This document shows, one piece after another, positions 1 through 64,000 of a DNA stretch of 64,000 bases (positions are counted from its first letter, which is position 1; each line of letters begins with the position of its first letter). A program made the translations under genes and the position numbers. The notes beneath the pieces were generated by a model that saw nothing but the letters and a program-made list of their open reading frames with translations, was not told the origin of the DNA and ran no database searches. Origin of the DNA: Zea mays. Taxonomy: Eukaryota > Streptophyta > Magnoliopsida > Poales > Poaceae. The stretch spans positions 116,035,982 to 116,099,981 of the forward strand of contig NC_050097.1 of the NCBI RefSeq assembly GCF_902167145.1. The letters are read 5' to 3'.

Positions 1-341
1 CTTTGTTCAGCTGTGTGCTAACAAATATTGAGAGTGATCTCTACCCCTTTGCTCTTGTGAATTCCTTCGCGGGATTGCAGAAGCGGCGGCTTCATCCGCT
101 CCCAATTGGTGCTCCTACTCCCTTCGAGGTCTCCTCGATTGATTGTAGGCTGTGTTGGTTGGTTCTTTGAGAGTGTGGTTGGGCGAATCCTCGATTCAGG
201 CTGCCGGTTAAAGACGGTGGTTGGCTTCGAGTTTTATTTGTCAGGTTGCACTAGTTATCGCTGCTTGCAGCAAGTTATCTTGGCTTCTTTGAAGCTAGTT
301 ATCTGAAGATTGATCCTACGTCGTGAAGATCGGGCATCGTG
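1..341 (+). repeat. LTR or leader fragment, probably copia
   Basis: No convincing coding region. The composition and phrasing of the text (a GC-moderate leader with a short plus-strand ORF at 106-306 that matches nothing I recognise) recall the 3' part of grass copia LTRs of the Opie/Ji/SIRE type. This is recollection only. No LTR terminus or target site duplication could be fixed here. Confidence 0.3.
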
Positions 342-2100
342 ATGCATCACTTCACCTCAACTGTCGACCACCGTCCTTATGCTCCACACATGTACACCAC
401 AAGCCGAACGACATGGTTGCACATACATAATCTCACACTCTAGTTAGTCCGCTAACTACCCAGAGTACTACCGTTGATAATCACTCATCATCAACCCGAA
501 CCATAAGGGACAAGTCAACCATGTGTTCGCAATCTCCCCTTGATGAATGTATTGTCAATACCACCACATGAGCATATATAAACAGAAAAAGGAAGCAAAA
601 GAGAAGCTCACTCGAACGACCAAAAGCCAGATAAAAGCCAAACAAACTCATCAAAGCCAGCAAAGCTTGGTCCCTAAAGAAATGGGCAACGGCTCAACAC
701 GGCCAAGCAGAAGAGGTTAGTCCTCAAGAAGAACCAGAAGTAGGGATCAACACCACTAACCACATCGGATCACAAAATCAGCACAAAAGTTGAAAGCAAA
801 GCTAGTTTCTCGAGAAAGAGGCAAACAACTTAACACAACTAGCAAAAGCTCCAAAAATCTATAGTCTCCCCCTGAGAATCTCGCCCCTTATGAAAACACT
901 CTCCCAAATTATAATGATCATGGGAATAGTAGAAGCCTGAAATGCACAAAAGCTCTCCCCTGTTAGTAGGCCGAAAAATCTCAAACTCCCTCCCCTTGTT
1001 GACAGGTGGAGTCATCAAGCACAAAAGAGGGTAGAAATAGAAACTCCCTTTAGGCAAGAGAACTCCCCTTGAGAAAGTGCAGAAATGCAAAAGAGAGAAG
1101 AAAATGGAGAAAGTGCAGGAGCTTCAGCAGTATACCAATCCGAGTGAAAAAATGCTCTAAGTGGTGTTGTGTGATCATATGCACAAGATATGTGAAGTGT
1201 AAGTATTTTGATTCAGTTTTAAGTAATTCAAAAGAGAAGTTCACCACTAAAGACAACACTAGGCATAGAGTAGGCAGGAAATCAACTAAGTGCAAGACAA
1301 GGTAAACTAGGTGAACTACCCCCAAACAACGGCCACTCATCATGCTAGAAATATATCTAAAATGATACTAGCTGGATTTTTAAGATTTATTGGATTTTGC
1401 AACGAATTATAAATTGCAATGAAAGGCATGTGGTTATGAGAGGTTGTAAGCTATGTCATTGTAAAACTTTTCAGCTGGGCGTAGCCCATGCAGAAAAGCA
1501 ATCAGAAGCTAAAAACACCTGTTTTGATCATCCACTACCCTGCTCAAGTTCATCCAAAGGTGCAAATGGAAGCAATCTTGATACAGAGAGGTGGGGACAA
1601 ATGCAAACCCATCTCAATCTTTCTAAATTGTTCACTTATCTCGATTTTGATTTTAAGCACAAAATTTATAATTCAAGACAGTGAATGGCTTAGAGCATGA
1701 GACATAGTCACTTAGCATACTAGTGACAACACAAAGGATTTCAAACACATCCTACACATGCTAGGTGCCAATCTCAAATGGTGAATTTTTTTGGATTCAA
1801 CAGGTAATAGCCAAGTTCACAATTATGAAAACAAGCTTAGCTCAACAAAATTGTATCAATATGAGCAAAAAGAGTCTAAGCCTACCATAAAATCATCATG
1901 TACACACAGAATATACTATTAGGAGCATAATCACAATCTAGCAGTTATACAATTGAAGCTCAAAATGCTATATGAGATGCAGGTATAATACAAGAATCAA
2001 AAGAGAAAGATTAAAATCTACATGAAAAAGAAGAAGAGAGAAATAAAGGCTAAAAGGGAGCCCTCGATCAAAAAGTGAAGCAGACACCCATTTCCCCTCT
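342..2100 (-). other. Noncoding 3' region of the copia element
   Basis: This stretch lies downstream, on the minus strand, of the copia RNase H remnant. It contains only short spurious ORFs. In the SIRE/Opie type of copia element a long untranslated or env-like region separates pol from the 3' LTR, and this A/G-rich text fits that position. I could not find a polypurine tract or LTR start, so the 3' end of the copia element is not defined. Confidence 0.35.
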
Positions 2101-2151
2101 CAAATGTGCAAAAGTCGACTGATCATGGGGTTTGGTAAAAATGACAGCTAG

Positions 2152-2687
2152 CTATTGGTGGGTATCAATATGGCACAAATTGAAATCACCTTTCTCAGAA
2201 TGACCACAAAGAAAGTGAAAGTGAACATCAATGTGCTTGCTCTTTGAATGTAGCACAAGATTCTTGGCAACATTTATAGCACTCGTGATATCACGTAACA
2301 GAGGCACATGATGAAAATCCAAGCCAAAATCTCGTAAAGCAGCCATCATCGATAACAACTATGAGCAACAGCTAGTGGCAGCGACATACTCAGCCTCAGT
2401 GGTAGACTAGGCAACACTAGACTATTTGAGCGAAGACCAGGAAACCAACAAAGTCCCCTAAAAACAAACAAGTCCCAGAATAGACTTGCACTCCAAGCGA
2501 CATCTCGCAAAATACACATCAGATAACCGCACAAAGACAGAACGAAAGAAGAAGGGTACCACAAACCAAACTCAGTAGTGAAGCGCAGGTACCTCATAAT
2601 CCATTTCATAGCCAGTCTATGAGAAGTGTGTGGAGAAGCTTGGAAGCGAGCGCACAGACACACTGCAAAGTGTATATTCGGCCTCAT
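2152..2687 (-). pseudogene. copia RNase H remnant
   Basis: Two minus-strand frames together give the end of a copia polyprotein. The first begins near 2687 with a run like RPNIHFAVCLCARFQ, followed by a region ending GLWYP, as in the RT/RNase H connection of copia. The second (2358 downward) contains RDFGLDFHHVPLLRD, SAINVAKN, HSKSKHIDVHFHFL and KGDFNLCHI, the usual C-terminal RNase H signature in which LLCDN..SAI precedes HS..KHID. Here the aspartate-asparagine step reads RDI instead of CDN, so the active site is damaged. At least one frameshift lies near 2350. Confidence 0.8.
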
Positions 2688-2689
2688 CG

Positions 2690-3640
2690 CAGCAAGTACA
2701 GGAGGGAGCCAATCATGCTCTTGTACTCCTTCTGGTCCACGGGCTCGCCGTCCTCATCATCATCAAGCATTATCGTGGTGGACATGGGCATCGAAAGAGG
2801 CTTGGCCTCACCCCTGTTGAACTTCTTCAGGATATCCTTTGTATACTTGCCTTGATGCACAAAGGTCTCGTCTTGGGTCTACTTGATTTGTAGCCCAAGA
2901 AAGAAGTTCAGCTCACCCATCATGCTCATCTCAAATTCCCTGCTCATAAGATCTAAAAACTTGGAAACAAGAGCATGAGAAGAGCCACCAAAGATAGTAT
3001 CATCCATGTATATATGGACTAAAAGAGTATCACTGCCATGGTTGAGAAGAAAAGAGTTTTGTCCGTAGAGCCCATTTTAAAACCCTTTGAAAGCAAGAAA
3101 GATTTCAAATGCTCATGCTAGACTCTAGGGGCTTGTTTCAAACCGTACAAAGTTTTTTGGAGTTTAAAAACATGGTTTGGAAACTGGAACTCTCAAAACC
3201 AGGGGCTAAAAGGACCCTAATGGCCTCACATAGACCTTTTCCTCTATATATCCATTCAAAAATGTACTTTTGACATCCATTTGAAAAAAACTTAAAACTC
3301 TTTGAAGGAGTAAAGGCTAAAAGGACCCTAATGGCCTCTAATATAAACGAGCAATAGGGGCAAAGGTCTTCTCATAATCAATACCCTTGGGCAACCAAAC
3401 TCGCCTTGTTTCTCACTACCAACCCATCCTCACTCTCTTTGGTTTTGAAAACCCATTTTGTATCTATGGGATGGCAGTTTGAAGGAGGTGGCATCAAAAC
3501 CCAACCTGATTTCTCTCAAGCTTTTCAAGCTTCTCATGCATAGCATTGACCCAGTTAGAATCAGACAAAGCGTGTCCAATATCTTGGGGCTCAAAAGTAG
3601 TAACAAAAGTTGAGTGAGCAAAATGAGAAATCTATTGTGA
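2690..3640 (-). pseudogene. copia reverse transcriptase remnant
   Basis: The catalytic box is readable on the minus strand at 2999-3010 as YMDD, inside HIYMDDTIFGG, matching the YVDD box and following IIFGG of copia RT. Upstream (about 3430-3640) the N-terminal RT approach is recognisable as a segment around VNAMHEKLEK and KMGFQNQ. In between the frame is broken repeatedly, and a short duplicated phrase (ggaccctaatggcctc near 3210 and 3325) marks a local rearrangement. Not functional. Confidence 0.7.
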
Positions 3641-3889
3641 ACTAGAGCGAGTGATTCACTCGTGAAGCTCCCTAATCATCTATTGAGGAGGGTGACGACG
3701 CTGAATGTGCCGTGGAGCCTCCCTTGAGGAAGTGTCCTCCCCCTCAACAGCAGCCTGCCCGCCTCTAGGCTTAGTAGGCTCAGGATCGACCGGACCCCAA
3801 GTAGTGGAAGAAGCGAGGTCGGGTCCGTCAGCCGAAGTAGTGGAAGTAGGCTCGATTGGGGTAGTCGGTGGAGTTGGCTCGGGATCACC

Positions 3890-5100
3890 CTAATCGTCGT
3901 CGTCGTGCTCCTCCTCCATAAAGATGGTCAGTCCCATCTGGTCTAGACCTATAGGCTCAAAGACAGGGGATGGACAAGGTGCAGTCTCATTGAATGTAAC
4001 CTCACAAGTCTCCATAATGTAGTTAGTCTCCAAGTTAAGAACATGATAAGCACGAGAATGTAATGCATAACCCAGGAAAACCCCATTTGAAGACCGAGAC
4101 TCAAATTTGTCCAAATTTCCCTGTTTCAGCACAAAGCATCTGGAGCCAAACACCCTGAAATGGCTAACCTTGGATAACCGTCCAAACCACAACTAATAAG
4201 AAGTCTTATTCAAGAAAGCTCAAAGAAAGATGTGGTTCGACACATGACTTGTAGTGTTGATTGCTTTGGCCCAAAAACGCCTAGGAGTCCTATGCTCATC
4301 AAGCATCATGCTGGCCATCTCAACAAGGGTCGGATTCTTGCGTTCAATAATGCTATTCTACCGAGGCTCATATGGAGAGGAAAACTGATGCTCGAGTCCC
4401 GAAGAAGCACAAAAGGTTTCAAAATGAGTATTTTTAGATTCTGTGCCATTGTCACTGTCAATCGCTCTCATGGCATTTTTGGGAAACTCATTTTGCAACC
4501 TAATAATCAAATCTGAAGCATGAGTAAAAGTCTCATCCTTCGCCTTCATGAAGAATAACCAAGAATAGTGAGAAAAATCGTTAACAACCACAAGCACATA
4601 CCATATCCCCATGAAAGAGCAAACCCAAGTTGTACCAACAGTGTCCACATGAAGCAATTTATCGGGCTGTGAGGTCATCAACTTGGTGACCGATGAATGG
4701 GAAGCAACAACCATCTTGCCGTAATGACAAGGGTGACAAACAAGATCCTTCTCAAATTTCAACTTAGGCAATCCTTAGATCAGGCCAAGTGAGCTCAGTC
4801 TACACAAAAGATCAAAGCTTAAGTGTCCTAGTCTCCTATGCCACTTCCAAATCAAAGAAGAGGATCCTACTAGCAAATATCAAGAAGGGCCAGAATAATA
4901 TAAAAAATCAACTGAAAACTCGACCAAAAGGGGAAATCCGACAAAAAATCCCCATATGCATCCAAAACCCGAGACAAGCCCTTTTAAAGCACACTTCATA
5001 GTCATCCTCAAGGAGTTGTAAAACGGAAAGCATATTGAAATTCAAATTTGAAACCAAAGCAATATCCTTGAGGACAAAACTCTCGTTCACTCAAACGGAG
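3890..5100 (-). pseudogene. copia GAG-pre-integrase and integrase remnant
   Basis: The minus-strand frame at 5090-4908 reads like the protease-to-integrase linker (ALVSNLNFNMLSVLQLL, the usual NLLSV.QL signature). The frame at 4771-4358 holds the integrase start, with the zinc-binding CHPCHYGK motif, the central segment VDTVGTTWV and FMGIWYVLVVVNDFSHYSW, and the DNGTE second catalytic aspartate. The third catalytic residue region (YEPR..., where PYTPQQNG is expected) is cut by a stop. The 4192-3890 frame is the integrase C-terminal part (RVFGSRCFVL, SSNGVFLGYA). A stop at about 5092 and frame breaks near 4200-4360 and 4780 make it non-functional. Confidence 0.85.
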
Positions 5101-5159
5101 CCACGAGCGACAACCTTACCTCTCGACTTATCCCCGAATGTGATGGATTTCTTACCAAT

Positions 5160-5435
5160 CATGGGGTCGAGGCTAGAGAATCATTTTTTTGCTTTCGGTC
5201 ATGTGGGATGAACAATTGGAATCCATGAGCCATATGTTCTCCATGCCTCCGTCCTGCATCAGTAAAAATACACGGGGTGAGCAAATGGCACAGCACTGGG
5301 GTTAACATACTGAGGATAATACTAGTGTTGCGGCATCTGCCCATAAAAAATGTTAGGAAAAACACCACCCATCCCCGATCTTGAAGGGAAGCGATCACCA
5401 CAAGAAGGAAACTGTGGTCCGCTGGGGTCCTTAGC
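5160..5435 (-). pseudogene. copia protease and Gag spacer remnant
   Basis: Reading the minus strand, the protease active-site region is WLMDSNCSSHMT, where an intact copia protease has W..DSGCS.HM. The glycine of the catalytic DSG is replaced by asparagine. A TAG stop follows a few codons later. Further 5' is the proline/phenylalanine-rich Gag-protease spacer, broken by stops. This end abuts the TTAGC duplication at 5431-5435. The sequence continues at 12305 after the inserted solo LTR is removed. Confidence 0.7.
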
Positions 5436-6416
5436 TGTAACACCCAAAATCCTATATTAGGATTTGTAAGAGTTTTTTGACAAAAAGTTTGAGTTAAAAT
5501 GCCTTTCAATAGATTCCTTTTCGTTATAAAGTATATCTCATTAAAAGTAAACAAATAATAATGGTAAGAGTTTGATATTCAAAACTTAAGTCCAAATCTT
5601 CAAACTAAAGGTTGGGGCAAAGAATAAAAGAAAGTCTTTCAATCCATTTATTATTCCCTTTCTAAATTATAAACACTCTTTAAAAATATTTGAATAATTC
5701 ATGGTAAAATTTGTATATTACTTTCTCCTAAAATATGTGAGCGGTGAATATTCATTTTTGTGTTAGCTTTTAATTTGACCATGTATTGAAAAATAATATT
5801 GTTCTTAGAGAAAACAATGTGGGTATTCATATTTGAAACATTTACCTAAATACATCCATAAAGTAAATTAAAGTAACTAAGTGCATACATATTGGATCTT
5901 TTGTAATGTTGCAGTATGTTTGAATTTTAAAACAGAGATTCAAATTCAAATTTGGATGAATAAATTGAAATAGAAAAGAAAAAGAATATAAAAGATAAAA
6001 GAAAAGGGAGAAAGCCTGCTCTAGGCCGAAATTTCTCCTATGGCCCATTTCTGGCATGACCCTATGGCCTAACTTCCCCTCCCGCCAGCCCACTCGGTCC
6101 CCTCCCCTTTGCTTTCCTCTTGAGTGAATGACGGGTGGTCCCCACCTGTCTGCCCTCACCTCACGTCGTGCCTCACCCTTGCCTCTCGCCTGCATGCCGA
6201 CACAGGAGCTCCACACGTTAGTCTCACAACTCGCCCACACACGCGCCCGGAGCAGCTGCCATGTGGGACCTGCCAGTCGGAAGCCCTTCATCCCCAACCC
6301 AAGCTGAACGAAATCACCGTGAAAACCGGGATTCTGTTCCTGAGCGAAGTGCAACCCCCTCCATTGTGACACCATGATCTGTGCTTGGATATAGATATTT
6401 CTGTTGTGAATGGGCC

Positions 6417-6424
6417 TATATATA
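6417..6424 (+). promoter_or_regulatory. Possible TATA box of the outer solo LTR
   Basis: TATATATA lies about 980 bp into the LTR, just before a GC-richer segment, a plausible position for the U3 core promoter. The motif is weak and no transcription start can be confirmed. Confidence 0.35.
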
Positions 6425-6731
6425 TGTGTGCACCACGACCCCCTTTTTATACCATCAAGCCATAGCACATCGCGGCAGAGTGGAAGAGAGAGAAGAGCCA
6501 CTGCTTGTCGGGGACTCGCGCAGGGTTCAACGACGATGCCCCATGTCAGCCACGGGAGCTTCACTAGGTTGAGTGGAAGGTTCTCGTGGTCTCGCGTGGC
6601 TAGATTCACTAATGGTGCCTCGAGAATTGCTCACCAAAGCAATTCCGCTGCCGTGGATCCACCTCCGGTTGTGGCCGGACCTTTGCACCTTGTAAAACTC
6701 GGTAAGAACCCTCCCCGATGGTTTGCCACCG

Positions 6732-9700
6732 TGTAATACCCAATTTGTAAGTAATAAGAAAAGAGTTGTTCCCATTACATGTTTTGCCCTCTACTCATTA
6801 TAACATGGGAATAACCATATTTAAAGTGAACAATTAACTAATAACACCTAAAATAATCCACGCATCATGTTGGATTTATGTGTTTGTGCATTTAATACTA
6901 GCAATACTAATAGAAATATGTTAATGTTCAAATTAGGATTTAACCTAAATTACAATTTAGAAAATTGGAAAATAACCTAGAAACGGAAAGAGAAAAATAC
7001 TACATAATACAAAATAAATATATAAATAAATAAATTCCTTCCATACTGGTATGTTCAAATTGTACAACAAATTTGGATTCAAAATTTTAAATTTAAAAAA
7101 TAAAAAGAAAAACCTTAACACGTCGCTTGGGGCAAAACCCCGAAATCAGCCCACTTGGCCCATTCTTTGCACGCGTTTGGATCACGCGGACTGCTAGGTT
7201 CTCTCTCGGTGACTGGTGGGGTCCAGCCTTTAGTGTCTTCGCGCACGCTTGCACGTAGGCCCGATCTGTCGGTCTCCCGCTCGCCTATGTTCCTTGGTCC
7301 CAATGACCGGTGGGCCCCCTCTACTATGTTTCTTCCCCGCGAGCAACGGCCGCCGCGACTTCCACGGAACCGGCCAGCTAGCCAACCACCTTCCAGACCC
7401 CTCGGCCACCACCCATGCCCTTATTAGCGCCCCTGGGACCCATCCGCACCATCCCGAACCCTAGAAACCCTAGCCTCGTTGCAAACCAGAGAGAGTGGTG
7501 CTGCCACAGGGGAACTCTTAAACGAGTCGCCGTCCGCGCCGTGAGTGGTGTCCGAAATCATCTACAGACCAGGGTGAAAGGCCTCCACAACATAGCCATC
7601 GGGATTGGTCCCTGCGTCGCCGAGAATTCCTCACCGAAGTTTCGGTTGTCGCTCAAACCGCACCGCATCGTCGCTAGGAGACTCGGTGCCATAACCGTCG
7701 ATAAGTATTTGTCCTCTGTGTTCGCGCGACCCTCCTCTTCACTTAGCGCTAGTAGAATTGGGGAATGGTGCTCGGAATCACCGGGCAGGGAGAGTCCGCC
7801 GGCGCGATTTCGACCGCCGGGGCGGCGCTGCCGTCGGTCGCGGTCGGATGAGGAAGATGTGTCTAGTGTCGTCCAATCCCTTTCGGATGGCTCAGATTAG
7901 ATACTGTGTACCGCTTCGGATAGAACTAATAGGAGTCCTTAGATGTTGATCGGATGGATCCGACTGATCGCGGCCGTTTAAAATCTCTGCAGCTGGTTCG
8001 GGATCCATCGGCCACCATCGTGTACCGCTTCGGTATAGTTTAGAGTTAATATGGGACTGCCATTTGTGATCAGGCGGTGCAGAGCAGCCCGTACCCTTTT
8101 GTCCTGTCACATTTTCTAAAGAGCCCCTGAGTTTTTTTGTTATCAACCCGCAGTCCAGGTCTAGTAGAAGATCGATTCAGTCAGGTCCTGAAAAATTACA
8201 ACGTAGACCCTAGGCTTCCTAATAATTGTGCGCGCAATCTAGAGGCATGAGAAATTAGGAAATTAATATAGGAAATACTTTTCTAACACAAAAATAATTA
8301 CAGAAACTCATTTAATTCATAGAAAATTCATTTTAACTCCTTTTTTATCCATTCCAGTTGCATTATTTTTGTATTAATATTGTCCATCACCTGGTAACTT
8401 TGTTTTATCATGAAACATAGATTAAAATTAATCACTTAGTTTATTCTGTACCAAACACATAAAACCTTCGGAAAATCATAACTTGATAACCGTTACTCCG
8501 AATTTAGTGATTCTCGAACCTACGATCTCATTATGATGAGTAGAACATTATCATGAATTATATTCCTCTATTTGGTGTGATGTTAATCCCTCCTATACCA
8601 TGTTTGTTTGTATTGCTTCGAGTAGATGAGCAAGTGGTCGAGGACCCATGTGTTCAACAGGAGGAAATTGTTGAGCAGGAGCTCGTTGAAGGCAAGTTGT
8701 GCCCTTGATCACTTCTATTTACCCAATAATGTTCCTGTTAATCATTATGATCTGCATAGGTTAATTTTGATGAGACCCAATAGGTCACCCTAGTTTGGCT
8801 ATCTTTATACCTTATTTACCACTGAACTTTTGGGTAGTACCTGCTATTGCTTTATGTAGTTTTGGGTATTAAGATACACATTATTCATGATCATGATTTT
8901 ATTATTAATTTATTATTTACTATTCATGACAAGATCATTATGTTAATTGGAACATGGAGAACCACCCGGGAAAATAGTGCTACCACAAGGGTGGTATGAG
9001 ACGCCCTTGGCTGAATAATTAGGAAAGCTAGTGGATGACTACCTTGTCCAAATGGAGCAAGGGCAGTAGGGGAGTGGTCGGTGTAGGGAGGTTCTCGGGT
9101 TGATTTTGCTGTGATGGCGGTCAGACGGGGGATTCCTGCATTGCGCGCTCCCTAGAAACTGTAGCGGGTTTTCTAAAGCTAGTGAAACTTTGTAAAGGCC
9201 TCGTAGTGTTACCCTGCCTCACTTCCTTGGTAGAGGTGTATGGGATTTATCCCATGACCCCTTGGTAGATGGGTAACATGACTTGTGGGTAAAGATGTGC
9301 GACCTTTGTAGAGTGTAAAACTGGTATATCAGCCGTGCTCACGGTCATGAGCGGCTTGGACCCTCACATGAGTAACTTATGGAATTAAATTTAATTGGTA
9401 ATTTGCATCGCATTGTGGTTTATTATTAATTTTGATCTGTTATTACTCTGGTTTGGTATATACTTACATTTAGTAACTGCTAATAAAATTTGACCAACTT
9501 ATTAAAAACAATGCTCAGCTTTAACCATTATTTGTTGATCAATCTTACACTTCACATGAACTCCCAACTTTGGTGAGTTCATGCACATTATTCCCCACAA
9601 CTTGTTGAGTTATGATCTTTTGTGAGCTCACTCTTGCGATATATAAACCCCCCACAGGAGAAGAACAGGTGGTCCAGGAGGAGGCCTACAATGAAGAGTA

Positions 9701-9917
9701 CGAGCTTATCTAGGTGGCGTCTTCCAGTTAGCTTTATGGCACTAAGGAATAATATTTAGTTCGCTTTATTGTTATCATTTATTTTTGTAATACTTCCGCT
9801 ATATAATAATGATACTTGTGACATTTATCTCTATACACTTTGTCATTATATGTGATATTTTTCTTTGGCACACATATGTGACGCACCCAACTTTATCCCT
9901 TAAATCCGGGTGTGACA
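6732..9917 (+). mobile_element. Solo LTR (3186 bp) nested in another solo LTR
   Basis: It starts TGTAATACCC at 6732 and ends with GGGTGTGACA at 9917. It is flanked by identical CACCG duplications (6727-6731 and 9918-9922). There is no internal coding region. Short ORFs in the GC-rich stretch 7115-7950 lie in the LTR leader and do not resemble known proteins. The 3' 1.4 kb is homologous to, but clearly diverged from, the 3' end of the outer LTR, so the two are members of related families rather than one tandem. Confidence 0.9.
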
Positions 9918-12304
9918 CACCGTGTACACTACGTTTGTGACCCGATGGAGTAGAGTTTCTTGCACGGGATTAAGAGATTGGGGCGTCCGATAATGGCGTT
10001 GTCGTCTGCCCAGGGCGCGCCACTGATCAGAGCTCGGGGGGAGAGAATATGTGTGGGTGGTCGTCGATCGGCTGATAAACAGCTGCAGGTACCCTTTCGA
10101 CCAGATTGAATCGTGACTGTTGGATCTTGAGCGGACGTGTGAGATTAGGAGTGTTTACACCGTTTTGGCTCATTAAACTAGGACTGCCAGATTGGGATCT
10201 AAGGGCATGGGTTTGATCGTGTGGTCAGTATCGGATACCGGTTCATGAGTAGCCAAGATCTAATCTTAGTTGTAGGTGTGCAATCGGGTGTCTGAGAAGT
10301 AAGGATACCCCTTCGCTATGGCTACTTTCATAAAGAGGCACTGTCTTTTTCTAAATAAACCCGTCGTCCCACATAGTTCAAAGAACAATACATATAGGTC
10401 CTATTTTTAACACATAAGTCCACAAGCTTCTATAGAATGGGACATACACTCTAGAATTCTTGATAATTATAACATTAATTCAGAAAATGAGTTTTCAGTA
10501 TAAAAGTAATTCCAAAAAACTTAATAAATCGATATCTTTTGCATCTTAACTTCAATTTAACCCATTTCAATTGCGTTAGCTTCGTAATAATATTGCTTAC
10601 ATATTGATAACATTATTTTATCATAAAATATGTTTTCAAAATAGATAACTAATTAGTTTAATCTATGTATACTGAAATAACTTGTCTAATCTAAGTTAAC
10701 GTAGTATTCTAAATTGGTTCATCAATAAACTTGACTAAAATATAATTAAGTTATAACTTAGATTAAAGTTGAATTTGTTATTTATTAGGAATATATTTAC
10801 TCACATGGTTTATATTAATCAAAATAATATAGTCTTATTATTTAATCACCTAAAACTTCGGAAGACTATATCTTTTTAATTGTAACTCTGATTTTAGTGA
10901 TTCTCGAACCTACGATCTCGTAGCGACACTTAGAATATTCCTACGTGATTTGTTTCTCATGTTTGGTGTAATGCTATTTTTAACACTCCTAGTCTATTTG
11001 TATGTATTTCTACGAGTAGCAGTGAGGTTACGAGAAAACCCGAAGACCTACATTGGAGAAGTACCAAGAGTTGTACCAAAAAGGCAAGTTGTGCCCTTAA
11101 CAACGTTTTTTACCTAATAATGTTCTCGATAATCACTGTGACATGCTCATGCTAACTTGATGGGTCCTAATAGGTTACCCTAGTTTTGTTCACTCTACAC
11201 CTTGCAAACAAATGAACTATTGGGTGGTCTAGCTATTGCTCTACTTGGTTTTGGGATTAATATTATATATGAATTATGATCATGTTCCATTATTATTGTT
11301 GTTTCATTAATGTTCATGATAAGATTATTGTGTTAATTGGAACATGGAGCGACCACCCGGGAAAACAGTGCCACCACAAGGGTGGAATAGGACGTCCTTG
11401 CCTGATTAATTAGGAAAGCTAGTGTGAGTTAATCCTTTCCCGAAAGGGGCAAGCGGTGTGTAGGGAGCTGCTGGTATAGGGAGGTTCTCGAGTTGATCTG
11501 TCTGTGATAGCTTTTTGGATGAGTGATTTCTATATTGCCCGCTCTGCCCGAAACCGTAGCGGGTTCTCTCATGCTAGTTGAACTTTGGAAAGGCCTCGTA
11601 GTGCTACCCTGCCTCACCTCCTCGGTAGAGGTGTATGGGGTCCATACAACCCCATGACAGATGGATATCATGGCTTGTGGGTAAAGATGTGCAACCTCTG
11701 CAGAGTCTAAAACTGGTATATCATTCGTGCTCATGGTCATGAGCGGTTCGAACCCTCACATGAGTAATTTATGGAATTAAACTTAATCTGCCATTTGCAT
11801 TGCATTGTGGGATTTATTATTAATGGTGATAAATTATCTAATTGGGTTGGTATCTACTTACATTTAGTATTTGCTAATAAAAATTTGACCAACCTATTAA
11901 AAGGAATGCTCAACCTTAACCACTTTCTCTTTGGTAAGCCTTATACTTCACATGAGAGCTCATCCACATTATTCCCCACAACTTGTTGAGCGATGATTGT
12001 ATGTGAGCTCACCCTTGTTGTACTCACACCTAGATCAAGAACATGTACCGCAAGATGAGGAGCATGAAGGATGTCGTGATGATTTCGTGAGAGGTCTAGA
12101 CTATCACTCCTAGTCAATTATGGTAGTGGAGGATCGTTGTCGTCATATGATGTAATTATTTAGCTATTTTGTATAGAACCCCTATGATACAATAAAGATG
12201 TGACATTGATTTTTGTACATGAGTCATCATATGTGTGAGACTTGATCCCAACACACATTTGATTCCCACTCGAGTTTGTCCTTAAATCCAGGTGCGACAT
12301 TAGC

Positions 12305-12572
12305 CATATGGCACCTGACTAGCACTCCACCGGGCACGACAACCTCATGGTCTCTCCTTCTGAGGCCTAGCAGCAAGAGGCAAAGCACCTATAGGCCTTG
12401 CAGGACGTCTTTGAATAGGCTGAGCATGAACACCATGACAAGGGCGGTTCATGTTCTTCGTGCTCGACTCAGAAACCCGTCACTCTTCTCTCTTCCTCCT
12501 AAAGAAAACATCAGCCAGATGCCCATCACTCTCACAATACTCACAATGGAACCTCACTTCTCTCTTAGGTGG
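12305..12572 (-). pseudogene. copia Gag zinc-knuckle remnant
   Basis: On the minus strand the text reads a CCHC-type knuckle region, VRFHCEYCESDGHLAD followed by a phenylalanine where the last cysteine should be, then FRRKREE, a stop, and RVSESSTKNMNRP. This matches the Gag C-terminal nucleic-acid-binding region of SIRE/Opie-type copia elements. The proline/arginine-rich tail (IQRRPARPIGALPLAARP) follows, with another stop. After removal of the solo LTR it is contiguous with the protease spacer at 5435. Confidence 0.75.
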
Positions 12573-12577
12573 ATTTT

Positions 12578-13773
12578 TGTCACACACGGATTTAAGGGCC
12601 AAACCTGGGCGCGGGCACGAATCAAATGTGTGCTAGGATCAATTCTCACACATATGATGACTCATGGTATAGAAACGAATGTCACATCTTTAATATATAA
12701 CAGAGTTCTGTACAAAATAGTTAAATAATTACATCATATGAAGACAACGATCTAGCAACCATAGTTGACTGGGAGACGAAGGCCTAGACCTCTCACGAAC
12801 TCATCGCGACATCCTTCATGCTCCTCATCTTGTCGGTACCTATTCTTGACTTGGGGATGTGAGTACATCAAGGATGAGCTCATATACGTTCATCGCTCAA
12901 CAAGTTGTGGGGAATAATATGCATGAGCTCACTTATAGTGGGGCTCATGTGAGGTGTAAGGCTTACCAAAAGAGATGGTTAAAGCTGAGCATTGCTTTTT
13001 AAAGTTGGTCAAAGTTTTATTAGCAGTTACTAAGTATAAGTATATACCAACCCAATCAAATAAGAGATCACAATTAATAATAAACCCACAATGCAATGCA
13101 AATGATAGATTAAGTTTAATTCTATGAGTTAATCATGTGAGTGTCCGAGCCGCTAGCAATAGCAAATCTACCCAATAGTTCATTTGTTTGCAAGGTATGA
13201 GATAAACAATACTAGGAAAACCTATTAGGTCCCATCAAATTAACCTGAGCATGTCAAAGTGATTAACAGGAACATTATTAGGTAAAGAAGAGTGATCAAG
13301 GGCACAACTTGCCTTAAACTTGAGATCCCACATACTTCACCAAACTGGTCTTCGGGTGACTCGTAACCTCGCTGCTACTCGTATCAATACATACAGATAG
13401 ACAAGGAGTACATAAACATAACAATACACCAAACATAAGAACAAATAGAGTAAGAATATTCTACGCGATGCTACGAGAGCGAAGGTTCGAGAATGACTAA
13501 ATTCTGAGTTACAGTGAAAGAGATGTGGTTTTCTAGAGTTTTAGGTGATTAAGTAATAAACTATTATTATAAATTATGTGAGGGAGATTAAAGAATATAA
13601 CTAATTCAACCTTAATCTAAATCATAACTCAATTTAAATATCATACTTTGGTCAGTTTATAATTATGGACATATCACCTTTGATTAGAAAGGTTAGTTTA
13701 CTATACAGGTAAATAAATATCTAATTATAAAGGTATGTTATATAACAAAATAAGGTTTGCTATTGTGTAGGCA
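12578..13773 (-). repeat. Inverted LTR fragment related to the 5436-12299 LTR
   Basis: Begins TGTCACACACGGATTTAAGG, the reverse complement of the 3' end of the solo LTR family. It then follows that LTR backward (the ttgtggggaata segment near 12910, the LTR 'aatgcaatgcaaat' segment, the 'tttaggtgattaa' segment near 13540). About 0.5 kb of the family sequence is missing near 13150. Only the 3' part of an LTR is present. ATTTT occurs on both sides (12573-12577, 13774-13778), but this is low-complexity and may be chance. Confidence 0.7.
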
Positions 13774-13778
13774 ATTTT

Positions 13779-15335
13779 ATTACAAACCCAACACAACTGC
13801 CAGTGTGGCCCATCCTCCGCGCGCACAGCCCGCGCTGCGCTCTCCCCCTCAACCACTGACCGCTCGGCCCCGCCTGTCAGCCGCGCACCGCCCCGCTCTC
13901 TCGCGCCCGCTCTTCCTCTTACGGATGGGCCACGCCAGTCAGCCCTTCTTCCTCGCCCGTGCCCTCACCGGCACAAACCCCGCTGACCACCAACCTCCCT
14001 CTCTCTCACCGCCATTACTCCTGCGCCAGTGAAGTTAGGCACCGCTCTGCCCCCCCAGTTCACTGTGCTCGCATCCCTTCACGGCAGCCTGCCCCGAGCC
14101 GTCTCATCCCCAGCGATGTGCGCCATCATCGCCACCGTTGTGCACCTCATCGGCGCCAGCTGGTTTCGGTCGTTCCCCCCTGGGCGCCTATAAAAGGCAC
14201 CACCCCGAGCTCCACCTCTCCTCACACCGGCCTTAGCCACCCCTCATCCCCCCTGAGCTAAATCAAGCCGGCGCCGCCGCCCTCCCCCTCCACTTTGGTG
14301 AGTCCTCCCTCCCTTCTCTGGTGGCCTAGAGTCCAATTAACATAGTTCACAAGTTTCACCACTTCACCGCGAACACGGCACACCATCCTTCTTCCCCTAT
14401 CGCGCCCCGTGGCCTCACCGACGACCTCACCGCCGTGGGAGCCCACCACCTCACCGTGGATCGGCCGTCCTGAGCCACCACCGGCAAAATTGACCCCACC
14501 ACCGTGGCCCCTACTCCTGCCCGTGCTATGCCACCACCCTGACCACCCAGAACCGAATCATCGATGAGGAACTACCGTCAAGCCACCAGCGGCCAGTTCC
14601 TCCTCCCCCGTGGGCGGACCGTCGTTTCCCACCCCCCTGATGTCGTTCCCCCTTCCCCTCGCTGGCATGTGGGCCTGCGCCCACGGCGCCATCCCTGCGT
14701 CGTGCCCCGTTGGTGGGCCTAGCTGGGCAGGCTGCCCGTGCGGCCGCACGCGCGCCAGGCTGGGCCAAAATCCCCCCCGGCCCGCTTAACCAAGAATTCC
14801 TTTTTCTTTTTCCTTTTCTCTCTTTTTCCCATTTTCTTATATATATACACATGTTAATATTTTATGCACAAAAAAATCCAAATATTCTTTAAGTCACAAA
14901 ATAGTAATACTTAGAACTTGACACACTTTTTAGCAAGCAATTTTGATGTATTGTTTATTGCCTACTTTTGCAAGGCGGAGAGGGGTCCAACCCTCCGGAA
15001 AACGTAGCTCCGGAAGAAGGGCAGGAGCCCGACCTCCCGGAAATAGAGGTTTCGTGCCAAGAGAGCTTCGACGAAGGCAAGTCCATTCTACCCTTGATGC
15101 ATAAATTACCTACTCTTTCTACCACTACCTAAGCCGGGATATGGGTTGGGTTCTATGCATTGTGAGCCGAGAGATAGCCTGCATTAAAGAATATCTTTTG
15201 GTTACAAAATGTGGGTTGAGGTAACAATTTTTCTAAAAAGAGAAATGTTTTCAAAAGGTGTATGATGAAGGGTATTCACCCTTATCACCAACTAAGTGGG
15301 ATGATCAGGGACTCCCTGGTTTAGGGGAGGACCTA
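13779..15335 (+). repeat. LTR fragment of a gypsy-like element
   Basis: A GC-rich leader (13800-14800) with a strong TATA box is followed by an AT-rich segment and then by phrases typical of grass gypsy LTRs (14960-15330). The overlapping ORFs in 13757-14261 and on the minus strand at 14526-14852 are compositionally driven, rich in Pro/Arg/Ala, and match no protein I recognise. No internal retroelement domain and no clean 5' terminus are seen. Confidence 0.5.
14189..14196 (+). promoter_or_regulatory. TATA box in LTR fragment
   Basis: TATAAAAG is preceded by a C/G-rich stretch and followed about 30 bp later by a pyrimidine-rich CACCTCTCCTCAC stretch suitable for initiation. This is the classical core-promoter layout of a plant LTR U3/R boundary. 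Confidence 0.6.
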
Positions 15336-18300
15336 TGTAAAGCCCAAAATTGGTGGAAGAAAAAATAGTAAAATAAAGAAATAAAGGTATCTATAATAGT
15401 GTCTCTAGAATTTTTGAAACCTTTGGAATTTAGTAGGACATTTTATTTTCATAATCAATTAATGGTATTAAATTAATAAAGAAATGAAGAAAGGTACATC
15501 TCTTGCTAATGATGTTGTTGTGATACATTCTATTGAAAATAAGATTTAACCCCAAACCATAAATGGGAATGCAGAATATAAAATGAGAAAAGAAATTTGT
15601 AATAAAATCATCTGCTAATTGTTAGAATTAAATAAGGAAAGAAGAATGAAATTGTAAACAATATAGTTTATGTTCCTATTAGGATGGTATTAGACATTTG
15701 GAAATCGGAAAAATTTAAACTTGAATTTGAATAATTGAATTTGGGATTTGAAATAGGAAAGAAAAGAGAGAGAGAAAAGAAAAGCAGAAAAGAAACCAAA
15801 CCTGTATTTGGGCCAAATTCCCCATATCTTGGCCCATTTCTCCTCCCCCTCCGTGCATGTGTGGGCCCCACGGGGCAGCCTCTGTACGTCGTGCGCTGAC
15901 CTATGGACCCCGGTCGATGGTCTCTATGTGTAAGCATCGTTTCGTTGGAACGTGGATCGGGCCCATCAGCGACTTCGCACGCACGTTGCTTTGCCCGCTG
16001 CGTCCACGCACTGACTCATGGACCCACCCACTAAGCCGCTTGGCGCATTCCTCTCTCAGCTCGTGTCGCCGCTGCATGGGCTCGGGTCGTCAGGGTCATC
16101 CTTGTGGTAGAACCTCCCAAGTTATTGGGCCCACATGCACCTGTCCTTGTCTCAAAGACCTCAGACGGCTATGCATGTGCACCAGATAACTTAACAGGAT
16201 CTGTCCGAGTGCCCCAAGGACCTCAGATAAACCACTTACAACCAGGACCGCAGGATAAAGTAAACACAAATCACACACCAACATCTTGCAGTGGAAATTT
16301 ATTACCAAATTTTACAAGTTATAACAAGTTTACATTGTATTTATCGGAGTGGTTACAAAAGTGGTTCAAAGGAATAACTTTGAAATGTTATAAATTATTT
16401 GTAAGTTTGAAATATATGCTAGCTCAAGTGACCATCCTCAATAAGAAGTATAGAAGGGTTACTTAGACTTATAAGAAGGTCGAGCCCACCGGCACTTAAC
16501 ACCATCATCAGCAGCACAAAACTATAACCTGAAAAACAACAGGGAATAAAACCCTGAGTATGGAATTACTCAGCAAGACTTACCCGACTAAAGAAAAGAC
16601 TCTCAAGGGTATGCTGGTTAGAGGGATTCAAGGTATGGCTTATGAAGAATCAAAGACTCTGTTTTGCAGAAAAGCTTACTATGAGTGGATCCTTAAAATC
16701 CAATTTTACTTGTCAGGTTAAGTAAAGTTACCTGCATCTAGAGTTCTTTCTACCCTAGTTCAAGCACTTGGCCTATACTAGTCGTCTTTTTATCATCCCT
16801 TCAGTTCACTGGATTGTTACGTGTAGGGCAGTGACCAAGTCTTCATGTCCAAGAAGTAACGGCAATCCGAATCGATTAATACCCAGTTAGGGATCTCCAA
16901 TCACACGACATATGTAGCACTTAACCCTTGCATATGTCAACTCGCCACCGGGGTTCTTAAGACCAGATCAGGTTCACGCCAACCGAGAGCACAGATACAC
17001 CATCGTCCAGCCTCTTGCCACGGAGGGTACACGCTATTGTCGCCATCTCTCCACTCCCATTGTGTGTTATCTTATTCTGGTATTAGTCTGCCCGAGGCAA
17101 AGCTTACCCATGATGAGGCATGTGACCAGTTAAAAGGTCCTCAATCATCAAGCCTACATCGACAAGGTCCTTAATCGACTCAGACGGAGACACTACACCG
17201 AGACTCCCTTCTCGTGCAAGTCAATCGCCCGGTCTCAGCTTTATTATTTTCAACCTAAAGTTTGGTACATGGCAGAGGTACATCTTTTCCAATGTTGAAC
17301 CCATCATGGCCATGATGGATTCACCATCAAGTTTTATTTTTAAAAACATTCCCACCCACTGAAGCATCACCTTTGTTTTAAAACAAAATTTTTTTGTTTG
17401 CTAAAGCAAGGCTAAGCATCATAAAATTCTTTTCAAAAAGGGTATCAAGGAAAAGTAATCAATTTTCAAGGAAGGAAATGCATCAACGGTTTAGCACACA
17501 ACTCCTATCACCTAATGCATCAAATAAGGTGATAAAGATTTTAAAACACAAGGAGGTGGCAAATGCACCGGGGCTTGCCTGAATAACACTAGGTTAGTGT
17601 TTGTTAGGCGACGTCCACTTGACGATCATCCTTGTCCTAGCACTTGATCGGGCAGGTTCGTCTACCAGCACCACCATGCGGAGTAGCCCGCGCTTGGGGT
17701 CGACTTGGCTCGTCTTCCACATCGCGCGATCAACTAGCGTACCTAATAAAATGCATTATGCATATGAATGCATATCAAGACGAGTATCGTAAGATAATAT
17801 TACGATTAATATTCTTCTATTCCATCTATCAAATTAATTAGCTAAAATAATGAATTAGAGTATGATTACCATATCGACTAGTAATTCGAATAAACGACGA
17901 TGATCCTTGTTCAGGCCTTTCGCCGAGCACTTGGGGCATCGACCTGGGGCTTGTTTCTCCACATACTCTTGGAATCTCTCCTTGACTAAAAAATCTTGAC
18001 GAACTAGGCTTGAGTCGCACAAGATGCTCACTTGACTTGAGTATTTCAGACGAGCAGCGCATGAGGCATGATTACAATAGCAGGGTAAATAACAACACTG
18101 CGAGGAAGGATGACCACGGTGTTGCTGAGGCATCAGACGAGATGAGCGCGGGATAGAAAGACGCGCGATCAGAGACCCAAGCATCCGCGGTGGCGATTTG
18201 GACGAAAGTAAACTAGTGGCGACAACTCCCGGCCAGGCGACGATGCACCGGCATGAGTGTCGCGGGATAGCAGCACCACAACAGCAGGTGAGCTGCGAAG

Positions 18301-19402
18301 CAAAATTAATGGCGGACAAGAGCGGCCAATCGGCGAGATCCAAATATCGCGCGATGGGCATCAGGGACAAGCGCGCATGGTAGTGACTTTGGTTGACTAG
18401 CCTAACGATATAGGACCAAGCGAGGTCGACGGCGAACGACGATACCCGGCAAGATCGACGACGTGATGGGGATTAAGGCCAAGCGAGCAGAGAGGACGCG
18501 CTGGCGAGCAGGAAACCGCGTGAGCACAGAACAGGGAAAATGACCGGCTCGACAACACGCGAAGCTATTACCAGCGACGATAGTCAAATCGGCAACAGAG
18601 CGTTGGCAAATTCGATGAACACGACCACAGTCGCGTGCTGACGCGAATAGGATAACGACAGCTGACGAGTTGGAGCACCAGCGAGTAGTCGACGCGGGTG
18701 AGCAAAGCAGGCAGCACGCCAGGCGTCACGGCGAGCTAGAAAAGGATTCGGCATGAGAGCTCGACAACACGCAGCAGGGGTGAACGTAGTCCGAGCAGGG
18801 GCGAACCAGGGGTGCGCACGACACCAGATACAAGTAGGCTGGGTGCTAGAGATCAGAGATGCGCAGGGGAGAAAATCTGGCGCAGGGAGCAACAACCGAC
18901 CAAGGCGAAGGAGCTGCATAGCGGCCAACAGAGAAAAGTAGGGGCGAGCAGGATGTGCAGGGGCGAGCTCGGCTGGGGTCTTGACGAGGCCATGGCGCGC
19001 AGGGAGCTCTGGCCAAGGAGAAACAGGGGCACGTGGTCAACAGGAATCCGAGTAGAGCGCAGCTTGGGAACGAACAGAGAGAGCTCGGGGAAAAGGAAGC
19101 CGTGGCGCGCAGAAGCTCGGCGCCCAGGGGATCCGAGTTGGGGCGACGGGGAAACACCAGGGTGATTTTCCCAAAAAGCTTCTTGTTGGGTCTATGCTTC
19201 GTCGCCGAAGGTCTTGTAGAAAGAAGTGGTCCTCGGATGAAGCTGTTTGTATAAGATAGCCGAAGGTTCCACTTCGTAAAGCTTCGGCATTACAAACCGA
19301 CTTAAAGATAGAATGACCTTTTAGTCCATAAAGGTCTGAGTCAATGTTGTAAGTTTTTATAAGGGGCATACTTGTAATTCCTCACAGGCTGCGTCCTGTG
19401 CC

Positions 19403-19410
19403 TATAAATA
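19403..19410 (+). promoter_or_regulatory. TATA box of Tat 5' LTR
   Basis: TATAAATA in context GTGCCTATAAATAGTG lies 219 bp from the LTR start. The same motif is at 28177-28184 in the 3' LTR at the identical offset. It should position the genomic RNA start near 19435. Confidence 0.8.
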
Positions 19411-19664
19411 GTGAACAGTATTCCGTTACTGTTCAGGCATTCGATTAATTGCAATCGCATCTCTCGGAATTCAACTCTTTGCCAAGGCAAAGGTATAATT
19501 GTATTCAATGATTCAGTATATTAAGTAAATGCAATGTAATTCATCTATGACATATTTATTCCTCTTATATCTTTTATTTTATGTCATTTTATAATCTTTA
19601 CCGGAATTTTATCACGAAGGTTCGAGCTTCGTAATTATGCTTTTATCAACCTTCGTCCAGGATC

Positions 19665-19687
19665 CATTATTCTCAAAGAGAATAATG
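19665..19687. repeat. Perfect 10-bp-arm hairpin present only in the 5' LTR
   Basis: CATTATTCTC and its exact reverse complement GAGAATAATG are separated by AAA. In the 3' LTR the corresponding text goes straight from GGATCC to TAATGTTTC, lacking 17 bases of this palindrome. A hairpin-promoted deletion during or after reverse transcription is the simplest explanation. Confidence 0.85.
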
Positions 19688-19770
19688 TTTCATAGACGAA
19701 GGACATTAACATTTAACATTTTATGTTGCCTTGTTCTTAATTCTAAGCATTTGAGAACAAGTCCCCAACA

Positions 19771-19782
19771 TTGGCGCCCACC
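19771..19782 (+). other. Primer-binding site of Tat element
   Basis: TTGGCGCCCACC follows the LTR end CCAACA directly. The TGGCGCCCACC core is the usual tRNA primer site type seen after Tat-lineage LTRs. The same motif follows the LTR at 36269. Confidence 0.75.
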
Positions 19783-19813
19783 TCCGGTGAACTCACTTCC
19801 ACTTTTTGAGCTG

Positions 19814-22800
19814 ATGGCTTCGTTCAACGACCAAGCTGGAGCTGCTTCGGACCCGAAGCTGGTGCTCCCGATCACAGGTGGCTCGTCCTCAGAGCCAGCT
19901 AACAAGAAACAGAAGAAAGAAGCACAGAGAAGGGTACAGCATGTTGGGGTGCAAGGACCCTTCATCAAGTCAAGATGGTCTCACATTCCTATTACCTTCT
20001 CCCAAGAGGACCTTCAGCTCAAAGATTACCCACACAACGATGCCATGGTTATCTCTTGTGTTATCAAAGGATTTCTGGTCCACAATGTCTTGGTTGACAC
20101 AGGCAGTGCAGCTGACATCATATTTGCTAAAGCCTTCAGACAAATGCAAGAGCCAGAAGATAAGATTCATGATGCTACACATCCTCTCTGTGGCTTCGGA
20201 GGAAGACAGATAGTAGCACTGGGCAAGATCACCATGTCAGTGACCTTCGGGTTCATCAACAACACTAGAACTGAGCAAGTTGTGTTTGACATTGTTGACA
20301 TGGAATACCCTTACAATGCAATTATTGGTCGTGGTACTCTCAATGCCTTTGAAGCAATCCTTCATCCTGCCTATCTTTGCATGAAGATACCTTCGGATCA
20401 GGGACCCATTGCTATCCATGGAAGTCAGGAAGCTGCAAGAAGGGCCGAAGGCAATTGGACTGACTCAAAAGCAATCCATAACATAGATGGAGCTGAAGCT
20501 TGTGAACAGTACAAATTCAGAAGGGAGAAAGCAGCTTCAGCAGATCAGCCGAAGCCTATGCTCTTATGTGAGGACATAGCAGAGCAGAAGGTGCTGTTAG
20601 GCTCTCAATTATCCGAAGAGCAGGAAAAAACCTTGATAAGGTTTTTGTTCAATAACAAAGATGTTTTTGTATGGTCAGCCAATGATCTATGCGGAGTTAA
20701 TAGGGATGTTATTGAGCACTCGCTCAATGTCGATCCATCCTTCAGACCCAGAAAGCAAAGGCTTCGGAAAATGTTAGATGATAAGGCCGAAGGTGCTCGC
20801 AACGAAGTCAAAAGACTCCTCAGTGCAGGAGTTATCAGAGAAGTGAAGTACCCAGAATGGCTGGCTAACACTGTTATGGTAAAAAAGGCCAATGGCAAGT
20901 GGCGAATGTGCATCGATTTTACAGATCTTAACAAGGCTTGTCCGAAGGATGAATTCCCACTACCAAGGATAGACTCTTTAGTTGATGCAGCAGCTTCTTC
21001 AGAGCTCATGAGTCTGTTAGACTGCTATTCAGGCTATCACCAAATTTGGATGAAGAAGGAAGATGAGCTGAAGACTAGCTTCATAACTCCAAGTGGCACA
21101 TATTGCTATCTTCGGATGCCTGAGGGGCTCAAAAACGCTGGAGGAAGTTTCAGCCGAATGACTGCGAAGGTTCTCCAATCTCAAATAGGCAGAAATGTGC
21201 TAACTTATGTTGATGACATCATTGTCAAAAGCACGAAGCAGGAGAATCATATTGCTGATCTGCAGGAGACCTTCGCCAGTTTCAGGCAAGCCGGCTTAAA
21301 ATTAAATCCAGAAAAATGCGTCTTCGGGGTGAAGAAGGGGAAATTTCTTGGATGCTTGGTTTCAACAAAGGGAATTGAAGCTAATCCAAGTAAAATTGAA
21401 GCTATACTTCGGATGGAGCCACCAACTACAAGGAAGGGGGCTCAAAGATTGACAGGAAGATTGGCATCTCTCAATAGATTCATATCCAGATCAGCAGAGA
21501 GAAACTTACCATTCTTCGAAGTGCTGAAGTCAGCCGAAGTCTTTCAATGGGGACCAATCCAGCAGAAGGCTTTTGAAGAGCTAAAACAGTATTTAATAGA
21601 TCTAACAACATTGACTCCACCAATGCCAGGGGCTCCTTTGTTATTATATGTGGCAGCTTCGCACTCAGCGGTAAGTGCAGCGCTTGTCCAGGAGAAGCTT
21701 GATGGTCAAGTCAAGAGGCAGGCCCCAATATATTTTGTATCCGAAGTTCTTAGTTTGTCAAAGAAAAATTATACAGAGCTGGAGAAGGTATTGTATGCTG
21801 TCTTGATGGCCTCCAGGAAGCTTCGACACTATTTCCAAGCTTACAACATAATTGTTCCTTCATCACAACCTCTGAAGGATATCATGAGGAACCGAGAAGC
21901 TACTGGAAGGATTGGAAAATGGGCTGCAGAGCTCAATGAATTTTGTATTGAATATGTTCATAGATCTTCGATTCAGTCACAGGCGCTGGCAGACTTTATT
22001 GCTGATTGGACGCCAGGGGCTCAGGAAGAGGAAACGAATAAAGACAACGAAGCCTGGACAGTGTTTTGTGATGGATCTTGGGGAACCTTCGGAGCAGGAG
22101 CGGCTGCTGTGTTGGTTTCACCTTCCAAAGTCAAAACTTGTTATGCGGCAAAGCTTGATTTTAATTGCACAAATAACATTGCTGAGTACAAAGCATTGAT
22201 TCTAGGTCTTCGGAAGTTAAAAGCAATGGGAATCAGAAGGGCCATACTTAAAACTGATTCCCAGGTTGTTTCGGGTCATATTGACAAAAGTTGCAAGGCT
22301 AAGGATCCGAAGCTTGAAAAATATCTGGATATGGTTCGAAGAGTTGAAGCTTCCTTCGAAGGGTTTTCTGTCAAAAATATCCCTCGAGGGCAAAATGAGC
22401 ATGCTAATTTGCTAGCTAAGTCAGCAGCACAGGGGCTGCCTTTACCTTCGGATGTGTTCTTCGAAACAATAAAAGCACCTTCGGTGGAACTTCTTGAAAG
22501 AGCAGTTCTTAATATATCTCCTGTTTTTAGCGAAGATTGGAGAACCGAGATCATCTCTTACCTTCAGGGTAAATTCCTTTCAGATGACGAAGCTTATAAC
22601 AAGAGGATAGAGGCAAGAGCTCGTCCATATGTCATGATAGAAGGGGAGCTGTACAAACATGGAGTTTGTGCTCCGTTGCTCAAATGTTTATCCAGAACCG
22701 AAGGTATAGAGTTAATGAAAGAAATACATGCAGGCCTGTGTGGATCTCACATCGGATCTAGGTCGTTACTTGGAAAAATTTTCCGCCAAGGGTTCTATTG

Positions 22801-23767
22801 GCCGAAGGCAGCTTCGGATGCAGCAGAATTGGTTCAAAAGTGCGAAGGTTGTCAGAAATGTGCAAGAGATCAAAAACAACCTTCGTCCTTAACACAGCTC
22901 ATACAACCCACTTGGCCATTGCAAAGGTGGGGCCTTGACTTGTTAGGTCCGTTACCACCGGCCCAAGGGAACCTGAGATATGTTGTAGTAGCTGTGGAAT
23001 ATTTTTCTAAATGGATTGAGGCGAAGCCTTTAGCCACAATAACTTCGGCCACCGTCCAAAAGTTCTTCTGGCAGAATATTGTTTGTCGTTTCGGGGTGCC
23101 AAAGGCCATCACTGTGGACAATGGGACACAGTTTGACTCCGAAGCTTTCAGGGACTTCTGTAACCAAATTGGTACGAAGATTCATTTTGCATCAGTCAGG
23201 CACCCGGAGTCAAATGGACTCGTTGAAAGAGCCAACGACATTATAATGACAGGAATAATGAAGCTAATCTTCAATCAACCCAGAGGAAAATGGCCAGATC
23301 AGCTAACCAAAGTGGTGTGGAGCCACAACACGACAACATCAAGGTCTACAGGCTTCACTCCATTCAAGTTGTTATTTGGTGACGAAGCAATAACTCCAGA
23401 GGAAGCTAAAACCGGATCAATAAGGATAGTAGCTTCGGCAGAATCAGATTCCGAAGCTGCTTATTCTATAGAAAAAGATGCTTTAGAAGGGATCAGACTG
23501 CAAGCCGTGGAGAATATCAATAAATATCAAGCTGAAACAGTCAAATGGCGGGATAGAAAGGTTCGGCTAAAAAATATTGAGCCAGGGCACTTAGTGCTTC
23601 GGAGGGTGGCCAACCCAGAAACAGTGGGCAAATTGCAGTTGAAATGGGACGGACCTTTCTTAGTAGCATCTTCGTCAAGACCCGGTTCATACAGATTGAA
23701 AGATATGGACGGCAATGACATTCCTAGGTCTTGGAATGCGGATGAGCTTCGGCGATATTATGTATAA
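19814..23767 (+). CDS. pol: Tat-lineage Pol polyprotein (PR-RT-RH-aRH-INT), no Gag
   Basis: The polyprotein has 1317 residues. The ATG at 19814 is the first after the primer-binding site; the frame is open further 5' only into the LTR. Domains: a short Gag-like leader (1-about 45); aspartic protease with VDTGSAAD (catalytic Asp about 95); RT with LTYVDDIIVKS (467); a first RNase H whose usual Asp is replaced (YVAASHSAVSAAL), normal for Tat elements; a second, archaeal-type RNase H with FCDGSW (753), NIAEYKAL and LKTDSQVV, where the last acidic position reads HANLLAK (Asn); integrase with an HHCC zinc finger and catalytic D1042, D1102 and E1138 (D-35-E spacing). There is no chromodomain. A complete Pol processes its own precursor and makes and integrates cDNA, but capsid and nucleocapsid are missing. 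No stop or frameshift is present. Confidence 0.95.
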   Translation: MASFNDQAGAASDPKLVLPITGGSSSEPANKKQKKEAQRRVQHVGVQGPFIKSRWSHIPITFSQEDLQLKDYPHNDAMVISCVIKGFLVHNVLVDTGSAADIIFAKAFRQMQEPEDKIHDATHPLCGFGGRQIVALGKITMSVTFGFINNTRTEQVVFDIVDMEYPYNAIIGRGTLNAFEAILHPAYLCMKIPSDQGPIAIHGSQEAARRAEGNWTDSKAIHNIDGAEACEQYKFRREKAASADQPKPMLLCEDIAEQKVLLGSQLSEEQEKTLIRFLFNNKDVFVWSANDLCGVNRDVIEHSLNVDPSFRPRKQRLRKMLDDKAEGARNEVKRLLSAGVIREVKYPEWLANTVMVKKANGKWRMCIDFTDLNKACPKDEFPLPRIDSLVDAAASSELMSLLDCYSGYHQIWMKKEDELKTSFITPSGTYCYLRMPEGLKNAGGSFSRMTAKVLQSQIGRNVLTYVDDIIVKSTKQENHIADLQETFASFRQAGLKLNPEKCVFGVKKGKFLGCLVSTKGIEANPSKIEAILRMEPPTTRKGAQRLTGRLASLNRFISRSAERNLPFFEVLKSAEVFQWGPIQQKAFEELKQYLIDLTTLTPPMPGAPLLLYVAASHSAVSAALVQEKLDGQVKRQAPIYFVSEVLSLSKKNYTELEKVLYAVLMASRKLRHYFQAYNIIVPSSQPLKDIMRNREATGRIGKWAAELNEFCIEYVHRSSIQSQALADFIADWTPGAQEEETNKDNEAWTVFCDGSWGTFGAGAAAVLVSPSKVKTCYAAKLDFNCTNNIAEYKALILGLRKLKAMGIRRAILKTDSQVVSGHIDKSCKAKDPKLEKYLDMVRRVEASFEGFSVKNIPRGQNEHANLLAKSAAQGLPLPSDVFFETIKAPSVELLERAVLNISPVFSEDWRTEIISYLQGKFLSDDEAYNKRIEARARPYVMIEGELYKHGVCAPLLKCLSRTEGIELMKEIHAGLCGSHIGSRSLLGKIFRQGFYWPKAASDAAELVQKCEGCQKCARDQKQPSSLTQLIQPTWPLQRWGLDLLGPLPPAQGNLRYVVVAVEYFSKWIEAKPLATITSATVQKFFWQNIVCRFGVPKAITVDNGTQFDSEAFRDFCNQIGTKIHFASVRHPESNGLVERANDIIMTGIMKLIFNQPRGKWPDQLTKVVWSHNTTTSRSTGFTPFKLLFGDEAITPEEAKTGSIRIVASAESDSEAAYSIEKDALEGIRLQAVENINKYQAETVKWRDRKVRLKNIEPGHLVLRRVANPETVGKLQLKWDGPFLVASSSRPGSYRLKDMDGNDIPRSWNADELRRYYV

Positions 23768-23939
23768 TTCGATGTAATTTTTCATAATTTTTATTTTTTC
23801 TTTCATGGCACCCTTTTCCTTTCCAAAGGGGGAGAAAGGTTTTTAATGGGGCCAGCATATGTAATTTCCTTTTTTAGTTCTATAAGAGCAAAATCCCCCA
23901 AAGAATGTAAATGTAAAAGCTGAGAGCGCACCATCGAGT
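23768..23939 (+). other. Spacer after Tat pol
   Basis: Noncoding spacer between the pol stop and the tandem repeats. It contains a G-rich run (aaagggggagaaagg near 23825) that resembles an internal polypurine tract. Internal polypurine tracts occur in large plant gypsy elements and would act as a second plus-strand priming site; that role here is inference. Confidence 0.4.
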
Positions 23940-24154
23940 GCCAAAAAGTAAAGGCAAAGAAGCTCCAAAGTCGTTCCTAAGGGAATGCAGAGCTTACAGC
24001 GAAAAGTCAACGCTGATTCCGCCAAAAGTAAAGGCGAAGAAGCTCCAAAGTCGTTCCTAAGGGAATGCAGAGCTTACAGCGAAAAGTCAACGCTGATTCC
24101 GCCAAAAGTAAAGGCGAAGAAGCTCCAAAGTCGTTCCTAAGGGAATGCAGAGCT
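23940..24154. repeat. 80-bp tandem repeat, about 2.7 copies
   Basis: The unit starts gccaaaagtaaaggc and includes tcgttcctaagggaatgcag. Copies start at 23940 (81 bp, one extra A), 24021 and 24101 (partial, to about 24154). The copies are almost identical. Tandem repeats in the pol-to-LTR interval are well known in Tat/Ogre elements, where they can seed satellite DNA. Confidence 0.92.
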
Positions 24155-24623
24155 GAGGTGTGATTGTTTTCAAGAAAATAATGGCTATGAATATGGCTTC
24201 GGATACGTGTTTGGCCATTTATTTGCACATCACATTACATCATAGCATTTGCATTCATAAACATTCATCTAGGCATATGTAGGATAATCATCTTCATCGC
24301 ATAAATGGTCGCTTCGGCAAAAAGAGAAAAAAAGAAAGGGAAAAAAGAGCTTCGTGCACAAAGAAGAAAGGAAAATGTTGTTTTCTATGCTTCGCTGCGT
24401 ACGAAAAGAAGGGAAGGTGTTTTTTCGCCTTCGGCTCAAAAGGAAATTTCGTCCACATCAAAGCATTTCTCATACATCAATGGAAGGACAAGGATATATA
24501 ACAAGGTATGAACAGAATTCATTAAAGACAAGTTTTGGCTACATTTACAGAAGTTATCTCAAAAGTTTTTCAAGTACTGTCTACAGACTACTATCTAATC
24601 CCCAAGGAGCTTCGGCTTCGGCG
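24155..24623. other. Noncoding interval between tandem repeats and antisense gene
   Basis: An A-rich, CTTCG/CGAAG-dotted sequence with only short spurious ORFs. It is the convergence zone of the plus-strand pol transcript and the minus-strand gene, so it probably supplies the 3' UTR and polyadenylation of the latter. Confidence 0.4.
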
Positions 24624-27524
24624 TCATTCTTGATCTTCGGTTTCGGCTTCGTCATCCTACATGAATAAGGTTGTTGTAAGTCAAAATCAAGCTTACAAGA
24701 AAAAGTAAGCATAAGGTATGATTTCTTACTGGTTCAAGGTGACTACGAGCTTCGTCTCCAGCCTTCTCTCGCCCTCCTTTTGTCCATATCATTTTTACAA
24801 ATCTGTTCGAGATACTTCGGGCAAGATCAGGAATGTCGTCCAGGATTGATGGTGATAAAGTGAAATTTGGCCTATTGACAATCTTCCCATGATCACAGCC
24901 AGCCTTCAGGAAGGCTGCAGCAGTCCCTCGAGAAGCCACCCAGGCACAGAAGTCACCATGCCCAGCTATGACTTCGTCGAGCTCGTCAATCTCCCCCTCA
25001 ATATGTTCGAAGGTTTTCGGTAGATCTTCAGCTGAGGGGGTGAATTTTTCACTGCTGGCTCCAACTGAGTAAAAAATCTTTCTTAATCGTTGAATGCATT
25101 TGTTGCTAAATTCCAAGCATTTTTCTTGAAGACTTGTCAGTAGTTTTCTCAAATCCGAATTTTGCTGAGCTTCGGCTTCAAGTTTTGCATTGAGATCTTG
25201 TTTTTCTCGTTCGAACTGCTCAGACTGGCGGAGAAGCTTCGTGTTCAGTTCTGATATTTTTGCTTCAGTTTCCGCCAGTAAACCTTCGGTTGCCTGGAGC
25301 TCAAAGTTCTTTTTCTCAAAAGCATCTGATTGCTCCTTTATTTTGTTTTCCAAATTTCCAATTATAACTTCATGCTTTTTATCTTCAAGATCTTGCTGCA
25401 TTTGCAAGGCTTTGCTCAATAGCATACTCTACACAAACACAACCTTCGTCAGACATGTTTTTATTAGAAGCAATAAAAGTTAAGGGACAAGTTATTCACC
25501 TTGAAGTTGGAGTAAAATAAACTACCAACGACATGTTGTCGTCGGTAGCGGCTGATATCTGTTTCTAGCTTCGGGAATCCAATACTCTTGGACAGAGTAC
25601 TGATAACTTTGGCCCCTGTTTGGTCTCGAATACACTCTAATTTCTCATCATCAACGCCTCCGAAGAGGAGTGCCCCAGGTTTGTATCCACAGGATTGGGC
25701 ATACTCTTTAAGCTCTTCTATTTCAGCTTTTGATAGATGTTCTCCAACTAAGTTTTGGAACGCGAAGGCTTCGTTTTCTGAAACTTCATCAGCAATTTCT
25801 TTTCCTTTCTTTGACGCTGCGGTCACGGCCTCTTCGGCAGCAGTGGTAGCTTCTTCTGCAGCCATGTCTAGCAGCATTTGGTCAATATGTTCAATTGTGC
25901 TCTCCAAATTCAAATCTTCAGCTGAGGCGACTTCGGCGGCTGCGGCCTCCGAAGGTGCAATTTCAATATCTGCCCCCTCTGCAGCCGCTCGTGTTTTTTG
26001 GGCCGAAGCTCTTGGCGGCGTTTTGTCAATTACCTCTGTCACGGTAATGATTCTTTGTTTCTTTGCCTTGATTGTTTTCCTCGATTTCTCGGGCTCCTTG
26101 TCCTTCTGAAAAAACTTTGTCAGTTGAGGACCCAGTGGACTTAGCTTCGCAGGTAAGGATTCAGTCATTACCTTCAGAATTTCCTCAACAACAGCAGCAG
26201 AAGGTGATGCGGGGGTTTCTTCTGCTTCGGATATTTGTTGCTTCGGAGATGAAGCTTTCCTTTTCTTTGGAATTTTCTTCTTTATTGGCTCTTTTTCACC
26301 TTCATCTAAGGCTTCAGTTACCCTTTTCCTTTTTTGGCCTCCGGCACCTTTGTTCAGATTTTCGTAGTCTGGGTATTCGAAGCCCAAGGCGTCCAACACT
26401 CGATTCAGCCTTCGTTTTGGACGGGTGCCGAAGGCTGCGGTCATCAATTGATCTTCTTTTTTGGAATAATTGCCAAGTATCTCGTTGCACATCACTTCAA
26501 TCGTATCCAGCCACTCTTGGCAAGGAGTTTTAAAGTATTTCTTAAATTTGAAGTAGTAAGGCAAACGTACAAGTTCACCTTTTTTCTTCTCCCCCTTCAG
26601 CTTCGGCATTTCCCACTCTTTTACACTAGGAAAAACCTTGAAAGCCAAAAACTCCTGGACCAGGTCCCTTGTACTGATATTCTCTGCAATTATTTTGAAT
26701 TCATACATTGCTTTTTGAGTCGGACCCTCTGGTAACATGTGGCACTGGGGGCGGGTTTCTCCGAAGGTTAGTTCGAGTGGACTTTGCACAAGCTTTTCTT
26801 TATCGTCATCAACCTTAACATAGAACCATTCCGATTTCCACCCTGCTGCCCATTTGCTTCGGTAGCTGATCACAGGATACTTCGTAGTTTTCCGATAAGC
26901 AAAATTATAGCAACCAAAATTGTCATGTAATCCATCCTTTCTAGCCTTTGTCTGATAGTGCAGTTCATGAACTCGGCAAAAGCTGTCCGCAAACGGTTCC
27001 ACCGCCTGGCTTCGGAGTGCCCAGATATAAACACTAAGCCTAACGATAGCGTTAGGGGTTAGCTGGTGAAAATAGATTCCGAAATTCTTCAGTATCTCTG
27101 CAATAATCCCATGAACGGGGAATCTTAATCCAGCCTTTAGGAAGCTTTTAAAAATAACAATTTCATCTTTCTCCGGCTTTGGGGTAGTCTCTTCTCCCCC
27201 GAAGCGTAATAGCTTCTTTTGATTTTCAGTAAAATAGCCTGACTTTACCATCTTGGACAGATCAGCCTTCGAAACAGTAGATTTCCCGAAGTCCAAATGG
27301 CTGGGTTTGCTTGGCGTGGCAAGGTGATAATCATCTTCGGGGTCAGTTTCCTCAGCATCTTCTCCTTCTGCTTCAGCGATTGCCTGTTCTGCATCATCAA
27401 TAGGAATCTTTTCCGAAGTCACTAGCCCGGATCGTTGCATGGCTTCGGAGATAGGGACAGTCTCCGAAGCTTCAGCTTCGTCCCCCTCACGCTCAACCCT
27501 GGCGGTAGAACGGACTCTGGCCAT
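24624..27524 (-). CDS. Spliced antisense gene of Tat element (gypsy-type 'transposon protein' family)
   Basis: Three minus-strand exons: 27524-25500, 25428-24730 and 24656-24624, joined by two short canonical GT-AG introns, both phase 0, give 918 codons plus stop. The start MARVRSTARV follows an upstream in-frame ATG at 27650 that lies too near the predicted cap site. Domains: acidic Ala/Glu-rich N-terminus; a conserved core of roughly residues 110-420 (RFPVHGIIAEILKNFGIYFHQL, YKWAAGWKSEWFYV-like run) resembling the plant 'putative gypsy type transposon' family (Pfam PF04195, from memory); a Lys/Glu-rich, NLS-like middle (KKKIPKKRK); a long coiled coil in exon 2 (about 700-800); an acidic tail from exon 3. 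Function is unknown. Antisense genes at this position are known from Grande and other Tat elements. The splice sites here are predicted from sequence. Confidence 0.82.
24657..24729 (-). other. Predicted intron 2 of antisense gene (73 bp)
   Basis: Minus strand: the donor GTAAGAAAT follows the codon CCA, and the acceptor TTCATGTAG precedes GATGACGAAG. Removing it keeps phase 0 and replaces a hydrophobic read-through tail by an acidic 10-residue end. The length is near the lower limit of plant introns. Confidence 0.7.
25429..25499 (-). other. Predicted intron 1 of antisense gene (71 bp)
   Basis: Minus strand: exon 1 ends AAG (Lys), donor GTGAATAAC, T-rich interior, acceptor TTTGTGTAG, then AGT ATG. 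Phase 0 is preserved and the coiled-coil exon is joined in frame. Without splicing, exon 1 stops 12 codons later. Confidence 0.75.
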
Positions 27525-27691
27525 TAAACTATGAACTTGTGAAACTTTAATACTTTTTTCCTCCGAAGCAGGTTTCAAGATGGAGCTTCGTTCGATTCCG
27601 ACAAACAAGCTTCGGCGACGGTTAAAAATTTTGGCAGCAAAACAGTGCAAATAGCAGTAAATGCTGTGGTAACTTCACACCTACTCGTCTG

Positions 27692-27699
27692 TTTATATA
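27692..27699 (-). promoter_or_regulatory. Putative TATA box of the antisense gene
   Basis: TATATAAA on the minus strand, about 170 bp upstream of the MARV start codon. A start about 30 bp downstream would give a 5' UTR of roughly 140 nt. This points to a dedicated minus-strand promoter next to the 3' LTR rather than LTR-driven transcription. Confidence 0.6.
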
Positions 27700-27945
27700 G
27701 TGCCGCAGGTAAGAAGGCGAAGCGCCAGAAGTTTTACACCAGGCGGACATCCGCTCGCACTCGCTGTACGGTGGACCGCAGAGACCGAACAGTAACTCTG
27801 CAAGGTGGGGCCGCTACGCGCAGGGAGATTGAATCGTTTCTCGACAACGAGCTCAGGGAAGGTGTTTTTGAGACCTTCGGCGCTCCGAAGCCGAAGAAAC
27901 TTTTTTCACGGACCAAGCTCGTTACGAAAAACGATCTAGCACCGC
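27700..27945. other. Upstream region of antisense gene
   Basis: A 250-bp GC-rich, CG-dense interval between the TATA motif and the polypurine tract. It has no convincing protein. Its location makes it the likely upstream regulatory region of the antisense gene; no specific element is identified. Confidence 0.35.
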
Positions 27946-27957
27946 GAAAGGGGCTAC
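27946..27957 (+). other. Polypurine tract of Tat element
   Basis: GAAAGGGGCTAC directly abuts the 3' LTR start TGTTGGG, the position required for plus-strand primer formation. Confidence 0.75.
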
Positions 27958-28527
27958 TGTTGGGTCTATGCTTCGTCGCCGAAGGTCTTGTAGAAAGAAG
28001 TGGTCCTCGGATGAAGCTGTTTGTATAAGATAGCCGAAGGTTCCACTTCGTAAAGCTTCGGCATTACAAACCGACTTAAAGATAGAATGACCTTTTAGTC
28101 CATAAAGGTCTGAGTCAATGTTGTAAGTTTTTATAAGGGGCATACTTGTAATTCCTCACAGGCTGCGTCCTGTGCCTATAAATAGTGAACAGTATTCCGT
28201 TACTGTTCAGGCATTCGATTAATTGCAATCGCATCTCTCGGAATTCAACTCTTTGCCAAGGCAAAGGTATAATTGTATTCAATGATTCAGTATATTAAGT
28301 AAATGCAATGTAATTCATCTATGACATATTTATTCCTCTTATATCTTTTATTTTATGTCATTTTATAATCTTTACCGGAATTTTATCACGAAGGTTCGAG
28401 CTTCGTAATTATGCTTTTATCAACCTTCGTCCAGGATCCTAATGTTTCATAGACGAAGGACATTAACATTTAACATTTTATGTTGCCTTGTTCTTAATTC
28501 TAAGCATTTGAGAACAAGTCCCCAACA
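27958..28527 (+). repeat. 3' LTR of Tat element (570 bp)
   Basis: TGTTGGG to CCCCAACA. It matches the 5' LTR without visible substitution, apart from lacking 17 bases of the hairpin. It is followed at once by the CTTCT duplication. TATAAATA is at 28177-28184. Confidence 0.95.
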
Positions 28528-31311
28528 CTTCTCATGTCCGAAATAATCTACAGTATTTCGAACAATCAATTTAGAATACTTGTAGATGAACTTATGCACC
28601 TGTGCAATGATCAACTAAACAAACTGGTTAGTCCAGAAGGTTTGTGATAGTCGTCAAACAACAAAAATGATTATAGGAAATGTTGAGATAATTTCCCTTT
28701 CACTGGGCAAGGCACCAGAGAGAGGTGACCGCGCCATCTAGTGGCCGCGACGCAGGGGACGAGCTTGAGGACGACGGCACCATGGGTGAGCGCCATGGAA
28801 CCCCGAGCAGATGGGAGCGCGGCCACAGAGGAACTTTGCGCGCAGGCAAGGAGAAGATAGAGGGAGCAGGGAACTTGGGCGCCGAGCACCATGGGGAGAA
28901 GAGGCCGAGAAGGGGGCGCGGCCAGCAGAGAGGCGTTGGGAGCGCTGAGGGAGAGAGAGCTCAGCCGGGAGAACGCGTGGTCGAGTAGAGGGCAGGGAGT
29001 AACGCCGGTGAGCCAGGGGCGCGGCGCAGAGAACCGGAGGGCGCGCAGCCACGAAAAAAATAGAGGCTGGGCGCGGCGGGAGGAAGGAGAAGCAGAGCGC
29101 GAAGGTGGGAGCTCGGCTGCGGCTGGGAGCTTCTGTCGGCGAGCAGGATTTTTAACAGCCTAGAGCGGTGGCTGGGAAAAATCAGGCGAGGGCGGCTGCG
29201 AGGATAAGGCTGTGCGCTGGAGATCGAAGAGAGGATGAGGACGGCGTGGAGAAAATATCCAGGTGCTAATCGGCGTAGGTCCACGGAGAAGAAAAGATCA
29301 GGGAAAAAAGAGCGGCTGTGAAAAATTTGAGAAGAGAGAGCAGTAGAAAAATCAAGCAGAAGAAGATATCCGCGGCCGAAACTCATGTGCTCGGGTATGG
29401 ACAAGGAACGGAGGGAGTCTGTGGAAAATAGAGAGAAAAAGAAACAGAATTTCTCCCGCTATCCGAATATTCGATCAGAGAATAATTCGACAATCAACTG
29501 GCGCATCATTTTTCTCGAACAACACGCAAACAGACAGATTCAATATTTAAGACAACACTGGTTTGGTTGAAATCAGATAAAAATTTATCCGTCACCAAAA
29601 CACAGTTGATCCAAATTATCCTACAGTGTGGACTGGAGGATAAATTGGATCATAGACTTGCGCAAGATTTCGCGCGATTCGAATTATTTTACCCTGAACA
29701 TTTTAGTCGTCGAGTTCAAACTAATTTGTTCGGGATAAAAATTACCCAGTGGGTCGAGCTTCCGAATTAATATTCGTGTGAGCGATGAATTTTAAATAAT
29801 CACCGGACACACCGATTTTCGGAATAACTATTTCCGAACATCACGAAAATTTAGGATGAGCCCGGATATATAAAAATAAAAATGATGTCGAACTCGCGAC
29901 AGACAAAACAGATACGCTTTTAAAATCGCGATAGACGAAGATGATTAAAATTTATCATCCGTTTTATCCACTGAAATTACGTGCTTAAATCCATACTCGT
30001 TGTCGAGCGGAATATAAACACAAGGGATGTTACAATCCTCATCCCCACACGGACGTAAACAAACCGGCCGAAGTCAATGGCGCCCGCGCGGATCCAGCTG
30101 GTTGTATCAACTTTTTTTGGCCAGAATTCCCTCGCCTTGGCGTATAAAGTTGTCCGACATCACAAACCCCCCCACTCTATAATTGTGATCCAGCCATCAC
30201 TGTCATCGTGGGGGATTGCGCAGCGAGCTTCACTTCGCAAGGGAAAAGCTTCAATTCGCCTCCTAACATGCCTTGGTTTCATACCCAGGAGCTTCTCCGG
30301 GTCGAGGGAAAGTGTGTTGTGGCCTCGTCGCGCGGAATCGGTGCCCGGGGGCTCGGGAATTCTTCACCGAAGAAAGTCCTCCACCACGTACCCACTGTCA
30401 CCCGTGGCCGGCCCCTTCCATTGCCCTCCTGTTGTGGTATGTATCCCCATCATGTTTGGATCGCTCTCCTTGTTCCGAATCGTGGCCTAGATGAGTGCGG
30501 AGAGCATTAGAACAACGACCTGGTGTGATCTGGCGTGGGCTCCGCCGTGCGCGATGGATGGTCGCCGGGACCCGTGGGTTGGGTTGGGAACCGCGTGCTG
30601 TTCGATCGGTCATCAACGGTCGAGATCACGTCTTGCGTACTGGTTCGGCTGATTCTCATCTGTGCCATTGGATTGGGATCGAAGGGATAGAGTTAGATCT
30701 TTACCCGTTAAAATCTGACTGTTAAATATTGATCCGATGGACATTAGGTCATACCGGTTCGTTATGAAGCAGATCTAATCTGGATCGTCCGAACTGGATC
30801 GGACAGCTCAGGCTTCAAGATACCCTTTCACCATGGAAATTTCGCTTAAAAGACCCTGCAGTTTTGTGAAACCAACCCGCCATCCCCGAGTATAATAAGA
30901 TTAGTGCAGTTGGGTCCTGAAATTCATATGTGAACCCTAGTCTTCTGGATAATTGTGGCCGCAACCCATACTGTGAATAAATGATATAAGTTAATACAGA
31001 AAATAAATTTAGTGTAAAAATAAATCTAGAAACTTGTTTAATTCATATTAAATCCATTTTAACTCTAAATTAATCCATTCCAATGACAATAATTTTATTT
31101 TAATATTGTTTATCACCTAGTAATTTTATTTTGTTATGAAACCTAAACTAAAATTATGTTCTTAGTTTGTTTTGTACCCCACTCCTAAATCTTTGGAAAA
31201 TCATAACTTTATAACCGTAACTCTGAATTAAGTGATTCTTGTTCCTACGACCTCGTTACGATGCATAGAATATTATTATGTAGTTTGTCTTATATTTGGT
31301 ATGATGTTAAT

Positions 31312-33244
31312 TGTAACACCCCGGGCTTTAAGGGACAAAGCCGGGTGCATCTCATACATGCGCAAAGAAGACAACATATATAATAACAGAGTGTATAGAT
31401 ATAAATGTCATAATAATTAGAGTACTTATTACATAGCGGAAGACTTACAAAAAGAAAAGATAAATATAACAGGATCTAAAATCCATCCTTGGTGAAGAGA
31501 AGGGACACCACAAGTTTAGCTTGTAGTCTAGATTTCAATTCCTAATTAGTTCTAGTACCAAAAGATTTTTTTTCGGTCTATATCAAATCATCAGGTGATT
31601 AGGAAGGCATATATATGGCCACCATATTATGTAGGGTAAAAGATGTCCTAGAAGTATGAATAGGTTTGGATAAGGAGAAGTAGGGTAAAGAAAGACTCCA
31701 TCCTGGATCTTGATTCCTTTAGAGGTATGGCTTGACTCTTATCATTCCTCAACGAGTTTGATATCCTTCTTCTCGAGTCTTGTGTCTTCATCCGGATTAG
31801 GGACAAGAGGTTAAGATAGGTTGAGTAGCCATATACAAGATAGGTTGAGGGCCAGGAGGTTAAGATAGGTCTGTAGGGTACACATTAGTAGGTTGAGTAG
31901 CTAGTTTATAAGGTAGCTATAAATTGAACGAGATGAGTCAGAATATAGTTTGGTTGTTTGCTTCTAGATTGGTTGGATAAGTTTTGATAGTTGAAAATCT
32001 TGGGTGATTATAATTTTATGTCGGTCTATACAGATTTTGCAACCCAACGCCTAAGTCAAGTACTTGTATATGGCTGAGCTAGTATAGGGGGCCAGTTTAG
32101 GTTAATCATGTTTATAGGAGTAGGGTCTAATTTATGCCACCAGCATTATCCAACTTGCTTAAGCAACTTACATTCGATTAGCTCAACTTGAGGTTATCCT
32201 TCGTTAGGTTAGATTAATCTATCATATTAGATCAGATCTAAGTAGGACTAGCTTTTACTAGACATGATCCAATTAATTTGGGTTAGATCCCAATCATGGT
32301 GGGATAAGTCAAGTGGTTTTAGTCACACAAATATAACTCAGGTCTGATATCATTATTTTGGATTAGATCCTGGTTGTTACTTTAGGATGAGATAAGTAAA
32401 GTGGTTAGGATGTGATGATTCCTTCAAGCTAAGATGATTTTTTCAAGATCAAATGAATCCATAAGGATAAGGTAGAACCTTTGGAGGTCAGATAGATCTA
32501 TTAGAATAAGATAGAATCTCTTCAAGATAAGATGAATTTATTAAGGTAGGAGAGAATCTTTTTAAGTTAAGATAGATCTATTAAGATAAGAGAGAATCTT
32601 TTAAGATAAGATAGATCTATTCAATATATTCCAGTGGAGGTACTTTTAGTTGGTATAGTTTATCTTATAATCTTATAAACAGTTCAAGAGGATAAGATAA
32701 TTTTTTTACACCAGATGAACCTATTAGGATAAGATAGATTCCTTTAAGTTAAGAGGGATCCATTAAAGTGAGAAAGAATCTTTTAAGGTAAGAAGGGTCT
32801 ATATGAAATAGATACGCTTCAATGGAGGATAATCTAAGTTTTTTTTGTTACCTCATGAAATTTATTAATTTATATTTATACCTATACGTATATGTAGATG
32901 TAATTGTGGACGTTACTCCACAACTCATCACACTCAATCAAAGATCCAAATCAAACAAGTATCATAAGAACAAACACTCAACCGTATAGATAACTATAAA
33001 AATAGTTTTGTTTTTGTTCCTAAGAGTAGGTCTCTTATTCCTAAAGATCACTTTAGGCTGAGATTTCAAAGTGTGAAATCCACATTTGTCTTTAGAAAGG
33101 AAAGGTAAGAATAATCAGAGTAAAGCGGAAACAGATGAGAAAAGATTAAGATAAGTTCAGAAAAGAATCAGAGTAGCGGAGGTAAGTAGGTAAAGGTTTG
33201 TCCATTTCTATCTAGGTTTCGTCCTACAGTCAACATTTCTCTAA
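31312..33244 (-). repeat. Inverted LTR-like block
   Basis: The first 150 bases (TGTAACACCCCGG, then tagcggaag near 31434) match the reverse complement of the 3' end of the 6732-9917 LTR (its gggtgcgtcacatatgtg and tagcggaagta phrases, read inverted). This is thus the 3' end of another LTR of that group in minus orientation. No coding potential. The far end is not defined; the block meets a truncated pol at about 33225-33245. Confidence 0.6.
32440..32810. repeat. Degenerate short tandem repeats
   Basis: Variants of a roughly 40-bp phrase combining 'aagataagatagatctatt' and 'agagagaatctttt' recur many times (clearest at 32480-32620). Copies are diverged and spacing is irregular. They fall inside the inverted LTR-like block and are purine-rich throughout. 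Confidence 0.6.
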
Positions 33245-34525
33245 TCTCGACGTTCTTGAGTCCCTCCAGCATTCTGATGAAGCAATACGTGCCGAAGGGT
33301 GTTATGAAACTGGTGCTTGCCTTGTCTTCCTCCTTCATATATATCTAATGGTAGCCGGAAAAGCAATCAAGGAGTGACATGACTTCGCACCCTGCCGCAC
33401 TATCGACAATTTTGTCGATCCGAGGCAGCGGGAAGTTGTCCTTGGGGCAGGCCTTGTTGAGACTAGTGAAATCAATGCACATCCGCCATTTGCCGCTCTT
33501 CTTCTGCACCATCACTACGTTGGCGAGCCATGTAGGGTAGGCGATTGGCTCGATAAATTTGGCCTCAAGCAGGCGATGTACCTCGTCCTTGGTGGCTTCT
33601 TTCTTCTCATCAGACATCTTGCGCAGCCGCTGTTTCTTTGGCCTCACCGAAGGGTCGATTCCCAAGCTGTGCTCGATGATGGAGCGACTGACTCCGACCA
33701 GGTCGAGGGCGGACCAGGCGAAGACGTCTTTATTTTTGGACAGATAGCAGAGAAGTCTCTCCTCGTCATGCGAAGTGAGGTCTTCGATGATGGTGACTGT
33801 TTGCTTGGGCGTTGTCTGGTCGAGGGGAACAGTCTTGGTCCCGTCGTTGCTCTGCAGCTGTGCATTGTCATGTTCTTTGGCGGTTGGGCTGGCAGACTCG
33901 GGGACCTTGCGCTGGGCCATGAGGCAGTGTACGTTCCTTTGTCCGGGAACGAAGTCTCTTTCTATGTTGCGCCCAGCCTGCTGGTTGTCGTAGACTGTGA
34001 TGGCGCCTTGCGGACCTAGGATCTTCATGCACAGGTATAGTCCGTAAATGGCTACCTCAAACTTGTTGATGGAGCCCTGACCCATTATGGCATTGTACGG
34101 GTACACCATGTCGATGATGTCGAATGTGACTTGCTCACTTCGTGTATTGGGTGCTACACCGAAGGAGAGGGGTAACTCTATTTTGCCGACAGGAAAGGTG
34201 CCCTTGCCACTGAAGCCATACAGTGGATTGTCCGAAGGCTTGAGCAGGCTGTGGCTTATGCCCATGCGGTCAAAGGCGTGGAGGAAAATGATATCCGCCT
34301 GGCTGCCATTGTCGACTAAGACTTTGTGCAGGTCCCAGCCCGCCACGCTGTAGTTGATAACCATGGCGTCGATGTGGGATGCGTTGCGCAGATCGATGTC
34401 TCGGGCGTCGAAGGTCAATGGCACATGGGACCACTTTGTCTGCACGACTGGACCGGTGACGGCGACGTGGTTGATGCTGCGGTAATGGTCCCTCTTCTGT
34501 CGCTTCGTGTCGAAGTCGACGCTGG
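33225..34525 (-). pseudogene. gypsy protease and partial RT (Tat-like)
   Basis: The frame starting near 34445 contains the protease segment LHKVLVDNGSQADIIF (DNG in place of the usual DTG; DNGS is common in this group), DIIDMVYPYNAIMGQG, then RT blocks KKQRLRKMSDEKK, WLANVVMVQKKSGKWRMCIDFTSLN and FPLPRIDKIVDSAAG up to LDCFSGYH. A TAG stop (33345-33347) follows where GYHQI is expected. Reading through it, ITPFGTYCFIRMLEGLKN continues to about 33240 and then ends. The catalytic YVDD box is not present. It is joined to the Gag frame through a 1-nt frameshift at a C5 run (34527-34531). Confidence 0.9.
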
Positions 34526-36229
34526 ACCCCCAGTAATCATGTGAATGACTCCGCGATACGGCTGATCGGCGAAGTCTTCTTGCTTTGGGGCTTGGGGGTG
34601 GTTGTGGTGGTGGATATTTTGCTGTTGCAGGTGTGGAGGTGGGGGTGGGGGAGGTACGATTTGTACCTCCTGGTGGTGTTGGTATGCGTGGTGCGGTGGA
34701 TGCGGAGCGGGGCCGTGGTTGTATGGTTGAGGGGGTTGTTGATATGTGTGCGCGACAACTCTAGTGTTGTCGGCTAGTTGTACCCGTGCCATCCTGTCTC
34801 TAGTGGCCTTCGTCTCTGGGCAGTCTCTTGTGGGGTGCATGCAGTCTTCGTCGTGGAACAAGCAGTAAAATCTGTGCGGCTACTGCGCACGTCCCCGGCC
34901 CCGACCACGAGCTCCGTTTCCGTGGCCCTGGGGGGGATACTCCTGGCGGCGAGGGGCCTCGCCAGCGGGGTGCTGGTTGGCGATGTTGTGTACATGCTGA
35001 TGATTGCGGCTGTCCCGACCAGAGTCTGCCTGCGGAGGCCTCGTCCACGTACGGCTGGACTGCAGAGGGTCTTTAGGTTTCCTCTGAGACACGACTTTGC
35101 ACTGGTGGAGCTCTTCGGATCTGGCGTATTTTTCAAATAGCTGGTACAGCTCCTGGAGATTTCTGGGCGGATCTCTGATGTAGTGGCTGTAAAGGACGCC
35201 AGCCCGAAGGCCACTGATGGCGTAGTGAATGGCGATTTGGTCATCAACCGATGGCAGTTATGACTTGAGAGTCAGAAACTTGCGGTAGTACTCCCGTAGA
35301 GTCTCTCTTTCCAGCTGCTTGCAGAGTGAAAGTTCAGCCAAGGCGTCGGTGTCTGGGCGGTACCCTTGGAAGTTGAGCAGGAATTTGTCCCGGAGACTTC
35401 TCCAGGAGTCGATGGACAGCGGGGGCAACCTGGTGTACCAGGTGAGGGTCGGGCCTTCGAGTGCGATGATGAATGACTTGGCCATCGTAGTGTCGTCCCC
35501 TCCGGATGATGCAACGGCGACCTGATAGCTCATGATATACTGTGCTGGGTCGGTGCTGCCATTGTACTTGGGATAGGTCCCTGCCCTGAAGCTGGCGGGC
35601 CATGGTGATACTTGCAGGTGGGGCGCCAGGGGACTCCGCTCGTTAAGGTAGTTGACACCTTGGAATGCCACGGCGTGCGGAATGGCGTGTCCACGCTGAG
35701 GGATGAACAGGTCTTCGATTTGCGCATGCTATTGGAGGGGTGGGCCGTGTTGCAGACCGAGTTGGCCTTCGCGCTGCATGAGTGCGATTTCTTGCTCAAG
35801 CTCCTGAGCCTTTTGCTCTTCGTCGTGTATCATCTGGCGCACCTTGGCTTACGTAGACACACGTTGGCGTTTGGCCTCGAGGATCTCCTTTTGCTTCTGG
35901 AGGTTGCGGTTCTTGATGCGCAAGGCACGCAACTGTAGTTGTTCCTCTGCGGAAACGTCGATGACTTCACCGTCCTCGGTGGCGTCCGCACCCTCTGGCA
36001 CAATGAAGCCTGGGGGAGGTTGCGGTTGTCCTCCGGAGCTGCAGGTGCGAAGACTGCCTTCGGGTGTGAGTTGTTCATTGCGCTGCCTCTTGCTGAGTGC
36101 GTCGTCTTCGCAGCCTTCTTGGTGGGTGGTGTCGACAAGGGCCTTGCCCTTTTTCTCAGCCAGCAGTGCTGCCTTCGCAGCTTCGTCAACGGATGGGGCT
36201 GCCTTTGAGCTAGCTCTCTTGGGTGCCAT
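34526..36229 (-). pseudogene. gag: gypsy Gag with zinc knuckle (broken)
   Basis: The start MAPKRASSKAAP at 36229 is 40 bp after the primer-binding site. One continuous frame runs to about 34530, but with stops at 35849-35851, 35729-35731, 35258-35260 and 34880-34882. Parts: charged N-terminus; helical stretch (LRALRIKNRNLQKQKEIL); capsid-type Retrotrans_gag region (YPKYNGSTDPAQYIMSYQ, ALEGPTLTWYTRLP, LRDKFLLNFQGYR, LREYYRKFL); CCHC-like knuckle CLFHDEDCMHPTRDCPE; a His/Pro-rich linker. It would form the particle and bind RNA if intact. The stops all sit at positions where glutamine is plausible. Confidence 0.88.
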
Positions 36230-36256
36230 CGCAGGTGGTTTTTTGTAGCACGAACG

Positions 36257-36268
36257 GTGGGCGCCAAA
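36257..36268 (-). other. Primer-binding site of truncated Tat-like element
   Basis: On the minus strand TTTGGCGCCCAC follows the LTR end TTCCAACA. It has the same core as the site in the intact Tat element. Confidence 0.7.
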
Positions 36269-36748
36269 TGTTGGAACTTGCTCTCCCGAGCAAGATGATC
36301 CAACGGGGGAGTGAAAGTAATGTAGACAAGGTTTTTTCTAAGGAAGGCAATTGCTCTGTTAATCTAGCCTCTGAAGGGCACTGTGCGGGGGTATTTATAA
36401 GTGCCTGAGTGCCTAGCATCTTGAGTTAAGGACGCATGTGCCCTCATGCGCCTAGGTTATCCCCAGAATATTCCCATAAAGCAGGGTTACATACTGTAAT
36501 TACAGGGAAGCCTTTACAAATTAGGCCCGTAATGCGCAGTGGCCACGCGGGGCCTATTACAATGGGTCGGATCACATGTGGGCCTCCGTGTTGGACGAGA
36601 CCGTGGGATGGGGCGACCTCATCATAGGCCTTCGTCCTGCGACGCATGGGACGAAGGGTGGAGTCTGCCAGTTGTCTTGTCTCCGCTGGTGTAGCGAGAC
36701 TGGCGAAGGCATCGAGCGAAGGGTGGCGTCTTCGCCTTCGCCCCAACA
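36269..36748 (-). repeat. 5' LTR of truncated Tat-like element (480 bp)
   Basis: Minus strand: starts TGTTGGGGCGAAGG (36748) and ends AAGTTCCAACA (36269), followed by the primer-binding site. It has a good TATA box. Its right flank, ACCGA at 36749-36753, would be one copy of the target duplication; the partner is lost with the 3' end. Confidence 0.85.
36392..36399 (-). promoter_or_regulatory. TATA box of truncated element's LTR
   Basis: TATAAATA on the minus strand in context CTTATAAATACCCC, about 350 bp into the 480-bp LTR. Confidence 0.7.
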
Positions 36749-36959
36749 ACCGACGAGTAAATTTGTCGCTGCGTGCCCCTGCCCAGATGGGTTGGCGCAA
36801 GATGGAACACAAGGGGAAAGCGCGGCTCATGTTATCTCGCACCAGGGAGTGTGCTCGTAGTAGGGGTTACAAGCATTCGCGAGAGAGAGAGAGAGAGTGA
36901 GCCTGTTCGTTGGCTCGTCCCTCCGCGCGACCTTCATGCATGAAGGCCCTGGACCTCCC

Positions 36960-36966
36960 TTTTATA
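36960..36966 (-). promoter_or_regulatory. TATA box of Huck-like LTR
   Basis: TATAAAA on the minus strand in context CATCTATAAAAGGGAGG. This is a strong plant core-promoter match located in the 3' half of the LTR, as expected for a U3/R boundary. Confidence 0.75.
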
Positions 36967-37324
36967 GATGCAAGGAGAGGGTCTAGGTGTACAATGGGGG
37001 GTGTAGCTAGGCGCTAACGTGTCTGGCAGAGAGGTGCCTGAGCCCTGTGTACATGCCAACATGGCTATCAGAGAGGAGCTAGAGCCCTGTGTACGCAATA
37101 ACGTGGCCGTCGGAGAAGTGCCTACGCCCTGTAGAAGTACAGCTGTCGGTGCTGCTGGGATCCTACTGACGTCTTGTTGCTTCCGTAGGGGGCTGAGAAC
37201 CACCGTCGTCATGGACGCACGCGGGGAGCCATCATTACTTGTTATTGGGACGAGCCAGATGAGACGCTGGTCTTGTTCCCTCGTAGCCTGAGCTAGCTAG
37301 GGGTAGGGTAATGATGTATCCCTC

Positions 37325-37555
37325 ATGGCGCGGTCGGTCCGAGCCCAAGGTCGGGCGAGGCGGAGACTTCTCCTGAGGCCGAGGCCGGGGTTGGGTGAGG
37401 ACGCGATTCCTCCCGAGGCCGAGGTTGAGGCCGAGCCCTGGGGTCGGGCGAGGCGGAGACCACCTTCCGAGGTCGAGGTTGAGGCCGAGCCCTGGGGTCG
37501 GGCGAGGCGGAGACCTCCTTCCGAGGCCGAGGCCTAAGGTCGGGCGAGGCGAAGC
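37325..37555. repeat. Imperfect GC-rich tandem repeats in LTR
   Basis: Units of about 60 bp containing 'gaggccgagccctggggtcgggcgaggcggagac' phrases in two to three copies (clearest at 37415-37535). Such repeats in U3 are familiar from Huck-type LTRs and may be promoter-proximal. No protein is encoded. Confidence 0.65.
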
Positions 37556-38059
37556 TTCTTGTTGTGCCTGAGGCTGAACTTGGCTGTTGTCAGCCTCACC
37601 CTGGTGGGTGGCACAGCAGTCGGAGCGAGGCGAGCGGCGCTGTTTTCCTGTCAGGTCGGTCAGTGAAAGGGCGAAGTGACTGCGGTCACTTCGACCTTGC
37701 CGACTGAGGCACGTGTGTCAGGATAAGGTGTCAGGCGATCCTCACATTGAATGCGCCTGCGATATGGTCGGTTGGTGAGGCGATTTGGCCAAGGTTGCTT
37801 CACAACGAAGCTTGCCTGAGCTGGGCTTCGAGCGAGTCAAGGGTGTGCCCGTCGCTTGAGGAGGCCCTCGGGCGAGGCGTGAATCTGTCCGGGACTACTG
37901 TTCCTGCCCGAGGCCGGGCTCAGGTGAGGCGAGATCGTGTCCCTTGGTAGACGAGGCCTTGACCTGAACCGCGCCCATCAGTCTTTGCGGTTTGTGCTGA
38001 TGGTGGTTACCATCCGTGTTTAGGAGTGTTGGGGGTACCCCTAATTATGGTACCCGACA

Positions 38060-38074
38060 GTAGCCCCCGAGCCT
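38060..38074 (-). other. Polypurine tract of Huck-like element
   Basis: On the minus strand AGGCTCGGGGGCTAC directly precedes the LTR start TGTCGGG. Confidence 0.7.
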
Positions 38075-38195
38075 CAAAGGGAGTGTTGGTACTCGCTTGG
38101 AGGCTTTGCCGCACTTTTTTGCGAGGGGACCGGCCTTTCTCGGTTACACTTTGTTCCGGTGGGTGCGCGCGAGCGCACCCGCCGGGTGTAGGCTT

Positions 38196-38385
38196 GAAAA
38201 CGATCGGGAACGGTCGGAAAAATGCTCAAACCATTACCGTTACTATATTTTTTGCCGGAATCAGAAACGGGAATGGGAATGTTGGACGGAAAAACGAAAC
38301 CGGTATTACGAGATATCAGGAATGGAACATTTTCAATCGGGAACGAGTCGATTACGATCGGGAATCAGTAACACGAAAAAGAAAC
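38196..38385. repeat. Subterminal motif array, left end of hAT
   Basis: At least seven occurrences of CGGGAA, CGGTCGG, ACGGGAA or close variants in under 200 bp (for example at 38204, 38277, 38337, 38358). It mirrors the array at the other end. In Ac-type elements such repeats are transposase-binding sites; the role here is inferred. Confidence 0.6.
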
Positions 38386-38859
38386 ATTTGCAGGCTTACA
38401 ACCATGCATAATCCATATGCAAACAAGAGCATCACACATAAAATTATAGTATTGTAAGATGTAAGATCGGTCTCCCAGTAGAAAGATCAAAATGTATGTA
38501 ATGTACTATAATAGTTCCACAGCATGTCACGGATCAACCAAATTACAGACCAAGTGCCCAACAGGCCAACATGTCACGCTATTACTTATAGACTAACACA
38601 GTTTAGTCATGTGCTGAACAACAGAGTAGTACGCCCAAGCCCAAGTGCCCAACAACATAGAGTAGTATGCTGGTAGTCTAGTATTAGTACCACTACAACA
38701 CTAGTGCACTATCAATGTTAGTAAACTAGCAGTCCACAGGCAAAAGGCCAAAAGTATATGGCAAGTCCAAAATTATGCACTATCCAGCAACCAAAATTCA
38801 CAAGTGCCAAGTCCAAAAGTATCTATCCACTATCCAGCAGCCAGCACCAGAACCCAACT

Positions 38860-41615
38860 CTACATGTCAAAGTAGCTCTGATCATCTGCATTTAGCCCAT
38901 CTATATCTCCATCACTGTCTATGACATCATCGTCCTACAATGTATAGAAGACAACATATATTCATATATTGCAGCAACATAAAATTGTATATGACAGGAA
39001 TTGAATAAAGAAACAAAATACGACATATGTGAGAGGAAGCATTAACAATACCTCAACCTTCAAGTTTGAAACAATAGCCTCAATAACTTCAAGATCACTA
39101 ACAATTGAACCAACCTTCTTATCTGAAATTCAAAGGTCAAACGATTACACATATATGATATATTAACAAACATTATAGTAATAAAATATTGAATAACGAA
39201 AAGAGATGCTTTATAACCTCTTCTTCCCGCAGCAATCCAATCTTTCATGCATATCAAAGCTTCAACCATTTCAGGGTCAAGGCGGCTACGGAAAGGATCA
39301 ACAACACGTCCACCAGCACTAAAAGCAGATTCAGAAGCTACAGTTGACACTTGAACAGCCAACAAATCACGAGCTATTGTTGAAAGAACAGGATACTCTT
39401 TTGTGTAGTTCTTCCACCATGCCAAGATATCAAACTGACCACTTAGCCTTAGAGGAGCATCTGCCATGTACTTCTCCAACTCATTCATATCATCAGCATC
39501 ATGCCCACTAGACTGGTATAAGTATTTGTCTAGTTCATTATTAACATCATCTGATCCACTTTCCACTAACTGGTCAGCTATATCTACATCCTTAGCATCA
39601 TTTAACCCACTTGTAGGCCTCAGAGTTGAAGGTGCAGCAGCAGCAGCATAGGACTAGTATAGTTTCTTGATGATATCAAGAAGTTCATCAACTTAAACTT
39701 GAGAGGAGATGCCATGAAATTTTCTCATGTAGAACTCTATAAGTCTTCTCTTGTATCTAGGATCTAGAAAACATGCAACAGCTAGTGCAGTGGATGATTT
39801 CTTCCAATACTTTTCAAACTTCCTACTCATAGACCTAGCCATTTCACTAATAGTGGTATCTTGACAAACAGACCATTCACCTAGTAAATTCTTTATCTCA
39901 CAAAATCCTCTGTAGAACAGATTTGCAGTGGGATATAATGTACCGGACAACAATTCAGTGAGATCAAAGAATTTCTTTAAGCATTGGAACAGTTTTAATG
40001 CCATAGCCCATTCACCAGGAGAAGGAGTGATTTTTTCATACCTATGACGATCTGACGATTTCAGCCTCATGAATGCATTCTTGTAGTACAAGGCATCTCG
40101 AAGCATCAAATATGTGGAATTCCATCTGGTTGACACATCTAGTGATAGGCCCTTGTTTGTATCGAGCCCACACTCAGTTGCTCGCTTCATGAGCTCCTCC
40201 CATTGCAATGGTGATCCTTTGACAACAAGAACTAGTAGTCGAATATTGTCAATTGTTGGTGTGATTACACTCAGCCCATCCCTAGCAACAAGATTTAGTA
40301 TGTGACAAGCACACCTCACATGGAAGAACAATCCATCACATATTAAAGAACTACCATTGGCCCTAAGATCAGAGATGATGTCCTTGACTGCAACTTCATT
40401 TGACGAGGCATTGTCCAAAGTTAGAGCAAAAATTCTCTTGTCAATATACCACTTCACCATAAGTTCAGTAAATGTCTCAGACAACTTTGTGCCAGTATGG
40501 TGACCCTTAACATGCACAAAGTTCACAATCCTTTTCTGCATAGACCAAGTATCATCTATCCAATGTATAGTGACACACATGTATGACTTGTTCTGATTTG
40601 AAGTCCACATGTCCATGGTGGCACTAAACCTACAAGGGACTGATTTGAAGTAGTCATACAGCCTTTCCTTTTCAGCTAAGAACATGTTCAGAATTTCCTT
40701 CCTAATGGTGACCCTAGATTTGATTGGAAAGCTAGGACGCAGGGATTTGATGAAGTCAACAAAAAACTCATGCTCAGATATATTAAATGGGTACTCATGC
40801 ATGACTATTGCTAAGTAAAACTTTCTCAAACTAACCTATTCATCATACTTGTATGGTACCACAACAGTGATGTCTTTCCCCCCATTTTTTTCAACTGCAA
40901 GTTGCTGCTGGCCTTTCACTATACTATGTGCCACCCTCAAATGTGTCCAAAATCCAGTTGTTCCATAATTACTCTCACATCGGCCCTTGTGCTTGCATCT
41001 CGGCCAGTTGCAATGAGCCCACAACTGAACATATGTCTTCCCATTATCCTCAATGACCAACTTCTTCTTGGTAAAGTATTGCCATACATCAGATGTGCAT
41101 TTCTTCTGCCTTTTTCCAGTAGGGACATCATCCTCAATATTGATGGTTTGTTCACTATTGCCGCCTCCATCCGCTGCAGCAGCAGCACTACCGCTGCCAC
41201 CTCCACTTGGCAAAGTATCCCTACCTACATCAGCTGGACCACAACCACTACCACAACCATCATTTGTTGTTGCTGCACCAGAACCACTACCACTGCCATC
41301 ATTTTGATGTAGACACAAACCACTAAGGTTTTGGCACATATTTTCTGACCTTGATCGCTTAGATCCTGACAACAATTCAATAGATGATTCTACCATTATA
41401 TACATGTACATACAGCTACCATTATATACTGAACACACACAACTACCAGTGTAGCAGAGCAGTGCTTTACCTGATGTTGGATTTGGTGTAGGAAGTGTGG
41501 TGCTATACACCACCACCGGCAATGGTGGATCCAGGATGAAGCTCTTGGCCTTGGATGCCGATGACGACGAGCCAACAGCAGGGCCATCGGCAGCAGCACC
41601 CCCAGTCGGTAGCAT
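38860..41615 (-). pseudogene. hAT transposase, four exons, three in-frame stops
   Basis: Predicted exons on the minus strand: 41615-41471, 41365-39218, 39122-39052 and 38934-38860. They form one continuous frame of 813 codons with GT-AG introns. Domains: Ser/Gly-rich N-terminus; BED-type zinc finger (VWQYFTKKK, then HCNWPRCKHKG and WTHLRVAH); RNase H-like catalytic core with FSATMDMWTS and FALTLDNASSN aspartates and a CACHILNL motif; C-terminal hAT dimerisation region (ILAWWKNYTKEYPVLSTIARDLLAV, ASESAFSAGGRVVDPFRSRL with the catalytic-type Glu); acidic tail. Stops are TAG (40836-40838), TAA (39693-39695) and TAG (39654-39656). No frameshifts, so inactivation is recent or by point mutation only. 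Confidence 0.88.
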
Positions 41616-42119
41616 GTTCTAGTCCCTGTTTCCAGACACGAAGAGATCAGAGCAGGAGGAGTGGAGACTGTGGAGTGCGGCTGCCGGCCGATACCTGTCT
41701 CTCCGGCGAGCGATGGAGTAGGGCTCCGCTCGACCGCTGCAGACGTTGGCGACGACGCGTCGAGGCGTGGTGACGCAATGTTTCCGGCTGGCGGCTGCCC
41801 GCTGGTGCGTCCGTGTGAGTAGAGACGTAGAGCTGGAGGCTAGAGCAGGCTCCACCGACCACCGCTGGCCCGCTGCTGCTGTCCGGCTGTTCAGCCACCG
41901 CCCAGCGGCCAGCGCCTACCAGCCCGTCCCGCGCCCAGAGGAGGAGAGAGGACCAGAGTCCAGACTCCAGAGGAGAGAGGAGCGAAGCCAATTAGCCAAG
42001 GTCCCAAGGGTCAAGGGCGGCGGCAGCACATCCACGGACACGGGCATGCGGCGGCCAGCTAGGGTATTTGGGGTTTTGGTTGGGCCAAGCACACTGCACA
42101 CATTTGGGCCAAGCACGTA

Positions 42120-42330
42120 TTTGGGCCAATCGCTAACGGGAATACAAACGGGATTATTCCGAATAAAATACGGGAACCGTAAATTCGGTCGGGAAACAGC
42201 TTTTCCTGATTCCGTTCCCGTTACCGTCCATATTTCCCGTATTTTTCCCGTTTCCCGTTTTTTCCCGAAAATACGATATACGATCGGTTAACGCGGTATA
42301 CAGCGCCGGTCGGTACGGGATTTTTCCGTC
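42120..42330. repeat. Subterminal motif array, right end of hAT
   Basis: Dense AACGGGA, TACGGGAA, TTCCCGT and TTTCCCG motifs (42137-42270). The array is richer than at the left end and in both orientations, so it could also fold into hairpins. Confidence 0.6.
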
Positions 42331-42960
42331 CCATTTTTGCCCCTAGCCTTGTGTAGCCCTCGAGGCCTCAGAGGAGTGGTTTGACTCCTCTGAGGTCTTA
42401 ATGCCTTTCGTGACGCCTCAGCCGGCCTGGTTGTTCCCTCATGTGGCCTGGCTGTAGCCCGGGTGCATGGTCAGGTTTCGAGTTTTTAGGCTGGTTTGTT
42501 GACGCTGTCAATGGTTTGGTCGTAGCTGGGTTGCGAGAGCAGCCCCCGAGCCTCTGCACGGAGCGAGAGGACGATCAAGGACTATCTCTACTTTTATTAT
42601 ACGCCCCTTCGTCGCCTTTCCGCAAGGAGGAGGGGGGGGGAAGCGCCATGTTGCCCTCGGAGGGCGCCGAACATGGTGTCTCCAGTGAGTTGCTAATGGG
42701 TGATCCGAGTGGACGCCTGTGCCCCTTCGATAAGGGTCGGCTAGTGGCCCAGAGGCGCGCTCCAAAAGTACCTGCAGGTGATTTGCCGAACCCGGACCCG
42801 TTCGATAGGGTCCGAGGGCTCGATGCCTCCCTCTGGTGGGATTCCGTTACAAAATCGCTCCTGCTAGTCTCGGAAATGTCCTAGGGTACCTCGGGAGCGT
42901 AGCCCGAGCCTCGGCCATGTAACGGACGTACCTAGAGTCATCCCTCACTCTGCGTGTTCT

Positions 42961-43187
42961 GGGGCGGCTGTCGAACCCTTCCGAGGGGCCAGCCTTCGAA
43001 CCCCTGATCAGTAGTGGGCGCGGAGCCCGGGCGCTCTGGGGCGACTGTCAAACCCTTCCAAGGGGCCAGCCTTTGAACCCCTGATCAGTAATGGGCTTGG
43101 AGCCCGAGTGCTCTGGGGCAGCTGTCGAACCCTTCCGAGGGGCCAGCCTTCGAACCCCTGATCAGTAGGAGGGCTCGGAGCCCGCTT
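42961..43187. repeat. 77-bp tandem repeat, about three copies
   Basis: Copies begin GGGGCGGCTG (42961), GGGGCGACTG (43038) and GGGGCAGCTG (43115). Each contains gaaccccttga-like text 'cgaacccctgatcagta'. Copies differ at several positions, so this is an old repeat. Confidence 0.9.
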
Positions 43188-43984
43188 CCTTCGCTGAGAA
43201 GGATCCCTTTCGAAATATCCCCTTTCCTGGTCCCTGTAGCAAGAGAGAGAAAGGGGAAGAAGAAAAGGATATGAATTTAAACGGTGTGGCGCACCTTTTT
43301 TGACGCGGTCATCATGGCGGAGGTGAAACGATGCCTGCTTCGCCTGCCAAAGGTGTCGCTTGCCCTGCCGAGGAGTTAATGCGACGGGACGGGCGTTTCG
43401 CGGGACGGCCGCGTGCACGAGTTGTTTGAGGAACGGAACACAGGCGCGTTGTCTTCATGCCATGGGAGAGGGCTCCCCTGCCGCTTCAGGAGGGGGCGCG
43501 AGCCTGCATGTGATTTGACCGCTGCTTCCGCTCGTCTGTTGTCGCCATTACTGTCGGTCCATTTTTGGCCATATCAACCGCCGCGCCTCCTCCCACGGCT
43601 GACTGACTCGTGATCATTGCACTCAATTGGCACCGTTGGGTCACGCGCAGGGCTGCCTCGAGTCGCGGCACCGGTTCCACAGTCGAGAAGGCGCGACATT
43701 GGCGCAAGTGGCGGTGCGGTTTCTTGCACGTAGTAACCGGCGTGCTGGTTACATGACGTGTGGGCCTGGGCCTCCATGCCGGATGCGACGAAGACGAGGG
43801 GGTGCGCCACTGCGGTGCGGTTGCACGCCACCTGGAGTTTGTTGTCCCGCAGGCCCTCTGGTGTGGAGGTTGTTCATACCCATGGGAGTGGAACCAGAGT
43901 TCCGTTTGTAATGGCACCCTGAGTATGGGTGTTTGTTCATTGTGGCTGTCGAGGCCTGAACATCTGGGTATTTGGGCGTGAAGC

Positions 43985-45150
43985 CGTGTTTCTTCCTCAT
44001 TTCGAGCACTAGGACTCGCCTGTTGGCTAGCTGAACCGCTTAATCGAGTGTGAGTTTCCCTGCACGGAAGGTGACGAGTGAGGTATCCGTATCCTGGAGG
44101 CGTAGGAGTCCCTCGGCACGGTCGTCCTTGCCACTCAAGGCCTCTCTTGCTCAGTTTTAGAACCTTCGGATGCTCTACGATGAGCTGGAGCCGGAGGCAG
44201 CGGTGTCGGTGTGGATAGAGGCGGAGTCGGCTCGAAAAGAGGCTTCGTCGGCCCAGGAGCAGGTGGCTTCCCAGGTCGAGGAGGCGCAGCGGCGGCGGCT
44301 GGGGCTTGGCTAGATCATCCGCGAGCGGAACCAACCCCGGAGTCACACTGCCGAGGCCGTGAGCCGGGCTGAGGTCCTCGGGGGACAGCTGGCTGAGGCT
44401 ACGGAGCGGCCAACCGAGGTGTCTGCTCAGGCCGGGGCCCTGGCGGAGACCCGGGCTGTGAGGGCCCAAGCGCGATGCTGGCGTCCTCCTTTGAGGTGGA
44501 GATCCTTCCGCCCGTGTCGCCGTCCGAGGCCAGGCCAGATTCCGCCGAAGGTGGAAAAGATGCCGAGGGTGCTGCTGCTCCCCCTGCCGATGTCTGAACC
44601 TGCAGGAACAGTTTGTCTGTAGTATGCGTATGTTTTTTGCGGCCGCCGAGGCCTAAACATATTATTGTCGTGTTATAAAGCTGTGTTTCCTTTCCTCTTG
44701 TTTCGAGTATCAGGACATGTTCGTCGGTAGCAGAATCGCTTATCCGAGCAAGAGTTACTTTTCACGGAAGGTGATGAGTGATGTATCTGTATCCCGGAGG
44801 CATAGGAGTCCCTCGGCTCGGTCGGCCTTGCCGCTTATGTGCACTCTTACTCGTTTGCAGGATTCTGTTATCGATATAGTCGAGAAGGCACGAAAATCGT
44901 TCTGGCAGAAAAGTTTTCGAGCGTTAGGACTTGTTCGGTAGCAGAATCGCTTATTCGAGCGTGAGTTACTTATTGCGGAAGGTGATGAGTGAGGTATCCG
45001 TATCTCGGAGGCGTAGGAGTCCCTCGGCTCGGTCGGCCTTGCCGCTTACGTGTACTCTCGTCGTTTTCAGGACCCCGCTATCGAAGTAGTCGAAAGGAGC
45101 GAAAGACGTTCTGGCAAAAGACTTTTTTCGAGGAAAATTTTGACGCAGAG
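43985..45150. repeat. Dispersed/tandem 210-bp repeat
   Basis: The phrase 'cggaaggtgatgagtgaggtatccgtatc ... aggagtccctcggctcggtcggcc' occurs around 44765-44830 and 44975-45040 (period 210 bp), with an older copy near 44065-44135. Each copy is preceded by 'agcagaatcgctta'. The two nearer copies are adjacent and tandem. Confidence 0.8.
44155..44620 (+). pseudogene. Possible remnant of antisense coiled-coil gene in Huck-like element
   Basis: The plus strand, antisense to this element's pol, reads Glu/Ala-rich heptad-like text: around 44180-44310 a run like ESARKEASSAQEQVASQVEEAQRR, a stop, then AEVLGGQLAEATERPTEVSAQAG. This has the character of the coiled-coil exon of Tat antisense genes, such as the intact one at 24624-27524. 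No start, core domain or splice site could be traced, so it is at best a decayed fragment. Confidence 0.4.
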
Positions 45151-45276
45151 GGGGTTCGCCCTTCTAGCCCCCGAGGGAGGGTCAGGCTTTGCCGAGGCAA
45201 GGCTGACCCTTCCTTGACGGTTAGACTTTATTTATATATGTAAAGAGAACGAGGTATATGAACGACTTGAAACATC

Positions 45277-47981
45277 TTAAGGGTAGAAGCGACGTAGCTG
45301 TTGGATGTTCCAAGCGTTGCTGTAGACCTCGCCTTGATCGTTGGCCAGCTTGTATGTTCCGGGCTTCAAAATCTTGGCGATGATGAACGACCCTTCCCAG
45401 GGAGGAGTAAGCTTGTGGCACCCTCGGGCGTCCTGTCGCAGCCGAAGTACCAAGTCTCCCACCTGGAAGCCTCGGGGCCGAACCATTCGGGCGTGGTAGC
45501 GTCGCAGAGACTGCTGATATCGTGCCAAGTGTAGTAAGGCCACGTCCCGAGCTTCTTCGAGCTGGTCCAGTGAGTCTTCTCGGCTGGTCTGGTTGCTTCG
45601 GTCGTCATACGCCTTTATCCTCGGGGAACCGTATTCTAAGTCTGTGGGTAAGATAGCCTTGGCCCCATAGACTAGAAAGAACGGCGAGAAACCAGTGGCT
45701 CGGGTCGGCGTCGTCCTTAGTCTCCAGACTACCGAGGGTAGCTCTTTCATCCACCGCTTGCCAAACTTGTTGAGGTCGTTGTAGATCCTCGGTTTAAGTC
45801 CATGCAAAATCATACCTTTGGCACGCTCCACCTGCCCATTCGTCATGGGGTGAGCTACGGCGGCCCAGTCCACACGGATGTGGTGGTCCTCGCAGAAGTC
45901 CAGGAACTTCTTCCCAGTGAACTGTGTGCCATTGTCGGTGATGATGGAGTTAGAGACCCCAAAGCGATGGATGATGTTCGTGAAGAACGCCACCGCCTGC
46001 TCAGACCTGATGCTGGTTAGAGGCCGGACCTTGATCCACTTGGAGAATTTGTCGATGGCGACCAGCAGGTGCGAGAAACCCCCGGGTGCCTTCTACAAGG
46101 GACCGACGAGGTCCAGACCCCACACAGCAAACGGCCAGGTGATGGGTATTGTCTGTAGGGCCTGAGCGGGCAGGTGCGTCTGTCTCGCGTAGAATTGACA
46201 CCCTTGGCAGGAGCGTACAATCCTAGTGGCGTCGGCCACCGCGGTTGGCCAGTAGAAGCCTGGTCGGAAGGCGTTCCCCATGAGGGCTCGAGGTGCTGCA
46301 TGGTGACCGCAAGCCCCCGAGTGTATTTCTTGCAATAGCTCCTGTCCTTCAGCGACGTATATGCATCGTTGGAAAATGCTTGAGGGGCTGCGGTGGTAGA
46401 GTTCCTTTTCATCACCCAATAAGACGAACGACTTGGCGCGTCGCGCCAATCGCCGAGCTTTGGCCTTGTCGAGGGGTAGCTCTCCTCGGAGGAGATATTC
46501 CAGGTACGGGGCCTGCCAGTTCGGGCTAGGCGTGACCCCATTCTGCTCTTCCTCGACGCGCAGTGCCTCACCCTCGGTGGCCGAGGATACCTCGGGCTCG
46601 GACGTGTCGTCGATCTTGACGGAGGGTTGATGTATGTCTCTGGAGAAGACGTCCGGGGGAACCGTTGTCCGCCCCGAGGCTATTTTAGCCAGCTCATCCG
46701 CAATCTCGTTGTACCGCCGAGCGATATGGTTGAGCTCAAGCTCGTAGAACTTGTCTTCCAGGCATCGAACTTCGTCGCAGTAGGCCTCCATCTTCCGGTC
46801 GTGGCAGTGGGAGTTCTTCATGACTTGGTCAATGACAAGCTGCGAGTCGCCACGAGCATCGAGGCGCCGAACCCCTAGCTCGATGGTGATGCGCAACCTG
46901 TTAACCAGAGCCTCGTACTCGGCCACATTGTTTGACGCCGGAAAATGGAGGCACAGCACGTAGCGGAGATGTTTCTCGAGGGGTGAGATGAAGAGCAGGA
47001 CAGCACCTGCTCCTGTTTTCATCAGCGACCCATCGAAGTACATGGTCCAAAGTTCCGGTTGGATCGAAGCTGTTGGCAGTTAGGTGTCGACCCATTCCGC
47101 TAGGAAATCCACCAAGACTTGGGATTTTATGGCCTTCCGAGGGACGAATGAGAGTGTTTCGCCCATGAGCTCCACTGCCCACTTTGCTATCCTACCCGAG
47201 GCCTCTCGGCACTGGATGATCTCCCCCAGGGGGAAGGATGACACCACAGTCACCGGATGAGACTCGAAGTAGTGTCGCAACTTTCGCCGTGTCAGAATTA
47301 CTGCATATAGTAGCTTCTGAATTTGCGGGTAGCGGATCTTGGTCTCGGATAGCACTTCACTGATGAAGTAGACCGGCCTCTGGACGAGCAGTGCATGCCC
47401 TTCTTCTTGTCTCTCGACTACGATCGCGGCGTTGACCACCTAAGTGGTTGCGGCTACGTAGATCAAGAGGGCTTCTCCCACAGTGGGGGGCACCAAGATG
47501 GGCACATTTGTAAGGAGTGCCTTTAAGTTTCCGAGGGCTTCCTTGGCCTCGGGGGTCCAAGTGAAGCGCTCGGTCTTCCTTAAGAGGCGGTACAGGGGTA
47601 ATGCTTTCTCGCCGAGGCGCGAGATGAAGCGGCTCAGAGCTGCAAGGCATCCCATGACCCTCTATACTCCTTTCAAATCTTTGATAGGCCCCATGTTGGT
47701 GATGGCTGCGATTTTCTCCGGGTTGGCCTCAATGCCTCGCTCGAAGACGATGAACCCCAGGAGCATGCCTCGGGGGACTCCGAAGACACACTTCTCGGGA
47801 TTGAGCTTCACGCCCTTCGCTCTCAGACACTTGAATGTCGTTTCAAGGTCAGAGAGGAGGTCAGGGGCTTTCCTCGTCTTGACAACGATGTCATCGACGT
47901 AAGCCTCGACCGTTCGGCCAATGTGCTCTCCGAACACGTGGTTCATGCACCTTTGGTATGTCGCACCTGCATTCCTCAAAC
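45277..47981 (-). pseudogene. pol: Huck-like pol, second part (RT end, RH, aRH, INT)
   Basis: The minus-strand frame begins inside RT right after the Tekay insertion: FGLRNAGATYQRCMNHVF, then AYVDDIVVKTR (catalytic YVDD) and CVFGVPRGMLLGFIV. It continues through a first RNase H (IYVAATT, PVYFISEVLSETKIRYPQIQK), a second RNase H (WTMYFDGSLMKTGAGAVL, NNVAEYEALV, GDSQLVIDQV, NEIADELAKIASG with its acidic residue kept), the integrase zinc finger, WGLDLVGPL, ITDNGTQF and NGQVERAKG (DDE residues all present), ending RRFYP and a stop at 45277. Stops: 47662-47664 (TAG), 47440-47442 (TAG), 47080-47082 (TAA), 46093-46095 (TAG). No frameshift is seen, so decay is by point mutation. Confidence 0.92.
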
Positions 47982-47986
47982 CAAAT

Positions 47987-50900
47987 TGTAACACCCCTGG
48001 TGTTACTGTAACTAAAACTTGAGCATGGCATCATAAGCATTGGCATTGCATATGTTTGACACACCTAGAGTGCATTCACTAGGCAAAAATTTCAAACAAG
48101 TTGTATTGTTTAATGTTTTGCAAATAGGACCCTGGATAGGAAGCTTTACCCTAAATAGGGATTAAAGGGGTAAAACTTAACCCAAGTTAAGAAAACCTAA
48201 AGACTTTAGGGTAAAAGTCATAAAATGACCCCAAAAATAAACTTGAATCACCTTTATACCCCTAAGATACCAGAAACCCTAATTGGAACCCTGGAAAACC
48301 CTAAAACTAAACCCTAGGGGCCTATGTGCAAAATTAGTCCACTTTTGGGCTAAAGTGCAAAAACCAAGCCAAATAAGTATTTTAAGTCATTTGGTTCACA
48401 AATATGTGGACTTGAAAGCCAAACCCTAAGTTTTGGACTCATTTGCAAAAAGGACCTCAATTTTAATTCCTATGCTAAGTCTGAAATCAGGGTTATAGGC
48501 CCAACTTTGGGGCTGTGTAGCTTTCAAAATAATGAGAATTCATATTAGGTGACCACAACAAGTTTGTAGCCCAATTATAGGAGAACAACTTTGTTTAAGG
48601 ATTCAAGCCATGTTCTTATAAGAAATGTGGAGAAAATCTCAACCCAAGTTGGACTGTCAGGCTGTTATGGTCTGAATTTTCAGACTGACAGTGACATTGG
48701 ATCATCTTTGGAAACAGTTTATGACTAATCTAGTAAGAATTTGCCCATGGCTGCTGTACCAAAGATGAAGATGGTATAATAGACAACAACTTTGCTGCAG
48801 AACCTCGGATAGGTTGCCATGGAAATTTGAGAGAAAATCAAGCTCAAACTATGGCTGTCAGGCGACTGAATCAAGTTTTAGCCATGGTACAGTGCTCTGT
48901 TGAAGATCAGACCGCCAGCGTCAAAAATCTCACCGCCGACGACCTCTTCGCCGGGATTCGTGCCGCGGGCGTGTGGAGTTCGCTCACCATGAAAAGATCT
49001 AGTCACGGATGTGTATGAACTACTGTGGCCTCGCTGTTCCCTGCCCCTCGCACCGGCGACGTGGTCGTATGGCCGTCATCGGAGTTGTCGTGCTTCACCA
49101 CGGTTGTGCCACGCTCCGAGCTTTTCACCACGTCGTCACTAGCCACACCAGCTCAGCGGTAACCGCCGTAGCTCCTCAACCGGTGATCACCGGAGGAAGC
49201 GCCACGGTGAAGGCCACCTATCCCTTGCTCCAGTATCCCTGTCCCCTCCGGCCGCCAGCACAACCTTGCGAAATTGGACACCACCGTCGATGGGATCTAT
49301 AAATTGAGCCTCCCCTTGGCTTCGCTATGTATTCCACCAGCTACTGCACCCACCTACATCCCAAACCCCCCACTAGAGAACACTAATTTCGGATTCTCCC
49401 CAAACCTGTTCGAATACACCGCGAAGAACACCTCGCCGCGGCCAGCGCAAATCAGGTCCGATACTATCATCCTCAGTCTTGTTATAACATTCTCATGTGC
49501 CCTTGATGCTCTCCAAACCATCCAATTGAACTAGACCGCCATGAATCGACGGGAACACATTCATCTGCCCGCAAGGTCCACGGTCACTGCGGCCAGAGCA
49601 AACCTAGTAGCCATTCGTGAAATTGAATGAGGGGAAATACTCGGGAGGGGTTCAATTCGGTGAAAGCCGCTCGAGAGCGCCAGTCTTTGCATAAATTGGC
49701 CTGTACACGAGCTCGCCGGAGCTCTGCACAACGTTGCTCGCCGTGAGGGACGTATTTGGGGAAGAAGCGAAGTTCTAGGGACCTCGACGTAAGGTGTCAG
49801 TGACTCTTAGATAGTCTGTAGAATGTTTTGCAGATTAGTTAAGATCTCGAGGGCTTTTCCGCAAGATCGCCAAGGCGTGGGCGCGCGCGCGTTTTGCCCT
49901 GGACCTGGGCCGTCTGGGCCAGAACCGGCCCAGCTCTATTTGATCCTTTTCTTTTTCTTTTTCCGAAAGACTTTGGAAATCTGTTAAAAATGGTAGAAAA
50001 ATGGTAAAATTATGAAATCAATTTTCCTAGGCTTGTTATTTTTCCTAGAATTTAATAAAAATAGTTTTGTGATTTTTAGTGGAAATAAGGAATTTTAGGG
50101 CATTTAAAATAGTTTAAGATAGTAGTTCTAGATTTTTAGAAAATAAATGGTAATCCCAAAATTACCCAAACTTTTTGTATAAGCTCTACACATTAATTAG
50201 AAGCCATAGGTAGAGTAGGGTTTGATTTGGACTTTGTTTGACACCTAAACCCAAAACCACCCCCTGCCTTATGAACTCCTTTACCGACTCCGGAAACCCT
50301 AAGTTCTCGGAGTTCCGTGAAGGAAAGTTGTATTCAAGACTTAGTCAATAAATTTTTATTATCTTTGCATCCTCATGAGCATCCCATGGCATCCATTCTT
50401 ATAAATATATATGGTGATGTTAGAACGTGAAGAAGAGATAGAAGTCACCGAAGACAGGACACCACCACCTTCGGATTCGCAAGCAGGCAACTGCTTCTAC
50501 TTCGATATTTGTGGATCCGAACCCGAATCACCTGTAAACGAAGGCAAGCCCCGGTGCATTTGCCACCTTCCTTGATGTTTTAAAAATCTTTCTCACTTGA
50601 TTGCTGCATTAGGTGATAGGAGTTGCTTGATAAAACCATTCCTGCATTACCTTCCTTGATCTTGATTACCCTCCTTGAAATCCTGTTTTTACAAAAAGGT
50701 TTTACTATGCTTAGCCTTGCTTTAGAAAACAAAATGTTTTGTTTTTACAAAATATGATATGGCAAAGGTGGGTGGGATGTTTTCGAAAATAAAACTTGAT
50801 GGTGAATCCATCATGGCCGTGATGGATTCAACATCGGAAAAGATGTACCTCTGCCAGGTACCAAGTTTTTGGGTTAAAAAGATTAAGCTGAGACCGGGCG

Positions 50901-52019
50901 GGTGACTTGCACGAGAAGAGAGTCTCGGTGTAGTGTCTCCGTCTGAGTCGATTAAGGACCTTGTCGATGTAGGCTTGATGATCGAGGACCCTTTAACTGG
51001 TCACATGCCTCGTCATGGGTAAGCCTTGCCTCGGGCAGACTAAGGACAGAATAAGATAACACGAAATGGGCGTGGAGCGGTGGCGAGAGTAGCGTGTACC
51101 CTCCATGGCAAGAGGCTGGACGGTGGTGTATCTGTGCTCTCGGTTTGCGTGAACCTGATCTGGTCTTAAGAACCCCGGTGGCGGGTTGACATATGCAAGG
51201 GTTAAGTGCTACATATGTCGTGTGATTGGAGATCCTCAGCTGAGTATAATCGATTCGGATCGCCGTACCTTCGGGTTATGAAGACTTGGTCACTGACCTA
51301 CACGTAGCATTCCACTAAAGATGATGGGTTTTTGTTAAGAAATTGGCTAGTGCAGGACCAGTGATTGAACTAGGGTAGAAAGAACTCTAGTTACAGGTAA
51401 CTCTACTTAACTTGACAAATAAAATTGGATTTTTAAGGATCCACTTTAGTAAGCATTTCTACAAAACAGAGTCTTTGATTATTGAAAAGCCTTACCTTGA
51501 CTCCCATATAACCAGCATACCCTTGAGAGTCTTTTCTTTAGTCGGGTAAGACTTGCTGAGTAATTCCAAACTCAGGGTTTATCCCTTCGTTGTTTTTAGG
51601 TGAGGAAGTAGCAGATTTCTGCTGCTTCTGTGCCAAGGTGGTTCCCAAAGAAGAAAAACAAGACTGAAGTGCGGGAGGACTCGGTCCTCCACATAGGTTC
51701 TTTTGCTTATAACTTATCGGGAGGAGTATGTGCCTCCCTTGGTTTGTATAATATTACTACTCAGCACTCGCCTTTTTAGTTCTAGTCTGTAATAAAATAA
51801 CTTAAGCTTGCTTTTAAAATAAATGTAAGTTATGTCATCGCTTCCGCATTTCTTTATCTCCGATGTTCTGTAATGTCTACAAGACGGGTGAAATGTTCCT
51901 GGTAAGTAAGGAAAGATACCGAACTTGTCAAGTGACTTAGGAACATCTACAGGGTGTCTGATGTTTGTTAGACAAGGACAACTGTAGGTGGGCCTAATTA
52001 CTTGGGAGGTTCCGTCACA
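47987..52019 (+). repeat. 5' LTR of Tekay-type element (4033 bp)
   Basis: Starts TGTAACACCCCTGG, ends TTCCGTCACA. The 5' third is AT-rich; 48850-49800 is GC-rich around the TATA box; the rest is a long AT-rich downstream part with short nonconserved ORFs. It is related over its 3' 1.5 kb to the inverted solo LTR at 16103. Confidence 0.95.
49298..49304 (+). promoter_or_regulatory. TATA box of Tekay 5' LTR
   Basis: TATAAAT in context GGGATCTATAAATTGAGCC. An RNA start near 49330 would give a U3 of about 1.34 kb and leave about 2.7 kb of LTR in the leader. The same box is at 58960-58966 in the 3' LTR. Confidence 0.7.
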
Positions 52020-52021
52020 GC

Positions 52022-52033
52022 TGGTATCGGAGC
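52022..52033 (+). other. Primer-binding site (initiator tRNA-Met type)
   Basis: TGGTATCGGAGC, two bases after the LTR end, matches the plant initiator-Met site TGGTATCAGAGC with one mismatch. Confidence 0.85.
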
Positions 52034-52256
52034 GTAGCCCTTCTTTGCAGATATTATGAGGCATCTTCAAAAGGATTTTCAAAAGTCTTACCTAAAAACT
52101 CTTTTCTCTTCTTACCTAAGTATTCTGAAGAGTCTATCTTAAAGACCAGATAGGAAGAGTGTAATGTATAGAAGGTTGAATCGACTAAGGTTGATTCTGT
52201 ACTTACACATGCATCATGCTAAGAATTATGCTAATAACATTTTCCCCCTTAAAAAG

Positions 52257-52841
52257 ATGCCGCCACGCACAAGGCTAACGGCACGCAAGTCAACGGGACC
52301 GATTGGAGTGCCTCGGCATCAACTGGCTCCCCGACATGAAAGCAGTAGCAGTGGAAGTAATCACCCCATCGGAGATCTTGAAGCTCGAGTGAGTCGACTT
52401 CAAGCGGCGCTTCAACACAGGACCGATGCTTGGGTCGCCGACGGAGATAGAATCAATGAACTAAGAAGGGACATCCGTCACCTGCAGGATCAGCTTGCTG
52501 ATCGAGACTTAGCACTTGACTGGGCAGTACAGTCTCGTTTGCTAGCATGCGCTAAGGAAGCAAGGGCTCAGGCCCGAATTAAAGAACTTAGCTCAACTGT
52601 CGACAACCTGCAGGTCTACTGCAATACGTTGCATGAGGAAGTCCATGTGCTATACTCACAATTACACCCTAGTGTGCCTGCACACCCTGCTGAGGCAGAA
52701 GCCGGACCCTCTCACGTTGCGGGACGCGCGCTGGGTGGGGAGTTAGACCTTTTTGAGCCCCCTCCTTCTTTGAGGTTGGTTGACGTCTGGACTCCCACAC
52801 CTGACGATGAGGCCGCCAAGAGTAATGGAAAGCAGGATTAA
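52257..52841 (+). CDS. Upstream ORF with histone H3 tail-like N-terminus and coiled coil
   Basis: The ORF encodes 194 residues. The ATG at 52257 is chosen because the protein sense begins there (MPPRTRLTARKSTG); the frame is open 31 codons further 5' with unlikely text. Residues 4-24 align with histone H3 residues 2-21: RT..TARKSTG and then PR.QLA, 14 identities with one inserted residue, including the equivalent of Lys9-Ser10. Residues 40-136 form a heptad-rich, charged coiled coil (LEARVSRLQAAL, INELRRDIRHLQDQLADRD, RIKELSSTVDNLQ). The C-terminus is Pro/Glu-rich and acidic. No Gag, zinc knuckle or enzyme motif. It precedes Gag-Pol by 183 bp in another frame, on the same presumptive RNA. I do not recognise a named family; a role in chromatin targeting or mark mimicry is inference. 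Confidence 0.8.
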   Translation: MPPRTRLTARKSTGPIGVPRHQLAPRHESSSSGSNHPIGDLEARVSRLQAALQHRTDAWVADGDRINELRRDIRHLQDQLADRDLALDWAVQSRLLACAKEARAQARIKELSSTVDNLQVYCNTLHEEVHVLYSQLHPSVPAHPAEAEAGPSHVAGRALGGELDLFEPPPSLRLVDVWTPTPDDEAAKSNGKQD

Positions 52842-53024
52842 TGGTGTAATAGAAGTAGAGTAGTGTATTGTAGGGTGTATTGTTGTATAATAGGTTGAAC
52901 TTTTGTATAATGGGTAATGTATCCTGTTATGTAATATCGAGTCTGTATCATTACTTTTTATAGTAATGTAAAATGGAAGGTTTCTCTGGCACATTATGTT
53001 TACTTCAAATGTTTTTTGCCACAG
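52842..53024 (+). other. Intercistronic region with a splice-acceptor-like end
   Basis: The 183 bp between the upstream ORF and Gag are T-rich and end with TTTTTTGCCACAG immediately before the Gag ATG, an excellent plant 3' splice-site context. If used, a spliced RNA could start Gag-Pol at its first codon without translating the upstream ORF. No donor was assigned. Confidence 0.45.
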
Positions 53025-56000
53025 ATGCCGACCAGGACTCGAGGACAGGACGCAGCCGGAACTTCTGGGGGAAGGGATGTTACCCCAAACCCACCTCCGG
53101 TTCCTCCCACGTTAGCCGAGGCGATTGCCGCCTTGGTGAATGCCACCGCAGACAATACCCGCTTCCTTAGGGAAATGGCGGGTCAACAGCAATTCCAGCA
53201 GCAGGCAGGAAGGGGTTATCCGCAAGGCCCCCGTGAAACTACTTATTTGGATTTCTCGGAAACCCGTCCACCCCTATTCGTCAAAGCTGAAGATCCCCTA
53301 GAAGCTGATGAGTGGATACGAGTTATTGAACAAAAGTTTGGTCTTCTCCGTTGCTCAGAGACGCAGAAGCCGTTGTTCGCAGCACAACAACTACGTGGTC
53401 CTGCCAGTACCTGGTGGGGAAATTTTGTGGCTATTCAACCTGTCAACCATCAAGTTACCTGGGAAGAGTTTAAAGCAGCCTTCCGTGAGCACTACATACC
53501 CGAAGGAGTGCTGCATATAAAACAGGAGGAATTTATGAAGTTAAAACAAGGAGGAGATACTATCAATCAGTATCTCAACAAGTTTAATCACCTGTCGCAG
53601 TATGCCATTGACCAGGTGAATACTGATTTAAAGAAGAAGAACTGTTTTATGCGGGGTTTAAATGATTGGCTACAGAGAAAGATGGCCACATGCATAGATC
53701 TCACGTATGGAAAGGCTGTCAGCACAGCCTTATCTGTTGAAGCAAAATACGCAAGTTCTGGGAAGAATAAGGGATTTGGTGGTGAGAGGCCTAATCAGGG
53801 CCAGGCGAAGAAGCAACGGTTTGTGATCCGGCCTGCAAGCCAAAATCGCACTTTTTCTCGTCCACCCTCATTCCCCTTCAAACAGCCAATCATTATTCGC
53901 CCCAACAATACCCCCACTACCCCAAATCAGCCGGGTGCCCCAGGCACTCGATTCCCTGCCTTGCCTAGTTCTTCAACTGGGTGTTTTAATTGCGGCAAGT
54001 CGGGACATTTCATCAAAGACTGCCCATATCCTAAGCAAAATCAATCAAATGCTCCGCAAGGATCTGGGAGATCAGCTCAGCCCAAAGGAAATACTGTGGG
54101 GAAAAATACAAAGAAGACGGGGCGTGTATATTACACCCAAGTGGCCACTACACCGGAAGGAGAGCCGGTGATGATGGGTACGTTTCCCGTGGCCAGTCAC
54201 CCTGCAATTATTCTTTTTGATTCTGGTGCTTCGCATACATTCATTAGCAAGAAATTTGTGGAGCAACATCATATTGCATGCCATGAATCAAAAGAGGGAT
54301 TTAAAATTCATTCACCTGGGGGACACATTTTTACTAGAGAAGTGGCCTATGAAGTGCCAGTAACAATGGCCGGACGGAACTTTCCTGCTAACATGATTGT
54401 TCTAAAAGGCCAGGATATAGATGTAATTTTGGGTATGAATTGGCTAACCCAACACAAGGCAATTCTCAACACTGAACTCAGAACCGTCAAGTTGAGCTAT
54501 AATCAAGAAGAGATTCTTTTGTCTCTCCCCGTAACCAATCCAGCCAAAGCTTCTGGTAGAGTATATGAAGCCATTGTACCGGAGATTGAGAACATTCCGG
54601 TAGTATGTGAGTTTCCAGATGTATTTCCGGAAGATTTGCCTGGACTGCCCCCTGAAAGAGATGTAGAATTCGTAATTGAGCTAAAGCCCGGTACGGCTCC
54701 CATCTCCCGAAGATCGTACCGTATGCCCCCTAATGAGTTGGCGGAATTGAAGATTCAATTACAAGATCTACTGAATAAGGGATTCATCCGGCCAAGCTCG
54801 TCCCCATGGGGTTGCCCCGCCATTTTTGTTAAGAAGAAGGATCAAACCTTGCGAATGTGCGTGGATTATCGACCCCTGAATGAGGTCACTATTAAGAATA
54901 AGTACCCTCTTCCAAGGATCGACATCTTATTTGATCAACTGACTGGGGCGAGGGTATTTTCCAAAATTGATCTCAGGTCGGGCTATCATCAAATCCGTAT
55001 TCGGCCCGAGGATATACCGAAGACCGTGTTTACTACGCGGTATGGATTGTTTGAATACCTGGTAATGTCTTTCGGGCTCACAAATGCTCCTGCCCACTTT
55101 ACCTATTTGATGAACTCGGTGTTCATGCCCGAGTTAGACAAGTTCGTGGTAGTCTTCATCGACGATATCTTGATATATTCTAAGAATGAAGAGGACCATG
55201 CTCAGCATTTACGGATTGTATTGACGCGCCTGAGGGAACATCAGCTATATGCCAAGTTCAGCAAGTGCGCGTTCTGGCTGGAGGAAATTCAATTTTTGGG
55301 GCACGTGTTATCGGCTAAAGGAATTGCGGTAGATCCTAGCAAGGTCAAAGATATTCTGGAGTGGAAACCCCCAACCACTGTTCACCAAGTCCGGAGTTTT
55401 CTTGGACTAGCTGGGTATTATCGCAGATTCATACCAGATTTTTCTAAGCTTGTGAAGCCAATCACAAGTTTATTGAAGAATGACAGTAAGTTCAATTGGT
55501 CTTCTAAGTGTAATGAAGCCTTTGAGCAATTGAAGACACTATTGACCACTGCTCCGGTATTGGCTCAACCGGACATCACTAAGCCTTTTGATGTATATTG
55601 TGATGCATCTGGCAGTGGGCTCGGCTGTGTACTGATACAAGAGGGCCGAGTAATTGCGTATGCTTCAAGGCAATTGCGCCGACATGAGGAGCATTACCCA
55701 ACTCATGATCTGGAGCTAGCTGCTGTGGTTCATGCCCTGAAGATTTGGCGTCACTATCTGCTGGGAAATATCTGTCACATATATACAGATCATAAAAGTT
55801 TGAAGTACATTTTCACCCAGTCAGAATTGAATATGAGGCAAAGACGATGGCTTGAGCTTATTAAAGACTATGAACTAGAGATCCATTATCACCCAGGCAA
55901 AGCCAATGTGGTGGCAGATGCACTGAGTCGTAAGACTTCCTGTCACTGTCTTATGGTGAAGACCTTCGAGAACACTTTATGTCAAGAGATGGAAAAGCTA

Positions 56001-57494
56001 AACCTGGGGATAATCCAACAAGGGACTCTGAATCAGCTAAAGCTTGAGTCAATCATTTTGCAAAGGATAATTGATGCTCAAAAAGATAATCTGGGTATGA
56101 AGCACATACGAGAGAAGATAAGGGCTGGAGTAGCCAAATGTTTCAAGGAAGACAATCAAGGTGTAATATGGTTTAAAAACCGCATAGTAGTGCCAAAGAA
56201 CGAAGAACTCCGCCAGCAAATTCTTGATGAAGCACATCTTAGTCGTTATTCTATTCATCCCGGAAGCACTAAGATGTACCAAGACTTAAAGCAACATTAC
56301 TGGTGGACAAAAATGAAGATCGAAATTGCACGCTATGTGGCTAAGTGTGACACTTGCAGACGTGTCAAGGCCATACACATGAAAACTGCTGGTCCATTAC
56401 AGTCGCTACCAATACCAACATGGAAATGGGAAGACATCAGTATGGACTTTATTGTGGGATTGCCCAGGACCGCAAAAGGATATGACTCTATTTGGGTGAT
56501 TGTTGATCGGCTTACCAAGATTGCTCACTTTCTACCAGTCAAGACATATTATCCGGTACTTACCTATGCGGAGTTATACATTGCCCGTATTCTCAGTCTG
56601 CATGGTGTTCCGAAGACCATTGTGTCGGATCGTGGACCACAATTTGTATCCAAATTCTGGGAAGAACTTCATAAATCCCTAGGTACTAAGTTACTCCACA
56701 GTTCGGCCTATCATCCTCAAACCAGTGGACAGACTGAGAGAGTGAACCAAATACTTGAAGATATGCTGCGGGCATGTGTTCTGGACTTCTCACCGAAATG
56801 GGATGAATGTTTGCCTTTGGTGGAGTTTTCATATAATAATAGCTATCAAGAAAGTATCAAGATGGCACCCTTTGAAGCTTTATATGGACGTCGATGTCGT
56901 ACTCCGCTAAATTGGTCTGAACCTGGTGAAAGGTGCTTCTTTAGACCTGATATGGTGAAAGAGGCCGAGGATAAGGTTCAGAAAATTATTCATAATATGA
57001 AGAAGGCACAAGCTCGTCAGAAGAGTTATGCAGACACACGGCGAATGCCCTTATATTTCCTGGAAGGAGACTATGTTTACCTGAAAGTCTCACCAATGAA
57101 AGGAATATCGCGTTTTGGGGTTAAAGGGAAGCTTGCACCCAGGTACATTGGTCCATTCCTGGTACTTGAGCAATGTGGACCAGTGGCATACCGACTTCAA
57201 CTACCCGAAACCTTGTCTGCTGTGCACAATGTGTTCCATGTGTCACAATTGAAGAAGTGTCTTCGGGTTCCCGATCGAACCATTGATGTAACAGATGTTG
57301 TCCTTGAACCAGACTTGACATACTCTGAGCACCCTATACGAGTCTTGGATCAAAAGGACAGGGTTACCCGGAGAAACACTCTCAAGTTTTATAAGATACA
57401 GTGGAACCAGCATTCTGAAGATGAAGCTACTTGGGAAACTCAAGACTTCTTGAATAAGAATTTCCCAAGCTTTCTAGCCTCATGTAATTTGTAA
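53025..57494 (+). CDS. gag-pol: Gag-Pol polyprotein of Tekay-type chromovirus
   Basis: 1489 residues without stop or frameshift; the ATG at 53025 starts MPTRTRGQD. Order: Gag capsid region (about 90-200, [26 protein letters not shown]); CCHC zinc knuckle [15 protein letters not shown] (about 320); protease [10 protein letters not shown] (Asp 399); RT with [23 protein letters not shown] and FIDDILIYS (Asp pair 713-714); RNase [12 protein letters not shown] (Asp 860) with [10 protein letters not shown]; integrase zinc finger ([10 protein letters not shown]) and catalytic D1141, D1202 and E1238 (D-35-E); GPY/F-type segment ([18 protein letters not shown]); a chromodomain-like end ([23 protein letters not shown]..., EATWE). 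The complete enzyme set is present, so the element could be autonomous. Gag and Pol are fused in one frame, as usual in Tekay-type elements. Confidence 0.97.
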
Positions 57495-57636
57495 AATGTA
57501 TCTAGTTATTGTAATAAAGGAGTGAACCCCCACACCACCCCTGCCTTGTACCAGAATTAAGGAAATAAAAGTATTTCGCGTTTCCTTTTCCATTACTTAC
57601 CCTAGGACTTTTAATCTCGGGACGAGATTCTTTTAT
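57495..57636 (+). other. 3' untranslated spacer of Tekay element
   Basis: 142 bp between the Gag-Pol stop and the polypurine tract. It contains gggacgagattctttt, a phrase that commonly precedes the tract in plant chromoviruses. No ORF. Confidence 0.6.
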
Positions 57637-57647
57637 GGGGGGAAGGA
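57637..57647 (+). other. Polypurine tract of Tekay element
   Basis: GGGGGGAAGGA directly abuts the 3' LTR start TGTAACACCC. Confidence 0.9.
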
Positions 57648-60600
57648 TGTAACACCCCTGGTGTTACTGTAACTAAAACTTGAGCATGGCATCATAATCA
57701 TTGGCATTGCATATGTTTGACACACCTAGAGTGCATTCACTAGGCAAAAATTTCAAACAAGTTGTATTGTTTTAATGTTTTGCAAATAGGACCCTAGATA
57801 GGAAGCTTTACCCTAAATAGGGATTAAAGGGGTAAAACTTAACCCAAGTTAAGAAAACCTAAAGACTTTAGGGTAAAAGTCATAAAATGACCCCAAAAAT
57901 AAACTTGAATCACCTTTATACCCCTAAGATACCAGAAACCCTAATTGGAACCCTGGAAAACCCTAAAACTAAACCCTAGGGGCCTATGTGCAAAATTAGT
58001 CCACTTTTGGGCTAAAGTGCAAAAACCAAGCCAAATAAGTATTTTAAGTCATTTGGTTCACAAATATGTGGACTTGAAAGCCAAACCCTAAGTTTTGGAC
58101 TCATTTGCAAAAAGGACCTCAATTTTAATTCCTATGCTAAGTCTGAAATCAGGGTTATAGGCCCAACTTTGGGGCTGTGTAGCTTTCAAAATAATGAGAA
58201 TTCATATTAGGTGACCACAACAAGTTTGTAGCCCAATTATAGGAGAACAACTTTGTTTAAGGATTCAAGCCATGTTCTTATAAGAAATGTGGAGAAAATC
58301 TCAACCCAAGTTGGACTATCAGGCTGTTATGGTCTGAATTTTCAGACTGACAGTGACATTGGATCATCTTTGGAAACAGTTTATGACTAATCTAGTAAGA
58401 ATTTGCCCATGGCTGTTGTACCAAAGATGAAGATGGTATAATAGACAACAACTTTGCTGCAGAACCTCGGATAGGTTGCCATGGAAATTTGAGAGAAAAT
58501 CAAGCTCAAACTATGGCTGTCAGGCGACTGAATCAAGTTTTAGCCATGGTACAGTGCTCTGTTGAAGATCAGACCGCCAGCGTCAAAAATCTCACCGCCG
58601 ACGACCTCTTCGTCGGGATTCGTGCCGCGGGCGTGTGGAGTTCGCTCACCATGAAAAGATCTAGTCACGGATGTGTATGAACTACTGTGGCCTCGCTGTT
58701 CCCTGCCCCTCGCACCGGCGACGTGGCCGTATGGCCGTCATCGGAGTTGCCGTGCTTCACCATGGTTGTGCCACGCTCCGAGCTTTTCACCACGTCGTCA
58801 CTAGCCGCACCAGCTCACCGGTAACTGCCGTAGCTCCTCAACCGGTGATCACCGGAGGAAGCGCCACGGTGAAGACCACCTATCCCTTGCTCCAGTATCC
58901 CTGTCCCCTCCGGCCGCCAGCACAACCTTGCGAAATTGGACACCACCGTCGATGGGATCTATAAATTGAGCCTCCCCTTGGCTTCGCTATGTATTCCACC
59001 AGCTACTGCACCCACCTACATCCCAAACCCCCCACTAGAGAACACTAATTTCGGATTCTCCCCAAACCTGTTCGAATACACCGCGAAGAACACCTCGCCG
59101 CGGCCAGCGCAAATCAGGTCTGATACTGTCATCCTCAGTCTTGTTCTAACATTCTCATGTGCCCTTGATGCTCTCCAAACCATCCAATTGAACTAGACCG
59201 CCATGAATCGACGGGAACACATTCATCTGCCCGCAAGGTCCACGGTCACTGCGGCCAGAGCAAACCTAGTAGCCATTCGTGAAATTGAATGAGGGGAAAT
59301 ACTCGGGAGGGGTTCAATTCGGTGAAAGCCGCTCGAGAGCGCCAGTCTTTGCATAAATTGGCCTGTACACGAGCTCGCCGGAGCTCTGCACAACGTTGCT
59401 CGCCGTGAGGGACGTATTTGGGGAAGAAGCGAAGTTCTAGGGACCTCGGCGTAAGGTGTCAGTGACTCTTAGATAGTCTGTAGAACGTTTTGCAGATTAG
59501 TTAAGATCTCGAGGGCTTTTCCGCAAGATCGCCAAGGCGCGGGCGCGCGCGCGTTTTGCTCTGGACCTGGGCCGTTTGGGCCAGAACCGGCCCAGCTCTA
59601 TTTGATCCTTTTCTTTTTCTTTTTCCGAAAGACTTTGGAAATCTGTTAAAAATGGTAGAAAAATGGTAAAATTATGAAATCAATTTTCCTAGGCTTGTTA
59701 TTTTTCCTAGAATTTAATAAAAATAGTTTTGTGATTTTTAGTGGAAATAAGGAATTTTAGGGCATTTAAAATAGTTTAAGATAGTAGTTCTGGATTTTTA
59801 GAAAATAAATGGTAATCCCAAAATTACCCAAACTTTTTGTATAAGCTCTACACATTAATTAGAAGCCTTAGGTAGAGTTGGGTTTGATTTGGACTTTGTT
59901 TGACACCTAAACCCAAAACCACCCCCCTGCCCTATGAACTTTTTTACCGACTCCGGAAACCCTAAGTTCTCGGAGTTCCGTGAAGGAAAGTTGTATTCAA
60001 GACTTAGTCAATAAATTTTTATTATCTTTGCATCCTCATGAGCATCCCATGGCATCCATTCTTATACATATATATGGTGATGTTAGAACGTGAAGAAGAG
60101 ATAGAAGTCACCGAAGACAGGACACCACCACCTTCGGATTCGCAAGCAGGCAACTGCTTCTACTTTGATATTTGTGGATCCGAACCCGAATCACCTGTAA
60201 ACGAAGGCAAGCCCCGGTGCATTTGCCACCTTCCTTGATGTTTTAAAAATCTTTCTCACTTGATTGCTGCATTAGGTGATAGGAGTTGCTTGATAAAACC
60301 ATTCCTGCATTACCTTCCTTGATCTTGATTACCCTCCTTGAAATCCTGTTTTTACAAAAAGGTTTTACTATGCTTAGCCTTGCTTTAGAAAACAAAATGT
60401 TTTGTTTTTACAAAATATGATATGGCAAAGGTGGGTGGGATGTTTTCGAAAATAAAACTTGATGGTGAATCCATCATGGCCGTGATGGATTCAACATCGG
60501 AAAAGATGTACCTCTGCCAGGTACCAAGTTTTTGGGTTAAAAAGATTAAGCTGAGACCGGGCGGGTGACTTGCACGAGAAGAGAGTCTCGGTGTAGTGTC

Positions 60601-61684
60601 TCCGTCTGAGTCGATTAAGGACCTTGTCGATGTAGGCTTGATGATCGAGGACCCTTTAACTGGTCACATGCCTCGTCATGGGTAAGCCTTGCCTCGGGCA
60701 GACTAAGGCCAGAATAAGATAACACGAAATGGGCGTGGAGCGGTGGCGAGAGTAGCGTGTACCCTCCGTGGCAAGAGGCTGGACGGTGGTGTATCTGTGC
60801 TCTCGGTTTGCGTGAACCTGATCTGGTCTTAAGAACCCCGGTGGCGGGTTGACATATGCAAGGGTTAAGTGCTACATATGTCGTGTGATTGGAGATCCTC
60901 AGCTGAGTATAATCGATTCGGATCGCCGTACCTTCGCGGTTATGAAGACTTGGTCACTGACCTACACATAGCATTCCACTAAAGATGATGGGTTTTTGTT
61001 AAGAAATTGGCTAGTGCAGGACCAGTGATTGAACTAGGGTAGAAAGAACTCTAGTTACAGGTAACTCTACTTAACTTGACAAATAAAATTGGATTTTTAA
61101 GGATCCACTTTAGTAAGCATTTCTGCAAAACAGAGTCTTTGATTATTGAAAAGCCTTACCTTGACTCCCATATAACCAGCATACCCTTGAGAGTCTTTTC
61201 TTTAGTCGGGTAAGACTTGCTGAGTAATTCCATACTCAGGGTTTATCCCTTCGTTGTTTTTAGGTGAGGAAGTAGCAGATTTCTGCTGCTTCTGTGCCAA
61301 GGTGGTTCCCAAAGAAGAAAAACAAGACTGAAGTGCGGGAGGACTCGGTCCTCCACATAGGTTCTTTTGCTTATAACTTATCAGGAGGAGTCTGTGCCTC
61401 CCTTGGTTTGTATAATATTACTACTCAGCACTCGCCTTTTTAGTTCTGGTCTGTAATAAAATAACTTAAGCTTGCTTTTAAAATAAATGTAAGTTATGTA
61501 ATCGCTTCTGCATTTCTTTATCTCCGATGTTCTGTAATGTCTGCAAGACGGGTGAAACGTTCCTGGTAAGGTAAGGAAAGATACCGAACTTGTCAAGTGA
61601 CTTAGGAACATCTACAGGGTGTCTGATGTCTGTTAGACAAGGACAACTGTAGGTGGGCCTAATTACTTGGGAGGTTCCGTCACA
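57648..61684 (+). repeat. 3' LTR of Tekay-type element (4037 bp)
   Basis: Same ends as the 5' LTR. Differences are scattered substitutions, mostly transitions, plus a few single-base indels (for example an extra T near 57770 and an extra C near 60936). TATAAAT is at 58960-58966. Confidence 0.95.
58960..58966 (+). promoter_or_regulatory. TATA box of Tekay 3' LTR
   Basis: Copy of the 5' LTR box. From the 3' LTR it would fire rightward into the Huck-like element, antisense to that element's Gag-Pol. Confidence 0.6.
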
Positions 61685-61689
61685 CAAAT

Positions 61690-64000
61690 GGCATAGTAGT
61701 ATAACAATACATGCCAAAAGGTGTGATGAAAGAAGTCGCGAGCTGGTCGGACTCTTTCATCTTGATTTGGTGATAACCTGAATAGGCGTCGAGGAATGAC
61801 AGGGTTTTGCACCCAGCAGTGGAATCCACAATTTGATCGATGCGAGGCAAAGGGTAGGGAACCTTCAGACATGCTTTGTTTAGACAAGTGTAGTCTACGC
61901 ACATCCTCCACTTCCCACGTTTCTTCTTTACAAGCACAGGGTTAGCTAGCCATTCGGGATGGAATACCACTTTGATGAACCCTGCGGCCATCATCTTGTG
62001 GATCTCCTCGCCTATGGCCCTGCGCTTCTCTTCGTCAAAGCGGCGCAGGTGCTGCTTCACGGGTGGGGCTCCAGCTCGGATATCCAGCGAGTGCTCGGCG
62101 ACATCCCTTAGTATGCCCGGCATGTTCGAGGGACTCCACGCAAAAATTTCGGCATTTGCGCGGAGAAAGTCGATGAGCACTGTTTCCTATTTAGGGTCGA
62201 GCTCGGAGCCAATCTGGACCTTCTTGTCGGCGTCGTTGCTGGGGTCAAGAGGGACAGACTTAACCGCCTCAACTGGTTCGAAGTTGCCAGCGTGGCGCTT
62301 CGCATTAGGCACCTCCTTGGAGAGGCACTCTAGATCGGCGATAAGGACCTCGGACTCGGCGAGGGCCTCAGAGTACTCCACGCACTCCACGTCGCATTCG
62401 TACGCGTGTCGGTACGTGGATCCGACGGTGATGACCCTGTTGGGGCCTGGCATCTTGAGCTTGAGGTAGGTGTAGTTGGGGACGACCATGAACTTGGCGT
62501 AGCACGGTCTCCCCAGCACCGAGTGGTAGGTTCCTCGGAACCCGACCACCTCGAACGTGAGGGTTTCCTTTCGGAAGTTGGAGGGAGTTCCAAAGTAGAC
62601 GAGCAGATCGAGTTGTCCAAGGGGCAGGACGCGCTTCCCGGGGATGATCCCGTGAAAGGGCGTCGCACCAGCCCGGATCGTGGACAAATCGATCCCCAAG
62701 AGCCCGAGGGTCTCGGCGTAGATGATGTTGAGGCTGCTGCCCCCGTCCATGAGGACCTTGGTGAGCCTGGCGTTGCCGATGACGAGGTCGACGACGAGCG
62801 GGTACTTTCTTGGGCTCGGCACGCAGTCGGGGTGGTCGCCTTGGTCGAAGGTGATGGGCTTGTCGGACCAGTCTAGGTAGACTGGTGCCGCCACCTTTAC
62901 CGAGCAGACCTCCCGGCGCTCTTGCTTGTGGTGCCGAGCCGAGGCGTTCGCCACTTGCCCACCATAGATCATGAAACAGCCGTGGACCTCGGGGAACTCC
63001 TCTGCCTTATCGCCCTCCTTCTTGTTGTTGTCTTGGCCTTTGCCATCTCCCGCCGGGGACCCGACTTTATGGAAGTAGCACCGAAGCATGACGCATTCCT
63101 CAAGGGTGTGCTTGACGGGACCCTGGTGATAGGGGCACGACTCCTTGAGCATCTTGTCGAATAGGTTGGCCCCTCCGGGAGGCTTCCGAGGGTTCCTGTG
63201 CTCGGCAGCAGCGACAAGATCTGCGTCGGCGGTGTCACGCTTCGCTTGCGACTTCTTCTTGGCCTTCTTCTTTGTGCCACGCTGGGAGGACGCCTCGGGG
63301 ACGTCTTCCTGCTGGCGTCCCTGAGGCTGCTTGTCCTTCTGGAAGATGGCTTCGACCGCCTCCTGACCAGAGGCGAACTTGGTGGCGATGTCCATCAACT
63401 CGCTCGCCTTGGTGGGAGTCTTGCGACCCAGTTTGCTCACCAGGCCGCGGCAAGTGGTGCCGGCAAGGAATGCCCCAATGACATCTGAGTCAGTGATGTT
63501 GGGCAGCTCGGTGCGCTGCTTTGAAAACCGCCGGATGTACTCTTGCAGGGATTCCCAGGAGTTCCTAGGGTGCACATACGTGCCCTGGAAGTTTCCAGCG
63601 AAGGCCTTGACCAGGTCGTCCTAGTTGGAAATCTGCGCGGGAGGCAGATGCTCCAGCCAGGCTCGGGCAGCGTCGGAGAGGAACAGGGGGAGGTTGCGGA
63701 TGATGAGGTTGTCGTCGTCCGTTCCTCCCAGCTGGCAAGCCAGCCGGTAGTCCGCAAGCCACAACTCCGGCCTTGTTTCCCCCGAGTACTTGGCGATGGT
63801 AGTCGAGGCCCGGAACCGGGTCGGGAACGGCGCCCGTCGTATGGCCCGGCTGAAGGCTTGCGGACCCGGTGGTTCGGGCGAGGGGCTCTGATCCTCCTCG
63901 CTGTCGTAGCGTCCCCCACGCTTGGGGTGGTAGCCTCGGCGCACCTTCTCGTCGAGACGGGCTCGACGGTCGCGGCGGTGGTGCTCATTGCCGAGGCGAT
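61690..64000 (-). pseudogene. gag-pol: Huck-like Gag, protease and RT first part (partial at window edge)
   Basis: One minus-strand frame enters from the right edge (RARLDEKVRRGYHPKRGG) and runs to the Tekay insertion. Parts: Gag capsid region (RPELWLADYRLACQL, AARAWLEHLP, LQEYIRRFSKQRTELPNI, AFLAGTTCRGLVSKLG); Lys-rich linker; a cysteine/histidine motif CPYHQGPVKHTLEEC; protease LTKVLMDGGSSLNIIY (DGG instead of DTG or DSG); RT start (PVKQHLRRFDEEKRR, WLANPVLVKKKRGKWRMCVDYTCLN, YPLPRIDQIVDSTAG, DAYSGYHQIKM, TSFITPFGMYCYTTMPF). TAG stops lie at 63621-63623 and 62187-62189, both where Gln is expected. The 5' end of Gag and the 5' LTR are outside the window. Confidence 0.92.

Follow-up and report, generated by a model that had tools for sequence, protein, structure and literature searches.

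Accessory open reading frames on the 5' side of gag-pol are found in plant chromoviruses, and the passages drawn on here give them no established function (PMC3485330, PMC11728184). In the parts of Gao et al. (2012; PMC3485330) cited here, an extra ORF upstream of gag-pol, termed ORF0, is described for Retrosat2, RIRE3, RIRE8 and ZMsat2/Sorsat2/Brasat2. These Retrosat2-type elements resemble the maize element analysed below in being grass retrotransposons with an extra 5' ORF, and the LTRs of Retrosat2 likewise exceed 3 kb. Their ORF0 proteins are set apart by description: they are very divergent (7.6–90.2% identity) and have been modelled as hydrolases or other enzymes, and the Retrosat2 protein, for which a residue A271 is named, is longer than the 194 amino acids found here. 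A second group, the Tekay 5'aORF proteins, is reported from sunflower, maize, sorghum and rice in the passages of PMC11728184 that we use. Like our ORF0 these proteins stem from a 5' accessory ORF and contain long disordered parts, in some cases with a long helix, and they are predicted to be nuclear. The sunflower protein differs in its length of 402 amino acids, a comparison made by description, and for the maize and sorghum proteins a weak structural likeness to a DRBM-containing protein has been reported.

The feature that concerns us is the N-terminus of the maize ORF0, which resembles the tail of histone H3. The sequence-only reading of this DNA had known of no established description of such an arrangement. 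As regards the 5' ORFs this was too sweeping, since they are published as ORF0 and 5'aORF; as regards the histone-like tail it stands within the passages and term counts available. The words 'histone' and 'coiled' are absent from the text of PMC3485330, 'histone' from the searchable parts of PMC11728184 and PMC7264820, and 'mimic', 'Tekay' and 'ORF0' from those of PMC12786077. Among the listed titles and abstract openings of the open-licence literature, preprints excluded, no report of an H3-like tail in a retrotransposon protein was found. The closest relatives in kind are the H3K9-mimic motifs of non-histone proteins, in which, as in ORF0, an Arg-Lys pair lies in an ARKS-like short linear motif and use by H3K9 methyltransferases has been proposed or shown (PMC10611923, PMC9768651, in the passages cited). 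Those motifs comprise four residues and derive from ten-residue segments, whereas ORF0 shares 14 of about 21 tail residues, at the N-terminus of a transposon protein. The geminivirus protein TrAP is an inhibitor that binds KYP, an H3K9 methyltransferase. The pocket of KYP holds H3 residues 1–15, and according to the authors TrAP could occupy this histone-binding cavity (PMC4606454). TrAP differs in being a DNA-virus protein, and the passages of that paper do not describe any likeness to the H3 tail; by analogy it may serve as a precedent for the target, KYP, rather than for mimicry.

The element and its surroundings

The window, by which we mean the whole stretch of 64,000 nucleotides of Zea mays DNA that was analysed (contig NC_050097.1, 116035982-116099981), contains on its plus strand a complete LTR retrotransposon (47987–61684) that carries ORF0 and is bounded by LTRs of about 4.0 kb. 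Its parts are as follows.

47982..47986 and 61685-61689, no strand: left and right copies of the target-site duplication CAAAT
47987..52019, plus strand: 5' LTR of 4033 bp, starting TGTAACACCCC and ending GTTCCGTCACA, 99.0% identical to the 3' LTR
51902..53024, plus strand: predicted intron with a GTAAG-type donor in the LTR and an acceptor ending CACAG before the gag ATG, which would excise the primer-binding site and ORF0
52022..52033, plus strand: primer-binding site TGGTATCGGAGC, read from the sequence
52257..52841, plus strand: ORF0, encoding a 194-amino-acid accessory protein, between primer-binding site and gag
53025..57494, plus strand: gag-pol, in the same frame as ORF0, with three further in-frame stops intervening
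57354..57476, plus strand: chromodomain-like end of the integrase (PF00385, E 6.1e-05, 23.3 bits, below the cut-off of 25.1)
57637..57647, plus strand: polypurine tract, read from the sequence
57648..61684, plus strand: 3' LTR of 4037 bp

The gag-pol frame, from ATG 53025 to 57494, comprises gag, zinc knuckle, protease, reverse transcriptase, RNase H, integrase and the weak chromodomain by Pfam, and the primer-binding site at 52022 is presumably of the initiator Met tRNA type. Gag-pol order, long LTRs, primer-binding site, polypurine tract, target-site duplication and a selected 5' ORF are all present and fit a Tekay-type Ty3/gypsy chromovirus, the lineage name being that of the sequence-only reading, with which the layout agrees. 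The two LTRs differ at 41 of the compared sites (31 transitions and 10 transversions; K2P 0.0103), which at the common rate of 1.3e-8 per site and year corresponds to about 0.4 million years; the element is a young Ty3 chromovirus. Searches of the 2.18-Gb Zea mays genome with three ORF0 queries returned 5,159 to 5,244 first-look candidates each, and since in each search all 150 candidates that were scored matched, the ORF0 family is very large (thousands of first-look candidates, a part of them confirmed).

A splice-like pair of sites flanks ORF0, with a donor region (51899-51910) near the 3' end of the LTR and an acceptor region (53012-53024) that reads TTTGCC[A/T]CAG and abuts the gag ATG. 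An alignment of the donor region was obtained for 68 of 72 loci; both subfamilies have GTAAG in their commonest forms, and at the donor the window copy differs from the form most frequent in its own subfamily. The acceptor region could be aligned in 70 of 72, with CAG before the ATG in 34/35 and 21/24 loci among the forms printed. The predicted splicing would drop the primer-binding site and ORF0 and so yield a separate gag-pol mRNA. Elsewhere in the window, ORFs at 39060-41615 on the minus strand resemble a hAT-type transposase with a BED-like finger, and further retrotransposon-like pol or accessory frames were seen by eye at 19637-23767 (plus), 25464-27650 (minus), 45277-47043 (minus) and 61680-63575 (minus); these frames suggest nested repeats around the element.

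ORF0 as a gene and as a protein

The ORF at 52257-52841 on the plus strand translates into 194 residues beginning MPPRTRLTARKSTGPIGVPRHQLA. Across 30 copies from the same genome, diversity at codon positions 1, 2 and 3 is 0.045, 0.048 and 0.056 in the 93 nt upstream of ATG 52257, without periodicity, and 0.011, 0.006 and 0.092 downstream from it. Because codon periodicity begins at 52257, translation most likely starts there, and the ATG chosen in the sequence-only reading is the likely start of ORF0. The upstream ATGs at 52164 and 52209 were ruled out as starts, the upstream frame being shifted or stopped in 10 of the 30 copies. The frame is likewise bounded in a third, P0020-like subfamily, where it is open for 195 residues in all ten copies fetched and hence opens about one codon before M1. 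Gag (53025) starts with MPTRTR and ORF0 (52257) with MPPRTR, either a common start motif or chance.

The strength of constraint was gauged in 41 copies (30 top rows and 12 from the low end of the 150 scored, one of these 42 being without a usable gag match), with pN/pS of 0.08 for ORF0, 0.04 for its H3-like block and 0.12 for gag codons 1-400. The copies had been picked by ORF0 protein score, with gag of the same copies as the control; such a choice lowers pN and affects comparisons between subfamilies less. A synonymous difference of 17% beside a nonsynonymous one of 1.2% cannot be produced by choosing in this way among neutral copies. Constraint on ORF0 is about as strong as that on gag, and neutral decay is ruled out by pN/pS and by the divergence between subfamilies. 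The analysis shows that this very high-copy Ty3 chromovirus has, in ORF0, an accessory gene that is under selection and is most likely translated from ATG 52257. No known domain was recognised in it: a Pfam scan gave 11 weak hits, none above its own cut-off, a comparison with viral structures gave no match (best E 4.0), and pattern searches of IMG/VR and of the GTDB genome contigs returned 38 and 2 candidates, respectively, none of which was confirmed as a relative.

The protein is laid out in the following segments.

52266..52334, plus strand: H3-tail-like N-terminal block, residues 4-26, in which the equivalent of H3 Lys9 is K11 (codon 52287-52289)
52365..52664, plus strand: single long helix or coiled coil, residues 37-136, from the AlphaFold model and the heptad scan
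52617..52670, plus strand: end of the coil, residues 121-138, the ORF0 stretch best conserved between subfamilies
52737..52802, plus strand: conserved C-terminal motif, residues 161-182, of low confidence in the model

An AlphaFold model based on a 25-sequence alignment (mean pLDDT 72.6, pTM 0.37) leaves residues 1-36 and the C-terminus mostly at low confidence and places a helix at 37-136, where the ten-residue blocks from 41 to 140 have pLDDT values of 87-98 and those from 41 to 130 values of 96-98. In the best of seven registers of a heptad scan, 78% of the a/d positions are hydrophobic, Ala counted. The long coiled coil that had been proposed behind the tail is borne out by these predictions, which describe a disordered tail followed by a coiled coil and lead one to expect an oligomer with several tails; such an arrangement, in which the tail is also basic, would suit multivalent display. 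Between subfamilies, the end of the coil, YCNTLHEEVHVLYSQLHP, is better conserved than the H3-like block, and the C-terminal motif around GGELDLF about equally well.

The H3-like tail and its conservation

Residues 4-24 of ORF0 match residues 2-21 of H3 at 14 positions with one inserted residue, a count first made by eye and equalled by a maximum-identity count; the identities are R4 T5, T8 A9 R10 K11 S12 T13 G14, P19 R20 and Q22 L23 A24. The Smith-Waterman score against the H3 tail is 54. When the same 40 residues were shuffled 100,000 times, two of the resulting sequences reached this score, and for a typed family-majority peptide 1 of 100,000 composition-matched shuffles scored as high. The window contains, on both strands together, 485 stretches of 40 open codons that begin with an ATG; the best unrelated one scores 36, and the second high scorer, at 52, starts from the upstream ATG 52209 and includes the same block. 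When 177,635 distinct PDB sequences were searched with a profile of 25 ORF0 proteins, H3 tails ranked first, N-terminus to N-terminus, at E 0.16. In single-sequence searches of the PDB unrelated chains came out on top (PEX14 at E 0.033 and, in a second search, cytochrome c at E 0.13 and desmoplakin at E 0.66), with H3-type chains at E 0.76-0.87, so that the H3 match is suggestive and not significant by database standards. Identity is clear for about 21 residues only, and beyond them there is one weak extended alignment (Cse4, residues 4-101, E 0.87).

Of the lysines in H3 1-23 (K4, K9, K14, K18 and K23), only K9 is paired with a lysine in the window copy, where Arg, His and Arg stand opposite K4, K18 and K23 and PIGV opposite the GKA stretch around K14. 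Over 240 protein sequences, Arg occupies the K4 position in 231 and Lys in 5, and at the K23 position there are 229 with Arg and 1 with Lys; residue 7, which lies opposite H3 Gln5, is Lys in 180. The retention of K9 as the sole lysine in the window copy fits a lookalike centred on K9 and speaks against reading of the K4 type by PHD domains. The protein set started from 243 rows, namely the best 120 of 1,689 matches, the best 120 of 1,851 (113 of them new), all nine longer relatives and the window's own sequence, and as best matches of longer lists these rows are dominated by close relatives. P0235, P0242 and P0243 were removed for the 240-row counts and two more for the trees of 238. P0076 and P0020 have counterparts in the genome of the window to which they are 100% and 96% identical, so that many of the metagenome matches are probably maize-type DNA. 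The search for longer relatives of ORF0 gave nine matches, each of which is a member of the ORF0 family, one of its longer frames or a fusion. In P0242 and P0243 an ORF0 start is fused in frame to protease/reverse transcriptase or to integrase, probably as a result of deletion, and P0235 is a reverse-transcriptase-bearing frame in which the first part of the tail is scrambled.

Within the one genome three ORF0 subfamilies could be told apart, P0001-like (42 copies), P0076-like (30) and P0020-like (10, picked among the best rows without stops). Overall pS between them is 0.64-0.76, near saturation, where Jukes-Cantor dN/dS is unreliable, and pS and pN are therefore given instead; block pN is 0.07-0.11. 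Between the P0001-like and P0076-like copies pS is 0.735, and pN is 0.145 in ORF0, 0.074 in its block, 0.020 in residues 121-138 and 0.127 in gag 1-400; between the P0020-like copies and the others pS is 0.64-0.72 and the block has a pN of about 0.10. All three subfamilies agree in the majority residue at 20 of the 23 block positions. The exceptions are residues 7 (L/K/R), 12 (S/S/H) and 20 (R/R/S or C), so that 12 of the 14 H3-identical sites are shared, as are 8 of the 9 block sites unlike H3. K11 is Lys in 238 of the 240 proteins, the window included, and in 42/42, 30/30 and 10/10 copies of the three subfamilies; it is encoded by AAG in the first two (with one AAA) and by AAA in the third. 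The P0020-like subfamily has His at the Ser10 equivalent in 10/10 copies, and its Arg17 equivalent is Ser in six and Cys in four. Inside the block, diversity at codon positions 1, 2 and 3 is 0.016, 0.005 and 0.178 (30 copies); the third positions are the variable ones, as expected for conservation of protein and not of nucleotides. Purifying selection acts on the protein sequence of the H3-like block. Of the three findings that the sequence-only reading would have taken as refutation, two, neutral evolution of the block and disuse of ATG 52257, were looked for and did not appear; as to the third, absence of the block from related elements, those relatives close enough to be found keep it.

Whether selection favours likeness to H3 as such is a separate matter, and neither the protein tree nor the comparison with the third subfamily showed preferential conservation of the H3-identical block sites. 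On the 238-protein tree, roughly corrected for codon mutability, change relative to expectation is 1.05 on terminal and 0.96 on internal branches for the H3-identical sites, and 0.86 and 0.53 for the rest of the block, in an analysis that uses mutability weights of our own rough choice and omits sites where the window codon differs from the majority residue, including site 7, the most variable non-matching one. Of random 14-site sets drawn from the 22 used, 80% are as slow as the H3-identical set or slower. Uncorrected and with site 7 included, the H3-identical sites show 8.4 terminal and 3.3 internal changes per site against 5.8 and 1.8 elsewhere in the block. The comparison of P0001-like with P0076-like copies points in the opposite direction, with pN of 0.038 for H3-identical and 0.128 for other block sites, mainly through site 7; against the third subfamily the H3-identical sites again have the higher pN (0.120 vs 0.085 and 0.122 vs 0.064). 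On the protein tree the block has 62 internal and 170 terminal changes and the coil 299 and 571 (Fisher p 0.028), a weak difference and one of several regions compared.

Residues PIGV, H21 and P25 are conserved despite being unlike H3; in the 240 rows H21 is His in 236 and L23 is Leu in all 240, and position 12 (Ser12 in the window) is His in 79. The four residues around K11 read ARKS in 107 rows, ARKH in 60 and TRKS in 21. The motif given in the cited part of PMC10611923 for the H3K9 writer EHMT2, a mammalian enzyme, is [GCSAKLN]RK[TGQSVMALNKER]; this mammalian consensus is present in 108 of the 240 rows, and the window copy passes. The tail is conserved as a sequence of its own; the K9 lysine and some of its surroundings apart, the features most strictly retained are not those that make it resemble H3.

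Readings of the tail

The tail combines extended identity to H3, including R8-K9, with a position in a segment predicted to be disordered. We propose that it may be recognised by host proteins whose normal ligand is the region of H3 around Lys9, either H3K9 methyltransferases of the SUVH4/KYP kind or readers of K9; that the predicted coiled coil would make ORF0 an oligomer carrying several tails; and that, during expression of the element, this oligomer could function within the silencing pathway as a decoy or an adaptor. The 14 in-register identities, the rarity of the score among shuffles (2 in 100,000), the top rank in the PDB profile search, the retention of K11 and the low pN of the block argue for a decoy or adaptor in the H3K9 pathway, which we regard as a good and testable hypothesis, still somewhat short of an even chance of being right. 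More tentative is its sharper form, in which ORF0 would be an oligomeric K9-only lookalike of the H3 tail, with the other lysines of H3 1-23 replaced, and would serve, long under strong selection, as a self-encoded anti-silencing decoy that diverts the H3K9 methylation machinery.

A K9-centred mimic and a coincidence carry roughly equal weight. For methylation of the tail, recruitment of readers and titration of silencing enzymes, all raised in the sequence-only reading, the evidence points both ways: K9 is retained, yet the H3-identical residues enjoy no preference and one subfamily has lost two of them. ORF0 could well be a working accessory protein whose basic tail and coil serve nuclear import, binding of RNA or Gag, or the handling of particles and RNA, with its likeness to H3 fortuitous, and we give this somewhat less than an even chance. 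The H3-identical sites are no better kept than the other block sites on the protein tree and against the third subfamily, which moreover lacks the equivalents of Ser10 and Arg17; conservation is stronger at the end of the coil than in the block; the RTR part may be common to the basic N-termini of the element, as Gag also starts with MPTRTR; the E-value in the PDB is 0.16; and as the match was picked from a large scan, a two-in-100,000 resemblance would be expected somewhere. What a coincidence accounts for less readily is that two matched stretches lie in register at the very N-terminus, that the score is far above those of composition-matched shuffles and that the K9 residue is among the least variable sites. 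Capture of the tail from a host H3 gene, followed by drift that retained what the element needed, would explain why the two blocks match N-terminus to N-terminus, but clear identity ends after about 21 residues, with the weak Cse4 extension beyond, and we consider such an origin improbable. That the block might be conserved as a nucleotide sequence, as a leader, packaging or splicing signal, is suggested by its location just 3' of the primer-binding site and within the predicted intron; the codon periodicity rules this out, the third positions being variable (0.178 against 0.016 and 0.005) and pS between subfamilies being near saturation, and its probability is negligible.

A further proposal of the sequence-only reading was that ORF0 could recruit the element's own integrase; methylated at K11, it would do so through the chromodomain and target insertion or assembly. 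The integrase does terminate in a chromodomain-like segment, as had been noticed, albeit one that scores below the Pfam cut-off, and its best relatives in the PDB are chromodomain proteins (yeast Chd1 at E 0.0056 and Clr4 at E 0.018). In the alignment with Clr4, RW-LNY faces QW-NQH, so that only the central Trp is retained and the next aromatic residue stands opposite His; these two positions we take to be those of the methyl-lysine cage. Plant chromodomains of the CHD_II type, which seed-plant Tekay elements have, are without Y24 and usually without Y48, according to the part of PMC3350952 cited here. The apparently incomplete cage and the CHD_II type make reading of methylated K11 by the integrase unlikely, and recruitment of the element's own integrase is accordingly a proposal that we hardly expect to hold.

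For one of the 5' accessory ORFs of plant chromoviruses it is now shown that it is a selected gene with a fixed start, and its tail suggests a possible link to the H3K9 silencing pathway. Should the mimicry prove false, ORF0 would still be a protein gene under constraint, in which the last part of the coil and the C-terminal motif are further sites of interest. Should it prove true, ORF0 would be a histone-tail decoy encoded by a retrotransposon and directed against the very system that silences the element.
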